DNA of 64,000 nt from Pseudooceanicola nitratireducens (GTDB lineage: Bacteria > Pseudomonadota > Alphaproteobacteria > Rhodobacterales > Rhodobacteraceae): assembly GCF_900109195.1 (NCBI RefSeq), contig NZ_FNZG01000008.1, forward strand, positions 1 to 64,000, read 5' to 3'. The translations under genes were made by a program, and so were the position numbers. Under the pieces are notes generated by a model. The model was given only the letters and a program-made list of their open reading frames with translations. It was not told the DNA's origin and did no database searches. Shown here in pieces: positions 1-64,000 of this stretch; position 1 is the first letter of the stretch; each line of letters starts with the position of its first letter.

Positions 1-478
1 CGCTCCGTCGTTCCGTCTGGCGTCCCGTTAGCGCCTCAGCGCCGCCGGTGAGGGGGTATTTACGGTTGAGGGCCAAACTCCGCAAGGGCTTTTTTGACTA
101 ATTTACGAACTTCCTGTCGAAAAACTGTCATCCGCCGTCGGATTTTCCTAGGAAGCCTTATAAATAAGGGGTTCTATGGCGGCGGTGGTTCGCAAGTTCT
201 TTTGCGCGCCCTGCCCCGGCCAGTGGTTTTCGGGGCCTCTGTGGTTACGGCCTGGTTAAATTCGGGCGGAATCGCCGCCAGAATCCCCGGAATCGCCCGA
301 GTCACCCGGCCGACTCGGGGCGATTCACAGGGGAATCCCCCGAAAAGAATCTGCCCGACTCGTGAAATTTCTTCCGATTCCGCCCTTCGGGGGTGAATCG
401 GCCCCTGGCGATTCCGCCGCCCGCGGCATCGGGCGCGAAATCGGTGCTGTGCAGGGTACTATATATATAGTGTCTCTC
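1..478. other. non-coding left edge with GANTC-rich segment
   Basis: I see no credible gene between the window start and the 3' end of the Lrp-family gene. The first 90 bases could be the tail of a feature that begins outside the window, but I could not identify it. Bases 269-414 hold a striking run of GANTC sites (separate entry). Bases 458-471 form an AT-only palindromic core next to the Lrp stop codon. Small open frames here have no recognisable protein features. Confidence 0.5.
269..414. repeat. cluster of twelve GANTC sites with inverted repeats
   Basis: Twelve GANTC pentamers start at 269, 281, 290, 299, 312, 322, 333, 347, 357, 376, 395 and 410, spaced 9-19 bases apart. Chance expectation is about one per 256 bases at even composition. 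Several sit in imperfect inverted repeats: 290-303 pairs with 312-326 around a short GC loop with one bulged C, and 376-380 pairs with 395-399. GANTC is the target of the alphaproteobacterial cell-cycle methyltransferase CcrM. The cluster lies in non-coding DNA downstream of the Lrp gene. Its role is unknown. Confidence 0.85.
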
Positions 479-937
479 TCAGACCGAGATCGGCTGATCC
501 GCCTTGATCGACTTCAGCACGACATTGGTCTGGGCCGAGGAGACCGCCGGCAGACGAAACAGGAAGTCATCCATGAATCGGTTATAGGCGGCGAGATCGG
601 CACAGAGGATCCGCAGGTGGTAATCCGCCCGGCCGGTGGTGGCATAGCAGTCCTGGACCTCGGGCGCGGATCGCACCGCCTGGATGAAGGCCTCGATCGC
701 CTGACGGTCGTGGCGCGTCAGCTCTACGTGCACGATCGCATGAAAGGTCAGTCCCAGGGCCTCGGGATTCACGCGGATCCTGTAGGTGTCGATCACCCCC
801 GCATCTTCCAGCGCCCGCACCTTCCGCCACAGGGCAGAGGCCGACATGCCCACGGCGTCGGCCAGGTCGGCATTGGAAATCCGGCTGTCCTTTTGCAGCA
901 AGGACAGGATTTTCCGGTCGCGATCGTCCAGCTGCAT
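479..937 (-). CDS. Lrp/AsnC family transcriptional regulator
   Basis: This 152-residue protein has the Lrp/AsnC architecture. Residues 1-60 form an N-terminal winged helix-turn-helix (opening MQLDDRDRKILSLLQKDSR, with SASALWRKVRALEDAGVI as recognition helix and wing). The rest is an ACT-like RAM domain for effector binding and oligomerisation. It is divergent from the indolepyruvate oxidoreductase gene, with about 125 bases between the two starts, so control of that gene in response to an aromatic amino acid is likely (inference). A purine-rich AAGGAAAAGG stretch precedes the start on the minus strand. The length is normal for the family. The effector cannot be told from sequence. Confidence 0.88.
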   Translation of the reverse strand: MQLDDRDRKILSLLQKDSRISNADLADAVGMSASALWRKVRALEDAGVIDTYRIRVNPEALGLTFHAIVHVELTRHDRQAIEAFIQAVRSAPEVQDCYATTGRADYHLRILCADLAAYNRFMDDFLFRLPAVSSAQTNVVLKSIKADQPISV

Positions 938-1062
938 GGTTGGCCTTTTCCTTATTCACCTTCTGCATGGACAATCTATCCACTCATCGCATCAAAGGCA
1001 CGACAATTCGGCCACCTATTCCACGATATCCGGGCCATCCTCCCGCGAAAGGGAGGATCACC

Positions 1063-4000
1063 ATGACCATCACCACGCCTCTGGACCGCAGCTATCACCT
1101 GGCCGACCGCTATTCCCGGACCTCTGGCCGGGTGTTTCTGACCGGGACGCAGGCACTGGTGCGGGTGATGCTGGACCAAGCGCGGCGGGACAAACGGGCG
1201 GGGCTGAACACCGCCGGCTTCGTCTCGGGCTACCGGGGGTCGCCGCTTGGGGCGCTGGATCTTGAGATGTGGCGCGCCAAGGCGATGCTGGACGAGGAAC
1301 GGGTCAGCTTCATGCCGGCGGTGAACGAAGACCTTGGGGCCACCGCCGTTCTGGGCGCGCAGCAGGCCGTGCTGGATCCCGACTGCGAGGTCGAGGGCGT
1401 GTTTTCCATGTGGTACGGCAAGGGGCCCGGCGTGGACCGGTCGGGCGACGCGCTGAAACACGGCAATGCCTATGGATCGTCCCCCAAGGGCGGCGTGCTG
1501 GTGGTGGCGGGCGATGACCACGGCTGTGTCAGCTCCTCCATGCCGCATCAGTCCGACGTGGCCTTCATGTCGTGGTTCATGCCGACGCTGAACCCGGCGA
1601 GCATTGCGGAATACCTGGACTACGGGGCCTATGGCATCGCGCTTTCGCGCTATTCCGGCACCTGGGTCGGCTTCAAGGCGATTTCCGAGACGGTGGAATC
1701 CGGGGCCTCGGTCCCCCTGCCCGAGAATCGCGACTTTGTCCTGCCCGACATCGCCTTTACCCCCGGCGGGCTGCATGTCCGCCCCTCGGATCTGCCAAGC
1801 GTCGAGATCGAAACGCGGATCCAGCACAAGCTGCGCGCCGTGCGCGCCTTTGTCGAGGCGAACCCGATCGACCATGCGGTGCTGGACCTTCCCGACGCGA
1901 CATTCGGCTTTGTCACCACCGGCAAGGCGCATCTGGACCTGCTCGAGGCGCTGCGGCTTCTGGGTCTGGACGAAAGCGCATGCCGCCGTCTGGGCATCGA
2001 CATCTACAAGGTCGGCATGGTCTGGCCGCTGGCGCGGCGCGACGCGCTGAACTTTGTGCGCGGCAAGGAAGAGGTGCTGGTGGTCGAGGAAAAGCGCGGC
2101 ATCATCGAAAGCCAGTTCAAGGAATACTTCTATGACTGGCCGGGCGACAAACCGCATCGCATGGTCGGGAAATACGACAGCCAGGGCAATCCGCTGATCC
2201 CCTGGACCGGAGAGCTTTCGCCCCTGATGCTGGTGCCCGTCGTCGCCGAACGGCTGGATCGCTACTTCCCCGAAGAAGGCCTGCCCGCAAAGGCCCGCGC
2301 CCTGACCGAAACCCCCGCCCCGGTGCTGTCCGTGCCCGGTGCAGTGCGCACGCCCTATTTCTGTTCCGGCTGCCCGCACAATACCTCGACCAAGGTGCCC
2401 GAGGGCTCGACCGCGGCCAGCGGCATCGGCTGTCACGTCATGGCCAGCTGGATGAACCGCGACACCGTGGGCTATGCGCAGATGGGCGGCGAAGGGGTGC
2501 CGCATGCGGTGGCGTCGCGGTTCAACGGCGGCAAGCACATCTTTCAGAACCTGGGCGAAGGCACCTGGTATCACTCGGGGTCGCTGGCCATCCGGCAGGC
2601 GGTCGCGGCCGGGGCGAACATCACCTACAAGATCCTCTATAATGACGCGGTGGCGATGACCGGCGGGCAGCCCGTCGACGGTCCGGTCAGCGTGCAGGGT
2701 ATTGCCCAGACCACCCGGGCCGAGGGCGTGACCCGGATCGCCCTGGTCTCGGACGACATTGCCAAATTCGCGGCGGCGGATTTCCCCACGGGCACGACCT
2801 TCCATGACCGCGCCGATCTGGATGCCGTCCAGCGTGAACTGCGCGAGGTTAAGGGTGTCTCGGTCCTGATCTACGAACAGACCTGCGCCACGGAAAAGCG
2901 GCGTCGGCGCAAGCGCGGCACCCTGCCCGACCCGGCACGCTTTGCCATGATCAACGATCTGGTCTGTGAGGGCTGCGGCGATTGTTCCGTCGAAAGCAAT
3001 TGCCTGAGCGTGGAGCCAAGGGAAACCCCGCTAGGACGCAAGCGCCGGATCAACCAGTCGTCCTGCAACAAGGATTTTTCCTGTGTGAACGGCTTCTGCC
3101 CCAGCTTCGTGACGGTTCACGGCGCAACCCGGCGCAAGGGCCGCGCCACGGTCGACCGCGCCACGTTGGAAGACGGGCTGCCCCTGCCCGCCCCCGCCGA
3201 CCTGGCGCAACCGTTTGAGCTGCTTGTGGCCGGGGTCGGTGGCACCGGGGTTGTCACCGTGGGCGCGCTGATCACCATGGCCGCGCATCTGGAAGGCAAG
3301 GGCGCAAGCGTGCTGGATTTCACCGGCTTTGCGCAGAAGTTCGGCACGGTGCTAAGCTACATCCGCCTCGGGGCCTCGCCCCAGGCGCTGAACCAGGTGC
3401 GGATCGGCACGCGGGCGGCGGATGCGGTGATCGGCTGCGATATCGTGGTCAGTTCATCCCCCAAGGCGTCGATGCATTACCGCCCCGGCACGCGCATGGT
3501 GCTGAACCGGGCCGAGATGCCGACCGGGGACATCGTGCTGAACCGCGACGCCAGCCTGTCGGTCGCCCGGCGCGAAAAACTGATCGCGGGCACCATCGGG
3601 GCCGAGAACCTGATGGCCAGCGATGCCAATGCCCTGGCGGAAACGCTTCTGGGCGATGCGGTCTTTGCCAATGTGATCCTGCTGGGTCAGGCCTGGCAGG
3701 CGGGGCTGGTGCCCGTGACCCTTGACGCGATGGAGCGCGCGATCGAGCTGAACGGCGTGAGCATCGAGGCGAACCGCACCGCCTTTGCCCTGGGCCGCTG
3801 CCTGCATGCCGCGCCCGAAAGGCTGACCCTGCCCGATGCGGCCCCGGCCGAGGAAACGCTGGACCAGATGATCGACCGGCGCGCGGCGCATCTGACCGAC
3901 TACCAGGGGTCGGACCTTGCGGCCCGCTATTGCGCGCGGCTGGATCAGCTTCGCAGTGCCCTGCCCTTCGCCTCGGAGGCGCTGATGCGCAGCGTGGCGC

Positions 4001-4494
4001 GGAACCTCTTCCGGTTCCTGTCGCCCAAGGATGAATATGAAGTCGCGCGGCTGATGACCTCGGACCACTTCCGGGACGAGATCGCCCAGACTTTCGAGGG
4101 CGACTACACGATCAGCTACCACATGGCCCCGCCGCTTCTGCCGCTTGGCCAGGACGGGCGCGGCCGCCCGAAAAAGCGCAGCTTTGGTGGCTGGATGACG
4201 CCGGTGCTGACGGTGCTGGCCCGGATGAAGGGGTTGCGCGGCACCTGGGCCGATCCCTTCGGCTATAGCGGTGAGGCGCGGCTGCATCGCGACATCCTGC
4301 GCTGGTACGACGCCCTGCTGGATCAGGCCATGGCCGAGGGCACGCCAGAATCCGAAGACACCTGGATCACCCGGCTGGCCGCCGCGGATGAAATCCGCGG
4401 CTACGGCCCCGTCCGGGAAGAGGCCGCGCGGAAGGCCATAGGCGTGACCGACAGCGAAAAGGTCGACGGGGCCCTGGGCGTCCCGGCCGAGTAA
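1063..4494 (+). CDS. indolepyruvate ferredoxin oxidoreductase, fused subunits
   Basis: This 1143-residue enzyme oxidatively decarboxylates indolepyruvate (and probably other aryl pyruvates) with CoA to aryl-acetyl-CoA, CO2 and reduced ferredoxin. The N-terminal third is the 2-oxoacid oxidoreductase core (GYRGSPLGALDLEMW). The TPP-binding part follows, with CSGCPHNTSTKVPEG and GGEGVPHAVASR. A cysteine-rich segment, CEGCGDCSVESNC, marks a 4Fe-4S site. The gamma-type domain starts at GVGGTGVVTVGAL, and a long C-terminal extension is typical of the fused alphaproteobacterial form. ATG at 1063 was chosen over earlier in-frame starts because GGGAGG at 1051-1056 is well placed and the conserved protein begins there. 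It ends at a strong hairpin. Confidence 0.92.
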   Translation: MTITTPLDRSYHLADRYSRTSGRVFLTGTQALVRVMLDQARRDKRAGLNTAGFVSGYRGSPLGALDLEMWRAKAMLDEERVSFMPAVNEDLGATAVLGAQQAVLDPDCEVEGVFSMWYGKGPGVDRSGDALKHGNAYGSSPKGGVLVVAGDDHGCVSSSMPHQSDVAFMSWFMPTLNPASIAEYLDYGAYGIALSRYSGTWVGFKAISETVESGASVPLPENRDFVLPDIAFTPGGLHVRPSDLPSVEIETRIQHKLRAVRAFVEANPIDHAVLDLPDATFGFVTTGKAHLDLLEALRLLGLDESACRRLGIDIYKVGMVWPLARRDALNFVRGKEEVLVVEEKRGIIESQFKEYFYDWPGDKPHRMVGKYDSQGNPLIPWTGELSPLMLVPVVAERLDRYFPEEGLPAKARALTETPAPVLSVPGAVRTPYFCSGCPHNTSTKVPEGSTAASGIGCHVMASWMNRDTVGYAQMGGEGVPHAVASRFNGGKHIFQNLGEGTWYHSGSLAIRQAVAAGANITYKILYNDAVAMTGGQPVDGPVSVQGIAQTTRAEGVTRIALVSDDIAKFAAADFPTGTTFHDRADLDAVQRELREVKGVSVLIYEQTCATEKRRRRKRGTLPDPARFAMINDLVCEGCGDCSVESNCLSVEPRETPLGRKRRINQSSCNKDFSCVNGFCPSFVTVHGATRRKGRATVDRATLEDGLPLPAPADLAQPFELLVAGVGGTGVVTVGALITMAAHLEGKGASVLDFTGFAQKFGTVLSYIRLGASPQALNQVRIGTRAADAVIGCDIVVSSSPKASMHYRPGTRMVLNRAEMPTGDIVLNRDASLSVARREKLIAGTIGAENLMASDANALAETLLGDAVFANVILLGQAWQAGLVPVTLDAMERAIELNGVSIEANRTAFALGRCLHAAPERLTLPDAAPAEETLDQMIDRRAAHLTDYQGSDLAARYCARLDQLRSALPFASEALMRSVARNLFRFLSPKDEYEVARLMTSDHFRDEIAQTFEGDYTISYHMAPPLLPLGQDGRGRPKKRSFGGWMTPVLTVLARMKGLRGTWADPFGYSGEARLHRDILRWYDALLDQAMAEGTPESEDTWITRLAAADEIRGYGPVREEAARKAIGVTDSEKVDGALGVPAE

Positions 4495-4520
4495 CCGGCC
4501 CCCACGATATACATACAAAG

Positions 4521-4556
4521 AAAAGCGCCGCCCCGGCCCAAGGGGGCGGCGCTTTT
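4521..4556. terminator. bidirectional Rho-independent terminator
   Basis: The arms AAAAGCGCCGCCCC (4521-4534) and GGGGCGGCGCTTTT (4543-4556) are perfectly complementary around an 8-base loop. The A/T ends give a U-tract in either direction. It lies between the convergent indolepyruvate oxidoreductase gene and the molybdenum hydroxylase operon and should stop both. Confidence 0.9.
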
Positions 4557-4563
4557 CATGCGG

Positions 4564-6942
4564 TCAGTCGCGGAAGGCGATCGTGTTGTCGGACCAGCGG
4601 CGCGAGATATGCGGAAACCTCAGGTCCGGTCCCGCGCCGTCCATCAGTGCCATCACCCGGGGCGCGGTCAGCGGAAGCTGGTTCGCGGCCTGCCCGGTGG
4701 CGCGCGCCAAGGCGCAGGCGATGGTCGCCCCGACGTTCAGGATCGGCACCTCTCCGGCCCCCTTGGTGCCAAGCGGCCCGCAAGAGGGCGCACCTTCGTA
4801 CAGGTGAAAGTCGATCGGCAGCGTGTCCAGCGCGGTCGGGATCCGGTAGTCCGAGAACCCGGCCTGATCGAAGGCACCCTGGGCGTTGATCGTGATGTCC
4901 TCGTGCAGGGCATAGCCGATGCCCTGGGTCACGCCGCCCTGGATCTGGCTGTGCACTGCGCGGGGGTTCAGCGCGCGGCCGACATCCTGGACCACGCGGT
5001 AGGACAGGATCTCGACCGCGCCGGTGTCGGGATCGACAGCCAGTTCGCAATCGTGCACGGCAAAGACCGGAATATCGATGGCGTCGATGAAATGGCCCGC
5101 CGCACAGCCCGGCATGGCAGGAATGCCCGGCGCGGTGAAGGCCCCGCTGCCCGAGATCGGGCCGATATCGGCTTCGGCCTGGGCAATGACCGTCTGGATC
5201 GAGGTGCCAGAGCCGGGACGCCCGACGATCTCGACCCGCCCGTCCTTCAGAACCAGCTGCTCCTCAGACGTCTGAAGCATCTGCGCGGCGACGCGCAGCA
5301 GCTTCTGCCTTACCTCCTCGCAGGCAGCCTCGCTCGCTGCGCCGATGGACACGGTGGTGCGGCCGCCGCCGACGCCCAGATCCCGGCCAGAGGCATCGGT
5401 GTCGGCGGTCTTCACGATCACATCGTCGGGATGCAGGCCAAGGTTCGCCGCCACGATCTGCGGCAGGGATTGAACCATAGTGCCTGACCCGATCTCGACC
5501 CCCGAGGTGACAAGCGTGGCGCTGCCGTCGGCGTTCAGGTTCACGGTGGCCGCGGATGGCCCGACAAAGATGAACCAGGTGCCAACGGTTGTCGCGCGGC
5601 CATAAAGCCGGCCGTCGTCGGTATGGGTGCGGCCATCGTGCGGGCCGTGCTTCGTCAGCGCGAGGTCGAGCATGGGGCGCAGCACATCGCCTTCAAAGAC
5701 CTGGCCGGTCGCCCCCAGATCGCCATCGCCCACGACGTTGCGGCGGCGGAACTCCATCGGGTCCATGCCGATGGCGGCGCAGATTTCGTCGGTGTGCCGT
5801 TCCAGCGCGAAGGTATTGTAGACGCCGTTGCAGGCGCGGAAGGCCCCGTTCGGCGGCGTGTTCGTATAGACCGCCCGGCTGCTGAGGCGCACGGATTCCA
5901 GCCGGTAGTTCCCGCCCAGGGTGTGGGCGGTCATGGTGGTCAGGAAAACCTGTTCACCGCCATAGGCCCCGCAATCCATCAGCACCGTCGCCTCGCGTCC
6001 CAGGATGCGGCCATCGGCGGTCACGGCAGAGCGGATCAGGATGTCGGCGTTTTCGCGCGACAGGCAGGTCATCTGTTCTTCGCGCCGCGAATTGACCAGC
6101 GACACGCGCCGCCCGGTCTTGCGCGCCAGGATCGCGGCGAAGGGTTCCAGCGAACAGTCGAACTTCAGCCCGAAGCCCCCGCCAACGGCCGGCACGGTGA
6201 CGCGCACGCGGGATTCGGCCACGCCCAGAACCTTGGCGGTGACATGGCGGACGGTCCAGGGCACCTGGGTCGAGGTACGGATGTGAAAGCGCCCGTCTTC
6301 GTAATCCGCGACAACGGCGCGCGGTTCGAACGGGACGTGGCTTTGCCGTCCGACCTGATAGGTGCCTTCGACGATGGTGACATCATCGCGGGCGAAGGCG
6401 GCATCGGTATCGCCGCGCACCACTGTCGCCTCCCAGGCGACGTTACCACCGCGGGCGGCGCCGTCCTTGAGGATTTCGTAGCTTTGCCAGTCCGGGTGGA
6501 TCAAAGGGGCATCCGCGGCCAGTGACTGTTCCATTGTCAGGCAGGCGGGCAGCGGTTCGATCTCGACCTCGATGGCGGCGGCGGCAGCACGGGCTTGATC
6601 CAGCGTGGTCGCGGCCACCACGGCCAGCGGTTCGCCATGATAGCGAACGACCTCATCCGCAAACAGGGGATGGTCGGCAATCCCGATGCCATGCAGACCC
6701 GGCGCGTCTTCGGCCGTGGCGATGGCCTTGACCCCGGGCATGGCGCGGGCGGCAATGGTGTCGATGCGCAGGATGCGGCCGCTGGCGATCTCGGCCCGGC
6801 GGAAGGCGGCGTGCAGCAGGCCCGCGTCGGTGTCGTCGACGGTATAGCGGGTGCGCCCCTGCAGCTTGTCGCGCGCGTCGCGGCGCGGCAGGTTCATCAC
6901 GGCCTTGGTCAGCCTGTCGGGGGTGGTGGCCTGGGTGCTCAT
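4564..6942 (-). CDS. molybdenum hydroxylase large subunit (xanthine dehydrogenase/CoxL family)
   Basis: This 792-residue molybdopterin-cytosine-dinucleotide subunit belongs to the xanthine dehydrogenase/aldehyde oxidase/CO dehydrogenase family. Visible motifs are VGGGFGLKFDCSLEPFA, PPNGAFRACNG near mid-protein, GVEIGSGTMVQS, and the active-site glutamate motif GAGEVP near the C-terminus. The segment before the FR dipeptide matches neither the AYXCSFR of form I CO dehydrogenase nor AYRGAGR, so the substrate is unknown. The start at 6942 overlaps the upstream small-subunit stop (ATGA) and has GGAGG nearby; an earlier start would run into that gene. The operon order is FAD subunit, 2Fe-2S subunit, this subunit. 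Confidence 0.87.
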   Translation of the reverse strand: MSTQATTPDRLTKAVMNLPRRDARDKLQGRTRYTVDDTDAGLLHAAFRRAEIASGRILRIDTIAARAMPGVKAIATAEDAPGLHGIGIADHPLFADEVVRYHGEPLAVVAATTLDQARAAAAAIEVEIEPLPACLTMEQSLAADAPLIHPDWQSYEILKDGAARGGNVAWEATVVRGDTDAAFARDDVTIVEGTYQVGRQSHVPFEPRAVVADYEDGRFHIRTSTQVPWTVRHVTAKVLGVAESRVRVTVPAVGGGFGLKFDCSLEPFAAILARKTGRRVSLVNSRREEQMTCLSRENADILIRSAVTADGRILGREATVLMDCGAYGGEQVFLTTMTAHTLGGNYRLESVRLSSRAVYTNTPPNGAFRACNGVYNTFALERHTDEICAAIGMDPMEFRRRNVVGDGDLGATGQVFEGDVLRPMLDLALTKHGPHDGRTHTDDGRLYGRATTVGTWFIFVGPSAATVNLNADGSATLVTSGVEIGSGTMVQSLPQIVAANLGLHPDDVIVKTADTDASGRDLGVGGGRTTVSIGAASEAACEEVRQKLLRVAAQMLQTSEEQLVLKDGRVEIVGRPGSGTSIQTVIAQAEADIGPISGSGAFTAPGIPAMPGCAAGHFIDAIDIPVFAVHDCELAVDPDTGAVEILSYRVVQDVGRALNPRAVHSQIQGGVTQGIGYALHEDITINAQGAFDQAGFSDYRIPTALDTLPIDFHLYEGAPSCGPLGTKGAGEVPILNVGATIACALARATGQAANQLPLTAPRVMALMDGAGPDLRFPHISRRWSDNTIAFRD

Positions 6943-7409
6943 GACAGAGCCTCCTGTGCGGGGGCGATGCTGGCCAGCGCATCGACGATACGTTCGTAGC
7001 CGGTACAACGGCAGAGGTTGCCGGTCATGGCGCGCTTGATCTCATCGCGTGTGGGATGCGGGGTCTCGGCCAGAAAATGGCTCATCGACAGGACCATGCC
7101 GGGAAAGCACATGCCGCATTGCACGACGTCATGATCGACAAAGGCCTGCTGAACGGCGTTCAGCATATCCGGCGCGCCCAACCCTTCGATGGTGGTGATA
7201 CTCCGCCCGGACAGGGTGCCCATGGGGATCAGGCAGGCGACCTTGGGCGCGCCGTCCACATGCACGGTGCAGGCCCCGCAGAAGCCTTCGCCACAGACCT
7301 CCTTGGCCCCGGTCAGGCGCAGATCGTTGCGCAGGACTGACAGAAGCGTACGGCGCGGATCGCCGGAATACTCCAGCGGGTCGCCGTTGATCGTCAGGGA
7401 TATGGTCAT
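6939..7409 (-). CDS. molybdenum hydroxylase 2Fe-2S subunit
   Basis: This 156-residue iron-sulfur subunit carries two 2Fe-2S clusters that move electrons from the molybdenum centre to FAD. The plant-type ferredoxin motif is at about residues 39-60 (CGEGFCGACTVHVDG, then a fourth Cys in VACLIP). The C-terminal helical cluster uses CGMCFPGMV and CRCTGYE. Length and motif order are normal for CoxS/XdhC-type small subunits. It is translationally coupled to the large subunit by a 4-base overlap and lies one base downstream of the FAD-subunit gene. No twin-arginine signal is seen, so the complex is probably cytoplasmic. Confidence 0.9.
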   Translation of the reverse strand: MTISLTINGDPLEYSGDPRRTLLSVLRNDLRLTGAKEVCGEGFCGACTVHVDGAPKVACLIPMGTLSGRSITTIEGLGAPDMLNAVQQAFVDHDVVQCGMCFPGMVLSMSHFLAETPHPTRDEIKRAMTGNLCRCTGYERIVDALASIAPAQEALS

Positions 7410-7410
7410 G

Positions 7411-8244
7411 TCAGCGGCCCTCCGGGGCGGTCAGTGTGGCGAAGGCGCGGGCGACAAGGCCCGGCAGGACGCGGGTGCGATACCAGCCGGGGGCATCGAC
7501 CGCGTCGCGCCCGATGAAATCCGAAAGGTCGCGGGCGATGCCGCGCAGGGCGGCGGGGTCAGGGGTGCATCCGATCAGTGCCGCTTCAAGCGCGGGCCAG
7601 CGGCGGGGCCGGGCCTCGACCGCGCCGACGGCGATCCGCAGATCGCGGATCGTGCCGTCCGGATCGGCCTTCAGCGCCATTGAAAGAGCAGCCAGGGGAT
7701 ATTCCCCGGCCTGGCGCTGCATCAGCCGGACATGGGTCGACCGGCCCGTGACGGCAGGCAGCTTGACATGCGTCAGCACATGCGGGCCGGGCGGGGTGGC
7801 AAGGTAATCGGCCAGCGGCAAGTCTTCCACCCCTTGCGCCGTGACGATGGTGACGCAGGCCCCCAGCACCAGAAGCGCTGGCACCAGATCGGGCGAGGCA
7901 AAGTCCGCCGTGCAAATATTGCCGCCCAGGGTCGCCATCCGGCGCACCGCAGGCGTGGCGGATTTCCCCGCCGCAAGGGCCAAGGCGGCGCGGCCCGGAT
8001 CGGTCGACAGCGCGCGGGCCAGCGCTTCGTGTGTGACCAGGGCGCCCAGGATCAGCTGTCCGCCCTGACCTTCGATCAGGTCCAGGCCAGGAATGCCCGA
8101 GAGCGTGACAAAAGGCCGGTCCATCGGGCCGCGCATCGCCCAGGTGCCCCCGGCGAAAAGCACCGCACCCGAGGCCTGGTGGTCCAGCGCCTCCTGGAGT
8201 GAGGAGGCATGGATCATCGCGCTGTCCATCGCTGCAAACGCCAT
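7411..8244 (-). CDS. molybdenum hydroxylase FAD-binding subunit
   Basis: This 277-residue medium subunit of the CoxM/XdhB type passes electrons from the 2Fe-2S clusters to the final acceptor. FAD-binding motifs are LFAGGTWAMRGP near residue 30 and ATLGGNICTADFASPDLVPA near residue 105, where the family norm is TxGG-N-x5-P. A CO-dehydrogenase-type C-terminal domain follows. The length fits the family. It is the first gene of the three-subunit operon and lies 3 bases downstream of bioY, so read-through from the biotin genes is possible. A start a few codons later (second Met) cannot be excluded. Confidence 0.87.
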   Translation of the reverse strand: MAFAAMDSAMIHASSLQEALDHQASGAVLFAGGTWAMRGPMDRPFVTLSGIPGLDLIEGQGGQLILGALVTHEALARALSTDPGRAALALAAGKSATPAVRRMATLGGNICTADFASPDLVPALLVLGACVTIVTAQGVEDLPLADYLATPPGPHVLTHVKLPAVTGRSTHVRLMQRQAGEYPLAALSMALKADPDGTIRDLRIAVGAVEARPRRWPALEAALIGCTPDPAALRGIARDLSDFIGRDAVDAPGWYRTRVLPGLVARAFATLTAPEGR

Positions 8245-8247
8245 GAT

Positions 8248-8808
8248 TTATTGACCCGTCGCAACGCGGCGCGACATCAGGCTGCCGGGGCGGGCCCGCG
8301 CCAGGGATGCGGTCAGCATGGCGGCGATCGCGGCTTTCAGAAGGTCACCGGGGATGAAGGCGGCCATCAGCAGGGTCGATTCCACCAGGGATTTCTTCAG
8401 CACCAGCGACATGCCCAGGATCCCGCAGGCATAAAGGACGACAATTCCGCCCAGGACCGAGGCCACCGCCGCCATGGGCAGCACCGGGGCCTTCGCCCCG
8501 CGCTCCATGATCCAGCCGGTCACAAAGGCGGCGGCGACCCAGCCCCAGAGGAAGCCGGCCGTCGGCCCGACAAAGACGCCCAGCCCGCCGCGGCCTCCGG
8601 CCAGAAGCGGCAGGCCAAGGGCCACGATCAGCAGGAACAGCAGAACCGCAAGCGCGCCGCGTTTCGCCCCCAGCACACAACCGGCCAGCATGACACCCAG
8701 GCTTTGCGCCGTGATCGGCACGCCAAAGCCCAGCTGAAGTTTGGGTAGAAGGCCCAGGACGGCGATGATTGCTGCAAAGAGCGCAACGTGGGTCAGTGAC
8801 TTTTCCAT
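8248..8808 (-). CDS. bioY: biotin transporter BioY (S component)
   Basis: This 186-residue integral membrane protein is the biotin-binding S component of an energy-coupling-factor importer. It has about six hydrophobic segments. Family motifs are VPITAQSLGVMLAG near residue 30 and GPTAGFLWGWV near residue 83, the latter being part of the biotin-binding region. BioN and BioM lie immediately upstream on the same strand, giving the complete tripartite BioMNY set. Biotin supply fits a neighbourhood that contains biotin carboxylase and biotin carrier genes, although those are in another operon. Confidence 0.93.
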   Translation of the reverse strand: MEKSLTHVALFAAIIAVLGLLPKLQLGFGVPITAQSLGVMLAGCVLGAKRGALAVLLFLLIVALGLPLLAGGRGGLGVFVGPTAGFLWGWVAAAFVTGWIMERGAKAPVLPMAAVASVLGGIVVLYACGILGMSLVLKKSLVESTLLMAAFIPGDLLKAAIAAMLTASLARARPGSLMSRRVATGQ

Positions 8809-8823
8809 TGGCTGTTCCTTTCG

Positions 8824-9459
8824 TCAGAGTGAGCGGCTGGAGGAGGTTCGGGGTATGGGCGTGGCGATACCGCCCCGGGCGCGCAGCGCCTCGGCCACGT
8901 GGTCGGCATCGTCGAGCGTGGCAAGCGTCAGGGGCAGCACGATGCGCCAGCGCGGTTTGCGGGCGGACCGCGCCGACCAGCTTTGCGTCAGCTGCGCCCC
9001 CTTGTCCGACAGCACGGGCACCATGCGGATCACCAGGGCGATCCCGATTTCAAGCGCGCGCAGGTTCAGGCCAAGCCGGGCCAGCGGCGCTCCGCCCCGG
9101 CGGATAACCTGCATTATGTCGCTCAGCCGGGTGGTCATTGTGACAAGGTTGGCCAGCCCCACGGCGGTGATCATGCGCAGCGCGATGCCCAGCCCTGTGG
9201 CCGGATCGCCGGTGACCAGGTGCCAGACCAGAACCACCGCGACAAAGGGCGCAAGTCCCCTGATCCGCCGCGCCCCATGGGACAGGAAGACCCGACCCGG
9301 CAGGGCATAAAGCGCGGCCATGCCCGCAAAGGCCAACGCCAGCACGGCGGGGGATTGCGTTGCCGCCAGCGCCAGCGTGGCGATCAGCAATGCCCCCAGT
9401 TTGGCCGCGGCAGGCCAGTCATGGGCCCGGGTTCTAACCGGCGAGGTCAGAGAGATCAT
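8824..9459 (-). CDS. bioN: biotin ECF transporter transmembrane component BioN
   Basis: This 211-residue membrane protein of the EcfT/CbiQ family couples ATP hydrolysis by BioM to movement of BioY. It has about four to five hydrophobic segments. The C-terminal coupling region contains the SWSARSARKP and DDADHVAEALRARG helices; family members carry paired A-R-[GS] motifs here. The start ATG at 9459 lies inside the end of bioM (26-base overlap), which indicates translational coupling. Longer in-frame extensions upstream would lie wholly inside bioM and were rejected. Confidence 0.88.
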   Translation of the reverse strand: MISLTSPVRTRAHDWPAAAKLGALLIATLALAATQSPAVLALAFAGMAALYALPGRVFLSHGARRIRGLAPFVAVVLVWHLVTGDPATGLGIALRMITAVGLANLVTMTTRLSDIMQVIRRGGAPLARLGLNLRALEIGIALVIRMVPVLSDKGAQLTQSWSARSARKPRWRIVLPLTLATLDDADHVAEALRARGGIATPIPRTSSSRSL

Positions 9460-10210
9460 CGCCCGCCCCCTTTTCCGCCATGGCATCCAGATAGGCACGT
9501 GTGACCTCTGGGCCGTCACCGGCGCGGATCACCCGCGCCTCGTCCAGCCAGAGGCACTGATCGCAATCCGCGATATCCTCTGGGTCGTGCGAAATATGGA
9601 TGATCGCGCCGGGATGCAGGCGCAGGGCGCGGCGCAGCTGCATCCGCGTCGGAATATCCAGGCCTGCGAAAGGTTCGTCCAGAACGATGACGCGCGGCCG
9701 CATGGCCACCACCGCCATCAGGCAGACCAGGTGTTTCTGCCCATGGGACAGGGTCGCGACCGGGGCTTCGGCCCAATGGGGTTTTCCGAACCGTTGCAGC
9801 GTCTTGCGGGCCAGATCCTCGGCCCAGTGTTTGCCATGGCCCTGCTGTGTCAGGCCAAATGCGATTTCTTCCAGCACGGTCGGAAAGATGATCTGGTGAT
9901 CGGGGTTCTGGAACAGGATCCCGACCTCTTGCAGGGCGGCGCGGCGATCGCGGGCCATGTCGATGCCGTTCAGGCGGGCGGTGCCTTCGCTTGGCTCGAC
10001 CAGCCCGGCGATGATCCGCGCCAGCGTCGACTTGCCCGAGCCGTTGCGCCCCAGGACTCCCAGCCGGGTGAATTCAAGCGAAACATCGACATCCTGAAGG
10101 ATGGCCTTGGCGTCGATGCGAAGACCCAGGCCAGTCAGGTCCAGCTGCGCCGGGCGGAGGGCACCGGCCGCGGGCGTCTGTGGTGTCAGCCTGTTTCTGT
10201 CCATCTTCAT
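9434..10210 (-). CDS. bioM: biotin ECF transporter ATPase BioM
   Basis: This 258-residue ABC ATPase energises biotin uptake. It has Walker A GRNGSGKST (about residue 57), Q-loop LFQNPDHQIIFP, signature LSHGQKHLV, Walker B RVIVLDEPFAG and switch histidine ISHDPED. The FQNPDxQ Q-loop is characteristic of EcfA-type ATPases. It is the promoter-proximal gene of bioM-bioN-bioY. ATG at 10210 is preferred over a GTG one codon earlier. The N-terminal 20 or so residues are a poorly conserved lead-in. Confidence 0.9.
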   Translation of the reverse strand: MKMDRNRLTPQTPAAGALRPAQLDLTGLGLRIDAKAILQDVDVSLEFTRLGVLGRNGSGKSTLARIIAGLVEPSEGTARLNGIDMARDRRAALQEVGILFQNPDHQIIFPTVLEEIAFGLTQQGHGKHWAEDLARKTLQRFGKPHWAEAPVATLSHGQKHLVCLMAVVAMRPRVIVLDEPFAGLDIPTRMQLRRALRLHPGAIIHISHDPEDIADCDQCLWLDEARVIRAGDGPEVTRAYLDAMAEKGAGDDLSDLAG

Positions 10211-10273
10211 CACGCGGGGTCTTTCCCTGATTGAGCCCTGTTTGGCCCTGTTTCAGCCGGGGGCAGATCGGAA

Positions 10274-10308
10274 CCGGGGCGCGGCCGGTTGACCGCGTCG
10301 CGCCCCGG
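10274..10308 (-). terminator. GC-rich hairpin after TorT-like ABC operon
   Basis: Perfect 10-base arms (CCGGGGCGCG at 10274-10283, CGCGCCCCGG at 10299-10308) flank a 15-base loop just downstream of the permease stop on the minus strand. There is no U-tract, so it may stabilise the mRNA end or act with Rho rather than be an intrinsic terminator. Confidence 0.45.
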
Positions 10309-10314
10309 CGCGTG

Positions 10315-11325
10315 TCAGCTTCCGCTCATGATCATGCGATAGCGCAGCTGGTCGAAGATCACGGCCAGGATCAGAAGCGCGCCCAGCAGGACCATCTGCA
10401 TGTAAGAGGAGATCTGGGCCAGGTTCATGCCGTTCTGCACCAGCACGATGAAGAAGCCGCCCAGCACCACGTTCTCGACCCGGCCGATGCCGCCGCGCAG
10501 CGACACACCGGCGATGACACAGGCCGCGATGGATTCCAGTGCGATGGTGCCGCCCAGGTTGGCCTCTCCGCTTTCGACCCGGGCGGTCAGAAGCAGCCCG
10601 GTCAGCGATGCGATGAGCGCGCAGATCACATAGGCCATCATCAGCGTCCGCTTGGTGTTGATCGCCGACAGATGCGCGGCCTTGATATTGCCCCCCACCG
10701 CATAGACCTGCGTGCCAAGCGCCGTGCGGGACATGAAGATCCACATGGCAGCGATGCAGATCACCGCGACGATCACCGGCACCGGCACGCCCCATAGACG
10801 CCCGAAGCCGAAGATATCGGCAAAGGCGAAGGGCAGTCCCGAAACCGGCACGCCGCCGGTCAGGAACAGCGCGGCACCGCCGGCCAGGGACGAGACACCC
10901 AGCGTCATGATGAAGGGCGAGACGTCGAAATAGGCGACGCCGATGCCGTTCAGCAGACCGACGCAGGCCGCAGCGGCAAAGCCGGCGAAGGCCCCCAGAA
11001 GGATGACCAGCCAGATCGCATCGGGAAAAATCCCGGCCAGGAAAACCATGGCCGTGGCACTGACGACGGATGTCAGGGCGATCGCTGTGCCGACCGACAG
11101 GTCGAACCCGCCCGAGATCAGCACCAGCATCTGGCCCAGCGAGACCAGCACCAGATAGACCGACTGGCGCATCACGTTGACCAGGTTCTGCCCGGTCAGG
11201 AACTTGGGCGACAGCAGGGTGAAGACCACCAGGGCCCCCAGCAGGAAGAAGGGCAGGACCCCGACCCGGACAAAGATCTTCCGGATCAGGCCGGGGAATG
11301 AGGAAGTTGCAGCGGCGCTGGTCAT
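10315..11325 (-). CDS. sugar-type ABC transporter permease
   Basis: This 336-residue membrane protein belongs to the RbsC/branched-chain-like permease family (BPD_transp_2), with roughly eight to ten hydrophobic segments. ISGGFDLSVGTAIALTSVV and a typical C-terminal GGIGRVENVVLGG segment are the clearest family signatures. Its start overlaps the ATPase gene end by 4 bases. It is the last gene of a minus-strand operon with the TorT-like binding protein and the double ATPase. The substrate is unknown and should follow the binding protein. Confidence 0.88.
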   Translation of the reverse strand: MTSAAATSSFPGLIRKIFVRVGVLPFFLLGALVVFTLLSPKFLTGQNLVNVMRQSVYLVLVSLGQMLVLISGGFDLSVGTAIALTSVVSATAMVFLAGIFPDAIWLVILLGAFAGFAAAACVGLLNGIGVAYFDVSPFIMTLGVSSLAGGAALFLTGGVPVSGLPFAFADIFGFGRLWGVPVPVIVAVICIAAMWIFMSRTALGTQVYAVGGNIKAAHLSAINTKRTLMMAYVICALIASLTGLLLTARVESGEANLGGTIALESIAACVIAGVSLRGGIGRVENVVLGGFFIVLVQNGMNLAQISSYMQMVLLGALLILAVIFDQLRYRMIMSGS

Positions 11326-12824
11326 TGTGTGGCTCCGGTTTCGTCGAAGAAGTATTTGAGGACCTGATCCTCGGTCATGTCGTCCCCGCTCAGTTCGGCC
11401 GAGATGCGGCCATGGGCAAGGACAAGGAGGCGGTGCGAGATGTTCATCGCTTCGGGCAGATCGGACGAGATCACGACAATCGCCTTACCGGCTTCGGCCA
11501 GCTGTTTGATCAGCAGGTAGAGCGCGGCGCGGGTGCCCATGTCGACGCCAACCGTGGGTTCGTCGAAAATGATCAGGTCGGCCTCTTGCCCGAAGCATTT
11601 GCCGAACAGCACCTTCTGCTGATTGCCGCCCGACAGCTGCGACACGGGCTTGTTGCGATAGCCGGGATGCAGCTCGACGTGGTCCGAGATCTCGTCGGTG
11701 CGGGTGTTCACGCCCCGCCAGCGGATGAAGGGGCTGCCGCCGGTATTCCGCGCCCCGGCGACGATGTTAACAGACAGGTTGTCCCGTGCGGTCTTGGCCA
11801 GGTCCAGCCCCTCGGCCTTGCGATCGGGCGACAGGTAATACATGCCGCCCATGATGATGTCGCGCGTGGCGGATCCGGTGATGTCCGTGCCCTGGAAGCT
11901 GACCGTGCCGGATAGCACGGGGGTCAGCCCCATGACGGCACGGAACAGCCGAGATTTGCCAGACCCGACAAGACCGGCCACGCCCAGAACCTCGCCCCGG
12001 CGAACGTTGAAACTGGCGGCCTTGATGCCCGGGGCGGTCAGCCCGCTGACCTTCAGGATTTCCTCGCCCTCGGTGCGGGCAATGGCGGGATAGATCTGAT
12101 CGAAGGACCGGCCGGTCATCATCTCGATCAGGGCGTCGTCATTGGTGTCACTCATGGCGACCGTGCCGATCACCGCGCCGTCGCGCAGCACCGTCACGCG
12201 TTCGGCGATCCGGGCGAATTCCTGGATGCGGTGCGAAATATAGACGATGCCGACGCCACGGGCCTTCAGGCTGGCGACAAAATCGAACAGGTGATCGACC
12301 TCGCGGTCGGTCAGGGAAGCGGTCGGCTCATCCAGGATCAGAACCTTGAGGTCGCCGTGAAAGGCCTTGGTGATTTCCACCATCTGCTGCTGGGCGCGCG
12401 ACAGATGCGCGACGATGGCCGAGGGGTCGATGTCAAAGCCCAGTTCTTCCAGCATCCCGCGCGCGCGTTTGCGCATCGCCCGGTGGTCCAGGAAGGGACC
12501 GCGCCGCAGTTCCCAGCCAAGAAAGATGTTCTGGGCGACGGTCAGCGTCGGGATCAGCGAAAATTCCTGAAAGACGGTGTAGATGCCCTTGGCCTGGGCC
12601 TGGCCGACGCTATCAAAAGCAACTTTTTCCCCATCCAGGTGAATGGTGCCTTCGCTTGGCGTATTGGCCCCGGCGAGCATCGAGATCAGGGTGGATTTTC
12701 CGGCACCGTTCTCACCGAACAGCACGTGCACCTCGCCCGGTTCCAGATCGAAATCCACGTGGTCCAGCGCCAGGACGCCGGGATATTGCTTGGTCAGGCC
12801 GCGTGTCTCGATCAATTTGGACAT
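11322..12824 (-). CDS. sugar-type ABC transporter ATPase (two domains)
   Basis: This 500-residue tandem ABC ATPase resembles RbsA/MglA. Domain 1 has Walker A GENGAGKST, LSRAQQQMVEI as signature and LILDEPTAS as Walker B. Domain 2 has GLVGSGKSRLFRAVMGL, LSGGNQQKVLFGKC and LIIFDEPTVGVD. The ATG at 12824 follows AAGGAAAA and starts MSKLIETRGLTKQYPG; an upstream in-frame start adds nine unconserved residues. A stable stem-loop precedes it in the transcript. It powers the neighbouring permease. Confidence 0.9.
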   Translation of the reverse strand: MSKLIETRGLTKQYPGVLALDHVDFDLEPGEVHVLFGENGAGKSTLISMLAGANTPSEGTIHLDGEKVAFDSVGQAQAKGIYTVFQEFSLIPTLTVAQNIFLGWELRRGPFLDHRAMRKRARGMLEELGFDIDPSAIVAHLSRAQQQMVEITKAFHGDLKVLILDEPTASLTDREVDHLFDFVASLKARGVGIVYISHRIQEFARIAERVTVLRDGAVIGTVAMSDTNDDALIEMMTGRSFDQIYPAIARTEGEEILKVSGLTAPGIKAASFNVRRGEVLGVAGLVGSGKSRLFRAVMGLTPVLSGTVSFQGTDITGSATRDIIMGGMYYLSPDRKAEGLDLAKTARDNLSVNIVAGARNTGGSPFIRWRGVNTRTDEISDHVELHPGYRNKPVSQLSGGNQQKVLFGKCFGQEADLIIFDEPTVGVDMGTRAALYLLIKQLAEAGKAIVVISSDLPEAMNISHRLLVLAHGRISAELSGDDMTEDQVLKYFFDETGATQ

Positions 12825-12854
12825 GGGTTTTCCTTGCGATGTGCGAAGCATTGT

Positions 12855-12887
12855 GCAGGCCGGGGGCGGGAGAAGACCCCGGCCTGC
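12855..12887 (-). promoter_or_regulatory. intercistronic stem-loop after binding-protein gene
   Basis: Perfect 11-base arms (GCAGGCCGGGG at 12855-12865, CCCCGGCCTGC at 12877-12887) flank an 11-base loop. It lies in the 73-base gap between the periplasmic binding-protein gene and the ATPase gene. Such hairpins commonly protect the upstream message and raise binding-protein yield relative to the membrane parts. That role here is inferred. Confidence 0.6.
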
Positions 12888-12897
12888 CAGTCCGGCG

Positions 12898-13974
12898 TTA
12901 CTTCTTGACGCTGAAGACCGGAGAGAAGCCCTCGGGCGGGAGGATGTTCTCGCGCGCGACGTCCTTCACGTTGTCCTGGTCGACAACGAAGATCTTCGGA
13001 CCGACGTGCTTGAAGTACTCCTTGCCCTCAAGGACGCGGACCGCCTGATCGACGGCGATCCGGCCCTGGATGACCATGGAATCCGCCGGGGCACCGGTGA
13101 TGAAGCCACGCTGGATGCCGGTGTAGACGCCCGGGGTCATGTAGAAGGCCAGGATGTCGACCTCGCCCTTCAGGCCGCGTTCGCGGATGACGCCCTGGGC
13201 CGCTTCGGCGGTCACGGCGGTGCCCGCGATGTACTTGATCTCGGGGTTGGCCTGCAGAACGTCCTCGACCAGTTTCAGCTGTGCTTCCTTGCCGGTGTCA
13301 CCATAGCGCGGTTCCAGCACGGTCACGGCCGACCCTTCGACGGCTGCCAGGAACCCGGTGTTGGCCGCTTCGACCCAGCCGGCACCTGCCGGTCCGGGGA
13401 ACCAGCCCACAGTGACCGGGTCAGAGCCTGCGGGGTGCTTTTCGGCCAGGTACTTGCCGGTCTCGAAGCCCATGGTGTGGAAGGACACCAGCGACTTGGC
13501 CGCGATCTCGGACGAGGACACGCCGTTGATGACGTCGATGACCGGGATACCCTGGCCCGCAACTTCGCCGATGACGTTGTTCAGACCGTCATAGGAAATC
13601 GCGCCGACGATCACCGCGTCGGCACCGCTGGCCACGCAGTCCTCGATCTGGCTGATCTGGGTGTTCAGCTCGGTGTAGCCACCGGCCTCGACCACGTTCA
13701 GGTTGACGCCCAGACGTTCGGCTTCGGCAACGACGCCATAGTCGACGCCCAGCCAGTAGGCATCTTTCATGTGCGGGAAGGACACGCAGATGTTCCAGGG
13801 CTTTTCAGCCGCCGCCAGCGGTTCATAGGTCACTTCGGCAACCGATCCGTCGGTCGAGAAGGCCGGGGTGACCTCTTCCGCGGGATAGGGGAACCAGGCG
13901 TCTTGGGCCAGGGCCGCGCCCGGAAGGGCCACCGACACCAGCAGCGCAGAGGCTGTGTTCAGGACGAGTTTCAT
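12898..13974 (-). CDS. TorT-like periplasmic substrate-binding protein
   Basis: This 358-residue exported type I periplasmic binding protein has a signal peptide (MKLVLNTASALLVSVALPG, cleavage probably after ALA-Q). The mature part begins with a TorT-like region. WNICVSFPHMKDAYWLGVDYG and VVEAGGYTELNTQISQIEDC recall the E. coli TMAO sensor protein TorT. Here it sits with a permease and a two-domain ATPase, not a TorS kinase, so it is more likely a transport receptor. The ligand is unknown; a small osmolyte or a carboxylated ring compound is possible given the downstream pxp genes. It is the first gene of the transporter operon. Confidence 0.82.
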   Translation of the reverse strand: MKLVLNTASALLVSVALPGAALAQDAWFPYPAEEVTPAFSTDGSVAEVTYEPLAAAEKPWNICVSFPHMKDAYWLGVDYGVVAEAERLGVNLNVVEAGGYTELNTQISQIEDCVASGADAVIVGAISYDGLNNVIGEVAGQGIPVIDVINGVSSSEIAAKSLVSFHTMGFETGKYLAEKHPAGSDPVTVGWFPGPAGAGWVEAANTGFLAAVEGSAVTVLEPRYGDTGKEAQLKLVEDVLQANPEIKYIAGTAVTAEAAQGVIRERGLKGEVDILAFYMTPGVYTGIQRGFITGAPADSMVIQGRIAVDQAVRVLEGKEYFKHVGPKIFVVDQDNVKDVARENILPPEGFSPVFSVKK

Positions 13975-14065
13975 TGATCTGACTCCTTGTTGGCAAATCA
14001 GGTAAGGGCGATCGGGTCGCCGGACTTGGTTTTGGGTGGAGCAGGGCTCCGGGGGGGCCAGGCGC

Positions 14066-15037
14066 TTAGGTCAGCGCCTGGCGGATTTGCTCGATGACCT
14101 CTTTTCGGGCCTTGCGAGCAGCGAGCGCCTGATCCATGTCGACGCGCGCGAATGTGACCGGGGCATTCGGCTGAAGCTGTCCGATCAGGTCCATGTCTGC
14201 GGAAATCACTGCACCAAGGGTGAAGTAGCCCCCGCCCGACACCGCATCCCGGTGCAGCACGATGGGCTCCAGCCCGCCGGGCACCTGGATCGAACCGTAG
14301 GAATAGCAGCCGTCGACGATATTCGACGGATCCGACCCGGCCCCGAAGGGTTGGGGACGGTCGACGAATTCCATCGGCTGGCCACCGCGGAAGCGATAGC
14401 CCATGCGGTCGGCTTCGGGTGCGACGGTCCAGGCATCGTCAAAGAAGGCTTGCTGGCTTTTCTCGGTCAGACGGTGCCAGTACAGGCCCGGCAGAACGCG
14501 CAGGGTCGCGGGCTTGCCCGGACGGCGGCGCAGGTCTTGCGGTACGCTGCGGCTGGCGGCCACGGGATCGGCGGTGCCGACCGGGATCACGTCACCGGCA
14601 GCAATGGGGCGGCCTTCGAACCCGCCAAGCGCACCGATCGCATAGGTCGAGCGTGACCCAAGCGCCAGCGGCGTGTCGATGCCGCCCGACACCGCGATGT
14701 AGATCCGCGCGCCTTCCTTGAGAAAGCCGAAGGACAGCACCTGCCCCGCCTTCACATTGAAGCTGGTCCAGGTCTCGCGGGGTTCGCCATCCAGCATCAC
14801 CGGAAGCTCGGCCCCGGTGACGGCCACGGACATATCCGCACCGAACCTGATCTCGGGGCCCATGAAGACCGCTTCCAGACAGGCGGCACCGTCGTCATTG
14901 CCGACCAGCATGTTGGCCGCCGTCAGTGCCAGGCGATCCATCGCCCCGCCTTCGGGAATGCCAAGGTGGAAATAGCCCGGGCGGCCAAGGTCCTGAACAG
15001 TGGTTGCCAGTCCGGGTTTGACAATCTCAAGCGTCAT
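14066..15037 (-). CDS. pxpC: 5-oxoprolinase subunit C-like (KipA/PxpC) carboxyltransferase-family protein
   Basis: This 323-residue protein belongs to the KipA/allophanate hydrolase subunit 2 family. The N-terminus MTLEIVKPGLATTVQDLGR with GIPEGGAMDRLALTAANMLVGN is characteristic. It also has AVSGGIDTPLALGSRSTYAIG and RVLPG in the middle, and a C-terminal QVPGGLEPIVLHRDAVSGGG segment. In the PxpABC 5-oxoprolinase this subunit works with PxpB and PxpA in ATP-dependent opening of 5-oxoproline to glutamate. Start and upstream pxpB stop overlap by 11 bases. Neighbouring accB and accC suggest a biotin-coupled variant (inference). Confidence 0.85.
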   Translation of the reverse strand: MTLEIVKPGLATTVQDLGRPGYFHLGIPEGGAMDRLALTAANMLVGNDDGAACLEAVFMGPEIRFGADMSVAVTGAELPVMLDGEPRETWTSFNVKAGQVLSFGFLKEGARIYIAVSGGIDTPLALGSRSTYAIGALGGFEGRPIAAGDVIPVGTADPVAASRSVPQDLRRRPGKPATLRVLPGLYWHRLTEKSQQAFFDDAWTVAPEADRMGYRFRGGQPMEFVDRPQPFGAGSDPSNIVDGCYSYGSIQVPGGLEPIVLHRDAVSGGGYFTLGAVISADMDLIGQLQPNAPVTFARVDMDQALAARKARKEVIEQIRQALT

Positions 15038-15902
15038 TGAGGGCCTCCATCAGCTTGGCGTTGAAGCCGGTCATGTCCTTGTTGAAGGCATCCAGATCGA
15101 ATTCGACCTCGGCGATTTTCGGGGCATAGGTGCCCTCTTCGACCTGTTTGGTGATCGCGTCGTATTCTGCGCGGTCGATCGGCTTCCATTTGACGATATC
15201 GCCGGGGCGGAAGAAGACCATGAAATCCTTGAGATAGCTGATCTTCTGTTCGGGATCGAAGATCGGCATCGGGGTGATGCCGAACATCTGATAGCCGCCC
15301 GCACCGCGCACCGAATAGATGCACGAAAAACAGCCACCATAGCCCACGGTCAGTTTCGGCGTATCGGTCCGGGGGCGCAGATACTTGGGCACCTCCAGCT
15401 GCTTTTCGCGTTCGACCAGCTGATACAGGAAGGGCAGACCGGAGACGAAGCCGACCATGGAGACGAACCAGGGCTGGGAATGATGCGCCTCGATAAAGGC
15501 TGCGACCGAGTCATAGCCATTGATGCGCGCGGCATAGTCCAGATCGGTGCCGGACGGATCCTGGTGACGTTCGCGGAACCGCATCAGCGTCTCGTGGGTC
15601 CAGGGATCTTCGTAGAACACCGGGATTTCGATGATCCGCGTATCCAGACGTTTTTCCTGGGCCTGGGCTTCGCCCTCAAGCTCCTTGATGCGGGCCATCA
15701 TCTCGTCGGGGGCGATGACATCGGGGTCAAAACGCACCTCGAACGAGGCATTGGCCGGGCAGATTTCGGTCACGCCGGGGATGTTGGCCTCGCGGACCAG
15801 GCGGGACAGCGAGAGGCCGATGAAGAAGGCATCCAGCGACATTTCATCGTCGACCTCGACGTAGACATGTTCATCGCCCCCGTAGGTGTAGCGCGTTTTC
15901 AT
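15027..15902 (-). CDS. pxpB: 5-oxoprolinase subunit B-like (KipI/PxpB) protein
   Basis: This 291-residue allophanate hydrolase subunit 1/KipI family protein partners PxpC. Conserved parts are IPVFYEDPWTHETL near residue 120, GFVSGLPFLYQLVER, and GGYQMFGITPMPIFDP near residue 215. The family normally has GFxPGFPYL and GGWxLIGRTP here, so this is a divergent member that is also longer than the usual 220-240 residues. The start at 15902 overlaps the accC stop (ATGA); a longer open frame upstream lies within accC and was rejected. The order accB-accC-pxpB-pxpC implies one complex or pathway. Confidence 0.8.
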   Translation of the reverse strand: MKTRYTYGGDEHVYVEVDDEMSLDAFFIGLSLSRLVREANIPGVTEICPANASFEVRFDPDVIAPDEMMARIKELEGEAQAQEKRLDTRIIEIPVFYEDPWTHETLMRFRERHQDPSGTDLDYAARINGYDSVAAFIEAHHSQPWFVSMVGFVSGLPFLYQLVEREKQLEVPKYLRPRTDTPKLTVGYGGCFSCIYSVRGAGGYQMFGITPMPIFDPEQKISYLKDFMVFFRPGDIVKWKPIDRAEYDAITKQVEEGTYAPKIAEVEFDLDAFNKDMTGFNAKLMEALNDA

Positions 15903-17275
15903 GCGGCATCTCCTTTCGCGGTGAGGTTCCCGGCCTCGAGCCAGGGTTCGAGCCACTGGGTATGGAAGTCGCCCGCGCGCACGGCCGGATCGGCGGCCAG
16001 CGCCAAATGCAGCGGCGCAGTGGTCTTGGTGCCTTCGATCTCCATCTCGGTCAGCGCGGTGACCAGCTTGTCGATTGCGGCGTCGCGCGTTTCGGCATGC
16101 ACGATGACCTTGCCCAGAAGGGAATCGTAGAAGGGCGGGATCTGGTAGCCTTCGGACAGGAAGTGATCAAAGCGCACGCCCTCGCCCGTGGGTTCCTTCA
16201 GGGTCTTCACCTGACCGGGCCAGGGCATGAAGTTCATGAAGGGATCTTCGGCGCAAAGCCGCACTTCGATGGCATGGCCCGTCCGGGTGATCTGATCCTG
16301 GGTCATTGACAGTTTCGCACCGCCGCAGACCTGGATCATCTCGGCCACCAGATCCACGCCGGTCAGCATTTCAGTGACGGGATGTTCGACCTGGATGCGG
16401 GTGTTCATCTCGATAAAGAAGAACTGGTTCGCGGCCTCGTCATACAGATACTCCAGCGTCCCCGCGCCGCGGTAGTTCACCGCCTTGGCCAAAGCCACCG
16501 CCGAGGCGCAAAGCGCTTCGCGGGTTTCGTCATCCAGGCAGGCCGCACCGGCCTCTTCCCAGACTTTCTGGCGGCGGCGCTGCAGCGAACATTCGCGTTC
16601 GTAGCAATGCACCGCGTTTTCACCGTCGCCGAGAATCTGAACCTCGATATGGCGCGGCGAGAGGATTGCGCGTTCAACATAAAGCCCGCCGTCGCCAAAG
16701 GCCGCCTCGGCCTCGGATTTCGCCTGGGGGGCCAGGGTCTTCAACTCTTCCACCGTCTTGGCGACGCGGATGCCCCGGCCACCGCCGCCTGCGGCGGCCT
16801 TGATCATCACCGGAAAGCCGATCCTCTCGGCCACGGCGACGGCGCTGGCGACATCTTCGACGCGCCCGTCCGAGCCGGGCACGACCGGAACACCGGCGGC
16901 CTCGGCAGCCTGGCGGGCGGCAACCTTGTCGCCCATCCGTTCAATCGTATCGGCCGAGGGGCCGACGAAGATCAGACCGGCCGCTTCGACGGCGCGGGCA
17001 AAGGCGGGGCTTTCCGACAGGAAGCCATAGCCAGGGTGGATTGCATCGGCACCGGTGTCCTTGGCGGCCTTCAGGATCGCATCGATCTTCAGATAGCTGT
17101 CTTTCGACGGGGCCGGCCCGATGCAGACGGCTTCGTCCGCCAGCTTGACCGCCAGCATATCGGTATCGGCCTCGGAATGGGCCTGGATCGCATGGATGCC
17201 AAGCGCCTGTGCCGCCCGAACGATTCTGACGGCGATTTCGCCCCGGTTCGCAATGAATAGTCGCTGGATGGCCAT
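15899..17275 (-). CDS. accC: biotin carboxylase subunit (AccC family)
   Basis: This 458-residue ATP-grasp biotin carboxylase carboxylates biotin on a carrier protein using bicarbonate and ATP. It opens with IQRLFIANRGEIAVRIVRAA. The glycine-rich ATP loop is KAAAGGGGRGIRV (about residue 158). The catalytic FIEMNTRIQVEHPVTEM segment is near residue 285, and the C-terminal biotin carboxylase domain is complete. It lies 3 bases after a short biotin carrier gene. Position within a pxp operon, rather than next to accA/accD, suggests a dedicated carboxylase and not the housekeeping acetyl-CoA enzyme. Confidence 0.88.
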   Translation of the reverse strand: MAIQRLFIANRGEIAVRIVRAAQALGIHAIQAHSEADTDMLAVKLADEAVCIGPAPSKDSYLKIDAILKAAKDTGADAIHPGYGFLSESPAFARAVEAAGLIFVGPSADTIERMGDKVAARQAAEAAGVPVVPGSDGRVEDVASAVAVAERIGFPVMIKAAAGGGGRGIRVAKTVEELKTLAPQAKSEAEAAFGDGGLYVERAILSPRHIEVQILGDGENAVHCYERECSLQRRRQKVWEEAGAACLDDETREALCASAVALAKAVNYRGAGTLEYLYDEAANQFFFIEMNTRIQVEHPVTEMLTGVDLVAEMIQVCGGAKLSMTQDQITRTGHAIEVRLCAEDPFMNFMPWPGQVKTLKEPTGEGVRFDHFLSEGYQIPPFYDSLLGKVIVHAETRDAAIDKLVTALTEMEIEGTKTTAPLHLALAADPAVRAGDFHTQWLEPWLEAGNLTAKGDAA

Positions 17276-17278
17276 GGC

Positions 17279-17512
17279 TTATTTCAGCTCCGCCACGACG
17301 TCACCGGCGGTGACGGGGGACGCATTGTCGACCTTGTAGGCCACGAACACGCCCGAGGTTTCTGCCGTGACCTGGATGAAGGTCTTCATCACCTCGATCA
17401 GGCCGATCACATCACCCACCGCGACGTCGTCGCCCTCGGATTTGAACGGCGGTTCTTCCGGGGAAGCCTGGTGATAGAAGGTGCCGGGAAGCGGAGATTG
17501 GATATCGGACAT
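17279..17512 (-). CDS. accB: short biotin carboxyl carrier protein
   Basis: This 77-residue carrier consists of little more than a biotinyl/lipoyl domain. The attachment motif is EVMKT with the biotinylated lysine at residue 43. A hydrophobic beta-hammerhead surrounds it, beginning SPLPGTFYHQASPEEPPF. The housekeeping AccB has a long N-terminal linker and a thumb loop, absent here, which points to a specialised carrier. It lies between pxpA and accC in the operon and should be the substrate of the adjacent biotin carboxylase. Confidence 0.87.
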   Translation of the reverse strand: MSDIQSPLPGTFYHQASPEEPPFKSEGDDVAVGDVIGLIEVMKTFIQVTAETSGVFVAYKVDNASPVTAGDVVAELK

Positions 17513-17545
17513 GATGTGTTCCCTGTCTTGCTTTTGTGGCGCGGC

Positions 17546-18325
17546 TCAGGCCGCTTCGATCACGGCCGACGAAGGCGCGATCGTGATGTTGTTGGCAGTC
17601 AGTTCCTTCCGGATGGCGCGGCCGATCTCGACCGCACCGGGGGTGTCGGAGTGGAAGCAGATCGATTCAAATTCGATATTGATATCCGTGCCTTCGACGG
17701 TGGTTACCTTGCCCTCGCGGCAGGCACGCAGGCATTTTTCGGCGATCGCCTGCGGATCAAGCCGCCCGACCTTGCGGGTAAAGACGATCGAGCCGTCGGT
17801 GCCATAGTCACGGTCTGCATAAAATTCGCGCACGACCGGATGGCCCAGGCGTTTGGCGATGTCGTAGGTCTTCGAAATATCCATGCAGTAGACGATCAGA
17901 TCGCCGCTGATGGCAGCCAGACTTTCGATCATCAGGCGGGACAGGTCTTCGTTCCGCGCGGCTTCCATATACAATGCGCCATGCGGTTTGACATGTTGCA
18001 GGCGGATGCCGTGGCGGCGGCCGAATTCCCGCACCGCGCCGACCTGATAGATGATGTCGTTGACCAGTTCTTCGGGCGAGGTGTCGATGAAGCGGCGGCC
18101 GAACCCCTGAAGATCGCGATAGCCGGGATGCGCCCCCAGACCGACACCATAATGGTTCGCCAGCTTGATCACGCGGTCCATGGAATTGGGGTCCCCGGCG
18201 TGAAAACCGGCCGCGATATTGGCGGATGAGATCAGCTCCATCAGCTGTTCATCAGGCGCTTCGCCCAGAACCCAATGGCCAAAACCTTCACCCATGTCAC
18301 AGTTGAGATCGACAATATTTCGCAT
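17546..18325 (-). CDS. pxpA: 5-oxoprolinase subunit A (LamB/YcsF family)
   Basis: This 259-residue LamB/YcsF protein is the PxpA subunit in bacteria that open 5-oxoproline. It has the diagnostic start [36 protein letters not shown] near residue 34, [19 protein letters not shown] near residue 59, and [12 protein letters not shown] near residue 110. It heads the minus-strand operon pxpA-accB-accC-pxpB-pxpC. The ATG at 18325 gives the conserved N-terminus; the open frame reaches further upstream into the operator region and was trimmed. A LysR gene is divergent from it. Confidence 0.88.
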
Positions 18326-18401
18326 CACACGCCCTTGGAATTTCTGATGCCCTGAGCATGGCGAGCGCGTCACATTTTTGTAAAGTTCAATTATCAGATA
18401 C

Positions 18402-18534
18402 CACATTATCGGAAAATCCGAATGCTTCGGATTCCGGTTTCACCTGTTTTTCAGGCAGAAAAGGGATGATCTGAAAGGCTTTGACCAATTTCCTTGCGGT
18501 CTGAAAACACATTATCGATTTTTCCGATAATGTG
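18402..18534. promoter_or_regulatory. LysR-type operator with three CACATTATCG half-sites
   Basis: CACATTATCG occurs at 18402-18411 and 18508-18517. Its exact inverse CGATAATGTG is at 18525-18534. The last two form a perfect 10-base dyad with a 7-base spacer (T-N11-A geometry). The first is also part of a perfect 16-base inverted repeat, CCACATTATCGGAAAA (18401-18416) against 18520-18535. The elements lie in the 280-base gap between pxpA and the divergent LysR gene, so this is its probable binding region for both promoters. Confidence 0.75.
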
Positions 18535-18605
18535 GTTGCAGGCTTTCAGAAAGGCGGAAATTATCCTGCCTATATGATGGGCAGATCACAGGGGCGCGCG
18601 CCGAT

Positions 18606-19523
18606 ATGAATCTGAGACAGCTGAAGTACTTCCTTGCGACGGCCGAACTGGGCCAGGTCAGCCGCGCCGCGTCCGAACTGTCTATCTCTCAGTCGTCGAT
18701 CACCTCGGCCATCCGAGAGCTGGAGCAGGGCATGGGCACGACGCTGTTCAACCGCACCGCCCATGGCATGGATCTGACCCCCACGGGCCGCGATCTACTA
18801 AGTGCCGCGCGCGATGTGATGGAAAAGGTGCAGATCGCCCAGGACATCGGGCAGAACCATTCGGACGTGACCGGCACGATCAATATCGCCGCGACCTATA
18901 CGGTCTGCGGCTACTTCCTTCCCTTTCACCTGGACCGGCTGGCGCATCGGTTTCCCAACCTGACGATCAATATCTCGGAACTGAACCGCGAAAGCATCGA
19001 AGAGGGGCTGATCGCCAACCGGTTTGACGTCGCGGTGATCCTGACCTCGAACACCTCGAACCCCGAACTGGCGACGCAGACGCTGCTGCGGTCGCACCGG
19101 CGGCTTTGGGTGCCGCAGAACCACGCGCTGGCCGGCAAGGAATTCGCCACCTTCGAAGAGGTCGCCGAACAGGATTACATCATGCTGACGGTGGACGAGG
19201 CCGCGAATACCTCGATGAAATACTGGGGGCCGACGGGTCTGGCCCCGAAGGTGCGGATGCGCACCTCCTCGACCGAGGCGGTGCGCTCCATGGTGGCGAA
19301 CGGGCTGGGCGTGACGATCCTGTCGGACATGGTCTATCGCCCCTGGTCGCTGGAAGGGCGGCGGATCTCGACCCTGGTGATGGAGCGCGAAATCCCCTCG
19401 ATGGACGTGGGCCTGGCCTGGCGGCGCAACCAGGAGATGCCCAATGCGGTGAAGCATTTCGTGGATTATTTCCGCACCGCCTATCTGTCGCCGCAGATGG
19501 CGAACACCGCCTGGCGCGGCTAG
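18606..19523 (+). CDS. LysR family regulator of the pxp operon
   Basis: This 305-residue LysR regulator has an N-terminal helix-turn-helix (MNLRQLKYFLATAELGQVSR, then SISQSSITSAIRELEQGMG). A periplasmic-binding-like effector domain follows from about residue 90. It is transcribed away from pxpA and the intergenic region holds a convincing dyad with TATC-type half-sites. It is therefore probably the activator of the pxp/acc operon, responding to that pathway's substrate (inference). Length and domain order are standard. The effector is unknown. Confidence 0.88.
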   Translation: MNLRQLKYFLATAELGQVSRAASELSISQSSITSAIRELEQGMGTTLFNRTAHGMDLTPTGRDLLSAARDVMEKVQIAQDIGQNHSDVTGTINIAATYTVCGYFLPFHLDRLAHRFPNLTINISELNRESIEEGLIANRFDVAVILTSNTSNPELATQTLLRSHRRLWVPQNHALAGKEFATFEEVAEQDYIMLTVDEAANTSMKYWGPTGLAPKVRMRTSSTEAVRSMVANGLGVTILSDMVYRPWSLEGRRISTLVMEREIPSMDVGLAWRRNQEMPNAVKHFVDYFRTAYLSPQMANTAWRG

Positions 19524-19535
19524 GCGGGCGCAGGC

Positions 19536-19567
19536 AAAAAAAGGCGGGGTCCGGCCGATTCGGGCCC
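19536..19567 (-). terminator. probable terminator after the ureohydrolase gene
   Basis: On the minus strand an imperfect GC hairpin (about 19546-19567) just past the ureohydrolase stop is followed by a run of seven U residues (19536-19542). The stem has at least one mismatch, so the call is moderate. It lies between convergent genes. Confidence 0.5.
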
Positions 19568-19580
19568 CGATGGCGACAGC

Positions 19581-20537
19581 CTAACGGCGCTGCGGCACGC
19601 CGGGCAGCGCGCACAGCATCTCGTACAGGTAGTTTGCCGCGATCACGGCCGTGTTGCCCGCAGGATCATAGGGCGGAGAGACCTCGACCAAATCGCACCC
19701 CACAAGGTTCAGACCGGCCGTGCCCCGAATGATTTCCAACCCCTGCATGGTCGTCAGCCCGCCGACTTCGACCGTGCCGGTGCCGGACGCATAGGCCGGA
19801 TCAAGGCTGTCGATATCATAGCTTAGATAGACCGGCGCATCGCCGATCTTGTCCCGGATCTCCTGCATCAGCGGGGTCAGCGATTTGTGCCAGCAGTCTT
19901 CGGCCTGGATGCAGGTCCAGCCCCTGTCCCGGCCCCAGTCGAAATCGTCGGGGCCATAGCCGGTGCCACGCAAACCGATCTGGAACACCTTGTCGTTGAT
20001 CAGGCAGTCCTCTTCCCAGGCGCGGCGGAAGGGGCAGCCGTGGGCGGCCTTTTCGCCGAACATCTCGTCATTGGTGTCGGAATGGGCATCCACGTGGATC
20101 AACGCCACGGGCCCATGCTTCTCCCTCATCGCCCGCAGGATCGGCCAGGTCAGAGTATGATCCCCACCCAGTGTCAGCGGAATGGCCCCGTCGCCCAGGA
20201 TCTTGCGATAGTGATCCGCGATGATCCCAACCGACGCCTTGAGGTCGAAGAGGTTGATCGGGACGTCGCCGATGTCGGCCACCTGAAGGTGATCGAAGGG
20301 CGCGGCACCGGTGGCCATGTTGTAGGGGCGGATCATGCGGCTTTCGTCACGGATCTGGCGCGGCCCCAGTCGTGTGCCGGGCCGGTTCGAGGTGCCGATG
20401 TCCATCGGAATACCCACGAAACAGGCGTCCAGCCCGGCGGCGGTTTCCGCCACCGGCAGGCGCATCATCGAGGCAAGGCCGCCGGGCCGAGGCATGGTGT
20501 TGCCGCCCAGGGGCTGGTTGAATTTGGAAGCGGACAT
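19581..20537 (-). CDS. guanidinobutyrase/agmatinase-family ureohydrolase
   Basis: This 318-residue arginase-fold dimanganese ureohydrolase releases urea from a guanidino compound. Metal-binding motifs are GGDHTLTW (about residue 127), HVDAHSDTND (about 149) and SYDIDSLDPAYASGTGT (about 240). The N-terminal FNQPLGGNTMPRPGG and ATGAAPFD segments recall Pseudomonas GbuA, which hydrolyses 4-guanidinobutyrate to GABA and urea, more than SpeB agmatinase (remembered, not searched). Nearby gabT, gabD and a polyamine importer fit a GABA-producing role. Agmatine or guanidinopropionate remain possible substrates. Confidence 0.85.
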   Translation of the reverse strand: MSASKFNQPLGGNTMPRPGGLASMMRLPVAETAAGLDACFVGIPMDIGTSNRPGTRLGPRQIRDESRMIRPYNMATGAAPFDHLQVADIGDVPINLFDLKASVGIIADHYRKILGDGAIPLTLGGDHTLTWPILRAMREKHGPVALIHVDAHSDTNDEMFGEKAAHGCPFRRAWEEDCLINDKVFQIGLRGTGYGPDDFDWGRDRGWTCIQAEDCWHKSLTPLMQEIRDKIGDAPVYLSYDIDSLDPAYASGTGTVEVGGLTTMQGLEIIRGTAGLNLVGCDLVEVSPPYDPAGNTAVIAANYLYEMLCALPGVPQRR

Positions 20538-20661
20538 CGCGGATCTCCTTATGTCGCCGGTCGTCTTCGCGCCCTTGGGTGTCTGCCGTCAGACCCGCCG
20601 GGACGATGCGGGCCGCCATATCAGGCATGCGCGAAAGGGGGGCGCCCCACCGCGCGCAGGG

Positions 20662-22083
20662 TCAGAGACCGTGCACCGATTTGACCTCGGTAAAGTCCTC
20701 CAACCCCAGCAGGCCGCCTTCGCGACCGTTTCCGGACTGGCCGTAGCCGCCAAAGGGGCTGCCGTAATTGTGCGGCGCGCCGTTCAGGTGAACCATGCCG
20801 GCCCGTAGTGCGCGGGCAACCCGCCGGGCACGGGCGGGATCGCCAGTCTGGACATAGGCCGCCAGCCCATAGGCCGTATCATTTGCCAGGCGGATGGCGT
20901 CGTCCTCGGTGTCGAAGGGGGTGATGGTCAGCACGGGGCCAAAGACCTCTTGGCGCCAAAGCCGCATGTCGGGGGTGACGTCGGCAAAGATCGTCGGGCG
21001 CGCGTAGTGCCCGGTGTCAAACCCCTCGGGTTTGCCGGGGCCGCCAGCGATCAGCCGCCCGCCATCTTCGATCCCCGCCTCGATCAGCGCCTGAACGCGG
21101 GTCCATTGCAGTTGCGACACCAGCGGTCCGATGTGCGGGCCTTCCTGCGCCGGATCCCCCACCGCGGTCGCAAGGGCCGCTGCGCGGGCCAGATCGACGA
21201 CCCGATCATAGACGCTGCGTTCGACAATCAGCCGGGTCGGGGCGTCACAGCTTTGGCCGGTGTTGTTCATGCATTCCGCGACCGAGGCCGCGATCTGCGT
21301 ATCCAGATCGCAATCGGCAAAGACCAGGTTGGGGCTTTTGCCCCCCAGTTCCAGCGTGACGCGTTTGACCGTTTCGGCGGCGTCGCGGGACACGGCAGCC
21401 CCGGCGCGGGTCGATCCGGTAAAGGACATCATGGCGATGTCGGCATGGCGCGACAGGGCTGCACCGACCTCGGGGCCGTCACCATTGACCAGATTGAAGA
21501 CGCCGGGCGGGAAGCCCGCCGCGTCGATCATCCGGGCAAAAAGCATCGCGGACAAAGGCGCGATTTCCGACGGCTTCAACACGCAAGGACAGCCGGTCAA
21601 AAGCGCCGGGATGACCTTCAGCGCGATCTGGTTGATCGGCCAGTTCCAGGGCGTGATCAACCCCACCACCCCAATCGGTTCACGCACCAGCGTATCGCCA
21701 TTGGGCAATTTCCATTCCCAATCCAGCGCATCAAGCGCGTCCAGAAACCCCTGGGTGTGGCCGATGCCGGTGTCGGCCTGCTGTTCGCGCGCCATGGTCA
21801 CCGGCGCACCCATTTCGGTCGAGATTGCCTGCACCATCTCGTCGTAGCCGTCCTTGTAGAGTGTTAGAAACCGTTCGACCGCAGCCCTACGTTCGGCAAC
21901 GGGTGTCGCGGCCCAGCCCGGGAAGGCTGCGCAGGCGGCGGCAACGGCGCGGTCCACGTCTTCGGCGGTGCCCAGTGAAATCTGCGCAACGGTTTCTTCG
22001 GTCGCAGGGTTTTCAACCGGGAACAGCCGCGGCGTCAGAGGCGGCACCCAGGCCCCGTCGATATAGAAAAGCGAATGGTCCAT
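20662..22083 (-). CDS. aldehyde dehydrogenase family protein
   Basis: This 473-residue NAD(P)-dependent aldehyde dehydrogenase has the active-site glutamate region VTLELGGKSPN (about residue 246) and the catalytic cysteine in NTGQSCDAPTRL (about 280). The cofactor loop is GSTRAGAAVS. It starts one base from the MBL-fold gene stop (TGATG). It is placed after a Pot-type transporter and before a guanidinobutyrase-like gene. Oxidation of an aminoaldehyde or guanidinobutyraldehyde derived from a polyamine is likely (inference); sequence alone does not fix the substrate. Confidence 0.88.
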   Translation of the reverse strand: MDHSLFYIDGAWVPPLTPRLFPVENPATEETVAQISLGTAEDVDRAVAAACAAFPGWAATPVAERRAAVERFLTLYKDGYDEMVQAISTEMGAPVTMAREQQADTGIGHTQGFLDALDALDWEWKLPNGDTLVREPIGVVGLITPWNWPINQIALKVIPALLTGCPCVLKPSEIAPLSAMLFARMIDAAGFPPGVFNLVNGDGPEVGAALSRHADIAMMSFTGSTRAGAAVSRDAAETVKRVTLELGGKSPNLVFADCDLDTQIAASVAECMNNTGQSCDAPTRLIVERSVYDRVVDLARAAALATAVGDPAQEGPHIGPLVSQLQWTRVQALIEAGIEDGGRLIAGGPGKPEGFDTGHYARPTIFADVTPDMRLWRQEVFGPVLTITPFDTEDDAIRLANDTAYGLAAYVQTGDPARARRVARALRAGMVHLNGAPHNYGSPFGGYGQSGNGREGGLLGLEDFTEVKSVHGL

Positions 22084-22811
22084 CAGGCGTCCTTGTCCTT
22101 GAGCCAGGTGGTGATCAATTGGGTCAGCCTCTCGCCCGAGAAGGACGGGAAATGCCCGCCGTGTACGACGCGCACCGGCAGATCCAGCAGACGTCGCATC
22201 GACCGGACATAGTCCTGAGCGTTCGAGTGATAGGTGTCTTCGATCAGCGGGCCGTCATAGATGATATCACCCGAGATCAGCACGCCGGTCGCCTGTTCCC
22301 ACAGGGCAATGCCGCCGGGGCTGTGCCCGGGGGTATGGATGACCTCGAACTGGCGGTCACCCAGGTCGATCATATCGCCATCCGCCAATAGCCGCGTCGC
22401 AGGGGCGGCTTTCACCGCGTAGGTCGTCGATTGATAGGGCACGTCCGGCAGCGCGTCGAAGATGTCGTCGGTCACATAGGGATCGGCCAGGGTCGCGCGC
22501 CGGGTCGGATCGGCCAGGATATCGGCCTCGGCCGCGTGACACAGGCGACAGGGGAATTCGTGATGACAGCCGATGTGGTCGAAATGCGTATGGCTGGCGA
22601 CCGCATCCAGCGGACGTTCCGACACCAGCGGCACCCATTCACGCAGCGACACGACGCCCATGCCACTGTCGATCATCAGATCACGGTCACGGCCCCGCAC
22701 GTGCCAGATATTGCAGCGATAGAATTCCTGGATATGCGGCTCATCAATCCAGTTGATGCCGTCCCCGACCCCGCGCTGACGATACCAATCCTTGGGCGCG
22801 ATACGGGTCAT
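22083..22811 (-). CDS. MBL-fold metallo-hydrolase
   Basis: This 242-residue metallo-beta-lactamase-fold protein has the zinc motif SHTHFDHIGCHHEF at about residue 74, the later histidine in HTPGHSPGGIALW, the aspartate in LISGDIIYDG, and a last histidine in VVHGGHFPSF. Its substrate is unknown. It overlaps the end of potA (ATGA) and the start of the aldehyde dehydrogenase gene, so it is translated with the polyamine uptake genes. It could be an amide or lactam hydrolase for a polyamine derivative, but this is speculative. Confidence 0.8.
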   Translation of the reverse strand: MTRIAPKDWYRQRGVGDGINWIDEPHIQEFYRCNIWHVRGRDRDLMIDSGMGVVSLREWVPLVSERPLDAVASHTHFDHIGCHHEFPCRLCHAAEADILADPTRRATLADPYVTDDIFDALPDVPYQSTTYAVKAAPATRLLADGDMIDLGDRQFEVIHTPGHSPGGIALWEQATGVLISGDIIYDGPLIEDTYHSNAQDYVRSMRRLLDLPVRVVHGGHFPSFSGERLTQLITTWLKDKDA

Positions 22812-23830
22812 GCTGCGTCCCTTGGGAAGATCACCGGATTGCGGCCGAACAATTCGACCTCATCGCCGGGATGCAGCGCGATGCCCTGAGGCAGATGGGC
22901 GATCCATTCCCGATCCGGAGCCTCCAGCGGGCGGAAATGACAGCGATGATGCGACCCGAAAAAGGACGCATGTGCCAGCCGGGCGCGGCCGAGGCTGAAA
23001 TCCCCCTGAAGGCCGATGCTTTCAGGGCGCAGACACAGGGTGCCGCCGTCCAATGCCGGCTGCGCATCGGTCCCCCCAAGGGATGCCGCCTGCCCGGTCG
23101 CGATCTCGATCCGGTTCATTTCCCCCATGAAATCCGCCGAGAAGGGCGTTTTCGGGTTCAAATAGACCTCTTCCGGGGTGCCGCAGTGTTCGATCCGGCC
23201 CTGGTTCATCACCACGATGCGGTCAGCGATGGCCATGGCCTCTTCCTGGTCATGGGTCACATGCACGAAGGTGGTGCCGACGCGCTGCTGGATTTCCTTC
23301 AGCTCGTCCTGCATCTGGCGGCGCAGTTTCAGATCCAGTGCGCCCAGAGGTTCGTCCAGCAACAGCACATCGGGATCCACGGCCAGGGCGCGGGCCAGGG
23401 CGACGCGCTGACGCTGCCCCCCCGAAAGCTCGTGCGGTTTGCGGCTGCCCTTGTCGGCCAGCCCCACCATGTCCAGCATCTCCATCGCCTTGTCCCGACG
23501 CGCGGCCTTTCCGACGCCGCGCATCCGCAGCCCAAAGGCCACGTTGTCGGCCAGGCTCATGTGCGGGAACAGGGCGTAATCCTGGAACATGGTCGTAGTG
23601 GGCCGGTCGCGGGGACCGACGTGGGTCATGTCCGCGCCGCCGATCAGCACCTGACCCTTGGTCGGGGTGAAAAAGCCGCCGATAATTGACAAAAGCGTGG
23701 TCTTGCCACAACCCGAGGGCCCGAGAAGGACGATGAATTCGCCCGCTTCGATCGACAAGTCGACCCGGTGCAGCGCGGTGAAATTGTTGAACCGGTGTTC
23801 GACGGCCTGAATGGTCACACTTGCGGTCAT
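22808..23830 (-). CDS. polyamine-type ABC transporter ATPase (PotA family)
   Basis: This 340-residue ATPase carries a C-terminal TOBE-type regulatory domain. Walker A is GPSGCGKTTLLSIIGG (about residue 37), the signature LSGGQRQRVALARAL (about 138), Walker B LLLDEPLGALD and the H-loop VTHDQEEAM. The residue pattern is that of spermidine/putrescine importers. It overlaps the permease gene upstream (ATGA) and the MBL gene downstream. Substrate assignment rests on the whole operon. Confidence 0.9.
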   Translation of the reverse strand: MTASVTIQAVEHRFNNFTALHRVDLSIEAGEFIVLLGPSGCGKTTLLSIIGGFFTPTKGQVLIGGADMTHVGPRDRPTTTMFQDYALFPHMSLADNVAFGLRMRGVGKAARRDKAMEMLDMVGLADKGSRKPHELSGGQRQRVALARALAVDPDVLLLDEPLGALDLKLRRQMQDELKEIQQRVGTTFVHVTHDQEEAMAIADRIVVMNQGRIEHCGTPEEVYLNPKTPFSADFMGEMNRIEIATGQAASLGGTDAQPALDGGTLCLRPESIGLQGDFSLGRARLAHASFFGSHHRCHFRPLEAPDREWIAHLPQGIALHPGDEVELFGRNPVIFPRDAA

Positions 23831-24600
23831 TTTGCACCCTTTCGAAAAAGCAGGAGTTCCAGCGCAACAACGATGACAATCGACACCAGAAAGACGAGAG
23901 AGCCGACGGCATTGGTTTCCGGCGACAGGCCAGAGCGCAGCATCGACCAGATCTCGACCGGCAGGGTCACGTCGAAACGGGTCAGCAGGAAGGCGATGAT
24001 GAATTCATCCCAAGAGAAGGTGAACGCCAGGAAATAGGCCGCAGCGAGCGAGGGCAGAAGCATCGGCGCGGCCACCAGCCACAGCACCTGCCATTCCCGG
24101 GCACCCAGATCCCGCGCGGCCTTCAAGGCGTTTTTCTGATGCTCTCCGATCGAGGCATAGATGATCGCGAAGCAAAGCGGCAGGTTGATCACCACATGGC
24201 CGATGCCCGTCGCCAGAAGCGAAGGCCGCACGCCGATCTTGCCGAACATCTGCAACAGGCCAAGCGCCACGATCAAATAGCTGACGGTCATCGGTGCAAT
24301 CAGCACCCCGCGCATCAGCACCGATCCCGGCAGCACGACCCGCGCCAATCCCGAGGCAGCCAGGAAGCCAAGCGTCAGCGACACGGCCGCCGAAATCAGC
24401 GCGACGATCATGGAATTCAGAAGCGCCTCCATCAGGGCGCGGTCGGCCAGGACGGAGGCATACCACTCCAGCGTCGCGCCCTTGAAGGGCGGCACCGGCA
24501 GGCGACCATCCTGGAACGAAAAGACGACCAGAACCCCGACGGGCAGAAGGATGAAGGTAAACAGGGCGATCAGATAGGCCCAGGACAGGATCCGCATCAC
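23827..24600 (-). CDS. polyamine-type ABC transporter permease (PotC family)
   Basis: This 257-residue membrane protein has about six hydrophobic helices and the inner-membrane-component EAA loop (KNALKAARDLGAREWQVLW, about residue 150) that docks on the ATPase. The opening WAYLIALFTFILLPVGVLV is a first transmembrane helix. Its ends overlap the PotB-like and PotA-like genes by 4 bases each. It forms the membrane channel together with the PotB-like protein. Confidence 0.9.
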   Translation of the reverse strand: MMRILSWAYLIALFTFILLPVGVLVVFSFQDGRLPVPPFKGATLEWYASVLADRALMEALLNSMIVALISAAVSLTLGFLAASGLARVVLPGSVLMRGVLIAPMTVSYLIVALGLLQMFGKIGVRPSLLATGIGHVVINLPLCFAIIYASIGEHQKNALKAARDLGAREWQVLWLVAAPMLLPSLAAAYFLAFTFSWDEFIIAFLLTRFDVTLPVEIWSMLRSGLSPETNAVGSLVFLVSIVIVVALELLLFRKGAK

Positions 24601-25451
24601 AGACGCTCCATCTTCAGCCAGCGGGCCGAGGCCGCATAGGCCAGGGTCACGATTGCCATCAGCACAACCGACAAGGCCGAGGCCATAGGGTAATCGCCGC
24701 GCCGTCCAAGCTGCATCATGATCAGCTGCGGCAGGCTAAGTTCATTGTTCCCGCCCAGGATCTGTGGGGTGATGTAATCGCCAATGCACAGAACAAAGGT
24801 CAGGAAGGCGCCGGTCATCACACCGGGCAGCGTCAGGGGCAGGATCACCAGACGGATCACCTGCCAGCGGGATGCCCCCAGGTCCATCGCCGCGCGGGCG
24901 TAGTTCGGAGACAGCTGAATGAGGTTGGAATAGATCGTCAGCGTCAGAAGCATGACGAAGAAATGCACAAAGCCGGTCACGGTGGCGGCGCGGGTTGCCA
25001 TGATCTGGATCGGTTCCGACAGAAGGCCCAGACCGATCAGCGCGTTGTTCACCACGCCCTTTTCGCCCAGCACAAGCGCCCAGGAATAGGAGCGCACAAC
25101 ATAGGACGTCCAGAAGGGCAGCACAGCGATCAGCAGCGCCATGCGCCGCCAGCGTTCGGGAACGCGGGTGGCGATGATCCAGGCCAGGGGCCAGGCCAGA
25201 AGCACCGAGATGACAGTGACCGTCAGCGTGATTTCGAGCGACACGAAAATACCGCGCCGGAACGAGGGATCGGTAAAGATCCGCAGGTAATTGCCAAGGT
25301 CAAAGCCCTGCACGATCTCGCGCCCTTCGAGGTGTGCGAGGCTCATGATCGCCATGCCCGCGAAGGGCACGGCAAAGAACACTAGCGTCCACAGCAAAGC
25401 AGGTGCGACAAGCGCCGCCCCCTGCCGTTTCTCTCGACGTTCAATGGTCAT
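24597..25451 (-). CDS. polyamine-type ABC transporter permease (PotB family)
   Basis: This 284-residue permease has six predicted helices and an EAA-type loop near residue 195 (YARAAMDLGASRWQVIRLV). The short charged N-terminus MTIERREKRQGAALVAPAL leads into the first membrane helix. It is the first membrane gene after the binding-protein gene, with 36 bases between them. It should heterodimerise with the PotC-like protein. The family is used for putrescine, spermidine and also opine-type substrates. Confidence 0.9.
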   Translation of the reverse strand: MTIERREKRQGAALVAPALLWTLVFFAVPFAGMAIMSLAHLEGREIVQGFDLGNYLRIFTDPSFRRGIFVSLEITLTVTVISVLLAWPLAWIIATRVPERWRRMALLIAVLPFWTSYVVRSYSWALVLGEKGVVNNALIGLGLLSEPIQIMATRAATVTGFVHFFVMLLTLTIYSNLIQLSPNYARAAMDLGASRWQVIRLVILPLTLPGVMTGAFLTFVLCIGDYITPQILGGNNELSLPQLIMMQLGRRGDYPMASALSVVLMAIVTLAYAASARWLKMERL

Positions 25452-25487
25452 CTTGCGTTACTCTGGTCTGGTCCGGAACCGGGGGCT

Positions 25488-26534
25488 TCAGTTCTGAAGC
25501 ATGTCGGTCCAGAGGTCCTGCATGGCGGCATCGGTGTCGCCGTCGGGCACAGGGTAAAGCTGCGCACGCTTCAGGTATTCAGCCTGGTCGTCCCAACGCA
25601 GAACCGCCTTCTGCTCATCGCTCAGGACATCACCCGCCGCCTTGTTGGCCGGCATGCCCCAATAGCAGGACGAGGTCGCAAGACGCGCCTGACCTTCCGG
25701 GGACAGCACGTATTTCACGAATTCCGCTGCCAGTTCGGGCTTTTCCGTACCCTCGACGATCGCCAGCGATTGCGCCCAAAGCAACCCGCCCTCTTCCGGG
25801 ATAGTCCAGTCAAGATCGGGATTCTCGGCGTTCAGGACGGCCGTCAGCCATTCGCCGCCGCCAATCAGGATGTCCACTTCGCCGGTGGCCAGCGCGGTCT
25901 GGCTGCCGACCACGTCGGACACCTGTTTCGACGCGGACTTCAGGCTCATCAGCGGGGTGCGCAGACCTTCCAGCGCGGCAGCGTCCAGATCGGACGTGTC
26001 AACTCCGGCCTGAAGACCGACAAGACCCAGCACCGGCAGATAATAGTCATAGATCGCGATGCGGCCGTCGTATTTGCCCGACCACAGTGCGTCCAGCGAC
26101 CCCATGTCGGCCGGATCCACGGCCGCCTTGTTGTAGGCGATGGTGTTGTAGCCGAACTTTTCGACCGCCGCATAGACCGTGCCGTCGACGGTGACGTGGT
26201 CCTTCAGCTGCACTTCAGGGAAATAGCTGTCAAGCGGCGCGGTCCCTTCGGGCAGCGGGGCCAGCAAGCCGCGTTCGACGGCGCGACCGACATCGACCGC
26301 GTCGATCACCATCACGTCCCAGTCGCCGGGGCGCGACTGCTCAAGCAGGGTCAGACCGGCGGCGGTGCCTTCGTATTCCTTGACGTTGACGCGGACGCCG
26401 TGGGCCTCTTCGAAGGGGCGCAGCAGTTCGGCATCGGCGTGATCACACCAGATCAGCGCATTCAGGTCTTCGGCCTGCAGCGCCGGGGCAAACCCGACGG
26501 CCAAGGCGACAACGGCGTAACTTTGCTTGAACAT
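25488..26534 (-). CDS. polyamine-type periplasmic substrate-binding protein (PotD/PotF family)
   Basis: This 348-residue exported binding protein has a signal peptide MFKQSYAVVALAVGFAPALQ ending at AEDLN. The body is type II periplasmic-binding, with LNALIWCDHADAELLRPF near the mature start and PEEGGLLWAQSLAIVEGTEK near residue 250. The start at 26534 follows CAGGAG and gives a proper signal peptide, so an upstream in-frame extension was rejected. It heads the minus-strand import operon and faces a TetR-family gene. Putrescine, spermidine or a guanidino compound are candidate ligands. Confidence 0.87.
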   Translation of the reverse strand: MFKQSYAVVALAVGFAPALQAEDLNALIWCDHADAELLRPFEEAHGVRVNVKEYEGTAAGLTLLEQSRPGDWDVMVIDAVDVGRAVERGLLAPLPEGTAPLDSYFPEVQLKDHVTVDGTVYAAVEKFGYNTIAYNKAAVDPADMGSLDALWSGKYDGRIAIYDYYLPVLGLVGLQAGVDTSDLDAAALEGLRTPLMSLKSASKQVSDVVGSQTALATGEVDILIGGGEWLTAVLNAENPDLDWTIPEEGGLLWAQSLAIVEGTEKPELAAEFVKYVLSPEGQARLATSSCYWGMPANKAAGDVLSDEQKAVLRWDDQAEYLKRAQLYPVPDGDTDAAMQDLWTDMLQN

Positions 26535-26646
26535 GTGAAGTCTCCTGTTGGGTTTTCCGGTGCTCTCGTCACCGTGCAGAAAAAAGTTGAACGCATTCAT
26601 TTTTAGAGTCAATAATAATTTTATAACCGACCCAGGAGACGTGGCA
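26535..26646. promoter_or_regulatory. divergent promoter region, polyamine operon / TetR gene
   Basis: This 112-base AT-rich gap separates the binding-protein gene and the TetR gene. A short dyad TGAA-CGCA-TTCA lies at about 26588-26599, inside a TTGAACGCATTCAT stretch, and could be half of a TetR operator. No clear -35/-10 pair was assigned. Confidence 0.35.
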
Positions 26647-27246
26647 GTGGGATTGCGAGAGAAGCAAAAAGCGAGCAGAAATCGGGCAATCGTCGAAGCG
26701 GCGAGCCGTCTGTTCCAGGAATCCGGTTACGAGGCCGCGCGGATCGGACAGATCGCAGAGCTGGCCGAGGTTTCTGTTGGCACGCTATACAACTACTTCA
26801 AAAGCAAGGCGGATCTTCTTCTTGCCATTGTGTCGCTTGAGGTCGAAGAGGTGCTGCACCAGGGAAAAGCGGTGCTGGAGGAAGACCCCAAGACCGCCTC
26901 TGATGCGGTGTACCGGCTGGCTTCGATCTACTATGATCATTCGCTGGTCTACCTGACGAAAGAGATGTGGCGCACGGCCATGGCGCTGGCGATCCAGCAC
27001 CCCGACACGCCCTTTTCCGACCGCTATCACATGCTGGATGCAGCGCTGGCGCAGCAGGTGAAAGATCTTTGCGAAGGCCTGCGGGCGCGCGGGTTACTGT
27101 GCCCCGAGGTCGATCCTGACGCCCTGGGCGAGGCGCTTTTTCTTAGCATCAACGGGCTTTTCACGGCTTTCACCGTCTCGGACCAGATGACGCTTGAGGA
27201 TCTGCGCACCACAGTGGCGCGACATATCCGGGCGGTCTGCGGCTGA
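26647..27246 (+). CDS. TetR family regulator
   Basis: This regulator of about 199 residues has an N-terminal TetR helix-turn-helix (IVEAASRLFQESGYEAARIG, then VSVGTLYNYFKSKADLLLAI) and an alpha-helical ligand domain. GTG at 26647 is chosen because AGGAGA ends 7 bases upstream; an ATG about 100 bases upstream would add an unconserved basic segment and overlap the divergent promoter. It probably represses the facing polyamine import operon (inference from orientation). Confidence 0.83.
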   Translation: MGLREKQKASRNRAIVEAASRLFQESGYEAARIGQIAELAEVSVGTLYNYFKSKADLLLAIVSLEVEEVLHQGKAVLEEDPKTASDAVYRLASIYYDHSLVYLTKEMWRTAMALAIQHPDTPFSDRYHMLDAALAQQVKDLCEGLRARGLLCPEVDPDALGEALFLSINGLFTAFTVSDQMTLEDLRTTVARHIRAVCG

Positions 27247-27268
27247 TCCCTTCCCCGCCCCCCCTTGC

Positions 27269-27841
27269 CTAGAATGTCGGCGGGGTGCAGGCGCTGACCA
27301 ACACGCATTTCTCGGGGCCGACCTGACGGAAGCGGTGTGGCGCACGGCTGTCGAAATAATAGGCGTCCCCCGGTCCAAGGATCTTGCGTTCGGCACCCAC
27401 GGTAATTTCGACCCGGCCGGACAGGACGATCCCGCCCTCTTCACCCTCATGGCCATAAAGAACCCGGCCGGTGTCCGCGCCGATGTCATAGGTTTCGTAG
27501 AGAATCATCATCTGCCGCCCGAACAGAGTCGATCCCACTTGTTTCAGCGACAGCTTGCCCTTGCCGATCTCGGTCAGGTCCTCGGCGGCGTAGAAGCTGG
27601 TTTTTTCCGGCTCGGGCTGGAAGGCGAAGAATTCGGACAGGCTGATCGGGATGCCATCCAGAATGCGCCTCAATGCCCCGACCGAGGGGTTCATCTTGCC
27701 CGATTCAATCAGCGAGATGGTCGAGTTCGGCACCCCGGTCTGTTTCGCCAGCGTACGCTGCGAGACCCCGGCCCGTTCACGGACGGCGCGCAGTCTCAGG
27801 CCAAGTTCCTGATCCTCTCGGGCGCTGTTAGTGTTGTTCAT
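27269..27841 (-). CDS. XRE family regulator with cupin domain (PuuR-like)
   Basis: This 190-residue regulator has a Cro/C1 helix-turn-helix at about residues 12-66 (GLRLRAVRERAGVSQRTLAK, then VPNSTISLIESGKMNPSVG). A C-terminal cupin barrel contains EGGIVLSGRVEI and DAYYFDSRAPHRFRQVG. This architecture matches E. coli PuuR, which represses putrescine and GABA genes. It is divergent from gabT with about 145 bases between starts, consistent with control of gabTD. It converges with the TetR gene. Confidence 0.87.
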   Translation of the reverse strand: MNNTNSAREDQELGLRLRAVRERAGVSQRTLAKQTGVPNSTISLIESGKMNPSVGALRRILDGIPISLSEFFAFQPEPEKTSFYAAEDLTEIGKGKLSLKQVGSTLFGRQMMILYETYDIGADTGRVLYGHEGEEGGIVLSGRVEITVGAERKILGPGDAYYFDSRAPHRFRQVGPEKCVLVSACTPPTF

Positions 27842-27986
27842 TATTGATTAACTTTCGCATCCGGGCTTAATAAAATCATACAGTTGCGTCCTGAAAGAAA
27901 CAGACTTTCGCAAAAAATTCAACGTCATATCTTTCCGCGCATCGCAACAATCAGGGCCAGTGCGCCCTGCAGACAGGAAAAAGCCG

Positions 27987-29264
27987 ATGTTGAATGCCGA
28001 AATCTCCACCCGCCGCGATGCTGCCATTTCCCGCGGGGTCGGCATGCAGACTCAGGTCTATGTCGACCGCGCCCTGGGTGCCGAAGTCTGGGACGTCGAG
28101 GGCAAGCGCTATATCGACTTTGCCGCCGGGATCGCCGTGGTGAACACCGGCCATTGTCACCCCAAGGTGATGGAGGCCGTGCGCCGTCAGACAGAGTCCT
28201 TCACCCACACCTGCCATCAGGTGCTGCCCTATGAAAATTACATCCGTCTCGCCGAACGGCTGAACGAAAAAGTGCCGGGCGACTTCGACAAGAAGACCGT
28301 CTTTGTCACCACCGGCGCCGAGGCCGTTGAAAACGCAATCAAGGTCGCCCGCGCCGCGACCGGTCGCAATGCCATCATCGCCTTTGGCGGTGGCTTCCAC
28401 GGCCGGACCTTCATGGGGATGAGCCTGACCGGCAAGGTCGCGCCCTACAAGAAGGGCTTTGGCGCGATGATGCCCGACGTCTTCCACGTGCCTTTCCCGG
28501 TCGACCTGCACGGTGTGTCCACCGCCGACGCGCTGGCGGGGATCGAAAAGCTGTTCAAGGCCGACCTTGATCCCGACCGCGTGGCGGCGATCATTCTGGA
28601 ACCCGTGCAGGGCGAAGGCGGCTTCTATCCTGCCCCCGCCGATCTGATGCGCGGGCTGCGCAAGCTCTGCGACGCGCACGGCATCCTGCTGATCGCGGAT
28701 GAGGTGCAGACCGGCTTTGCCCGGACCGGCCATCTGTTCGCGATGGAGGGATATGACGTCGCCGCCGATATCACCACCATGGCCAAGGGTCTGGCCGGGG
28801 GTCTGCCGCTGGCCGCGCTGACCGGTCGGGCCGAGGTGATGGACGCTGCCGCGCCCGGCGGGCTGGGCGGCACCTACGGCGGCAACCCCCTGGGGATCGC
28901 CGCGGCCCATGCGGTGCTGGATGTGATCGAGGAAGAGGACTTGTGCAACCGCGCCAACGAACTGGGATCGCGGCTGAAACAGCGGCTGAATGCGATCCGC
29001 TCGCGCGTGCCGGAAATGGTCGACGTGCGCGGCCCCGGCTTCATGATTGCGGCCGAGTTCAACACCGCCGACGGCAAGGCCCCGAACCCCGAGATGACCA
29101 ATGCCATCCGGGCCGAGGCCCTGTCCCGCGGGCTCGTCCTGCTGACCTGCGGCGTCTATGGCAACGTGATCCGTTTCCTCGCGCCGCTAACCATCCCGGA
29201 CGCCATCTTTGCCGAGGCGCTGGATATTCTTGAGGCATCGATCGACGCCGTGAAAGGAGCCTGA
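27987..29264 (+). CDS. gabT: 4-aminobutyrate aminotransferase
   Basis: This 425-residue class III PLP aminotransferase transfers the amino group of GABA to 2-oxoglutarate, giving succinate semialdehyde and glutamate. It has VWDVEGKRYIDFAAGIAVVN near residue 40, NAIIAFGGGFHGRTF near 133, the ILLIADEVQTGFARTG segment near 237, and the PLP lysine in TMAKGLAGGLPLAA. ATG at 27987 follows AGGAAAA. It lies 1 base before gabD, with which it forms an operon. Related 5-aminovalerate or putrescine aminotransferases are less likely given gabD. Confidence 0.92.
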   Translation: MLNAEISTRRDAAISRGVGMQTQVYVDRALGAEVWDVEGKRYIDFAAGIAVVNTGHCHPKVMEAVRRQTESFTHTCHQVLPYENYIRLAERLNEKVPGDFDKKTVFVTTGAEAVENAIKVARAATGRNAIIAFGGGFHGRTFMGMSLTGKVAPYKKGFGAMMPDVFHVPFPVDLHGVSTADALAGIEKLFKADLDPDRVAAIILEPVQGEGGFYPAPADLMRGLRKLCDAHGILLIADEVQTGFARTGHLFAMEGYDVAADITTMAKGLAGGLPLAALTGRAEVMDAAAPGGLGGTYGGNPLGIAAAHAVLDVIEEEDLCNRANELGSRLKQRLNAIRSRVPEMVDVRGPGFMIAAEFNTADGKAPNPEMTNAIRAEALSRGLVLLTCGVYGNVIRFLAPLTIPDAIFAEALDILEASIDAVKGA

Positions 29265-29265
29265 G

Positions 29266-30735
29266 ATGAAGGATATGATGACCCTGACCCTAAAGGATCC
29301 AAGCCTTCTGGAAACCCGCGCCTATGTGAACGGCACCTGGATCACCGGGGACACGCAGTTTGACGTGTTCGACCCGGCCACCGGTCAGCTTGTGGCGTCG
29401 GTCGCGGATCTGGACGTTGTTGCGACGGCGCGGGCGGTGGATGCCGCCCATGCCGCCGGCCCCGGCTGGGCCGCCATGACCGGCAAGGAACGCGCCGCGA
29501 TCCTGCGCCGCTGGAACGATCTGATGATCGAGAACGCCGATGATCTGGCCACGATCCTGACCGCCGAGATGGGCAAACCCTGGGCCGAGGCGCGGGGCGA
29601 GATCCTTTATGGAGCGTCCTTCATCGAATGGTTCGCGGAAGAGGCCAAGCGCATCTATGGCGATGTCATTCCCGGCCACCAGCGCGACAAGCGGATCATG
29701 GTGCTGAAACAGCCCGTGGGCGTTGTCGGGTCGATCACGCCCTGGAACTTCCCCAATGCAATGATCGCGCGCAAGGTCGGTCCGGCCCTGGCCGCCGGCT
29801 GTACCTTTGTCGCGCGCCCGGCCGAACTGACGCCCTTGTCGGCGTTGGCCATGGCGGTTCTGGGCGAACGCGCGGGCCTTCCGGCGGGGGTGTTCAACGT
29901 GATCCCGTCGACCGATGCCTCGGGCGTGGGGAAGGAACTCTGCTCCAACCCCAGGGTGCGCAAGATCACCTTCACCGGGTCGACCCGCGTCGGCAAGATC
30001 CTGATGGAACAGGCCGCCGGCACTATCAAGAAGATGTCGCTGGAACTGGGCGGCAACGCCCCCTTCATCGTTTTTGACGACGCCGATCTGGACGCCGCGG
30101 TCGAGGGCGCGATGATCGCCAAGTTCCGCAACAACGGTCAGACCTGCGTCTGCGCCAACCGGATTTACGTGCAGTCCGGCATCTACGACGCTTTTGCCGA
30201 GAAGCTGACGCAGGCCGTCGGTCGGCTGAGTGTCGGCAACGGCTTTGCCGATGGCGTGACCACCGGCCCGCTGATCAACGAAGCCGCCGTGACCAAGGTC
30301 GAGGCGCATATCACCGATGCCGTCAGCAAGGGGGCCGAGGTCGCCCTGGGCGGCAACCGCTCGAACACCGGCGGCACCTTCTTTGCGCCCACGGTCCTGA
30401 CCGGCGTGACCCGCGACATGCTGGTCTGTCACGAAGAAACCTTCGGGCCCCTTGCGGCGCTGGTCCGGTTCGAGACCGAGGCCGAAGTCATCGACATGGC
30501 CAACGATAGCGAATTCGGCCTTGCGTCCTACTTCTACGCCAACGATCTGTCCCGCGTCTGGCGCGTGGCCGAGGCGCTGGAATCGGGCATGGTCGGCGTG
30601 AACACAGGGCTGATCTCGACCGAGGTGGCCCCTTTTGGCGGCATCAAGCAGTCCGGCCTGGGTCGCGAAGGGTCCAAATTCGGGATCGAGGATTTCTTGG
30701 AACTGAAAAACGTCTGTCTGGGCGGGATCTCCTGA
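29266..30735 (+). CDS. gabD: succinate-semialdehyde dehydrogenase
   Basis: This 489-residue aldehyde dehydrogenase oxidises succinate semialdehyde to succinate, completing GABA breakdown. The substrate/cofactor motif is ITPWNFPNAMIARKVGPALA (about residue 160). The catalytic base is in SLELGGNAPFIVFDDADLD (about 260) and the nucleophile in FRNNGQTCVCANRIYVQ (about 292). AAGGAG lies 7-8 bases before ATG 29266; later Met codons at positions 4 and 5 are alternatives. A terminator follows about 65 bases after the stop. Confidence 0.93.
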   Translation: MKDMMTLTLKDPSLLETRAYVNGTWITGDTQFDVFDPATGQLVASVADLDVVATARAVDAAHAAGPGWAAMTGKERAAILRRWNDLMIENADDLATILTAEMGKPWAEARGEILYGASFIEWFAEEAKRIYGDVIPGHQRDKRIMVLKQPVGVVGSITPWNFPNAMIARKVGPALAAGCTFVARPAELTPLSALAMAVLGERAGLPAGVFNVIPSTDASGVGKELCSNPRVRKITFTGSTRVGKILMEQAAGTIKKMSLELGGNAPFIVFDDADLDAAVEGAMIAKFRNNGQTCVCANRIYVQSGIYDAFAEKLTQAVGRLSVGNGFADGVTTGPLINEAAVTKVEAHITDAVSKGAEVALGGNRSNTGGTFFAPTVLTGVTRDMLVCHEETFGPLAALVRFETEAEVIDMANDSEFGLASYFYANDLSRVWRVAEALESGMVGVNTGLISTEVAPFGGIKQSGLGREGSKFGIEDFLELKNVCLGGIS

Positions 30736-30801
30736 TAGGGCAGACTTTTTTGCGTCGGACCACAAACGGTCCAACGTCATCATGTCTGATCTGAAAAGCA
30801 C

Positions 30802-30831
30802 GGGGCGGCGCATCATTGCGCCGTCCTTTTT
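30802..30831 (+). terminator. Rho-independent terminator after gabTD
   Basis: A 10-base stem (GGGGCGGCGC at 30802-30811, GCGCCGTCCT at 30818-30827, with two G-U pairs) encloses a 6-base loop. A T-run at 30827-30831 follows. Confidence 0.85.
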
Positions 30832-30873
30832 CATGGACCGTGGTCGTTTCGCCCCAGGCCCCTAGGCAGGGCT

Positions 30874-31209
30874 TCATCGGCCGGCTGCGGGCACTGGCAG
30901 GCGACAGGCACATATAGCCAGAAAACCCTTGCCGAATGCTTTACAACCGGCAGATCTGACAGCCCTTTGGAAGTCACCCGGGGCGCGTTGCAGGTAGCCC
31001 TGCCCCCCGTTCTGCATTTCCGTTTGGTCGCGACGCCAGACCTCGGAGCTGCTGGCCTCGCCCTGGCTGGCGACACCCAGACAATAGCTATCAAAGGGCA
31101 GGTCTTGTGTGTTGAGCCAGACAATCGTGTGCTGGACCCAGCCGCTTGGCCGGTCCGTGCGAATGACAATGAGTTCGCCCGCGACCTTCAGGCGGGACGT
31201 ACCTGACAT
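30874..31209 (-). CDS. hypothetical protein, doubtful
   Basis: This is an open frame of about 111 residues beginning MSGTSRLKVAGELIVIRTD. Residues 1-60 look like a plausible compact domain (WVQHTIVWLNTQDLPFDSYC). The C-terminal third is Cys/Arg-rich and less protein-like, so it may be a decayed or frameshifted gene. A longer version would run back through the adhC terminator and was not accepted. I recognise no family, and there is no strong ribosome-binding site. Confidence 0.3.
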   Translation of the reverse strand: MSGTSRLKVAGELIVIRTDRPSGWVQHTIVWLNTQDLPFDSYCLGVASQGEASSSEVWRRDQTEMQNGGQGYLQRAPGDFQRAVRSAGCKAFGKGFLAICACRLPVPAAGR

Positions 31210-31298
31210 CACATCGCTTTCGATTTTGGAAGCTGCGCAGTTCAGGATGAGCAGCTGCGGCGTTGCATTGTCCGGACGCGCACCATCCGCTTCAATCG

Positions 31299-31330
31299 AA
31301 AAAGCCCGACCCAGGAAGGGTCGGGCTTTT
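31299..31330 (-). terminator. Rho-independent terminator after adhC
   Basis: The arms AAAAAGCCCGACCC (31299-31312) and GGGTCGGGCTTTT (31318-31330) pair around AGGAA. On the minus strand the hairpin ends in five U residues, downstream of the adhC stop. Confidence 0.88.
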
Positions 31331-31446
31331 CTGTTTGTGCAATCCGTCGGGCCGATCAGATTGCCGAATAATTCTTGGCAATCATTACCTTCGGTCTTGG
31401 TTGCGCGATCAAGTGTCAAACACTGGGTATCGCGGAGCCAGATGGA

Positions 31447-32574
31447 TCAAAAGAGCACCACGGACCGGATGCTTTCGCCTGCATGCATCAGGTCGAAGCC
31501 CTTGTTGATGTCTTCCAATCGCAAGGTGTGGGTGATCATCGGGTCGATCTCGATCTTGCCGTCCATATACCAGTCGACGATCTTGGGGACGTCGGTCCGG
31601 CCACGGGCACCACCGAAGGCAGAGCCTTTCCAGGTACGGCCAGTCACCAGCTGGAACGGGCGGGTCGAAATCTCGGCACCGGCAGGTGCAACGCCGATAA
31701 CGATCGACTGACCCCAGCCGCGATGCGTGCACTCCAGGGCCTGGCGCATCACATTGACGTTGCCCGTGCAATCGAAGCTGTAGTCGGCACCACCGATCGG
31801 GTCCAAGGGTGTCTTGGTCAGGTTGATGATTTCATCGACCACGTTCTCGACGTTCTTGGGGTTGATGAAATGGGTCATGCCGAAATGCTCGGCCATTTCA
31901 CGCTTGGCGTCGTTCAGATCGACGCCGATGATCATGTCAGCACCGGCCATACGCAGGCCCTGAAGCACGTTCAGGCCGATACCGCCCAAGCCGAAGACCA
32001 CGGCAGTCGCGCCAAGCTCCACCTTTGCGGTGTAGTTCACCGCACCGATACCGGTGGTCACGCCGCAGCCGACATAGCAGATCTTGTCAAAGGGCGCGTC
32101 CTCACGGACCTTGGCGACCGAGATTTCCGGAAGAACCGTGTGGTTCGCAAAGGTCGAGCAGCCCATGTAGTGGTAGATCGGGGTGCCATCCAGCATGGAA
32201 AAGCGGGTGGTGCCGTCAGGCATCAGGCCCTTGCCCTGGGTTGCACGGATGGCGTGGCACATATTGGTCTTGCCCGACAGGCAGGACGCACATTCACGGC
32301 ATTCGGGCGTGTAGAGCGGAATGACATGGTCGCCCGGCTTGACCGACGTCACGCCTTCGCCGACTTCCAGCACGATCCCGGCGCCCTCATGGCCCAGGAT
32401 GGCCGGGAAAACGCCCTCGGGATCGGCACCCGACAGGGTGAATTCGTCGGTGTGACAGATGCCGGTGGCCTTGATCTCGATCAGAACCTCACCGGCTTTG
32501 GGGCCTTCAAGATTGACCTCCATAACTTCGAGCGGTTTGCCTGCCTCGAGGGCGACTGCGGCACGTGTTCTCAT
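31447..32574 (-). CDS. adhC: S-(hydroxymethyl)glutathione dehydrogenase / class III alcohol dehydrogenase
   Basis: This 375-residue zinc medium-chain dehydrogenase oxidises the glutathione adduct of formaldehyde with NAD. It has the catalytic zinc motif [32 protein letters not shown], and the structural zinc cysteines in [17 protein letters not shown]. The nucleotide fold is [17 protein letters not shown] 32574 ([12 protein letters not shown]) is the family start; an adjacent ATG one codon earlier is possible. It is transcribed away from the NdmA-like demethylase 0.8 kb to the right, and N-demethylation releases formaldehyde. S-formylglutathione hydrolase is not in the window. Confidence 0.93.
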
Positions 32575-33339
32575 CATCTGTTCCTTCGTTCCATGCCTGT
32601 CCATCGAAGCAGGGCAAGCGATCTTTGTGTGTTAAAGACGCTGGCGAAGCCTCACAAAGCGCGAGGATCGAGACTTCGCTCTGTCTGGCGGTAGAGGTCA
32701 GAAGTACCAGACGCGTCTTGCTGGGCAGGGTTAATGAATAAGATCATTCAGAGTTCAATCGAGACGGTTTATCTGGACTTGTCGTTCAGAAAATTGAACG
32801 CACTTTGCTGCGGGGCGTGAAGGCTGCCCCCGACCCGGGCTTCCCGGGGGAGACCGAATGCCGGCGCGGTCACAGGCAACGTCAACATCCAGTCGGTTGT
32901 TGAAGGCAGGATTCTCGTCCCGGACATGAGCGATTTCCCGATCGCCCAGACTTTGTGCAATGCGTCCGTGCCAGGTCCAATTCACAGGGAAAAATCGGGG
33001 CTGCACCGTTGTTCGACGGATGATCCAGGGCACGTTTCGGTGCCACAGATCCCGCTGCGGCCGTCGCATGCTGGATGCAATACTTAACGAACCCGGCCCC
33101 GAGGCAACGACTCTCCCGGCAGGAGCCGAATAACCCTCAACCTACTGACAAGCTTAGACTTTATCAGCTCCGATCGGACATCGCCGGCTCTTCTGATACG
33201 AGGGACTTTGAAACACCCAACGGAACATGTCGCGAATTTTGGACACCTTGTTCACATATTATCTCTGTGATGCGACGACATCTTGGACCGACACTGAAGG
33301 CCTATTCTATGCAGCTAAAGCTACAGAAGGAATGCCTGT
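32575..33339. other. 765-base gap between adhC and the NdmA-like gene
   Basis: No convincing gene is present. Minus-strand open frames in 32755-33069 have arginine-rich translations that could be a worn-out coding fragment, but I recognise no family. The 3' part (33240-33339) is the leader of the demethylase gene. The gap must hold the divergent promoters. Confidence 0.5.
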
Positions 33340-34419
33340 ATGAGCGCACGCCCCTTGATCGAGAACATGGAATTTCTCCGCCATTTCTGGCACCCGGTCG
33401 CGACCCTTGATGAATTCGAGCAAGCCCATGCCCTGGGTAATGGACCCATGGCCGTTACCCTTCTTGAAGAAAAGATCGTTATTGCACGTCTCGACGGCAA
33501 AATGGTCGCGATGAAGGATCAATGTGTCCATCGTTCGGCAAGACTGTCCGGCGGACAAGTTCAGGGTGACCAGCTTCAGTGTCCCTACCATGGCTGGATG
33601 TTCAATGCCGAAGGCAAGTGCACGCACATGCCCGCCTGCCCGACGCAGAAGATTTCCTCGCGCGCGAAGGTTCCGAGCTATCAGTGCGACCTGAAATACG
33701 GCCTGATCTGGGTCCGCCTGGACAGCTCCTGGGATGTGACGGAAATCCCGTACTTCAGTGTCGCCGATGATCCGAACATGAAGATCGTCGTGCAAGAGCC
33801 CTACTGGTGGAACGCCAGCGCCCCGCGCCGTTGGGAAAACTTCACGGACTTTTCGCACTTTGCATTCGTGCACCCGGGCACCCTGTTCGATCCGAACAAC
33901 GCCGAGCCGCCGATCGTGCCGATCGACCGCGTGAAAGGTCAGCTGCGTTTCGTCTACGATACGCCTCCGGGCATGGATGTCCCCGATCAGGCACCGATCG
34001 GCAACTTCACCTACCACTGCAGCATGCCGTTCACGATCAACCTCGCGGTTCAGAAATACGTGGGCAACAGCCTTCACGTCCTCTTCAACGTGTCCTGCCC
34101 GATCAACGCCAAGCAGACGAAGAACTTCCTGATCTTCGCACGCGAAAAGAGCCTGAACGATTCGGATCATCCCCACATCGCCTTCAACGATCTGGTCTTT
34201 GCCGAAGACCAGCCTGTCATTGAATCGCAGTGGCCCGAAGAGATCTACGATGACGAACTGTCGGTCGTGACTGACAAGATCTCGATCCAATATCGGAAAT
34301 GGATCAAGGAACTGGAACAGGCCCACGCACAGGGCAAGGAAGCTTTTGAGAAGGCCCTTCTGTCGCCTGTTGTGGAGAGCGATCGCCCGCATCCTGAACT
34401 GCAAGCGGCCGCGAGCTGA
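33340..34419 (+). CDS. NdmA-like Rieske N-demethylase oxygenase
   Basis: This 359-residue Rieske non-heme iron oxygenase ligates its 2Fe-2S cluster with C62, H64, C81 and H84 (QCVHR ... CPYHGW). The mononuclear iron site includes H173 and H178 in ENFTDFSHFAFVHPG. As I remember it, Pseudomonas putida NdmA (caffeine N1-demethylase) shares FLRHFWHPV near the start and long blocks such as HPGTLFDPNNAEPPIVP and SLHVLFNVSCP. The predicted reaction is NADH/O2-dependent removal of a purine N-methyl group as formaldehyde, probably at N1. Electrons would come from the reductase at 60.7 kb. Three small co-directional genes follow. Confidence 0.87.
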   Translation: MSARPLIENMEFLRHFWHPVATLDEFEQAHALGNGPMAVTLLEEKIVIARLDGKMVAMKDQCVHRSARLSGGQVQGDQLQCPYHGWMFNAEGKCTHMPACPTQKISSRAKVPSYQCDLKYGLIWVRLDSSWDVTEIPYFSVADDPNMKIVVQEPYWWNASAPRRWENFTDFSHFAFVHPGTLFDPNNAEPPIVPIDRVKGQLRFVYDTPPGMDVPDQAPIGNFTYHCSMPFTINLAVQKYVGNSLHVLFNVSCPINAKQTKNFLIFAREKSLNDSDHPHIAFNDLVFAEDQPVIESQWPEEIYDDELSVVTDKISIQYRKWIKELEQAHAQGKEAFEKALLSPVVESDRPHPELQAAAS

Positions 34420-34442
34420 TACGGCAGACAGGAGGTATCCCA

Positions 34443-34763
34443 TTGCCAGTCCATTTTTTGACGAGTTCTCCCGAAGCGCTGCTTCGGGAGTTCAATCAGA
34501 GGATCGTCCAAGAAGACGATTGGGGGAAGGCCGACGGCTGGCTGCTGCAAGAGGGCAATGCCTTCTACCAGCATGCTGAAGACGTGTCCGACATCGGTGC
34601 AAGGCTCGTGCCGAGCATGGATGCGGACACGCTGTCCTTCGAGCTTCAGGCCAACGCCGGCAAGACCGTCCCGCTTGACGTGATCAAGCTGTACCATACC
34701 AGGCTGGTGGAAACCTTCCTCCGCTGGATGGACGTCCGCTTTGACGAAATTCGACTGAACTGA
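34443..34763 (+). CDS. hypothetical protein downstream of the NdmA-like gene
   Basis: This soluble acidic protein of about 106 residues starts at TTG 34443, supported by AGGAGG at 34430-34435. It opens PVHFLTSSPEALLREFNQ and ends FLRWMDVRFDEIRLN. It is predicted mostly helical, with no membrane segment and no Cys cluster. I recognise no family. It begins 23 bases after the demethylase stop and is co-directional with two further small genes, so it is probably an accessory of the demethylase or of substrate handling (inference). Confidence 0.65.
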   Translation: MPVHFLTSSPEALLREFNQRIVQEDDWGKADGWLLQEGNAFYQHAEDVSDIGARLVPSMDADTLSFELQANAGKTVPLDVIKLYHTRLVETFLRWMDVRFDEIRLN

Positions 34764-34814
34764 ACAGTCACGATTCCCGTCAGACGGATCGCATTGGAAC
34801 GGAAAGGAAGAAAG

Positions 34815-35165
34815 TTGGCCCTGTACTTGAAAACCAGCGAACCCGAGAAGGTTATGCAGGCCTTCAAAGCTTCGGTCGGAGATATCGACCAACCCCATGA
34901 CGGCGCAAGATGGCTTCGACCGAAGGACTCGGAGTACATCACGCATGCGGATCCGGAATGGGCCTATAAGTCCTGGGTGCTGCCCAGTGTCCGCCAGGGA
35001 GCACTGTTGTTCAACATCATCAGACCCGAGGACCGTTACGTTTCGGTGAAAGCCTACGCTGCTTATCACGCCGAACTGGTCGGCACGCTGATGGACGCCG
35101 GACTAGCGCAGCCCCTGGACATCAAGATGTCGTCGCGATGCGCCGACGGTGACCTGAATGCTTGA
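34815..35165 (+). CDS. hypothetical protein in the NdmA-like operon
   Basis: This protein of about 116 residues probably starts at TTG 34815, with AAGGAAG at 34804-34810; upstream codons in frame lack a ribosome site. It begins ALYLKTSEPEKVMQAFKAS and contains two Trp/Tyr-rich stretches (THADPEWAYKSWVL and RPEDRYVSVKAYAAYHAEL). No known domain is recognised. Its stop overlaps the following VOC-family gene, which supports translation as part of the operon. The C-terminus carries one Cys that is unlikely to bind metal alone. Confidence 0.6.
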   Translation: MALYLKTSEPEKVMQAFKASVGDIDQPHDGARWLRPKDSEYITHADPEWAYKSWVLPSVRQGALLFNIIRPEDRYVSVKAYAAYHAELVGTLMDAGLAQPLDIKMSSRCADGDLNA

Positions 35166-35643
35166 TCACAAAAGGAGCACGTTCACCCCCATGACGAGTG
35201 CCAGCAAGTTCCGGCCCATGCACAACATCTTCTGCGAGGATGTTGAAAACCAGATGCAGTTCTACGCTGCAATCTTGGGGTGGAACCCCATTCCCGAATA
35301 TTTTTCGCCCATTTACCGGGTCTTGCAGAACGGCGACTTCCAGCTCGCCTTCAATGGCGACCCGGCTTATGAGCTTCTGGGACTGAAGGGTCGCAAGAGA
35401 CGACGCAGGACGCCATCTTCCCTGATCAACACCATGGTCACCTTCATGGTTGATGACTGGACCACGGTCGACGAAATCGCCGCGAAGGTGCCTGAACTGG
35501 GCGGGTCGATCGTGCAGGGTCCGTTTGCGACCTATTACGGACAATGGCAGCTGGTCTTCAACGATCCAGAATTCAACGTTGCTCGCATCACGGCCATGAG
35601 CCTTCCCGAAGGCGTCGAAATTCCGGTAGTCACCTTCGATTGA
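35158..35643 (+). CDS. VOC (glyoxalase/bleomycin resistance) superfamily protein
   Basis: This protein of up to 161 residues has a vicinal-oxygen-chelate fold. RPMHNIFCEDVENQMQFYAA is the typical first beta-alpha unit, and TMVTFMVDDWTTVDEIAAKV with GPFATYYGQWQLVFNDPE is the second half. The ATG at 35158 overlaps the previous stop; a start at 35191 (MTSASKFRPMHN) is an alternative. Members include glyoxalases and ring-cleaving dioxygenases, but the substrate here is unknown. It closes the NdmA-like operon, before a strong terminator. Confidence 0.75.
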   Translation: MLDHKRSTFTPMTSASKFRPMHNIFCEDVENQMQFYAAILGWNPIPEYFSPIYRVLQNGDFQLAFNGDPAYELLGLKGRKRRRRTPSSLINTMVTFMVDDWTTVDEIAAKVPELGGSIVQGPFATYYGQWQLVFNDPEFNVARITAMSLPEGVEIPVVTFD

Positions 35644-35724
35644 AGTCTGGCGTCCGAACGCAGACTAACCGCGGGTGGACAAAACACCGGACCGAAAACG
35701 ATCATACACCTTCCAGCAAGATCC

Positions 35725-35754
35725 AGCCGCGCCTTCGGGCGCGGCTTCCTTTTT
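35725..35754 (+). terminator. Rho-independent terminator of the NdmA-like operon
   Basis: Perfect 9-base arms AGCCGCGCC (35725-35733) and GGCGCGGCT (35738-35746) enclose a TTCG tetraloop. TCC and five T residues follow. Confidence 0.9.
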
Positions 35755-36803
35755 CGGCATGATCGCTCCGGCGGCCCCGCTGCATCTGTCGCCTCGCCTG
35801 CTATGGCAGAGGAACGGATCCCGACCCGATGAGAGAGCTTCTCCTCAATTCTTTGCCTGACAGGGATGGCGATCAGCTTGATCAGTCCGCCGCTCAATAG
35901 GTTGCTCGCGGTCTGGATCGGCATGCTTCGCCGAGCCACGGATGGACATGCCTGAACGCAAGAGAAGACCTTTTGACGTGAGAGCCCAAACGGCATCCGA
36001 CGCCAGGCAACAGTCTGCCTGCATGCGCAACACAGGCCGCCCTCGGCGTTGACCCAAGCGAAGATCACCAGACGACTCGTTCAGGAGGTCCGGCAATGGG
36101 ACGAAAACGGCGCAAGACATGCTATCAAAGTCGGATTGAGCAGCCCAGGACAGGCTGTTTCTGACGATGGTTGCCTTAAAGGTCGATCCTAGGTGCCTAT
36201 TTTGTAGGCGCTCGATCTGGCGGCACCGATGCGGTTGGGGCCGGTGCCGGTGCTCTCTCAAGACCCAGTTTCCCGTCGACACGACCATCCCCGCACGAAG
36301 CCGCACGTCATGCCACGCAGGACACAGTTTCGAAAATGCGGAGCTGAAGCGCACAATGGCCCGCAGGCAGGCGCCGGACGGCTCATACCTGTAGCACACT
36401 GTTAATAATTATTAAAATTCCGTTTTCAGGCGGATCCAAGGGCGACTGCCAGCACGGATCGACGTCGATTTCGGATTGCAGGATGCCGAAGGCACATGTG
36501 CCAAAATGTCGATCTCAGGAAAATTTTCGACATTTCTGACATCCATCAACCCTTCCTTAAGTTTCTCTCAGGATCGGGTCGCGTTCGATTCTTGGAACAG
36601 GACGTCTCGGTTGTTTGTCTATTCGTCCCCCAACCGCCTTGTTACCAAAAATGACGCTCGGGTTTCGGCGGTCTGGTATGCCAAATTTATCAGCCCTTCA
36701 ATGCCCGAAGACAAAAATATTGGACAAAAATCGTCGTGAATCTGGCTCGTGTGACCCACGGGTGCTGCCAGCTTCCGGCGCCATCGACAACAGGGAGTAG
36801 CAT
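35755..36803. other. 1.05-kb gap before the BMP transporter operon
   Basis: I see no supportable gene. Minus-strand open frames (for example 35845-36399) give Arg/Cys/Ser-rich translations with no family signal. The stretch 36400-36430 is notably AT-rich and is a candidate promoter area. The last 300 bases would be the leader of the ABC transporter message; no known riboswitch fold was recognised. Confidence 0.45.
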
Positions 36804-38342
36804 TTGAAGACCACGGCAGGTGACCCCACCCTACTGCTTCAACTGCGCAATGTTACCAAGAGATACGGCACTTTTGTGGCAAACGACGGCGTGAACCTCA
36901 CGCTGGAGCAAGGCCAGATCTGCGCGATCCTAGGTGAGAACGGCGCAGGCAAGTCCACGCTGATGAAAACCATCTACGGTATTCAGCAGCCGGACGAAGG
37001 CGAAATAATATGGAATGGCGACAAGGTCGCCGTGACCAGCCCAAGTGTTGCCCGAAACCTGGGTATCGGAATGGTTTTCCAGCATTTTTCGTTGTTCGAA
37101 ACGATCAGCGTCGTTGAGAATATCTCGTTGACCGTTCCCGGAACATTGCCCGAACTGGCCGAGGCGATCCGGCAGAAGGCCGACGAATACGGCCTTGACG
37201 TGAATCCCGAGGCACAGGTTCACGGCCTCTCTGTCGGCGAACGTCAGCGGGTCGAAATCATCCGCTGCCTCATGCAGAATCCGAAGCTGCTCATCCTGGA
37301 TGAGCCGACATCCGTCCTGCCCCCCCACAGCGTCCAGCAGCTGTTCGGAACGCTGAGGAAACTGTCCGATCGTGGCGTCGCCATGCTCTATATTTCGCAC
37401 AAACTGGAAGAGATCCGGGACCTGTGCCATAGCGCCGTCGTCCTGCGACAGGGACGTGTCACGGGCACGACGAACCCGCGCAACGCCTCGTCGGCGGATC
37501 TGGCTCGCCTGATGATCGGGCAGGACATCCCCACAGCGCGCCATGCCGAGGCAAAGCCGAGCTGCGAACCTGCCCTGAAAGTCACCGACCTTTCCTATGA
37601 AAATCCCGACCCCCAGGGAGAGAGCCTCGACAACGTGTCGATGGTGGTCCGCCCGGGCGAGATCGTCGGCATCGCCGGCGTTTCGGGCAACGGTCAGTCT
37701 ACGCTGGCACGACTATTGTCCGGCGAAATCAAGCTGGCCGATACCATTGCTGACCAGATCGAGGTCTTCGATACTCCGGTCGGGAATGTCACCCCAGGGA
37801 AGCGTCGGAAATTGGGACTGACCTTCGTGCCCGAAGATCGGCTTGGCCGCGCCACGGTCCCGAACATGTCCCTGTCGGACAATGTTCTGCTGACCGCACA
37901 CCGGGCCGGCCTGGTTCGGAAGGGATTGATCAGACGCCGGACACAGGCAAATTTCGCTGACGAGTGCATCTCCAGCATGGATGTGCGGTCCCGGGGACGG
38001 CACTCCATCGCTTCCAGCCTCTCGGGCGGCAACCTTCAGAAGTTTGTTCTGGGCCGCGAAATTCTACTCAAGCCCCGGCTCCTGATCGTGTCTCAGCCGA
38101 CCTGGGGAATCGACGTCGGAGCCGCGGCAATGGTCCGGCAAAAACTCGTGGACCTGCGGGACACCGGAACGGCGATCCTCATGATTTCAGAGGAGCTGGA
38201 AGAGATCTTCGAAATCTCTGACCGCATCCACGTCATGTATCACGGCAAACTGTCTGCCTCAGTCCAGGCCAGGTCCGTCACCGCCGAAGATGTAGGCCGC
38301 ATGATGATGGGCGAATTCGACCAGACCATGAGGGCAGCCTGA
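36804..38342 (+). CDS. BMP-family nucleoside/purine ABC importer, double ATPase
   Basis: This 512-residue tandem ATPase is of the BmpB/NupA type. Domain 1 has GENGAGKSTLMKTIYG, LSVGERQRVEIIRCL and LLILDEPTSVL. Domain 2 has the altered Walker A GVSGNGQSTLARLL, with LSGGNLQKFVLGREI as signature and the degenerate LLIVSQPTWGID as Walker B, normal for this family. The predicted start is TTG 36804 after CAGGGAG. It overlaps the first permease gene (TGATG). With the permeases and BMP lipoprotein-type receptor it should import purine nucleosides or bases; methylxanthines are suggested by context. Confidence 0.9.
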   Translation: MKTTAGDPTLLLQLRNVTKRYGTFVANDGVNLTLEQGQICAILGENGAGKSTLMKTIYGIQQPDEGEIIWNGDKVAVTSPSVARNLGIGMVFQHFSLFETISVVENISLTVPGTLPELAEAIRQKADEYGLDVNPEAQVHGLSVGERQRVEIIRCLMQNPKLLILDEPTSVLPPHSVQQLFGTLRKLSDRGVAMLYISHKLEEIRDLCHSAVVLRQGRVTGTTNPRNASSADLARLMIGQDIPTARHAEAKPSCEPALKVTDLSYENPDPQGESLDNVSMVVRPGEIVGIAGVSGNGQSTLARLLSGEIKLADTIADQIEVFDTPVGNVTPGKRRKLGLTFVPEDRLGRATVPNMSLSDNVLLTAHRAGLVRKGLIRRRTQANFADECISSMDVRSRGRHSIASSLSGGNLQKFVLGREILLKPRLLIVSQPTWGIDVGAAAMVRQKLVDLRDTGTAILMISEELEEIFEISDRIHVMYHGKLSASVQARSVTAEDVGRMMMGEFDQTMRAA

Positions 38343-39427
38343 TGTTCAACCAATACACTCTCGTCCGGCGAAGCCAGGTTTCGTTCAAGGGCATCCTGCT
38401 CGTGCCGCTGGTGACGTTCGCCCTTGCACTGCTGGGAAGTATCGTCCTGTTCGGAGCTTTGGGGGCAAACCCTCTCGAGATCCTCTACCGGCTGCTGATC
38501 GACCCGCTGTCGTCAACCTATAACATATCCGAGGTGGTCATTAAGGCCGCGCCGCTGATCCTGATCGCTCAGGGGCTTGCCATCGGATTCCGGGCCAAGG
38601 TCTGGAACATCGGCGCGGAAGGCCAGCTGATCATCGGCGCGGTGGTGGCGAGCATCATTCCCATCACCTTCCCGGACAGCCAGAACGTGCTCATGCTTCC
38701 GTTGATGATGCTTGCGGGCATGTTCGCCGGAGCAGCATGGGCCGGAATCGCGGCAGTGCTGAAGACGCGTTTCAACGCCAACGAGATCATCGTGACGCTG
38801 ATGCTGAACCAGATCGCGATCCAGATCCTTTTCTTACTGATCAACGGACCGCTCAAGGATCCCATGGGGTTCTCCTATCCGCAGTCGGTGAGCTTCCCGG
38901 AAGTTGCGATGTACCCGCTTCTTTCACCGGAAGGTCTGCTCAGGGCGAACGCGTCGATCTATGTGGTCCTGCTGCTGTCGGTCGTGGCGCTCATCTATGT
39001 CACGCGCACTTTCTCGGGATACACGCTGCTCGTCGGCGGCCTCGCTCCCGATGCCGCCCGCTATGCAGGCTTCAGTGCCAAGAAAGCGGTTTGGATCTCA
39101 CTGCTGATCGGCGGTGCCGCGGCCGGACTGGCCGGAATGGGTGAAGTGTCCGGGCCTATCGGCCGGCTCCAGCCCTCGCTGTCGCCCGGCTATGGCTTTG
39201 CCGCTATCATCGTGGCGTTCCTCGGCGCACTGAATCCAATCGGGATATTCGTGGCCGGGACATTCATGGCCATCATCTATGTCGGCGCTGACGGCGCGAT
39301 CATTGATGCCGGTCTTCCCCCCGCAGCACCGACGATCTTCCAGGGTATGGTCCTCGTGTTCTACCTCGCCTCCTTTGCCCTGGTTCAATACCGCATCGTA
39401 CGGCTCCAGCCGGAGGCAACAGCATGA
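38342..39427 (+). CDS. BMP-family ABC importer permease 1
   Basis: This 361-residue permease of the BPD_transp_2 type has about nine hydrophobic segments. The conserved LIAQGLAIGFRAKVWNIGAE and GAEGQLIIGAVVASIIPI occur near residues 75-105, and the ATPase-contacting loop is GYTLLVGGLAPDAARYAGFS near 225. It is the larger of the two permeases, as in YufP. It overlaps the ATPase gene and the second permease gene (ATGA), showing a single transcript. Confidence 0.9.
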   Translation: MFNQYTLVRRSQVSFKGILLVPLVTFALALLGSIVLFGALGANPLEILYRLLIDPLSSTYNISEVVIKAAPLILIAQGLAIGFRAKVWNIGAEGQLIIGAVVASIIPITFPDSQNVLMLPLMMLAGMFAGAAWAGIAAVLKTRFNANEIIVTLMLNQIAIQILFLLINGPLKDPMGFSYPQSVSFPEVAMYPLLSPEGLLRANASIYVVLLLSVVALIYVTRTFSGYTLLVGGLAPDAARYAGFSAKKAVWISLLIGGAAAGLAGMGEVSGPIGRLQPSLSPGYGFAAIIVAFLGALNPIGIFVAGTFMAIIYVGADGAIIDAGLPPAAPTIFQGMVLVFYLASFALVQYRIVRLQPEATA

Positions 39428-40347
39428 CGGACACGATCATCTTCATCCTAGCGGGAGCCTTCGCGACCGCCACACCCCTTCTGCTTGCCGCGATTGGCGA
39501 AGCAGTGGTCGAGAAAACCGGCGTCATGAACCTTTCCGTGGAAGGCATGATGGCATTCGCGGCAGCGGTAGCCTTCGGCGTTACGCATCAGACGGGCGAC
39601 ATTGTTCTGGGCTTCGGCCTTGCGGTCCTTGCCTCGACGGCGTTGTCGCTGGTCTTCTCGGTGCTCGTGCTGGGGTTCTCGGCCAACCAGATTGTCTCGG
39701 GGCTGGCCGTCGGGATCCTTGGCCTGGGCCTCTCCGGCCTGGCCGGGCGTCACTTCGAGAACCTGACAATGATTGGCCCGGGAAATCAATCGGTGCCCGT
39801 CCTGTCGGATATACCCCTTCTCGGACCGATCCTATTCCAGCAGAGTGTCATCACCTATCTCGCCTTTGCGGCCGCCTTTCTGACGTGGTGGTTCCTTGGC
39901 AGAACACGCCAGGGCCGCATCCTGAAAGTCGTGGGTGAGGACCCGGCCATCGCACACAATCTGGGCTTCGCAGTTGTCCGGATCCGCCTGTTCGCGATCA
40001 TCTTCGGCGCCGTGATGTCCGGCATCGCAGGGGCCTATGCCTCGACGATCCTGACGCCCGGCTGGTCGGACGGTCTGATTGCCGGACGTGGCTGGATCGC
40101 GGTTGCGCTTGTGGTTTTCGGCACCTGGCGGCCGCTCAGGATCGCTTTCGGTGCCTATCTGTTCGGAGCGCTCTTGCTCGGAGATCTGGCTGTCCAGGCC
40201 ATGGGCTTCAGAATTCCGTCCCAAATCATGACGTCTCTGCCCTACGTGATGACCATCGTTGTTCTCGCGGCGGTGTCCAGAAACGCCCTTCTGATCCGGC
40301 TGAACGCACCCGTTTCGCTTGGCCAGAACTATCGTCCCTCGAAATAA
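39424..40347 (+). CDS. BMP-family ABC importer permease 2
   Basis: This 307-residue second permease is of the YufQ type. It has about eight hydrophobic helices and the family opening ATPLLLAAIGEAVVEKTGVM, then NLSVEGMMAFAA. The coupling loop GRILKVVGEDPAIAHNLGF is near residue 160. It ends 25 bases before the receptor gene. The heterodimer of the two permeases forms the translocation path for the receptor's ligand. Confidence 0.9.
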   Translation: MTDTIIFILAGAFATATPLLLAAIGEAVVEKTGVMNLSVEGMMAFAAAVAFGVTHQTGDIVLGFGLAVLASTALSLVFSVLVLGFSANQIVSGLAVGILGLGLSGLAGRHFENLTMIGPGNQSVPVLSDIPLLGPILFQQSVITYLAFAAAFLTWWFLGRTRQGRILKVVGEDPAIAHNLGFAVVRIRLFAIIFGAVMSGIAGAYASTILTPGWSDGLIAGRGWIAVALVVFGTWRPLRIAFGAYLFGALLLGDLAVQAMGFRIPSQIMTSLPYVMTIVVLAAVSRNALLIRLNAPVSLGQNYRPSK

Positions 40348-40372
40348 GACTAATCAACCAACAGGAGCAAAT

Positions 40373-41455
40373 ATGTTCAAGATTGTTCGCGCACCTCTGA
40401 TCGGGGCCGCCCTGGCGCTGAGCTGGGCCGGAGCACTCCACGCCCAAGACCCGCTCGAGATTTCGATCCTGGCCCCCAATGCCATCGGCGATGTCGGCTG
40501 GGACCACGAAATCTACCGCGGCAAGGAAGTTCTTGAAAAACGGTTCGGGGACAAGGTCAAGGTGGCGGTCGTGGATTCTGTCGGCGAAGGCCCGAACGCC
40601 ACCCGCGCCATGAACCGGCTTGTGGCCAACGGAACCGACGTCCTGATCCTCGGTGGCTTCGGTCACATGAGCGACGGCCTGACCCTCGCCAAAAGATCGC
40701 CCGACCTCAAGGTCTTGCACATCGGTGGCTACCAGAACCTTCCGAACTTCGCGACGTTCACCGTCCGTCATTATCAGGCATCCTATCTGTGCGGCATGGC
40801 TGCAGGATATGCGACGCAGAACGGGCAGCTTGGTGTCGTGGCCGCATTCCCGCTGCCTGAGGTCCTGGGCATCCTCAACGCCTATGTCCTGGGCGCACAA
40901 AGCGTCAATCCGGACCTGAAACCGGTGAAAGTGGTGTGGCTGAACGCCTGGTACGATCCGCCCCGCGATCGCGCTGCCGCAGAGAGCCTGATCTCGCAGG
41001 GTTCCGACGTGGTCTATTCGCTCTTCCCGGGCACACCTTCAGCCGTTGCAACGGCTGAAGAAAAAGGCGTCTACGCCGTCACCACGCTCAGCGACAACTC
41101 CGCTCATGCTCCGACCAAGCACCTGTGTGCCGGTCAGGCTGATTTCGGTGTGGTCTATGGCAATGTCGTCCAGTCCGTCTTTGATGAAAACTTCGAAGGC
41201 AAGGACACCTTCGCCGGTGTCACCGAAGGTGCCATGCAAGTGGCCGGATTGTCCAAGGATCTGACGGACGAACAGCGTGCCGCAATCATGGCGAAACAGG
41301 AAGAGATGCGCGCCGGCACGTTCGAACCCTTCACCGGCCCGGTGACGAACAATACGGGATCCGAAGCGATCGCGGCCGAAAAGGTGCTGAGCTCTGCCGA
41401 GATCAAGAGCATGGACTTCCTTGTCGACGGTATCGACGCGCAGCTCAATAAGTAA
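40373..41455 (+). CDS. BMP family periplasmic substrate-binding protein
   Basis: This 360-residue exported binding protein has a signal peptide MFKIVRAPLIGAALALSWAG ending at HAQD. The mature start ISILAPNAIGDVGWDHEIYR, and later ASYLCGMAAGYATQNGQLG, place it in the basic-membrane-protein/PnrA family of nucleoside receptors. There is no lipobox cysteine, so it is probably a free periplasmic receptor. ATG 40373 follows AGGAGCAA. It is placed last in the operon, before a hairpin. The ligand is inferred to be a purine base such as a methylxanthine because of the surrounding catabolic genes. Confidence 0.9.
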   Translation: MFKIVRAPLIGAALALSWAGALHAQDPLEISILAPNAIGDVGWDHEIYRGKEVLEKRFGDKVKVAVVDSVGEGPNATRAMNRLVANGTDVLILGGFGHMSDGLTLAKRSPDLKVLHIGGYQNLPNFATFTVRHYQASYLCGMAAGYATQNGQLGVVAAFPLPEVLGILNAYVLGAQSVNPDLKPVKVVWLNAWYDPPRDRAAAESLISQGSDVVYSLFPGTPSAVATAEEKGVYAVTTLSDNSAHAPTKHLCAGQADFGVVYGNVVQSVFDENFEGKDTFAGVTEGAMQVAGLSKDLTDEQRAAIMAKQEEMRAGTFEPFTGPVTNNTGSEAIAAEKVLSSAEIKSMDFLVDGIDAQLNK

Positions 41456-41476
41456 GCAGTCCAAGCTGTGGACATT

Positions 41477-41507
41477 GGATCAGTCCGGAAACGGGCTGAT
41501 CCCTTTG
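41477..41507 (+). terminator. probable terminator of the BMP transporter operon
   Basis: An 11-base stem (GGATCAGTCCG at 41477-41487, CGGGCTGATCC at 41492-41502, one G-U pair) carries a GAAA tetraloop. The following tract CCTTTG is short, so efficiency may be modest. Confidence 0.7.
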
Positions 41508-42141
41508 TCCGACAAACATGCCGATGACGGTCGTGATCTTCATAGACGACGGCAGCAGCTGCGAACCTGTGACAAGCCCCACGACCAAACACTCCTCACC
41601 GTGGTATCGCTTTGGGCATCGGGACCGGATAGCAGGCATCATGTGCGACTGACCCAAGTGCTTGTCTCCGAACGTGCTGTAAAAATGGACGCAACCCATA
41701 CGGCAACCGCACCCCCACGATGGTCGGTGCCACGACGCCCTCATGAGACTTGTGCTCAGATAAAATGCGGCGATCTGCAGATATGCCCAATGGATAGGCA
41801 AAACCGGCTTCAGGCGCTTGCAGTAGAATACGAGACCGCAACACGGACTGCATCTTGCCGGGAAAACGTGCTGAACATGACCCAAGACCCAAGCTCGACG
41901 CCCCCGACCGAGCAGCTTCACCTCGCAAGGCTTCGTAGACGCCCCCAACAAGAGACCAAAACTCCACTTAAAATCCTGATAAATAGTTGTTTTTCTGCTT
42001 TCTTGCTCTGAGACGGCACGAAGTGATACCGTCATCAGCAAAGACGGAGCGCTGTCGTAATTTGGTTACACACGTTGTTAACCAGTGCAGGCCAACCAAC
42101 AAGAATCACGTTGGAGATTTGGAACACAGCCCAGGTACCCC
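41508..42141. other. 634-base gap between BMP operon and LysR gene
   Basis: No supportable gene is present. Overlapping minus-strand open frames (about 41596-42041) lack recognisable domains and could be a decayed gene. The 3' portion before 42142 is AT-richer and probably holds the LysR promoter. Confidence 0.45.
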
Positions 42142-43083
42142 ATGACGACCAAGGTTGAATTCAAAGATATCAGTAATTTCGTTCATGTCGCGAGGACAGG
42201 AAGTCTGACCCGCGCCGGAATGATTTCAGGTGTACCAAAAGCTACGCTCAGCCACAGCATCCGCCGACTGGAGGACCTGCTGGAGGTCGAACTGTTCCTT
42301 CGCTCGCAACGGGGTTTACAGCTGACTGATGCAGGTAATGCCCTCCTCGAAAATACCGGTCGCATATTTGACAGCATCGAACTGGCGGCCAGCGCGGCGC
42401 AGCGGGCCCATAGCTCTCTGAACGGGAAAGTCCGAATTCTGGGCAGCGCCGAATTCGGAACCAGCATTATTGGTGCCGCGACTTTGTATTTATCCCGAGA
42501 GCACCCGGGACTGTCTTTCGAAACACGAATGTATCCGAGTGACACTCCATTACCGGAGCAAACAGATTTCGATTGCTTGATTTTTGTCGGCACCGCACCA
42601 TCGTCGGATCACGTTTGCCGAAAACTAGGCAACGTAGCGTATCGCGCCTATGCCAGTCCAATGCTCTTGAAGCGATTTGGAACCCCCAAGACCGTAGCAG
42701 ATTTCAAAGAGCTTCCTGGAATAGAATACACCCGAAAAGGGATCGCAGAACCCTGGTTGCTGCAAGACGGCGAGGGGCAGCGCATTGGCGAATACGATGT
42801 GCGATTCAGCGTTCATGATTATTGGATGGCCAAATTCTACGCCGTCTCGGGCGAGGCCATAGCATATCTTCCAGACTTTTTCGTCCATTATGAAGTCGCC
42901 CAGGGGCACCTAATACCACTCCTTCAAGAAGCGGAAGAGAGCGAAAAAATATCTGTCTGGGCGATTTATGGTGGAGCCCGGCACAGGAACCCCCGAGTTA
43001 AATTGGTAATTGACACCCTTTGCCAGAACTTTGAGAAATTGATTCGCCATCCGGGTTATGCACTCGTGCGCCAAGAAATATAA
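42142..43083 (+). CDS. LysR family regulator
   Basis: This 313-residue LysR protein has a helix-turn-helix at residues 5-65 (DISNFVHVARTGSLTRAGMI, then VPKATLSHSIRRLEDLLEVE) and a complete effector domain. ATG 42142 gives the normal N-terminus; a start 57 bases upstream adds an unconserved segment. The coding sequence is noticeably more AT-rich than neighbours. It lies between the purine-type importer and the xanthine dehydrogenase genes, so it may sense a purine (inference). It is convergent with a second LysR gene. Confidence 0.85.
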   Translation: MTTKVEFKDISNFVHVARTGSLTRAGMISGVPKATLSHSIRRLEDLLEVELFLRSQRGLQLTDAGNALLENTGRIFDSIELAASAAQRAHSSLNGKVRILGSAEFGTSIIGAATLYLSREHPGLSFETRMYPSDTPLPEQTDFDCLIFVGTAPSSDHVCRKLGNVAYRAYASPMLLKRFGTPKTVADFKELPGIEYTRKGIAEPWLLQDGEGQRIGEYDVRFSVHDYWMAKFYAVSGEAIAYLPDFFVHYEVAQGHLIPLLQEAEESEKISVWAIYGGARHRNPRVKLVIDTLCQNFEKLIRHPGYALVRQEI

Positions 43084-43332
43084 TAACGATGAATTTGAAT
43101 GATCCTTCCCTGGACTTTCTCGGCTAATCCAAATGGAAAATAGCCGCATCGGCCTGTGACGGAAAAGTCGGGGGCTCTCTCCCCTTCCTTGCTGGCAGAC
43201 GTCCACGGGCCTTGTCAGGTTTCAGACCGCCGGAGAGCGGAGGTTTGTTCTGAAACTAAACGCCCCGTCCGGGATCAGGGGCTTTCGAATTCCCGCCCCA
43301 TGCCTTCCGACACCAGACCCGGTACTTCGGGA

Positions 43333-44268
43333 TCAGACCGTCGCCGGAGGCGTCCCCGCCTGCATGTCCAACACTGCCGCTTTCACCGCCTCTGCCATAT
43401 ACTCGACAAACAACCTGATCTTCGGATCCTGCAATTTCCGATGCGGGAAAAGACAGCCGAGGGTCGCGGGCAGCGGAGGCGTCTGCTTCAGGATCTCGAC
43501 AAGAGCACCGCTGCGAAGATGCTGCTGGACCTCTAACCGCGGACGGTTGGCGATGCCATGACCGTCCAAGGCCCACCTTGTCAGCACTTCGCCGTCGTCG
43601 GCATCGAAACGCCCCGCAACCTCAAGCCGCCGCAATCCGGTCGCGGTGCGCAATTGCCAGAAATACTCGGGCGAGCGCGGATAGCGCAGCAACAGGCAAT
43701 TGTGCTTCCCGCCAAGCAGATCTTCGGGTGAGGTCGGTGTGCCGTGCCGGTCGAGATAGGCCGGCGCGGCGCAAAGGACACCCGGGCAATCGCAGATATG
43801 GCGCAGCTTCAGGTTCGAATCCCGCGGAACGCCCAGGAAGAACGCCACGTCCAGCCTCTCTCCCATCATGTCCACCAGCCGGTCTGACAGGCGCATCTGA
43901 ACCTGCACCTCGGGGTATCGTTCGGTAAATTCGGGGACCAATGGCGCAATGATCCGTCGCCCGATCCCGAGCGGCGCGGTGACCCGCAGAACACCGCGCG
44001 GCGTCTCGGAAAAATTGGCCACAACCGCCTCGGCTTCTTCGAGCGACGCGAGTACGGTCTTGGCCTGCTCATAGAACACCCCTCCGACCTCGGTCAGGGT
44101 GATCGAACGCGTGGTCCGGTTGAAGAGACGGACCCCGAGACGGCTTTCCAGCTCTTTGATCCGTTTGCTGGCCACGGCGGGGGTCAAACGCAGATCGCGC
44201 CCGCCCGAGGTAATGCTGCCCAACTCTACCACTCGGACAAAGACCCGAAGGCTTTCAATATATTGCAC
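43333..44268 (-). CDS. LysR family regulator divergent from xdhABC
   Basis: This 311-residue LysR protein starts MQYIESLRVFVRVVELGSIT with recognition helix VASKRIKELESRLGVRLFNR. The effector domain resembles the CrgA/AaeR-like branch. It faces xdhA across 189 bases, the classic layout for a LysR activator of the neighbouring operon, so it is the best candidate regulator of the xanthine dehydrogenase genes. I could not define a clean dyad in the gap. Length and domain order are standard. Confidence 0.87.
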   Translation of the reverse strand: MQYIESLRVFVRVVELGSITSGGRDLRLTPAVASKRIKELESRLGVRLFNRTTRSITLTEVGGVFYEQAKTVLASLEEAEAVVANFSETPRGVLRVTAPLGIGRRIIAPLVPEFTERYPEVQVQMRLSDRLVDMMGERLDVAFFLGVPRDSNLKLRHICDCPGVLCAAPAYLDRHGTPTSPEDLLGGKHNCLLLRYPRSPEYFWQLRTATGLRRLEVAGRFDADDGEVLTRWALDGHGIANRPRLEVQQHLRSGALVEILKQTPPLPATLGCLFPHRKLQDPKIRLFVEYMAEAVKAAVLDMQAGTPPATV

Positions 44269-44457
44269 TAAGCCTCTCCTCTAGCGACATCGGTCTTCCA
44301 GGGCTTTCGGGATCGCCGCAAGGTACCACCAGTCACCAGAGATTATTATCAACATTCCGTATAAAGTCCTTGGCGAAAGAACGCATATTCATTGAGATTG
44401 CCCTCCGCTAGCGTCCTGTCTGATTGCCCAGCCACATGTTCAGCCACGGAGGGATGC

Positions 44458-45909
44458 ATGACGCACCGGAGCGAGATCCGCTTTCTGCTCAACGGACGGA
44501 CGGTGAACCTGCCCACGGTTCCCGCCACGCAGACCCTGCTAGACTTTCTGCGGCTTGACCGCCGGCTCACCGGGACCAAAGAGGGCTGCGCCGAAGGCGA
44601 CTGCGGTGCCTGCACGGTGCTCGTCGGTCGTCTGCACGCGGGCGTCCTGCGCTATGAGGCGGTGAACGCCTGCATCCGGTTTGTTGCCTCTCTTGATGGA
44701 TGTCACGTGGTGACGATCGAACATCTGTCCGGCCCGGATGGCGCGCTGCATCCGGTGCAGCGGGCCATGGTTGAACACCACGGTGCGCAATGCGGTTTTT
44801 GCACGCCGGGTATCGTGATGTCGCTCTATGCGCTGTGGATGCAGACGCCCGTGCCGACCGAGACGCAGGTGGAAACCGCCTTGCAGGGCAATCTCTGCCG
44901 GTGCACCGGATATGCCCCGATCATCCGCGCTGCCGTGGCGGTCAGCCAATACGGCACCCCCGAGGCAGATCATCTGACGCAGGAGCGGGAGCGCATCACC
45001 ACCGAGCTTCTTGCCATGAAGGACACGCGCCGGGTCGAGACCGGACCCGAGGAAAACCGGGCCATCCTTCCGGCAGATATCAATGATTTCGCCGCAGCCT
45101 ATGCCGAGCATCCGCAGGCAACGGTGATCGCTGGCGCAACCGACGTCGGGCTCTGGGTGACCAAGTTCTTGCGCCCGATCTCGCCCGCGATCTTCATCAC
45201 GCACCTGCCCGAACTGAAGGCGATCAAGGTCGGCACTGACGACATCACCCTGGGTGCGGGCGTCAGCTATTCCGAGCTGCAGCCTCTGATCGCGCAGCAC
45301 CTGCCGCACCTGGCCGAATACTGGGACCGCATCGCCGGCTGGCAGGTGCGCAACATGGGCACCATCGGCGGCAATATCGCCAACGGGTCGCCGATCGGTG
45401 ACACGCCCCCGGTGCTGATCGCGCTCGGGGCCGAGGTCACTCTGCGCCAAGGCGCTGCCGTCCGGACCCTGCCTCTCGAGTCCTTCTTTATCGACTACGG
45501 AAAACAGGACCGCCGCCCCGGCGAATTCGTCCAGAGCATCCGCATTCCGCTTCCCTCTGACGCAACCCGCTGTGCCGGCTACAAGATTTCCAAACGCCGC
45601 GACGAAGACATCTCGGCGGTCGCCGCAGGGATCAGTGTCACGGTGGAGGGCGGGATCATCCGCAGCGCCCGCATCGCGTTCGGCGGCATGGCCGCCACAC
45701 CCAAACGCGCCAAGGCAGCCGAGGCCGCATTGTTGGACCAGCCCTGGAACGAGGCCAGCTTCGCTACCGCCGCGCGCGCCGTCGCCGAAGATTTCGCACC
45801 GCTCAGCGACTGGCGTGCCAGCGCCGAGTACCGGATGTGCGTTGCGCAGAATCTTTTGCGGCGATTTTTCCTCGAACAGGATGGCGCGCCCGTCCGCCTG
45901 AGCGCCTGA
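44458..45909 (+). CDS. xdhA: xanthine dehydrogenase small subunit (2Fe-2S and FAD)
   Basis: This 483-residue subunit holds two 2Fe-2S centres and FAD. The first cluster motif is CAEGDCGACTVLVG (about residue 44), the second CGFCTPGIVMSLYALWM and CRCTGYAPIIRAAV (about 113-160). FAD motifs are VIAGATDVGLWVTKF and GTIGGNIANGSPIGDTPP (about 298). Together with XdhB it oxidises hypoxanthine and xanthine to urate with NAD. ATG 44458 follows GGAGGG. xdhB starts 12 bases on. The fused FeS-FAD subunit distinguishes it from the three-subunit enzyme at 4.6-8.2 kb. Confidence 0.93.
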   Translation: MTHRSEIRFLLNGRTVNLPTVPATQTLLDFLRLDRRLTGTKEGCAEGDCGACTVLVGRLHAGVLRYEAVNACIRFVASLDGCHVVTIEHLSGPDGALHPVQRAMVEHHGAQCGFCTPGIVMSLYALWMQTPVPTETQVETALQGNLCRCTGYAPIIRAAVAVSQYGTPEADHLTQERERITTELLAMKDTRRVETGPEENRAILPADINDFAAAYAEHPQATVIAGATDVGLWVTKFLRPISPAIFITHLPELKAIKVGTDDITLGAGVSYSELQPLIAQHLPHLAEYWDRIAGWQVRNMGTIGGNIANGSPIGDTPPVLIALGAEVTLRQGAAVRTLPLESFFIDYGKQDRRPGEFVQSIRIPLPSDATRCAGYKISKRRDEDISAVAAGISVTVEGGIIRSARIAFGGMAATPKRAKAAEAALLDQPWNEASFATAARAVAEDFAPLSDWRASAEYRMCVAQNLLRRFFLEQDGAPVRLSA

Positions 45910-45921
45910 AGGAGCAGAGAC

Positions 45922-48249
45922 GTGAAGCACCAGTCCAACATCCGCGGCGCCGTCAACGAAGATCGTCAACATGACAGCGCAATCAAGCACGTCCGCGGCA
46001 TCGCCGAATACACCGATGACATCGCCGAACCGGTCGGCACGCTGCATGCCTATCTCGGCGTCTCTTCTGTTGCCCATGCCACGTTGAAAGGCATCGACCT
46101 GTCCGATGTGCGTACCGCGCCCGGCGTCATCGACGTCCTCACCGCGGCTGACATCCCCGGCCACAACGACATCAGCCCGACCGGACGCGGCGATGAGCCG
46201 GTTTTCCCGACCTCCAAGATCGAGTTTCACGGACAGCCCCTCTTTGCCGTGATCGCCGAAACCCGGGACGCCGCCCGCCGTGCCGCTGCGCTCGCCAAGG
46301 TGGATGCCGACGTGCTGCCCCATGCGCTGGACCCGATCGAGGCGCAGGCAGCGGGCTATCCGCACATTACCGACCCGCTGAAACTGGAACGCGGAGAGGT
46401 CGAGACCGCGATGGCCTCGGCGCCGCACCGGCTTCAGGGCCGGATCGCCATCGGCGGGCAGGATCACATGTATCTGGAAGGGCAGATCACTTTTGCCATG
46501 CCCGGCGAGGACGAGGACGTGATCGTGCACTGCTCGACCCAGCACCCAAGCGAGGCCCAGCACATGGTAGCACATGTGCTGGGTGTGGCGTCGAACGCCG
46601 TGGTCGTCAACGTGCGGCGCATGGGCGGCGGCTTCGGCGGCAAGGAAAGCCAGATGAACCTCTTTGCCGTGGTTGCGGCTTTGGCTGCCAAGCGTCTGAA
46701 CCGCCCGGTCAAGATCCGACCCGACCGCGACCAGGACATGACCTCGACCGGCAAACGCCATGACTTCGTCATCGACTATGACGTGGCCTATGACGAGGAC
46801 GGTCGTATCCAGGCAGTCGACAGCACCTTCGCGGCACGCTGCGGCTGGTCATCGGATCTGTCGGGCCCGGTAACGGACCGCGCGCTGTTTCACGGTGACA
46901 ACGCCTATTTCTACCCTCATGTCCGGCTGAAAAGCCGCCCCATGAAGACCAACACCGTTTCGAACACCGCGTTCCGCGGCTTCGGCGGGCCCCAGGGCGT
47001 CGTCGCCGCAGAGCGGATGATCGAAGAGATCGCCTATGCCCTCGGTAAGGACCCGCTGGAGGTGCGCAAGGTCAACTTCTACGGCGATGTGGACAGCGGC
47101 CGGACCCTGACCCCGTACCACCAGGAGGTCACCGACAACATCATCGACCGCGTCGTCTCGGAACTGGAAGACGGCTGCGCCTACCAGCAGCGGCGCCGCG
47201 ACATCATCGCGTTCAACGAACAGGGCGGCGTGCTCCGCAAAGGCATCGCCCTGACGCCGGTGAAGTTCGGCATTTCCTTCACTGCCACGCACTTCAACCA
47301 GGCCGGGGCGCTGATCCATATCTACTCCGACGGCTCGGTACATCTGAACCACGGCGGAACGGAGATGGGCCAAGGGCTCAACACCAAGGTAGCCCAGGTT
47401 GTGGCAGACGCGTTCCAGATCAATTTCGAACGTATCAAGATCACCCGCACCACCACCGAAAAGGTCCCCAACACCTCGGCCACGGCCGCGTCCTCGGGGT
47501 CCGACCTCAATGGCATGGCCGCACTTGACGCCGCCGAACAGATCAAGGCGCGCCTGGTGGACTTTGCCGCCGGACACTGGGACGTCGACCCGGACGAGGT
47601 TCGTTTCCTGCCAGGCCATGTTCAGGCGGGCACGCAACTGCTGACGTGGGAACAGGTGATCAAGGCCGCCTATATGGCCCGTGTCCATCTGTCCGCCGCA
47701 GGTTTCTACAAGACGCCGGACATTCACTGGGACCGTGCCGCCGGCAAGGGACGTCCGTTCTATTATTATGCGTACGGTGCCTCCTGCTCTGAAGTCACCA
47801 TCGACACACTGACCGGTGAATACCGGGTGGACCGCACCGATATTCTGCATGACGTGGGGCGATCGCTGAACCCGGTACTTGACCGCGGTCAGGTCGAAGG
47901 TGCCTTTGTACAGGGCATGGGCTGGCTTACCACGGAAGAGCTGTGGTGGGACCAGAAGGGCGCGCTTCGCACCCATGCCCCCTCGACGTACAAGATCCCC
48001 CTCGCATCGGACCGCCCGCGGGTATTCAACGTGAACCTCGCCGAATGGTCCGAGAACACCAAGCGTACGATCAAGCGCAGCAAGGCTGTGGGCGAACCCC
48101 CCTTCATGCTTGGCATTTCGGTGTTCGAAGCCCTGTCCATGGCCGTCGCCAGCGTGGCAGACTACCGCGAATGCCCGCGCCTCGACGCCCCCGCCACGCC
48201 GGAACGTGTCCTGCTGGCCGTCGAACGTATGATCGGGCGGACGGCATGA
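45922..48249 (+). CDS. xdhB: xanthine dehydrogenase large (molybdopterin) subunit
   Basis: This 775-residue catalytic subunit binds the molybdenum cofactor. Motifs include GGQDHMYLEGQ, RRMGGGFGGKESQMNLFA (about residue 230), TAFRGFGGPQGVVAAE (about 350), GGTEMGQGLNTKVAQVVADA (about 475) and the catalytic glutamate in VGEPPFMLGISVFEAL near the end. These are typical of bona fide XdhB. The GTG start at 45922 follows AAGGAG. The stop overlaps xdhC (ATGA). It is positioned to convert fully demethylated xanthine to urate; urate oxidase is not in the window. Confidence 0.94.
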   Translation: MKHQSNIRGAVNEDRQHDSAIKHVRGIAEYTDDIAEPVGTLHAYLGVSSVAHATLKGIDLSDVRTAPGVIDVLTAADIPGHNDISPTGRGDEPVFPTSKIEFHGQPLFAVIAETRDAARRAAALAKVDADVLPHALDPIEAQAAGYPHITDPLKLERGEVETAMASAPHRLQGRIAIGGQDHMYLEGQITFAMPGEDEDVIVHCSTQHPSEAQHMVAHVLGVASNAVVVNVRRMGGGFGGKESQMNLFAVVAALAAKRLNRPVKIRPDRDQDMTSTGKRHDFVIDYDVAYDEDGRIQAVDSTFAARCGWSSDLSGPVTDRALFHGDNAYFYPHVRLKSRPMKTNTVSNTAFRGFGGPQGVVAAERMIEEIAYALGKDPLEVRKVNFYGDVDSGRTLTPYHQEVTDNIIDRVVSELEDGCAYQQRRRDIIAFNEQGGVLRKGIALTPVKFGISFTATHFNQAGALIHIYSDGSVHLNHGGTEMGQGLNTKVAQVVADAFQINFERIKITRTTTEKVPNTSATAASSGSDLNGMAALDAAEQIKARLVDFAAGHWDVDPDEVRFLPGHVQAGTQLLTWEQVIKAAYMARVHLSAAGFYKTPDIHWDRAAGKGRPFYYYAYGASCSEVTIDTLTGEYRVDRTDILHDVGRSLNPVLDRGQVEGAFVQGMGWLTTEELWWDQKGALRTHAPSTYKIPLASDRPRVFNVNLAEWSENTKRTIKRSKAVGEPPFMLGISVFEALSMAVASVADYRECPRLDAPATPERVLLAVERMIGRTA

Positions 48250-49088
48250 TCGCACTTGAAAGCCTGCTTAGCGGATCCAGCCCCGTGGCCCGGATCCTGG
48301 TCCGGCGGGTCCGCGGGTCCGCCCCACGCGAGGCAGGCTGCGAGATGTTCGTCAGTGAAGACGCGCGCCATGGCACAATCGGCGGCGGTCGGCTTGAACA
48401 TGGGGCCATTGGCGCTGCGCGGGCCTTGCTGGCGCGCGGCGATCTGGCCGAAACGCTGGATATTCCTCTCGGCCCTGAGATCTGGCAATGCTGCGGCGGT
48501 CGGGTCGAAATCGCGCTAAGCCGCATGAGCACCCAGGACAAACGGGCCGCTCTGGACAGAGCGGCAGAGGCCACGGCGTCCCGGCCGATGGTTCAGATCC
48601 ACGGCGCGGGCCATGTCGGCAGGGCATTGGCGGACCTGTTGCAACACCTGCCGATGCGCTGCGTGGTGATCGATGGTCGCGCCTCGGAGCTGGCGCTTTG
48701 CACGGCCCTGGTTGAAACGCGGCTCACGCCGCTGCCGGAGATCGAGATTTCGTCGGCCCCTCCAGGCAGTGCCTTCGTCGTGTTGACCCATGACCATGCG
48801 CTCGACTTCATCTGCACCGCAGCCGCGCTGCAAAGGACCGACGCCCGCTACGTGGGGCTGATTGGCTCTGCGACCAAACGCGCGAGATTTCAGCGTTTTG
48901 CCAAACAACAATGCGACAGTCTCGACACCCAGGCCCTGATCTGCCCGATTGGAGCTCAAGGCAGCCAGGACAAGCGGCCGGAGGTCATCGCGGCCTTCGT
49001 CGCTGCCGAAGTTCTGGCCGCCGTCACCCCTGTGGAAAGTGCCACGCGGCCCGCGATCCAGGCGGCCGAACAGGTCCCGGCGAGCTAG
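48246..49088 (+). CDS. xdhC: xanthine dehydrogenase accessory protein XdhC
   Basis: This 280-residue XdhC/CoxI family chaperone binds and sulfurates molybdenum cofactor before insertion into XdhB. It has an N-terminal XdhC domain (VRGSAPREAGCEMFVSED, GTIGGGRLEHGAI, QCCGGRVEIAL) and a C-terminal Rossmann-like half (IHGAGHVGRALADLL, FVVLTHDHALDF, YVGLIGSATKRARF). It overlaps xdhB by four bases and is the last gene of xdhABC. A terminator follows at 49.4 kb. Absence of such a gene beside the first molybdenum hydroxylase means this copy could serve both. Confidence 0.92.
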   Translation: MIALESLLSGSSPVARILVRRVRGSAPREAGCEMFVSEDARHGTIGGGRLEHGAIGAARALLARGDLAETLDIPLGPEIWQCCGGRVEIALSRMSTQDKRAALDRAAEATASRPMVQIHGAGHVGRALADLLQHLPMRCVVIDGRASELALCTALVETRLTPLPEIEISSAPPGSAFVVLTHDHALDFICTAAALQRTDARYVGLIGSATKRARFQRFAKQQCDSLDTQALICPIGAQGSQDKRPEVIAAFVAAEVLAAVTPVESATRPAIQAAEQVPAS

Positions 49089-49493
49089 AGCCCGCAGCAC
49101 TTGAGGGCAGGATCGAAGCGCATGGCACATTCAATAGGGTGCCTTTCAGATCCACAACGTTCCCTTCCGACCGAGACCGACCTGCAACCGGCTTCTCGCA
49201 AGAACTCGAAACTTCGTCCCTTCAGTGATGCTCTTCTGCGGACATGTCCGACGTGCTTCGCCTATGCCGCCGCGAAGCCAGTTTCTCACTGAGCGCGCCT
49301 TATTTTCCGACGCCCAGGCAGTCATCCCCAGGAGAAAGATGCGCGCTATCGTGGCCAACTTGCTGCCGTTTTGACAGGGCAAAGGGCTCTGGGTGTCGTC
49401 GCGCCCTCTCGGCAAATTTGCCGAGTTTTTCTTACAATACGTCATGGACGTGCAGCCGGGCTGAGGTTCTGACCATGTTCAGGCCCAGCCAGG
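49089..49493. other. 405-base gap with xdhABC terminator
   Basis: This gap lies between the convergent xdhC and bhcR genes. Apart from the terminator at 49408-49430 I see nothing; short open frames on both strands lack protein features. Confidence 0.5.
49408..49430 (+). terminator. Rho-independent terminator after xdhABC
   Basis: A perfect 18-base palindrome, CTCGGCAAATTTGCCGAG (49408-49425), is followed directly by five T residues. It faces bhcR and should isolate the two transcripts. Confidence 0.88.
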
Positions 49494-50339
49494 TCAGCGC
49501 GCCGGCGGGATGACACCTCCGATCGCCGCCGTAAGCTCGCGGGCTGCGTGCATCACTGCGCGGCTTGTTTCATCGGTGCTCTCCTCGCTCATCCGAATGA
49601 GCGGCCCCGACACAGAGACGCCCGCCGCCGCCTCGCCCGAGGCATCGAAGACCGCGGCTGCAATGCACCGCATTCCAAGGTTTTTTTCCTCCGCATCAAC
49701 GGCGTATCCGCGCGTCCGTATCACCTCGAGGTCAGACCTCAACGCGTCCGGCGATGCCAGGGTATGCGGCGTGAACCGTTCCATCCGCCTCGACAACAGC
49801 TTCTCAAGCCGCTCATTCGGGATCTCGGCCAGCAGCGCCTTGCCGATGCCCGAAGCATGCAACGGCGACAGCGTGCCCGGAGGAAAGAACGCGCGGATGC
49901 TCTCATGGGTCTCGACCTGGCTGACGAAAAGCACCGCATCCTCGCGCACGATGCCCAAGTTGGCCGTTTCCCCCGTCTCTTCCATGAGCCGACGCAGGAT
50001 AGGCCGTGCCCGCTCGACCAGACTGGTCCGACGCAGGAAACGCGCACCTATGACAAAGGCCTGCGGACCGATGTGCCACAGCTGTTCTGCCGGGTCGAAC
50101 TCGACCATCCGCCGCCCCTCGAGGGTGACAAGGATGCGATAGACCGTGGCCGGTGATTGCTGCAAATCCCCGGCAAGGTCCGACAAGGTGAGGCCGGATC
50201 GGCGGCTCAGATATTCCAGCACCTCCATCGCCCTATCGAGAGACTTGATCGTGTACTGCGCGCTGTTGTCATCCCAGCCGCGCGGCCGTCCCCGGTTTCG
50301 GCGAGGAGTGCTTTCCGTACTTTTCGGAGAATCCATCAA
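49494..50339 (-). CDS. bhcR: IclR family regulator BhcR
   Basis: This 281-residue IclR-family regulator has an N-terminal winged helix (SLDRAMEVLEYLSRRSGLTL, QQSPATVYRILVTLEGRRMV) and a C-terminal effector domain with GIVREDAVLFVSQVETHESI and MRCIAAAVFDASGEAAAGVS. It is divergent from bhcA across about 165 bases. In Paracoccus denitrificans BhcR controls the beta-hydroxyaspartate cycle genes and senses glyoxylate; the same gene order here supports that assignment. A second Met next to the first is an equally good start. Confidence 0.88.
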   Translation of the reverse strand: MMDSPKSTESTPRRNRGRPRGWDDNSAQYTIKSLDRAMEVLEYLSRRSGLTLSDLAGDLQQSPATVYRILVTLEGRRMVEFDPAEQLWHIGPQAFVIGARFLRRTSLVERARPILRRLMEETGETANLGIVREDAVLFVSQVETHESIRAFFPPGTLSPLHASGIGKALLAEIPNERLEKLLSRRMERFTPHTLASPDALRSDLEVIRTRGYAVDAEEKNLGMRCIAAAVFDASGEAAAGVSVSGPLIRMSEESTDETSRAVMHAARELTAAIGGVIPPAR

Positions 50340-50366
50340 ATCCCTCTCCTTTTATCGTAAAAACAA

Positions 50367-50381
50367 TTTCACATTATGAAA
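50367..50381. promoter_or_regulatory. candidate BhcR operator
   Basis: The 15-base element TTTCACATTATGAAA consists of TTTCA and TGAAA arms around 5 bases. It lies 28 bases upstream of bhcR and about 124 bases before bhcA, in the shared promoter region. IclR-type sites are commonly AT-rich dyads of this size. A looser TGAAA/TTTCA pair recurs near 50428-50443. Confidence 0.5.
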
Positions 50382-50504
50382 AAGTTAACCGTCTGACAAC
50401 GATCGACTTTCCGACACATCGCGTTTATGAAAAATGATTTCAAAAAAATTTTGCCGCAGCCCCTGTCCGGTTACTCTGAAATCCAGCGACCACAGGAGGT
50501 GGCA

Positions 50505-51698
50505 ATGAGCTTCCAGAATCCCGTATTCATTCCGGGCCCGACCAATATCCCCGAAAGCCTTCGCAAAGCCTGCGACATGCCGACGATCGACCATCGCTCA
50601 CCATTGTTCGGGCAGATCCTTCACCCGGCGCGCGAGGGCGTGCGCAAGGTATTGCAGAGCGAGTCGGCCGAAATCTTCATCTTTCCTTCCACCGGCACAG
50701 GCGGATGGGAAACTGCGCTCAGCAATACTCTGTCGTCGGGTGATACCGTGCTGGCGGCCCGCAATGGCATGTTTAGCCACCGCTGGATCGACATGTGCCA
50801 GCGCCAAAGACTGCGAGTCGAGATCGTCGAAACCCCCTGGGGCGAGGGCCTGCCTGCGGACCGCTACGCCGAGATCCTGGCGGCCGACAAACATCACCGC
50901 ATCAAGGCAGTACTCGCCACCCACAACGAAACCGCCACCGGCGTGCGCTCGGACATCGCCGCAGTACGCCACGCGCTCGACGCGGCGGGCCACCCGGCTC
51001 TGCTCTTCGTCGATGGCGTAAGCTCGATCGGTTCGATGGATTTCCGCTTCGATGAGTGGGGTGTCGATTGCGCTGTCACCGGCTCTCAGAAGGGCTTCAT
51101 GCTGCCCCCCGGCCTCGCCATCGTCGGCTTCAGCGAAAAGGCCATGGAGGCGACCAAAATCGCCATGTTGCCGCGTACTTTCTTCGACGTGCATGACATG
51201 GCGAAGGGCTACGCCAACAACGCCTATCCCTATACCCCCGCCGTCGGCCTGATGAACGGGCTGAACGAGGCCTGCCGGATGCTGCTGGACGAAGGCCTCG
51301 AAAACGTCTTTGCCCGTCACCACCGCATTGCGGAAGGCGTGCGCTGCGCGGTCCGCGCATGGGGGCTGAACCTCTGTGCCGCTTCGCCTGATATCTATTC
51401 CGACACGGTCAGCGCGATCCGCACACCTAAGGGGTTCAACGCGACGGATATCGTCAGCCACGCCGCGCAGACCTATGGGGTCGCCTTCGGCACCGGGCTT
51501 GGCGAAGTCGCCGGAAAGGTGTTCCGCATTGGCCACCTTGGCAGCCTGACCGACGTGATGATGCTTTCTGGCCTTGCAACGGCCGAGATGTGCATGGCGG
51601 ACCTCGGGCTCGACATCACGCTCGGCTCGGGCGTTGCGGCAGCACAGGAATTCTACCGCGCCACGCCCGCCCTTTCCCGGAAGGTCGCCGCGGAATGA
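50505..51698 (+). CDS. bhcA: aspartate-glyoxylate aminotransferase BhcA
   Basis: This 397-residue class V PLP aminotransferase is the entry enzyme of the beta-hydroxyaspartate cycle. It transaminates glyoxylate to glycine with aspartate, giving oxaloacetate. Visible motifs are FIPGPTNIPESLR at the N-terminus, FPSTGTGGWETALSNTL (about residue 60), DGVSSIGSMDFRFDEWGVD (about 172), and the PLP lysine in TGSQKGFMLPPG (about 195). ATG 50505 follows CAGGAGG; an upstream start adds an unconserved peptide. Overlap with bhcB (ATGA) and the downstream bhcC-bhcD order identify it over an ordinary serine-glyoxylate aminotransferase. Confidence 0.93.
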   Translation: MSFQNPVFIPGPTNIPESLRKACDMPTIDHRSPLFGQILHPAREGVRKVLQSESAEIFIFPSTGTGGWETALSNTLSSGDTVLAARNGMFSHRWIDMCQRQRLRVEIVETPWGEGLPADRYAEILAADKHHRIKAVLATHNETATGVRSDIAAVRHALDAAGHPALLFVDGVSSIGSMDFRFDEWGVDCAVTGSQKGFMLPPGLAIVGFSEKAMEATKIAMLPRTFFDVHDMAKGYANNAYPYTPAVGLMNGLNEACRMLLDEGLENVFARHHRIAEGVRCAVRAWGLNLCAASPDIYSDTVSAIRTPKGFNATDIVSHAAQTYGVAFGTGLGEVAGKVFRIGHLGSLTDVMMLSGLATAEMCMADLGLDITLGSGVAAAQEFYRATPALSRKVAAE

Positions 51699-52666
51699 CG
51701 GACGGTGCCCTGAACATCCCAACCTATGACGACATGCTGGCGGCCCACGCCCGCATCGCGCCATACATACACCGCACCCCGGTCCTGACATCTTCTTTCC
51801 TGAATGACCTCACCGGAGCGCAGATCTTCTTCAAGTGCGAGAACTTCCAGAAGGCCGGGGCTTTCAAGGTTCGTGGGGCGTCCAACGCCGTCTTCGGCCT
51901 TTCGGATGCCGAGGCAGCCCGCGGCGTCTGCACCCACAGTTCCGGGAACCATGCCCTGTCGCTTAGCTACGCTGCCGGGCGGCGTGGCATCCCCTGCAAC
52001 GTGGTTATGCCTCGCACCGCTCCGCAGGCGAAGAAAGACGCCGTGCGGGGCTATGGCGGCATCATAACCGAGTGCGAACCGTCGACCTCGTCTCGCGAAG
52101 CGGTGTTCGCCGATGTGCAGGCAGAGACGGGTGGTGACTTCGTACACCCCTATAACGATCCGCGCGTGATCGCCGGCCAGGGCACCTGCGCGCGCGAGTT
52201 CATGGAACAGGCGGACGGGCTTGATATGGTCCTGGCACCGATCGGCGGGGGCGGCATGATCTCGGGCACCTGCCTGACGCTTTCCACACTTGCGCCCGAG
52301 GTACAGATCATTGCGGCCGAACCCGAACAGGCTGACGACGCCTACCGCAGCTTCAAGGCCGGACACATCATTGCCGATGATGCCCCCGAGACCGTGGCGG
52401 ATGGGCTGAAGGTGCCGCTCAAGGATCTAACCTGGCATTTCGTGTCGAACCACGTCAGCGACATCCTTACCGCCTCGGAGGACGAAATCGTCGACACGAT
52501 GAAGCTGATCTGGAAGCGTTTGAAAATCGTGATGGAACCCTCAAGTGCCGTTCCGCTCGCCACCGTCCTCAAGAACCGCGATCGCTTCGCCGGCAAGCGT
52601 GTCGGTATCATCATCACTGGCGGCAATGTCGATCTCGACCGCCTGCCCTGGACCAAAGGAACCTGA
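51695..52666 (+). CDS. bhcB: beta-hydroxyaspartate dehydratase BhcB
   Basis: This 323-residue fold-type II PLP enzyme of the serine/threonine dehydratase family removes water from (2R,3S)-beta-hydroxyaspartate to give iminosuccinate in the Bhc cycle. The PLP lysine lies in FKCENFQKAGAFKVRGASNA (about residue 55). The phosphate-contacting SSGNHALSLSYAAG and the glycine loop IGGGGMISGTCLT (about 184) are present. Without the operon it would be called threonine dehydratase. It begins within the bhcA stop and ends 3 bases before bhcC. Confidence 0.92.
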   Translation: MTDGALNIPTYDDMLAAHARIAPYIHRTPVLTSSFLNDLTGAQIFFKCENFQKAGAFKVRGASNAVFGLSDAEAARGVCTHSSGNHALSLSYAAGRRGIPCNVVMPRTAPQAKKDAVRGYGGIITECEPSTSSREAVFADVQAETGGDFVHPYNDPRVIAGQGTCAREFMEQADGLDMVLAPIGGGGMISGTCLTLSTLAPEVQIIAAEPEQADDAYRSFKAGHIIADDAPETVADGLKVPLKDLTWHFVSNHVSDILTASEDEIVDTMKLIWKRLKIVMEPSSAVPLATVLKNRDRFAGKRVGIIITGGNVDLDRLPWTKGT

Positions 52667-52669
52667 GTC

Positions 52670-53833
52670 ATGAATGCACCCGTGAACTTCGACCAACTCG
52701 AAGTCGGCTTTGACGTGCCGGCCTTGCCCGGGATGGATGCCGCAGAGATCCAGACCCCCTGTCTGGTGCTCGACCTTGACGCACTCGAACGCAATATTCG
52801 CAAGATGGGCGATTATGCCCGTGCTCACAACATGCGCCACCGCGTCCATGGCAAGATGCACAAATCGGTTGATGTGGCCAAGCTGCAGATCAAGCTTGGT
52901 GGTGCGATCGGTGTCTGCTGTCAAAAAGTTTCGGAGGCCGAGGTTTTTGTGCGGGGCGGCATCATCGATGTCCTGGTGTCGAACCAGGTACGCGATCCCC
53001 GAAAGATCGACCGTCTGGCACAACTGCCGAAACACGGTGCAAAGATCATTGTCTGCGTCGACGACATCGAAAACGTCGCGGAACTCTCAGATGCGGCGCA
53101 AAAGCATGGCACCACGCTGGAGTGCTTCGTCGAGATCGACTGCGGTGCCGGGCGCTGCGGCGTGACCACGGCAGACGCGGCAGTCGAAATCGCCCAGGCG
53201 ATCGATGCCGCCAAGGGGCTCAAATTCACCGGTATTCAGGCCTACCAGGGTGCGATGCAGCATCTCGACAGTTACGAAGCACGGCGCGACAAACTGAACG
53301 TGGCCATCGCCCAGGTGAAAGAGGCCGTAGCGGCGCTCGAAGCTGTCGGGCTGAAGCCCGAGCTGGTGTCGGGCGGCGGCACCGGAAGCTACTATTTCGA
53401 GAGTAATTCGGGCGTCTACAACGAGCTTCAGTGCGGCTCATATGCGTTCATGGATGCCGATTACGGTCGTATCCTCGACAAGGACGGCAACCGCATCGAC
53501 AATGGCGAATGGGAGAATGCCTTCTTCATTCTCACCCAGGTGATGAGCCATGCCAAGACCGACAAGGCGATCTGCGATGCTGGCCTCAAGGCACAATCGG
53601 TCGACAGCGGACTGCCGGTGGTCTTCGGACGAACCGATGTCGAATACGTCAAGTGTTCCGATGAACATGGCGTGATCGCCGATCCGAGTGGCGTCCTGAA
53701 AGTCGGCGAAAAGTTGAAGCTCGTGCCGGGTCATTGCGACCCCACTGCCAACGTCCACGATTGGTACGTCGGAGTTCGCGATGGCAAAGTCGAACAGCTC
53801 TGGCCGGTCTCGGCCCGCGGCAGAGCTTACTGA
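52670..53833 (+). CDS. bhcC: beta-hydroxyaspartate aldolase BhcC
   Basis: This 387-residue fold-type III PLP enzyme (D-threonine aldolase/DSD1 family) condenses glycine with glyoxylate to beta-hydroxyaspartate. The N-terminal alanine-racemase-like barrel carries the PLP lysine in RHRVHGKMHKSVDVAKLQ (about residue 60). GAIGVCCQKVSEAEVFVRG and a C-terminal DSD1 domain with metal-binding VPGHCDPTANVHDWYVG follow. It lies 3 bases from bhcB. Two stable hairpins separate it from bhcD. Confidence 0.93.
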   Translation: MNAPVNFDQLEVGFDVPALPGMDAAEIQTPCLVLDLDALERNIRKMGDYARAHNMRHRVHGKMHKSVDVAKLQIKLGGAIGVCCQKVSEAEVFVRGGIIDVLVSNQVRDPRKIDRLAQLPKHGAKIIVCVDDIENVAELSDAAQKHGTTLECFVEIDCGAGRCGVTTADAAVEIAQAIDAAKGLKFTGIQAYQGAMQHLDSYEARRDKLNVAIAQVKEAVAALEAVGLKPELVSGGGTGSYYFESNSGVYNELQCGSYAFMDADYGRILDKDGNRIDNGEWENAFFILTQVMSHAKTDKAICDAGLKAQSVDSGLPVVFGRTDVEYVKCSDEHGVIADPSGVLKVGEKLKLVPGHCDPTANVHDWYVGVRDGKVEQLWPVSARGRAY

Positions 53834-53853
53834 TCCTCTTCCAGATCCTCCCC

Positions 53854-53914
53854 TGCCCGGTCCGACAAGACCGGGCACACTTCGCCCGCGCGCTCACTGT
53901 CCCGGCGCGCGGGC
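53854..53914 (+). promoter_or_regulatory. two consecutive stem-loops between bhcC and bhcD
   Basis: The first stem is TGCCCGGTC (53854-53862) with GACCGGGCA (53869-53877). The second is GCCCGCGCGC (53884-53893) with GCGCGCGGGC (53905-53914). Both are perfect and neither has a U-tract. They probably set message stability or reduce bhcD expression relative to bhcABC rather than end transcription. Confidence 0.6.
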
Positions 53915-53938
53915 GACATTTCTTTGAAAGGAGAGCCC

Positions 53939-54904
53939 ATGCTTATTGTTCCTGAACGCGAGGTTGCCGGCCTGATGACCCGCGAGGCCGCCTTCACGGC
54001 GGTGGAACAGGTGTTCGCTGCAATGGCCAACGGCAATGCCTACAATTTTCCCGTCGTGCGCGAAGCGATCGGTCACGAAGATGCCCTTTACGGATTCAAA
54101 GGCGGCTTCGACAGAACCGGCCTTGCTCTCGGCCTCAAGGCCGGCGGCTACTGGCCGAACAACCTTGAAAAGCGGGGGATGATCAATCACCAATCCACCG
54201 TATTCCTGTTCGATCCGGACACGGGCAAGGCCAGGGCCATGGTCGGCGGCAACCTTCTGACGGCCCTGCGGACTGCCGCGGCCTCCTCGGTGTCGATCCG
54301 GCACCTTGCTCGTGAAGAATGTAAAGTGATCGGCATGGTCGGCGCAGGCCATCAGGCGACCTTCCAGCTGCGTGCGGCACTCGAACAGCGCGCATTCGAG
54401 AAGGTAATCGGCTGGAACATGCACCCCGAGATGCTGCCCAATATCGAAAAGGTCGCGGCCGAGGCCGGCCTGCCCTTCGAGGCGGTCGAACTGGACGGAC
54501 TGCGCGCTGCGGATGTGATCATTTCGATCACCTCATCTTTCGACGCGATCCTGACGGCCGACCACGTCGCACCCGGCACCCATATTGCCTGCATGGGCAC
54601 CGACACCAAAGGCAAGCAAGAGGTTTCGCCCGAACTGCTGAGCAAGGCCACCGTGTTCACCGATGAGGTCGCACAATCGGTGTCGATCGGCGAGGCACAA
54701 CATGCCGTGGCGCTTGGGCTCATCCGCGAGGCAGACATCTCGCAGCTTGGCGCGGTGATCGACGGCACGCACCCCGGCCGTCAGTCGGATGAGGAAATCA
54801 CGCTTTTTGACGGTACCGGCGTCGGACTTCAGGACCTTGCCGTTGCTGCCGCTGTGGTCGATCTTGCCGTTGAAAAGGGCATCGCCATCGAGGTTGATTT
54901 CTGA
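53939..54904 (+). CDS. bhcD: iminosuccinate reductase BhcD
   Basis: This 321-residue member of the ornithine cyclodeaminase/mu-crystallin family reduces iminosuccinate to aspartate with NAD(P)H, regenerating the amino donor for BhcA. The nucleotide fold is VIGMVGAGHQATFQLRAAL (about residue 130). The substrate-side YGFKGGFDRTGLALGLKAGG and a C-terminal LFDGTGVGLQDLAVAAAVVD are family features. ATG 53939 follows AAAGGAGAG. Without the operon it could be mistaken for ornithine cyclodeaminase. A terminator follows 8 bases after the stop. Confidence 0.92.
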   Translation: MLIVPEREVAGLMTREAAFTAVEQVFAAMANGNAYNFPVVREAIGHEDALYGFKGGFDRTGLALGLKAGGYWPNNLEKRGMINHQSTVFLFDPDTGKARAMVGGNLLTALRTAAASSVSIRHLAREECKVIGMVGAGHQATFQLRAALEQRAFEKVIGWNMHPEMLPNIEKVAAEAGLPFEAVELDGLRAADVIISITSSFDAILTADHVAPGTHIACMGTDTKGKQEVSPELLSKATVFTDEVAQSVSIGEAQHAVALGLIREADISQLGAVIDGTHPGRQSDEEITLFDGTGVGLQDLAVAAAVVDLAVEKGIAIEVDF

Positions 54905-54912
54905 ACACTGGA

Positions 54913-54948
54913 CGGGATGCCGCCTGGTTCGGCGTCCCGAACCTTTTT
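54913..54948 (+). terminator. Rho-independent terminator of bhcABCD
   Basis: A 10-base stem (CGGGATGCCG at 54913-54922, CGGCGTCCCG at 54930-54939, one G-U pair) with a 7-base loop is followed by AACC and five T residues. Confidence 0.85.
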
Positions 54949-55190
54949 GGGCCAGGGCAGGACACAGCCCGCCGTCGACAACTGACGCCCCTGTCCGACA
55001 ATACATTCAGCGACGGACGTGGAAACGGACGATCCCTTCGCCAACCCCGCAGCTTTGCTCTGCATGGGCTAATGGTGCGACCGGCAGGCCCAGCCTTCGG
55101 GGTGAGAAACGCCCCCCGGAAGATACGGGATCGGATGACATTCAGATCTGGGCTCCGTGGGGGAGCGGTCTTTTGGGTCGCTGCCCAAGT

Positions 55191-55668
55191 TCATTCGATC
55201 CGGTAGGGTTCCCGGAACCAGTGTTCCTTCAGATTGTCCCCGTCACTGTTTCAATCGACCAACGGAAAGAGACCCGAACCGGAAAGCGGGCCCCGAACAC
55301 CGTGCCATCTGTTTGGGTGGACATTGATGCCGTACTTAAGTTGCGAGACGAAGGCCTGCAGACGAACCGGCTTGCGCTCCTCATCTGGCGGGGCAACTAT
55401 CAGAAAGCCATCCATCGGCGGTAGCGGGAAAGCCGGGCTGCCGGGCGGATGGCGCTCCATCATCTCCTGTCGGTACCGAAACGCGCGGCGCGGCCTCGAA
55501 AAGACTGATGCCGGCGCGTCCTTCTTCGGGAAAATCCAGCGTGGCGCGATCATGGTAGCGTCGTCAAAGCCGCTGTTAGATCATCGCGCCACGTGCCCTT
55601 TCAGTATCGAGCACCTCACCGAAGGGCGCGAAACCCTCGGCGGTCAGTGGCTTGATCCGGATCTTCAA
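55191..55668 (-). pseudogene. allA: decayed ureidoglycolate lyase
   Basis: Read on the minus strand from a TTG at 55668 that overlaps the puuE stop, the translation starts KIRIKPLTAEGFAPFGEVLD, an AllA N-terminus. It continues after in-frame TAA (55624-55561 segment) and TGA stops as RRYHDRATLDFPEEGRAGIS. Near 55480, in a CG-repeat, the frame shifts to AFRYRQEMMERHPPGS, then KYGINVHPNRWHGV, ending LFPLVD, a TGA, and NSDGDNLKEHWFREPYRIE before the last stop at 55191. The total is about 159 codons, the normal AllA length. Intact AllA splits ureidoglycolate into glyoxylate and urea. At least three nonsense codons and one frameshift make this copy inactive. Confidence 0.82.
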
Positions 55669-57089
55669 GCGCCCAGCATCTCAATCAGACGCAGTTCGGC
55701 GATGCGTTCAACTTGACGGCAGGCCTCGGCGAATTCCGTCGGACGATCGTTTAGGATCCGGCGGTGGAACCCATCCCGGATCGAAGCCTTGCTATGGTCC
55801 TTCACCGCAATGATGAAAGGAAAACCATGGCGCGACATGTACTCGGCGTTGAGTCTTCGGAAGACCTCGCGTTCCCGGTCAGTCAGCATATCAAGCTCCG
55901 CCTCCGCCTGCGCATCTTTGGACTCAGCGGTCAGCCGTCCCGCGGTGGCAAGCTTGCCCGCAAAATCGGGCTGAGCCTTCAGAACGCCCAGGCGCTGTTC
56001 ATCCGTGGCCGACCGGAACACCCGTGCCAGCGCATTATGGACACCGGCAGCACTGTCGTGATGAGCGCCCAGTTCAAGCGCATGCGCCCCCTCGGCGATC
56101 CACGAAGAATGCTCGAATACGCCGCCGAAGGCCTCGACGAAGTTTTGACGGTCCATCTGTGACGGGCGGGGGCCGGTCCTGGGCGGATGGGTCTTCGCCC
56201 AATGGTCCGCGATTTCTTCGCGGGTGGCGAACCAGACGCCCTCGTGCCCGGCCATGTGCTCCAGCACGCGCCTGAGCGCAATGACCCGCCCCGGGCGACC
56301 GACCAGACGACAGTGAAGGCCGATGGACAGCATCTTCGGCTGGCCCCTCTGACCCTCGGCATAAAGCATGTCAAAGCTGTCCTTCAGGTATCCTTCGAAC
56401 TGCGCACCATCGGTAAAGCCAGCCTGGATCGCGAAACGCATGTCGTTGCAATCCATGGTATAGGGCACGATCAGCTGATCCTTATCGCCCGCTTCGACCC
56501 AATAGGGCAGATCGTCTGCGTAACTGTCGGCGATATAGGCAAAATTCGCCTCGGACGCGGCCAGGTTGATGGTGTTCATCGAACACTGCCCGGTATACCA
56601 GCCACGCGGCGCGCTGCCTGTCACCTCGGTGTGCAGCCGGATCGCCTCTCGGATCTGGGCGCGTTCTTCCTCGGAGGACATGTCCCTGTGCTCGACCCAC
56701 TTGAGACCATGGCTGGCGATCTCCCAGCCGGCCTCTTGCATTGCCTTGACCTGCTCCGGCGCGCGCGCCAGCGCGGTCGCGACACCGTAGACAGTTACGC
56801 CACCCTTGCCGACAACGTCTGTCAGAAGATCCTTCAGGCGCCAGAATCCTGCCCGGCTGCCGTATTCATAGATCGTTTCCATGTTCCAGTGCCGCTGGCC
56901 GGGCCAGGGCCGAGCGCCGGTGATCTCGGACAGGAATGCCTCGGACGCCGAATCGCCGTGCAGGATGTTGTTCTCGCCGCCCTCTTCGTAGTTGACCACG
57001 ATCTGAACAGCGATCTTGGCACCATTTGGCCATTGGGCATCGAGCATATTCGGGCCGTGACCGACCATGTCTCGGGGATAGCGTTGCAA
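55665..57089 (-). CDS. puuE: bifunctional allantoinase PuuE / OHCU decarboxylase
   Basis: This fusion of about 474 residues has an N-terminal polysaccharide-deacetylase-like allantoinase (PuuE): QRYPRDMVGHGPNMLDAQWP, IVVNYEEGGENNILHGDSAS, ASHGLKWVEHRDMSSEEE, and SIGLHCRLVGRPGR. From about residue 315 an OHCU decarboxylase (UraD) domain follows: FVEAFGGVFEHSSWIAEGA, then YMSRHGFPFIIAVKDHSKAS. It thus decarboxylates OHCU to allantoin and hydrolyses allantoin to allantoate. The start is TTG 57089, 7 bases after GGAGGT; a TTG at 57095 is too close to that site. The downstream partner allA is a pseudogene. Confidence 0.9.
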   Translation of the reverse strand: MQRYPRDMVGHGPNMLDAQWPNGAKIAVQIVVNYEEGGENNILHGDSASEAFLSEITGARPWPGQRHWNMETIYEYGSRAGFWRLKDLLTDVVGKGGVTVYGVATALARAPEQVKAMQEAGWEIASHGLKWVEHRDMSSEEERAQIREAIRLHTEVTGSAPRGWYTGQCSMNTINLAASEANFAYIADSYADDLPYWVEAGDKDQLIVPYTMDCNDMRFAIQAGFTDGAQFEGYLKDSFDMLYAEGQRGQPKMLSIGLHCRLVGRPGRVIALRRVLEHMAGHEGVWFATREEIADHWAKTHPPRTGPRPSQMDRQNFVEAFGGVFEHSSWIAEGAHALELGAHHDSAAGVHNALARVFRSATDEQRLGVLKAQPDFAGKLATAGRLTAESKDAQAEAELDMLTDREREVFRRLNAEYMSRHGFPFIIAVKDHSKASIRDGFHRRILNDRPTEFAEACRQVERIAELRLIEMLGA

Positions 57090-57634
57090 ATCCAAACCTC
57101 CGTTTTAACCGCCTTCTAGGCGATGAAATCGCCCGGAATTATCAAAAAGAATGCGAAAGAGACTTCGGCAACTGCCGCTTTGCCTGCCTGACATTTACGG
57201 GGTTGGAAAATGGCATGAGACGTCCGGCAGGAGCTCAGGATGACCGGAGACCTTGCGCCCCATGGTCTTGTTACTGCCTGCGGGATGCCCGCCGAGGGCA
57301 TCACGATCCCGCTTGATCTAGGCTCGGAAACGTCTCACCGGACAATCGCCAAGAGCGTGACAAATCACGATGGCCGTACCGACATTCCGGACCGGCGTCC
57401 GGCGGTCGGGCTCAGCGGCCCATCGACCTGCAAGCCGCAATCTCCCGCCTTCGACCAGGGTAGAAACTGACGGGCCGACCGAGAATCGCCGTCAAACGGC
57501 GGCTCTCCGGAGCGGCCTGACGTCTCGTTCATAATCCGAAACACAAAGTACAATTTAATGCACTTTTTGAAACGAAAGCTCCTCCGCTAGGCTTCTTGAA
57601 AGCAACTATTAACGGTAGCCAACCGGGAGGTATA
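57090..57634. other. 545-base divergent promoter gap, puuE / NdmB-like operon
   Basis: I see no gene. The last 100 bases are AT-rich; TTGAAA at 57567-57572 and TAGGCT at 57588-57593 are a weak promoter candidate (spacer 15 bases). The first bases hold the puuE ribosome-binding site on the minus strand. Confidence 0.45.
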
Positions 57635-58690
57635 ATGAACGCCCTGTCCCCACTCACCGCAGACCAAAGCTATCTGCGTCATTTCTGGCATCCTGTCGCA
57701 ACTGTCAACGAACTTGAGGCCGCCGATCCGGCGGGCAACGGCCCGATCGGCCGGACGCTTCTTGACGAACCTCTGGTTATCGCACGACTGGACGGAAAAT
57801 ATGTGGCCATGCACGATCGATGCGCACATCGCTTTGCGAAGCTGTCCGTCGGCAAGGTGCTGGACAACAACCGTATCCAATGCCCCTATCACGGCTGGGA
57901 ATATGGTGCCAGCGGCCGCTGCGAACATATGCCGGCCTGTCCGAACGACGCGATTCCGAAAAAGGCATTCACCCCTGCCTTTGACTGCGAAGAGCGATAC
58001 GGGATCATCTGGGTCCGCCTCGACAGTTCCTGGGATTGCACCAACATTCCTTACTGCGAAGCCTGGGAAAACCCGGAATACAAGCGCCAGATCGTCGCCG
58101 AACCCTACAACTGGGACAGCTCGGCCGAACGCCGCTGGGAAAACTTTACCGATTTCTCGCACTTCGCCTATGTGCATCCGGGCACCCTCTATGACCCGGC
58201 GTATTCCGAACCGGCAATCGTGCCTGTTGACCGTGTCGGCGGCGAACTTCGCTTCTTCATGGAGCCGGGACGCGACATGCTCGACACCCTGCCGGACGAT
58301 AGTCCCCTTGGAAGCTGGAATTACCGCAACACCATGCCGTTCAGCGTCAACCTGTCGATCAGGCTGTACAAGAACGACCAGCCCTTCCTTCTCTGGACGA
58401 CCTCGAGCCCGATCTCGGCGACCTCGTGCCGGAACTTCATGATCATCGCACATACCGACGAAAACCTGCCCGACAGTCAGCCGCTCGACTTCCAGAAAAT
58501 CGTTCTGGCTGAGGACCAACCGGTCATTGAGACGCAGCCCGGCCCGATCTATCTGGACGAAGTCTCGCTGCCGACGGACAAGATCTCGAACCAGTACCGG
58601 AAATGGCTGAGGGAACTGTCCGCAGCAGCGGCAAAAGGCGAAGAGGCCTTCAAGGCGGCCCTTTATACCGACGTCACCGAGAGCAAGTGA
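57635..58690 (+). CDS. NdmB-like Rieske N-demethylase oxygenase
   Basis: This 351-residue Rieske oxygenase is paralogous to the one at 33.3 kb. Rieske ligands are C63, H65, C83 and H86 (RCAHR ... CPYHGW). Iron ligands include H176 and H181 in ENFTDFSHFAYVHPG. Segments LWTTSSPISATSCRNFMII and HPGTLYDP resemble, as I recall, NdmB (N3-demethylase) more than NdmA. The expected reaction is removal of a purine N3-methyl group as formaldehyde. ATG 57635 follows GGGAGG. It heads an operon of nine genes and lies 4 bases before the NdmC-like gene. Confidence 0.87.
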   Translation: MNALSPLTADQSYLRHFWHPVATVNELEAADPAGNGPIGRTLLDEPLVIARLDGKYVAMHDRCAHRFAKLSVGKVLDNNRIQCPYHGWEYGASGRCEHMPACPNDAIPKKAFTPAFDCEERYGIIWVRLDSSWDCTNIPYCEAWENPEYKRQIVAEPYNWDSSAERRWENFTDFSHFAYVHPGTLYDPAYSEPAIVPVDRVGGELRFFMEPGRDMLDTLPDDSPLGSWNYRNTMPFSVNLSIRLYKNDQPFLLWTTSSPISATSCRNFMIIAHTDENLPDSQPLDFQKIVLAEDQPVIETQPGPIYLDEVSLPTDKISNQYRKWLRELSAAAAKGEEAFKAALYTDVTESK

Positions 58691-58694
58691 AAGA

Positions 58695-59516
58695 ATGGAC
58701 GCTCACGATGACGCGGAGGTCTGGAACCGTTGGTACCCACTCGGGTCACCAACGGACATCCGGCGGAGGAACGCGACCAAAACCCGGCTTCTGGGCCATG
58801 AGATCGACCTGGAAATCCACCAGACGTGGATTTCAGCGTCGGTCGGCTCGCGCCCTTTGCCGATTACCGAACGACTGGGGTATATCTGGACAAGTCTTGG
58901 CGACCCCGACGGCCCGCCCCAACAATTGCTCGAATATTACGAGGTCGATCGCCTCGTCATGAATATCTGGTCCACGCCCATCAAGTGTTCGGGCCTTCGG
59001 ATCGTGGACAACGTGATCGACAACGCCCACTTCCCGTTCCTGCACCCCCATGTCCTGGGCGATGAGGAGCATCTGGACCTGGTCCCGGGGGAAGCAAGCG
59101 TCGACGACCAGGGTGCCTTGTGGCTGAAGTCGCAGAAAGCCTGGCTGCCTCTGACGAATTCGGTTGCGGAATACACCTATCGGATTTCCGATCCATATTC
59201 GGTGGTTCTGTTCATCCATCGCCCTGAAACACCGGGTCGATACGACTATCTCGGCATTTTTGCGCAGCCCTTGGATGAAGAAAGCTTCATCGCCCACAAG
59301 ATGCTTGCCTGGATCAGGGAAGACTGGATGGACGAGCGCCAGTTGAAGGCCGACCAACAGAGCATCTCTGCGCAGGACAAATACGTCCTTGAACGGCATG
59401 CCCACAAGAAACTGCCCCTCAATGACGTCGAAACCTCCATCGAGGTGGACAGGTCTTCGTTGCGCTACCGGGAATGGTTGCGGGCCCGAAATGTCAACTA
59501 CGGAGCGATGACATGA
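58695..59516 (+). CDS. NdmC-like oxygenase subunit lacking a Rieske domain, copy 1
   Basis: This 273-residue protein has only the catalytic half of a Rieske oxygenase. There is no CxH/CxxH pair. The mononuclear iron motif is DNVIDNAHFPFLHPHVLG (H112, H117 and nearby D105 or D109), and WLRARNVNYGA closes the protein. In Pseudomonas putida the N7-demethylase NdmC is likewise Rieske-less and depends on the Rieske centre of NdmD and on NdmE. By analogy this should remove an N7-methyl group of methylxanthine. It overlaps the following Rieske-type gene (ATGA), implying co-assembly. Confidence 0.83.
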   Translation: MDAHDDAEVWNRWYPLGSPTDIRRRNATKTRLLGHEIDLEIHQTWISASVGSRPLPITERLGYIWTSLGDPDGPPQQLLEYYEVDRLVMNIWSTPIKCSGLRIVDNVIDNAHFPFLHPHVLGDEEHLDLVPGEASVDDQGALWLKSQKAWLPLTNSVAEYTYRISDPYSVVLFIHRPETPGRYDYLGIFAQPLDEESFIAHKMLAWIREDWMDERQLKADQQSISAQDKYVLERHAHKKLPLNDVETSIEVDRSSLRYREWLRARNVNYGAMT

Positions 59517-60046
59517 CCTCCTACGTTGTTGCACTCGAAAAAGACGTCCGGCCGAATTCGATCGTCAGGTCGATGATGGGGGACACCCCCCTGGTCATCT
59601 GGAGAGGCTCCAGTGGCGCGATCCACGTCTGGCTGGATTGCTGCCCGCATCGCTCTGTCAGACTTAGCGCCGGACGGAACATGGGGGACTATCTCGAAGG
59701 CGTGTACCACGGATGGCGTTTCGACGAAACCGGACTGGTCACACTGGTTCCCGCGTTGCAGGGTCGCCCGTCCGAAGACATTCGCGCAACCGTCTATTCC
59801 ACAGCGTTGGCAGACGGCTTTGTCTGGGCGAGCGATGACGCTTGTACGCCTGCGGAAAGCGCCGGAGAGCCCTGCTATCCGGTCCACATCGCGGCACCGA
59901 TCGACCAAGTCCGGCAGCAAGTCGATACCGCAGTCGATCATCTTACCCCCTGGGGAACACAGGAAACGATGGTCTATCCAACAGGGAATCCAGAACAAAG
60001 ACGCGCCGAATTGTCCGCGATTAGGCTAAGATTGGAGGAGTCATGA
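59513..60046 (+). CDS. stand-alone Rieske-fold protein with a missing cysteine ligand, copy 1
   Basis: This 177-residue protein looks like the Rieske half of an oxygenase or of NdmD. The first ligand pair is C44 and H46 (CCPHRSVRLSAG). The second motif reads LEGVYHGW, so the expected cysteine at position 63 is glycine (codon GGC at 59699-59701, one base from TGC) while H66 remains. The adjacent C43 is not a normal substitute. The protein may not hold a standard 2Fe-2S cluster and could be structural, or the copy may be impaired. ATGA overlaps on both sides tie it to the NdmC-like and GST genes. Confidence 0.8.
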   Translation: MTSYVVALEKDVRPNSIVRSMMGDTPLVIWRGSSGAIHVWLDCCPHRSVRLSAGRNMGDYLEGVYHGWRFDETGLVTLVPALQGRPSEDIRATVYSTALADGFVWASDDACTPAESAGEPCYPVHIAAPIDQVRQQVDTAVDHLTPWGTQETMVYPTGNPEQRRAELSAIRLRLEES

Positions 60047-60684
60047 TACAGCTCCATGACTACCCACTTTCGGGGAACTGCTTCAAAGTCCGCTTCCTGA
60101 TGGATCAGCTGGACCTGGACTACCAGTCGACCCTTGTCGATTTCTATCCCGGGTACGAGCATAAATCGCCACGTTTCCTCAAGATCAATCCCTTGGGGCA
60201 ACTTCCGGTCATCGAGGACAACGGTCAAACCATTCGCGATGCGCAGGCCATCCTGGTCTATCTGGCGACCGCATATGATACGTCCGGCACGTGGTTCCCG
60301 CGCGACCGGCAAGGCGAGATCTACCAATGGCTCGCCTTCGCGGACGAGTTGACCGGATCCATCTCGGCTGCGCGGCTTCATGATGCGATGTTCTATAGCC
60401 TGGACGTTGCCAAGGCCCGGGCGAGAGGCACCAAGCTGCTGCGGATCGTCGACGAACATCTCTGGTTCACCGAAAAAGACGGCCACGACTGGTTGGTGCC
60501 GTTGCCGCATCCGACCATCGCTGATGTCGCCTGCCTTCCCTACATCGCGCTCGCCGAAGAAGGCGGGATTGACCTTGCTCCCTATCCTTCCGTCGCACGG
60601 TGGATGGAGCGCTTTATGAGACTCGAGAAGTTCAAGCCGATGCCCGGCATGATGCCTCTTGAAATGCCGAAGGAAACGCCATGA
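60043..60684 (+). CDS. GST-family protein, NdmE-like, copy 1
   Basis: This 213-residue glutathione S-transferase-fold protein has a thioredoxin-like N-terminal domain (IQLHDYPLSGNCFKVRFLMD, KINPLGQLPVIEDNGQTI, DAQAILVYLA) and a helical C-terminal domain. In the Pseudomonas caffeine N7-demethylase, the GST-like NdmE has a structural role in the NdmCDE complex. Position between a Rieske protein and the reductase, with ATGA overlaps to both, supports that role. A true glutathione-dependent activity, for example on formaldehyde, cannot be excluded. Confidence 0.83.
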   Translation: MIQLHDYPLSGNCFKVRFLMDQLDLDYQSTLVDFYPGYEHKSPRFLKINPLGQLPVIEDNGQTIRDAQAILVYLATAYDTSGTWFPRDRQGEIYQWLAFADELTGSISAARLHDAMFYSLDVAKARARGTKLLRIVDEHLWFTEKDGHDWLVPLPHPTIADVACLPYIALAEEGGIDLAPYPSVARWMERFMRLEKFKPMPGMMPLEMPKETP

Positions 60685-61628
60685 ATACTCAACGGGTAAA
60701 AGTCAGGCGAATTGTAGAACAGACGCCGGAAATCCGGTCATTCGAACTCGTCCCCTGCGATGGATCTTCTGTCAGTTTCACGCCCGGAGACCATATCGAC
60801 GTCCACGCCGGCAAAGACCTCATTCGCCAGTACTCGCTCTGGAACGGGCCCGATGACCGCGACGCCTATCAGATCGGCGTAAAGCGCGAGGAGAACGGCC
60901 GGGGCGGATCCGCCGCGATGCACACTCTCAAAGAGGGTGACGAGATCGAAGTGAGCTTGCCCCGCAACAACTTTGAACTTCGGTCCGACGACGGCCCGGT
61001 GATCCTGATCGCCGGCGGGATCGGTATCACACCGGTACTGTCGATGGCGCGGCACCTTCAGGCCATGAACCGCAAATGCGTGCTTCACCTGTTTGCCCGA
61101 AGCGACGAGCATCTGCCCTTCAAGAACGAGCTGGCAGCGCTGGACGAGGTTCCGATCCATCTTGGGCTTGTTCCCCCGGAACTTGACGCTGTTCTGACTC
61201 GGATCCTGTCCAACCCGCCCAAGGATGCACGCTTGTATTTCTGCGGCCCCGGGCCCTTCATGGACCTGATCGAGAACTTGGCGAAGACCTGCGGCTGGAG
61301 CAGCGATCGTGTCCATCTGGAACGTTTCAGCGTCGAGGCGGACTCGCTCGACCTCGACGGGGAGAGCTTTGAGCTCGTGCTTCAACAATCGGGCGTCACC
61401 CTGACGATTGCCGAAGGCCAGACCATCATCGAAGCGATGGAAGCAGCCGGTCTTGAGCCGATGACATCCTGCGAACAGGGCGTTTGCGGCACCTGCCTGA
61501 CGACGGTCCTGGAGGGAGAGCCGGATCACCGCGACCTCTACCTCAATCCCGCCGAGAAGGACTCCGGCACGCTGATCATGCCTTGCGTGTCTCGATGCAA
61601 GGGCAAGAAACTGGTTCTGGACCTGTAA
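60681..61628 (+). CDS. FMN/2Fe-2S oxygenase reductase (NdmD C-terminal-like)
   Basis: This 315-residue electron-transfer protein is of the phthalate dioxygenase reductase class. The flavin domain (RQYSLWNGP, residues 1-100) is followed by an NADH domain (LIAGGIGITPVLSMARHLQA, about 112; YFCGPGPFMDLI, about 190). A C-terminal plant-type ferredoxin domain has CEQGVCGTCLTTVLEG and PCVSRC. It passes NADH electrons to Rieske centres. NdmD of Pseudomonas carries an extra N-terminal Rieske domain, which is absent here and encoded separately. It is the only such reductase in the window, so it probably serves all the demethylases. Confidence 0.9.
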   Translation: MNTQRVKVRRIVEQTPEIRSFELVPCDGSSVSFTPGDHIDVHAGKDLIRQYSLWNGPDDRDAYQIGVKREENGRGGSAAMHTLKEGDEIEVSLPRNNFELRSDDGPVILIAGGIGITPVLSMARHLQAMNRKCVLHLFARSDEHLPFKNELAALDEVPIHLGLVPPELDAVLTRILSNPPKDARLYFCGPGPFMDLIENLAKTCGWSSDRVHLERFSVEADSLDLDGESFELVLQQSGVTLTIAEGQTIIEAMEAAGLEPMTSCEQGVCGTCLTTVLEGEPDHRDLYLNPAEKDSGTLIMPCVSRCKGKKLVLDL

Positions 61629-61629
61629 C

Positions 61630-61863
61630 ATGGTAACGCGACGCGTATCTCTTGAGGGCGCACTCAGCACTGAATCATGCCTGGCCATGATCAGTCACTT
61701 TGCAAGGCGCCTCTCCCTGACGAGCACAATCACAAGCGCGTCGCCCAGATCCATTTCCATCATGCTGACCGGAGATGAACGGGTCATCGACATGTTCGAG
61801 ATCGCCTGCTGGCTCGGGCCTGACGACGTGACAGTCGACACGATCACAGTCGAAATCGTCTGA
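61630..61863 (+). CDS. small hypothetical protein
   Basis: This 77-residue protein starts MVTRRVSLEGALSTESCLAM, one base after the reductase stop, and ends in an acidic segment GPDDVTVDTITVEIV. It is predicted alpha/beta, with no membrane helix or metal motif. I recognise no family. Tight spacing with the reductase suggests co-translation. A short inverted repeat follows at 61881-61915, before the second Rieske gene, and may mark an internal processing or attenuation point. Confidence 0.6.
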   Translation: MVTRRVSLEGALSTESCLAMISHFARRLSLTSTITSASPRSISIMLTGDERVIDMFEIACWLGPDDVTVDTITVEIV

Positions 61864-61973
61864 CGCGGTGCAGAACCCAAGCCCGGCACCGCGGACGGGA
61901 CTGAAAAAGCCGGGCCCGATCAGGGCCCAGCCAACCAGGTCTCAGGGCTTACAACACAGAAATGGGGAGTGAA

Positions 61974-62645
61974 ATGCAATCTACAGAACTCGAAGCCGGA
62001 TGGTTCCCTGCCGGACTTCAGAACCACGTTCTTCCCAAGACGGCGGGACGTATCATGATCGGTGACAAGGACATCGCCCTATGGCGCGGTGAAGATGGCA
62101 AGATCAGGGCATGGGAAAACAGATGCCCGCACCGCGGTATGCGGTTGTCCTATGGCATCGTTCGCGGGAACACGCTGACATGCCTATACCATGGCTGGTC
62201 CTACGACGGCACCGGGGGCTGCGCAGGAATTCCGGCACATCCGGATCTGACGCCGCCCAAGACGATCCGCACCAAGGTTTACCGCGCAGCGGATTCCGGT
62301 GGTATGATCTGGGTCGCAAACCCCGAAGAAGCCACCGAGGTCCCTGCGATTGACGGTGCCTGGGCCCCCAACCGTTCGATCCATGTCGATGTGGCTCCGG
62401 CGAACATTGCAGCTCTGACCGAGGGCATCGGAGCCGAGCTGCAGTCCAAGATCACCGATCACGCCGCGATCCTCCGCGTCCCGAACATCGAGGAAGACAT
62501 CCTCGTGGCCTTCCTCGACATGAAGGAGCACGGCGCAATGATCCACACTGCGGTTCCGGCCAAGGCTACGGAAGCTGTCGCAATCGCCGTCAGCAAGCTG
62601 TCCACCCATCTGCGGCAGGTCTTCAAGGCGTCCAGCGCCGCTTAA
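61974..62645 (+). CDS. stand-alone Rieske protein with intact ligands, copy 2
   Basis: This 223-residue protein has an N-terminal Rieske domain with complete ligands C51, H53, C70 and H73 (CPHRGMRLSYG ... LTCLYHGWSYDG). A C-terminal part of about 110 residues has no mononuclear iron motif. ATG 61974 is preceded by GGGGAG; an ATG 12 bases earlier is less well placed. It looks like the missing N-terminal half of NdmD made as a separate chain, and would relay electrons from the 315-residue reductase to the Rieske-less oxygenases. The next gene is the second NdmC-like subunit, 59 bases on. Confidence 0.85.
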   Translation: MQSTELEAGWFPAGLQNHVLPKTAGRIMIGDKDIALWRGEDGKIRAWENRCPHRGMRLSYGIVRGNTLTCLYHGWSYDGTGGCAGIPAHPDLTPPKTIRTKVYRAADSGGMIWVANPEEATEVPAIDGAWAPNRSIHVDVAPANIAALTEGIGAELQSKITDHAAILRVPNIEEDILVAFLDMKEHGAMIHTAVPAKATEAVAIAVSKLSTHLRQVFKASSAA

Positions 62646-62704
62646 CAGGCCTCATAGCCTAGCAAGTTGATCGTCTCACTTCGACAAGCGAGGAGAAACA
62701 TACT

Positions 62705-63559
62705 ATGAAACCCGATTCATTCACCCATTCGCAATGGTACGCCATCGGCCGCATTGGCGATTTCGAAGGTGCGAACGCCAAACCTGTCCGGCTGCTCTCG
62801 CAGGACTTGACGGTGAACAACTCGGCTGGCGTTCTGTCGGTCGCGGATGCCGAAGGTCGCAGCCTTCAGTCGCAGATCCGCTATGGCCATCTCTGGACCA
62901 CGCTCAGCGACAATCCCCGCCCGCTGTATGACATGCCCGAATTCGACGAACCGGACCGCCGCCTTGTGACCGCTGGCGGCGTGGGCGTCCGATGCTCCGG
63001 TCTGCGGTGCGTCGAGAACTTCCTCGACATGGCGCATTTCCCCTTCGTTCACACGGACATCCTTGGTGTGGAAGACCATTCTACCGTCGAAAACTACGAC
63101 GTCAGCATGGATGCAGACAAAGACGAGATCTGGGCGACCAAATGCAAGTTCTTCCAGCCCCTCGCCTCGGCGGCGGCCACGGGCGGACAGATGACGGAAT
63201 ACAAGTATCGCGTTCCGCATCCCTATTCGACCATCCTCTACAAGACATGCCCTATCCGGGAAAATGTCTGGGATCTGGTCGGCCTGTTCATCCAGCCCGT
63301 GGAAGAAGACGAATGCATCGTTCATTCGTTCATCCTGGTCTTCGATGAAGACAACACCGACACCGGTCTTCTTCACTTTCAGCAGAACATCTTTCTGCAG
63401 GACCGGATGATCCTTGAAAATCAGGTTCCCCGGAAACTGCCGCTCGATCCCCGATGGGAACTTCCGACACGGGCAGACGCATCTTCCATCGCCTATCGCC
63501 GTTGGCTGAAGGCCAATGAACTCCAGTGGGGGATCGCCCTCTTCGACAAGGCGGCATGA
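62705..63559 (+). CDS. NdmC-like oxygenase subunit lacking a Rieske domain, copy 2
   Basis: This 284-residue catalytic-only oxygenase subunit has the iron motif ENFLDMAHFPFVHTDILG (H111, H116) and no Rieske cysteines. The N-terminus HSQWYAIGRIGDFEGANAK and the closing YRRWLKANELQWGIALF parallel copy 1, so the two are diverged paralogs. It is followed one base after its stop by a second GST-like gene, repeating the oxygenase/Rieske/GST set. A different N-methyl position or a different methylxanthine is the likeliest reason for two sets (inference). Confidence 0.84.
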   Translation: MKPDSFTHSQWYAIGRIGDFEGANAKPVRLLSQDLTVNNSAGVLSVADAEGRSLQSQIRYGHLWTTLSDNPRPLYDMPEFDEPDRRLVTAGGVGVRCSGLRCVENFLDMAHFPFVHTDILGVEDHSTVENYDVSMDADKDEIWATKCKFFQPLASAAATGGQMTEYKYRVPHPYSTILYKTCPIRENVWDLVGLFIQPVEEDECIVHSFILVFDEDNTDTGLLHFQQNIFLQDRMILENQVPRKLPLDPRWELPTRADASSIAYRRWLKANELQWGIALFDKAA

Positions 63560-63560
63560 A

Positions 63561-64000
63561 ATGAAGCTTTATGACTATGTCCTGTCCGGCAACTGCTACA
63601 AGATCAGGTTGCTTCTGGATTTCCTGGAAATTGCTCACGAAAAGCAGGCCGTGGACTTCTTCCCGGGGCTTGAACACAAGTCCGATGCCTTCCTTCGGAT
63701 AAACCCTTTGGGGCAAATCCCTGTGTTGGAAGATGACGGGGCCCATATCCGTGATGCACAGGCAATTCTCGTCTATCTGGCATCGCGCTACGACCCCGAT
63801 AACACGTGGTGGCCCGTTAATGACCCAGCACAGCTGGGCCGGGTCGCGCAATGGCTGGCTTTCGCGGACAGCATCACCTCCACCGCCTCCGCGGCGCGGC
63901 TGCATGACGTGCTTGGTTACGATCTGGACGTGGAGCAGGCACGGGCGGGTGCCCATCGGCTGTTCCGGATCCTGGATGACCATCTGGCAAACCAGGAACT
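63561..64000 (+). CDS. GST-family protein, NdmE-like, copy 2 (cut by window end)
   Basis: The first 146 codons of a second GST-like protein are present. It parallels copy 1 almost segment by segment: MKLYDYVLSGNCYKIRLLLD, HKSDAFLRINPLGQIPVLED, IRDAQAILVYLASRY, and TASAARLHDVLGYDLDVEQA. The ATG at 63561 comes one base after the oxygenase stop. The gene runs off the right edge, so the C-terminal helices are missing only because of the window. It is expected to pair with the NdmC-like copy 2. Confidence 0.83.
   Translation, partial: MKLYDYVLSGNCYKIRLLLDFLEIAHEKQAVDFFPGLEHKSDAFLRINPLGQIPVLEDDGAHIRDAQAILVYLASRYDPDNTWWPVNDPAQLGRVAQWLAFADSITSTASAARLHDVLGYDLDVEQARAGAHRLFRILDDHLANQE

Follow-up and report, generated by a model that had tools for sequence, protein, structure and literature searches.

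What kind of enzyme is encoded where the catalytic, Rieske, GST-like and reductase parts of an oxygenase lie on separate polypeptides, and three of these parts occur twice? The question is raised by a run of nine genes (57635-64187) in Pseudooceanicola nitratireducens, at the end of the window, that is, the whole stretch of 64,000 nucleotides analysed here. The 7-methylxanthine N7-demethylase NdmCDE is known from Pseudomonas putida CBB5 (PMC4408171, PMC10380055). As far as the consulted parts of these papers describe it, that system resembles the present locus in having a Rieske-less oxygenase, a GST-like partner, a reductase with FAD or FMN, NADH and [2Fe-2S] sites, a Rieske domain outside the oxygenase, and a methylxanthine gene neighbourhood with VOC and formaldehyde genes. 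Unlike in CBB5, the Rieske part here is free, an acylphosphatase-fold gene is added, a second oxygenase-Rieske-GST set contains a ligand-deficient Rieske chain, and the Bhc glyoxylate pathway lies alongside. We consider it fairly probable that a caffeine-type methylxanthine catabolic island is present here, with 57635-64187 as its demethylase section, comprising an NdmCDE-type N7-demethylase with a divided NdmD and a small additional subunit, and with the Rieske-type and GST-like chains of set 1 as a structural partner. Sequence and structure models show the domains, metal ligands, colinearity with NdmD-like chains, conservation and folds; how the chains assemble, how electrons travel, what is oxidised and what the small protein and set 1 do is inferred.

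All nine genes lie on the forward strand. ROA (57635-58690) starts with ATG, a longer TTG start at 57596 being broken by a stop in Paracoccus versutus, and encodes a full Rieske oxygenase resembling the N3-demethylase NdmB; only 4 bases separate it from C1, making it part of the gene run. Set 1 consists of C1 (58695-59516), a Rieske-less oxygenase chain and long-branch paralogue that keeps DxxHxxxxH and the later Asp; R1 (59513-60046), a pseudo-Rieske chain with CxH present and GxxH as its second motif; and G1 (60043-60684), a GST-like, NdmE-like subunit. RED (60681-61628) is an FAD/NAD/[2Fe-2S] reductase corresponding to the C-terminal part of NdmD-like chains without the Rieske part, and is followed by sORF (61630-61863, 77 codons), a small acylphosphatase-fold protein without the acylphosphatase catalytic residues. 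Set 2 consists of R2 (61974-62645), an intact Rieske domain with a predicted miniature helix-grip domain lacking an iron site, which corresponds to the N-terminal part of NdmD-like chains; C2 (62705-63559), an NdmC-like Rieske-less oxygenase with a complete iron-ligand motif; and G2 (63561-64187), GST-like and NdmE-like, of which 63561-64000 lies in the window and the end outside it.

Domain searches gave VanA_C-type catalytic matches but no Rieske match for C1 and C2, matches to Rieske models only for R1 and R2, GST matches for G1 and G2, and FAD, NAD and Fer2 matches without Rieske for RED. Thus, an earlier sequence-only reading, which had proposed two Rieske-less oxygenases, Rieske parts on separate polypeptides and a reductase without a Rieske domain, is borne out on all three points, with Rieske chain and reductase matching the two parts of NdmD-like chains. 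That reading had also described the triad as occurring twice with ATGA or 1-base coupling. C, R and G are indeed present twice, with protein identities of 34% (C1/C2), 33% (R1/R2) and 55% (G1/G2), but the order differs (C-R-G in set 1, R-C-G in set 2) and G2 runs beyond the window. ATGA overlaps were found at C1-R1, R1-G1 and G1-RED, and gaps of 1 base at C2-G2 and RED-sORF, but 59 bases separate R2 from C2, which leaves set 2 coupled only in part.

Two other sources, P. versutus (L077) and a plasmid of Komagataeibacter (L157), carry the same nine genes in identical order, with 79-93% protein identity and dN/dS against the window of 0.05-0.17. Since this order recurs and dN/dS is low, the operon is no chance product or assembly artefact; a frameshift or assembly error was likewise ruled out by the gene order and open frames common to three species. 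The operon's plasmid copy, from kombucha tea, is 84% identical at the DNA level, and this plasmid carries the whole operon together with NdmA-like, VOC and S-formylglutathione hydrolase genes.

The surrounding genes point to methylxanthine use. RO2 (33340-34419, forward) is a full Rieske oxygenase resembling the N1-demethylase NdmA (556 bits, against 427 for NdmB), whereas ROA scores 436 bits with NdmB and 407 with NdmA. NdmA and NdmB form an alpha3alpha'3 heterohexamer (6ICK, 6ICL; PMC12445004), and two NdmA mutations, as described in the consulted part of PMC8055839, switch N1 to N3 demethylation. In an alignment with wild-type NdmA, this QL mutant and NdmB, the residues at these two sites are N and F in RO2 (FND..F) and Q and L in ROA (FQK..L), making RO2 NdmA-like and ROA NdmB-like; the two related genes lie about 23 kb apart here. 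Between and around them are genes for S-(hydroxymethyl)glutathione dehydrogenase, for formaldehyde removal (31447-32604, reverse; TIGR02818, 605.7 bits, cut-off 543.95), xanthine dehydrogenase XdhA and XdhB (44392-48249, forward; TIGR02963 and TIGR02965 above cut-off), glyoxylate assimilation by BhcA-BhcB-BhcC-BhcD (50427-54904, forward) with the regulator BhcR (49494-50339, reverse), all five above NCBIfam cut-offs, and PuuE allantoinase fused to OHCU decarboxylase (55665-57095, reverse; TIGR03212 and TIGR03164 above cut-off). A BMP-type ABC transporter with an ATPase, two permeases and a binding protein (36804-41455, forward) resembles 'B6 ABC transporter' models but scored under the cut-off of each. 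Homarine catabolism was dropped as a candidate after a literature search yielded nothing related.

Is the divided arrangement peculiar to this genome? Related loci were surveyed in stretches of about 9-10 kb or ending at contig ends, so that gene presence counts are lower bounds; 80 relatives, the best of at least 563 confirmed, lean to C2-like chains. The tallies over 106 loci leave out L049 (same genome as L048), and hence the second C of G046, and the long-stretch set leaves out G033, a hit in the family genome scan. The Rieske chain is free in 99 of 106 loci and fused in six. An R-type chain, free or fused, accompanies C in 105 of 106, the exception (L079) beginning inside C at a contig start; the possibility, named in the sequence-only reading as fatal to it, that the Rieske-type proteins are unrelated to the adjacent oxygenases thus fails. 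GST is present in 103 loci, and the three without it (L134, L136, L155) have R at the very edge. The split of NdmD is not peculiar to this genome. The parts lie on separate chains, as had been claimed, but the claim of a new arrangement has to be toned down, split clusters being common in Rhizobiales and Rhodobacterales among the best 80 of at least 563 relatives. According to a 2015 review (PMC4408171), Summers et al. 2013 had already come upon clusters homologous to ndmCDE, most of them in Sinorhizobium and Mesorhizobium; in the part consulted, the review is silent on whether these were divided. A literature search for split NdmD found no paper, although most subscription journals lay outside its coverage and such a report may be in print.

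RED was present in the fetched stretch of only five of the 99 free-Rieske loci, and no RED homologue at E 1e-25 was found genome-wide in seven of 21 C-bearing genomes, all of split form; electron transfer from RED to R2 can accordingly be no general rule. The earlier proposal of two sets sharing one reductase fits the three island copies but, within the fetched stretches, does not extend to most free-Rieske units.

What, then, is the substrate of these units? At the cut-off used, an NdmA/NdmB-like chain was found in only four of the 99 free-Rieske loci, a purine-deaminase-like gene (8-oxoguanine or guanine deaminase-like) in 74 and a BMP-type protein in 77. Because NdmA/NdmB-like chains are few and deaminase genes many, the substrate of most free-Rieske units, perhaps that of C2 as well, may not be 7-methylxanthine. 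It is quite possible, though short of an even chance, that N7-methylated guanine from RNA or cap turnover, before or after its deamination, is the substrate of the split unit, in most relatives at any rate, and that the unit was recruited to caffeine here. In addition to the 74 deaminase neighbours, guaD adjoins NdmCDE-like genes in Mesorhizobium AR02 and an 8-oxoguanine deaminase is annotated in P. alcaliphilus. On the other hand, the common deaminase (L092) scores 368.6 bits, below the 8-oxoguanine deaminase cut-off of 532, and of two guanine-deaminase-like genes tested one (L081) was above its cut-off and one (L042) just below. Moreover, deaminase neighbours equally fit general purine scavenging, and no purine-deaminase-like gene was found from window position 30001 to the contig end. 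A literature search combining 7-methylguanine, demethylase and Rieske found no paper. The purine-deaminase neighbourhoods suggest a use of N7 demethylation outside caffeine.

Within the operon, C2, R2 and G2 make up an NdmCDE-like unit in which R2 and RED take the place of a single NdmD chain. The free-R profile matched the six fused loci from residue 4-8 to 209-242, and RED matched the same six chains from residue 259-279 to the chain end; these fused NdmD-like chains, a set without the CBB5 NdmD sequence, come from S. meliloti, from Mesorhizobium, from the P. putida p420352 and K. pneumoniae plasmids, and from two further genomes. R2 and RED are separate open reading frames and so lack the Rieske-reductase fusion of NdmCDE, but together they are homologous to and colinear with NdmD-like chains. 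G1 and G2 provide the GST-like partner, and C1 and C2 have an iron-ligand motif and no Rieske motif, as in NdmCDE. R2 carries both Rieske ligand motifs, CxH and CxxH.

Set 1 presents a different picture. R1 reads CPHR...GVYH, one of the four cluster ligands being Gly in place of Cys; this GxxH was found in three of three genomes (window, L077 and L157), and sequencing error was ruled out as its source, L077 and L157 carrying the identical residue. Of 108 R chains, 105 keep all cluster ligands and only these three R1s do not (alignment A5 holds 52 R chains). R1 also has a short tail and an altered version of the IPAHP motif of R2-type chains, and C1 sits on a very long branch of the C-chain tree. 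The dN/dS of C1, R1 and G1 against the window is 0.08-0.17 (R1, 0.16-0.17), with frames intact in three species of two orders; between L077 and L157, R1 reaches 0.30, the highest of ten genes and a sign of the loosest constraint there. R1 fell below the cut-off of the gene-finding script, which its conservation outweighs. R1 is probably a non-redox subunit that lost a ligand and is still held by purifying selection. The earlier view of two equivalent duplicated sets is not supported. In three other lineages (G046, L051, L158), the fetched stretches contain two C genes but only one R and one GST. With R1 lacking a ligand, C1 long-branched and such loci existing elsewhere, one shared electron relay for two C chains seems likelier. 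The iron ligands kept in C1, the purifying selection on all three set 1 genes and the ATGA overlaps along C1-R1-G1-RED would also suit an independent second demethylase, in which R1 still holds a cluster with the help of a replacement ligand and supports C1 in the turnover of a different substrate. The Gly in all three R1s, the altered IPAHP motif and the two-C, one-R, one-GST loci make this unlikely.

Could R2, and R1, be ordinary electron-shuttling Rieske ferredoxins of the three-component type, and no structural parts of the oxygenase? An oxygenase accompanied by a reductase and an unattached Rieske chain does recall such systems, and R2 has weak matches to ferredoxin-type Rieske chains. 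R2, however, is nearer to oxygenase alpha chains, with 91.5 bits to the SxtT alpha chain against at most 27.4 bits to Rieske ferredoxins. Its predicted structure (pLDDT 95) has a tail of about 90 residues (beta-alpha-beta4-alpha) that forms a helix-grip domain, and the first 24 PDB matches of the model were whole SxtT/GxtA oxygenase chains (TM-score 0.69-0.76 of query, 260-284 alignment columns). The match must extend beyond the Rieske domain, because this domain, little over half of the chain, is too small alone for such scores. Among solved structures, SxtT/GxtA come closest to C1, C2 and R2 in sequence, and to R2 also in fold, but are single complete chains with other substrates, unlike the divided C and R here. 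By prediction, R2 is a Rieske oxygenase in miniature, its cluster site intact and its iron site gone, and C looks like the product of the reverse loss, the iron site being kept and the cluster lobe gone. DxxHxxxxH and the Asp are invariant in the 15 C chains of alignment A1; DxxHxxxxH and QD are present in 111 of 111 C chains, of which 109 passed a stricter pattern (L160 and L161 fail only through differences after QD), and none of the 111 has a Rieske motif. A shuttle would thus have to reach the iron directly, and R is covalently part of the reductase in six loci. With R2 not of the ferredoxin type and C having no cluster of its own, the ferredoxin explanation is improbable. That set 1 is a decaying duplicate, as its lost metal ligand, short R1 tail, very long C1 branch and the R1 value of 0.30 might suggest, is scarcely credible given its low dN/dS against the window and intact frames.

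The small gene between RED and R2, not noticed in the sequence-only reading, was found in 93 of 99 free-Rieske loci (not in L044, L047, L078, L080, L089 and L119) and in none of six fused loci (93/100 versus 0/6, Fisher p = 1e-6, a test that ignores relatedness, so that a single event may explain the pattern). In 90 of the 93 it lies on the R strand and ends at most 450 bases before the Rieske domain, and in three it lies away from R. The small protein was modelled with an acylphosphatase fold (pLDDT 96.8; PDB match E 1.2e-5), and the dN/dS of its gene against the window is 0.12-0.14. PF00708 matched 28 of the 52 members, out of 93, in alignment A2, the window's own not among them. The family shares this fold with acylphosphatases, but what we take to be the acylphosphatase catalytic residues, the Arg that follows Phe in the VQGVGFR loop and the Asn in VRN, are kept in only two and one of 52, respectively (columns taken from the 1v3z alignment). 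A literature search for acylphosphatase with Rieske oxygenase found no paper.

In the favoured NdmCDE-type reading, ROA and RO2 would be the N3 and N1 demethylases, and C2, R2, G2, RED and the acylphosphatase-fold protein would form the N7-demethylase. Electrons would pass from NADH through FAD to the plant-type [2Fe-2S] cluster of RED and on to the R2 Rieske cluster. From there they would cross between subunits to the C2 mononuclear iron, where the N7-methyl group would be oxidised to formaldehyde. R2 and C2 would be reciprocally reduced Rieske-oxygenase alpha chains, R2 with the cluster and a collapsed catalytic domain and C2 with the iron site, and a ring of alternating R2 and C2 chains may restore the normal cluster-to-iron geometry. 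G2 would act as an NdmE-like scaffold, and the acylphosphatase-fold protein probably acts on R as one more assembly subunit, itself non-catalytic. C1, with its iron site kept, most likely draws electrons from R2; R1, apparently unable to hold the usual cluster, is probably a structural partner together with G1. If so, R1, kept after metal-ligand loss, would be a natural case of a cofactor subunit turned scaffold. The separate-chain version lets the cluster, iron, scaffold and reductase roles be probed singly, and the acylphosphatase-fold gene is a candidate missing subunit of use for 7-methylxanthine production or caffeine sensors. As a tentative generalisation, a widespread class of Rieske oxygenases may consist of cluster-only and iron-only alpha chains clamped by GST-like and dead acylphosphatase-fold subunits, with cluster-reductase fusion, as in NdmD, accompanying absence of the latter, with R1 here as a metal-less structural pseudo-Rieske chain, and with most members serving nucleic-acid-derived N7-methylated purines, not caffeine.

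A tree of 54 rows (two outgroup chains and 52 left after thinning 112 C chains) kept the 45 split rows together on a single side of a branch, as did 90% of bootstrap trees (support 90/66). NdmC-like chains from the plasmids of P. putida and K. pneumoniae lie outside this group, a point against the NdmCDE-type reading; the seven fused rows need two changes, whose order, fusion or fission, is not polarised, the outgroup being very distant and C1 long-branched. Counting the present genome, the C family occurs in 21 of 295 genomes of the family, 8 of 385 of the class and 7 of 22 of the genus. C1 itself found matches of only 28-34% in the other six genus genomes, and a match above 80% in one of 225 plasmid records.

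The contig is 65,844 bases long, the first 64,000 of them forming the window, with rRNA genes at its end; it carries a run of nine genes in one direction (57635-64187), in the order ROA, C1, R1, G1, RED, a 77-codon open reading frame, R2, C2 and G2. In domain searches, C1 and C2 matched oxygenase catalytic domains but no Rieske domain, Rieske models were the sole matches of R1 and R2, G1 and G2 matched GST domains, and RED was recognized as a flavin/NAD/plant-type ferredoxin reductase. The sequence-only reading, which had described one oxygenase/Rieske/GST triad occurring twice as a new modular arrangement, gave correct coordinates and was real in its main points as an observation, whereas its interpretation was half right. 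Both sets are present, but their gene order differs; tight coupling was claimed for both triads, but 59 bases separate R2 and C2 in set 2; and of the two proposed Rieske proteins, R2 qualifies (second motif CLYH), whereas R1, with GVYH, is without one of the four cluster ligands. The arrangement is a variant of the already known NdmCDE type, with a predicted function. Further interest comes from the overlooked small gene, the miniature-oxygenase character of R and the pseudo-Rieske chain R1.

Six loci, on Sinorhizobium meliloti pSymA, a Mesorhizobium plasmid, a P. putida plasmid, a K. pneumoniae plasmid and in two further genomes, each contain a fused Rieske-reductase chain of 569-588 residues flanked by C and GST. 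In all six, a profile built from free R chains covers the fused chain from residue 4-8 to 209-242, and RED aligns from residue 259-279 through to the end. The same C-D-E composition is described for Pseudomonas in passages of two reviews (PMC4408171; PMC10380055). Thus, R2 and RED are the two separately encoded parts of an NdmD-like protein, and set 2 is, on these alignments, a predicted NdmCDE whose NdmD is divided.

Of 563 relatives of C confirmed by scanning genome contigs, the best 80 were tallied together with 19 same-family loci, six plasmid loci and the window. Among these 106 loci, the Rieske chain was free in 99, fused in six and not visible in one, which is cut inside C at a contig start; by this count, the split form is common among the relatives. 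Of the 99 free-Rieske loci in the same tally (including the best 80 of 563), 96 contain a GST and 77 a BMP-type transporter protein; 74 have a gene resembling guanine or 8-oxoguanine deaminase, and five have RED within the fetched stretch. No RED homologue was found at E 1e-25 in 7 of 21 C-bearing genomes, all seven of the split form. The genome of the window encodes a further reductase (G000:C20:10212-11132, locus L068), which is 41% identical to RED. In a second arrangement (loci of the L081, L098 and L115 type), the small gene, R and GST lie on one strand and C, the transporter and the guanine-deaminase-like gene on the opposite strand, so that C is separable from R within a locus.

The 77-codon gene (61630-61863) was missed by the sequence-only reading. 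Of the 99 free-Rieske loci, 93 have a relative of it, and no relative was found at the six fused loci (tally including the best 80 of 563); in 90 of the 93 the gene is on the same strand, ending at most 450 bases before the Rieske domain. It is under selection as a protein, with a dN/dS of 0.12-0.14 against the window copy. The acylphosphatase family was matched by 28 of 52 relatives, though not by the window's own copy in the domain search; acylphosphatases were among the PDB matches of its model (pLDDT 96.8), and the L162 relative is annotated as one. Two alignment positions, which we take to be the catalytic Arg and Asn of acylphosphatases, are kept in only 2 and 1 of 52 relatives, respectively, making a structural role more likely than hydrolysis. 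In 90% of bootstrap trees, the split C chains all fall to the same side of one branch, a moderate support, and the association of the small gene with the split form may therefore be a single event. On plasmid pKNA08, the annotation lists the gene only as a hypothetical protein with a shorter frame of 48 codons.

The R2 model (pLDDT 95) continues past the Rieske domain with one strand and a short helix, followed by four strands and a long helix. Its first 24 PDB matches were complete SxtT/GxtA oxygenase chains; over 260-284 alignment columns, their TM-scores were 0.69-0.76 of the query, more than could come from the Rieske domain alone, which makes up slightly more than half of the chain. R2 is thus, as modelled, a miniature oxygenase. 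Only a single His is nearly invariant in R2-type tails, so no iron site remains there; C is the mirror image, with iron ligands kept and the Rieske motif lost. We infer that C and R would supplement one another where their subunits touch, in the way that the cluster of one subunit and the iron of its neighbour do in normal trimers, where PMC12445004 places the two about 12 Å apart.

Among the loci and searches run, including the best 80 of 563, the C1-R1-G1 set occurred in three places only: the window, Paracoccus versutus DSM 582 (L077) and pKNA08 (L157), a plasmid that is typed as conjugative and comes from a Komagataeibacter of a kombucha tea culture. The pKNA08 operon shares 84% DNA identity with the window. 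Proteins of P. versutus and pKNA08 are 94-99% identical despite hosts of different orders, which indicates recent transfer. The L157 stretch (NZ_CP118673.1, 97896-138714) comprises the island, IS elements and S-formylglutathione hydrolase. Gly replaces Cys in the second motif of R1 in all three copies, and fetched stretches of three other lineages (G046, L051, L158) hold two C genes with one R and one GST. These features suggest that R1 and G1 would be structural partners, with C1 expected to use R2. Possibly, an unusual cluster in R1 instead serves C1 on a different substrate. That set 1 is a decaying duplicate is very improbable, if made slightly less so by the dN/dS of R1 between L077 and L157 (0.30), the highest of ten genes compared; against the window, the two Rieske-type chains have similar values, 0.16-0.17 for R1 and 0.14-0.16 for R2.

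Of the full Rieske oxygenases, RO2 is nearest NdmA and ROA nearest NdmB. RO2 has N,F and ROA has Q,L, the residue pairs in which wild-type NdmA departs from NdmB and from its own solved QL mutant; two active-site mutations are stated to switch NdmA from N1 to N3 in a passage of PMC8055839 (citing Kim 2019). Together with window genes for S-(hydroxymethyl)glutathione dehydrogenase, xanthine dehydrogenase, allantoinase/OHCU decarboxylase and the Bhc glyoxylate pathway, these chains point to a possible pathway that leads from methylxanthine via xanthine, urate and allantoin into central metabolism. An NdmA/NdmB-like chain was found at 250 bits in 4 of 99 free-Rieske loci (the window, L077, L078 and L157). 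Most of the other free-Rieske loci lack such a chain and carry a purine-deaminase-like gene; for them, caffeine is a poorer guess at the candidate substrate than 7-methylguanine or 7-methylxanthine. The common deaminase of these loci scores below the 8-oxoguanine deaminase cut-off. On Pseudomonas and Klebsiella plasmids (L160, L161), NdmC-NdmD-NdmE-like genes lie beside genes for a TIM-barrel protein and 2-oxoglutarate-dependent oxygenases, with an annotated urate hydroxylase also adjoining in Pseudomonas; given these neighbours, the substrate there may be other than caffeine. After the NdmA-like gene of the window lies a small gene of 106 codons (34443-34763) with no match in Pfam or in NCBIfam; P. 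versutus and K. nataicola carry it at 74% identity, with a weak second copy alongside. Far from the demethylase operon, a 1184-codon open reading frame (940-4494) contains pyruvate-ferredoxin-oxidoreductase and DUF6537 domains.
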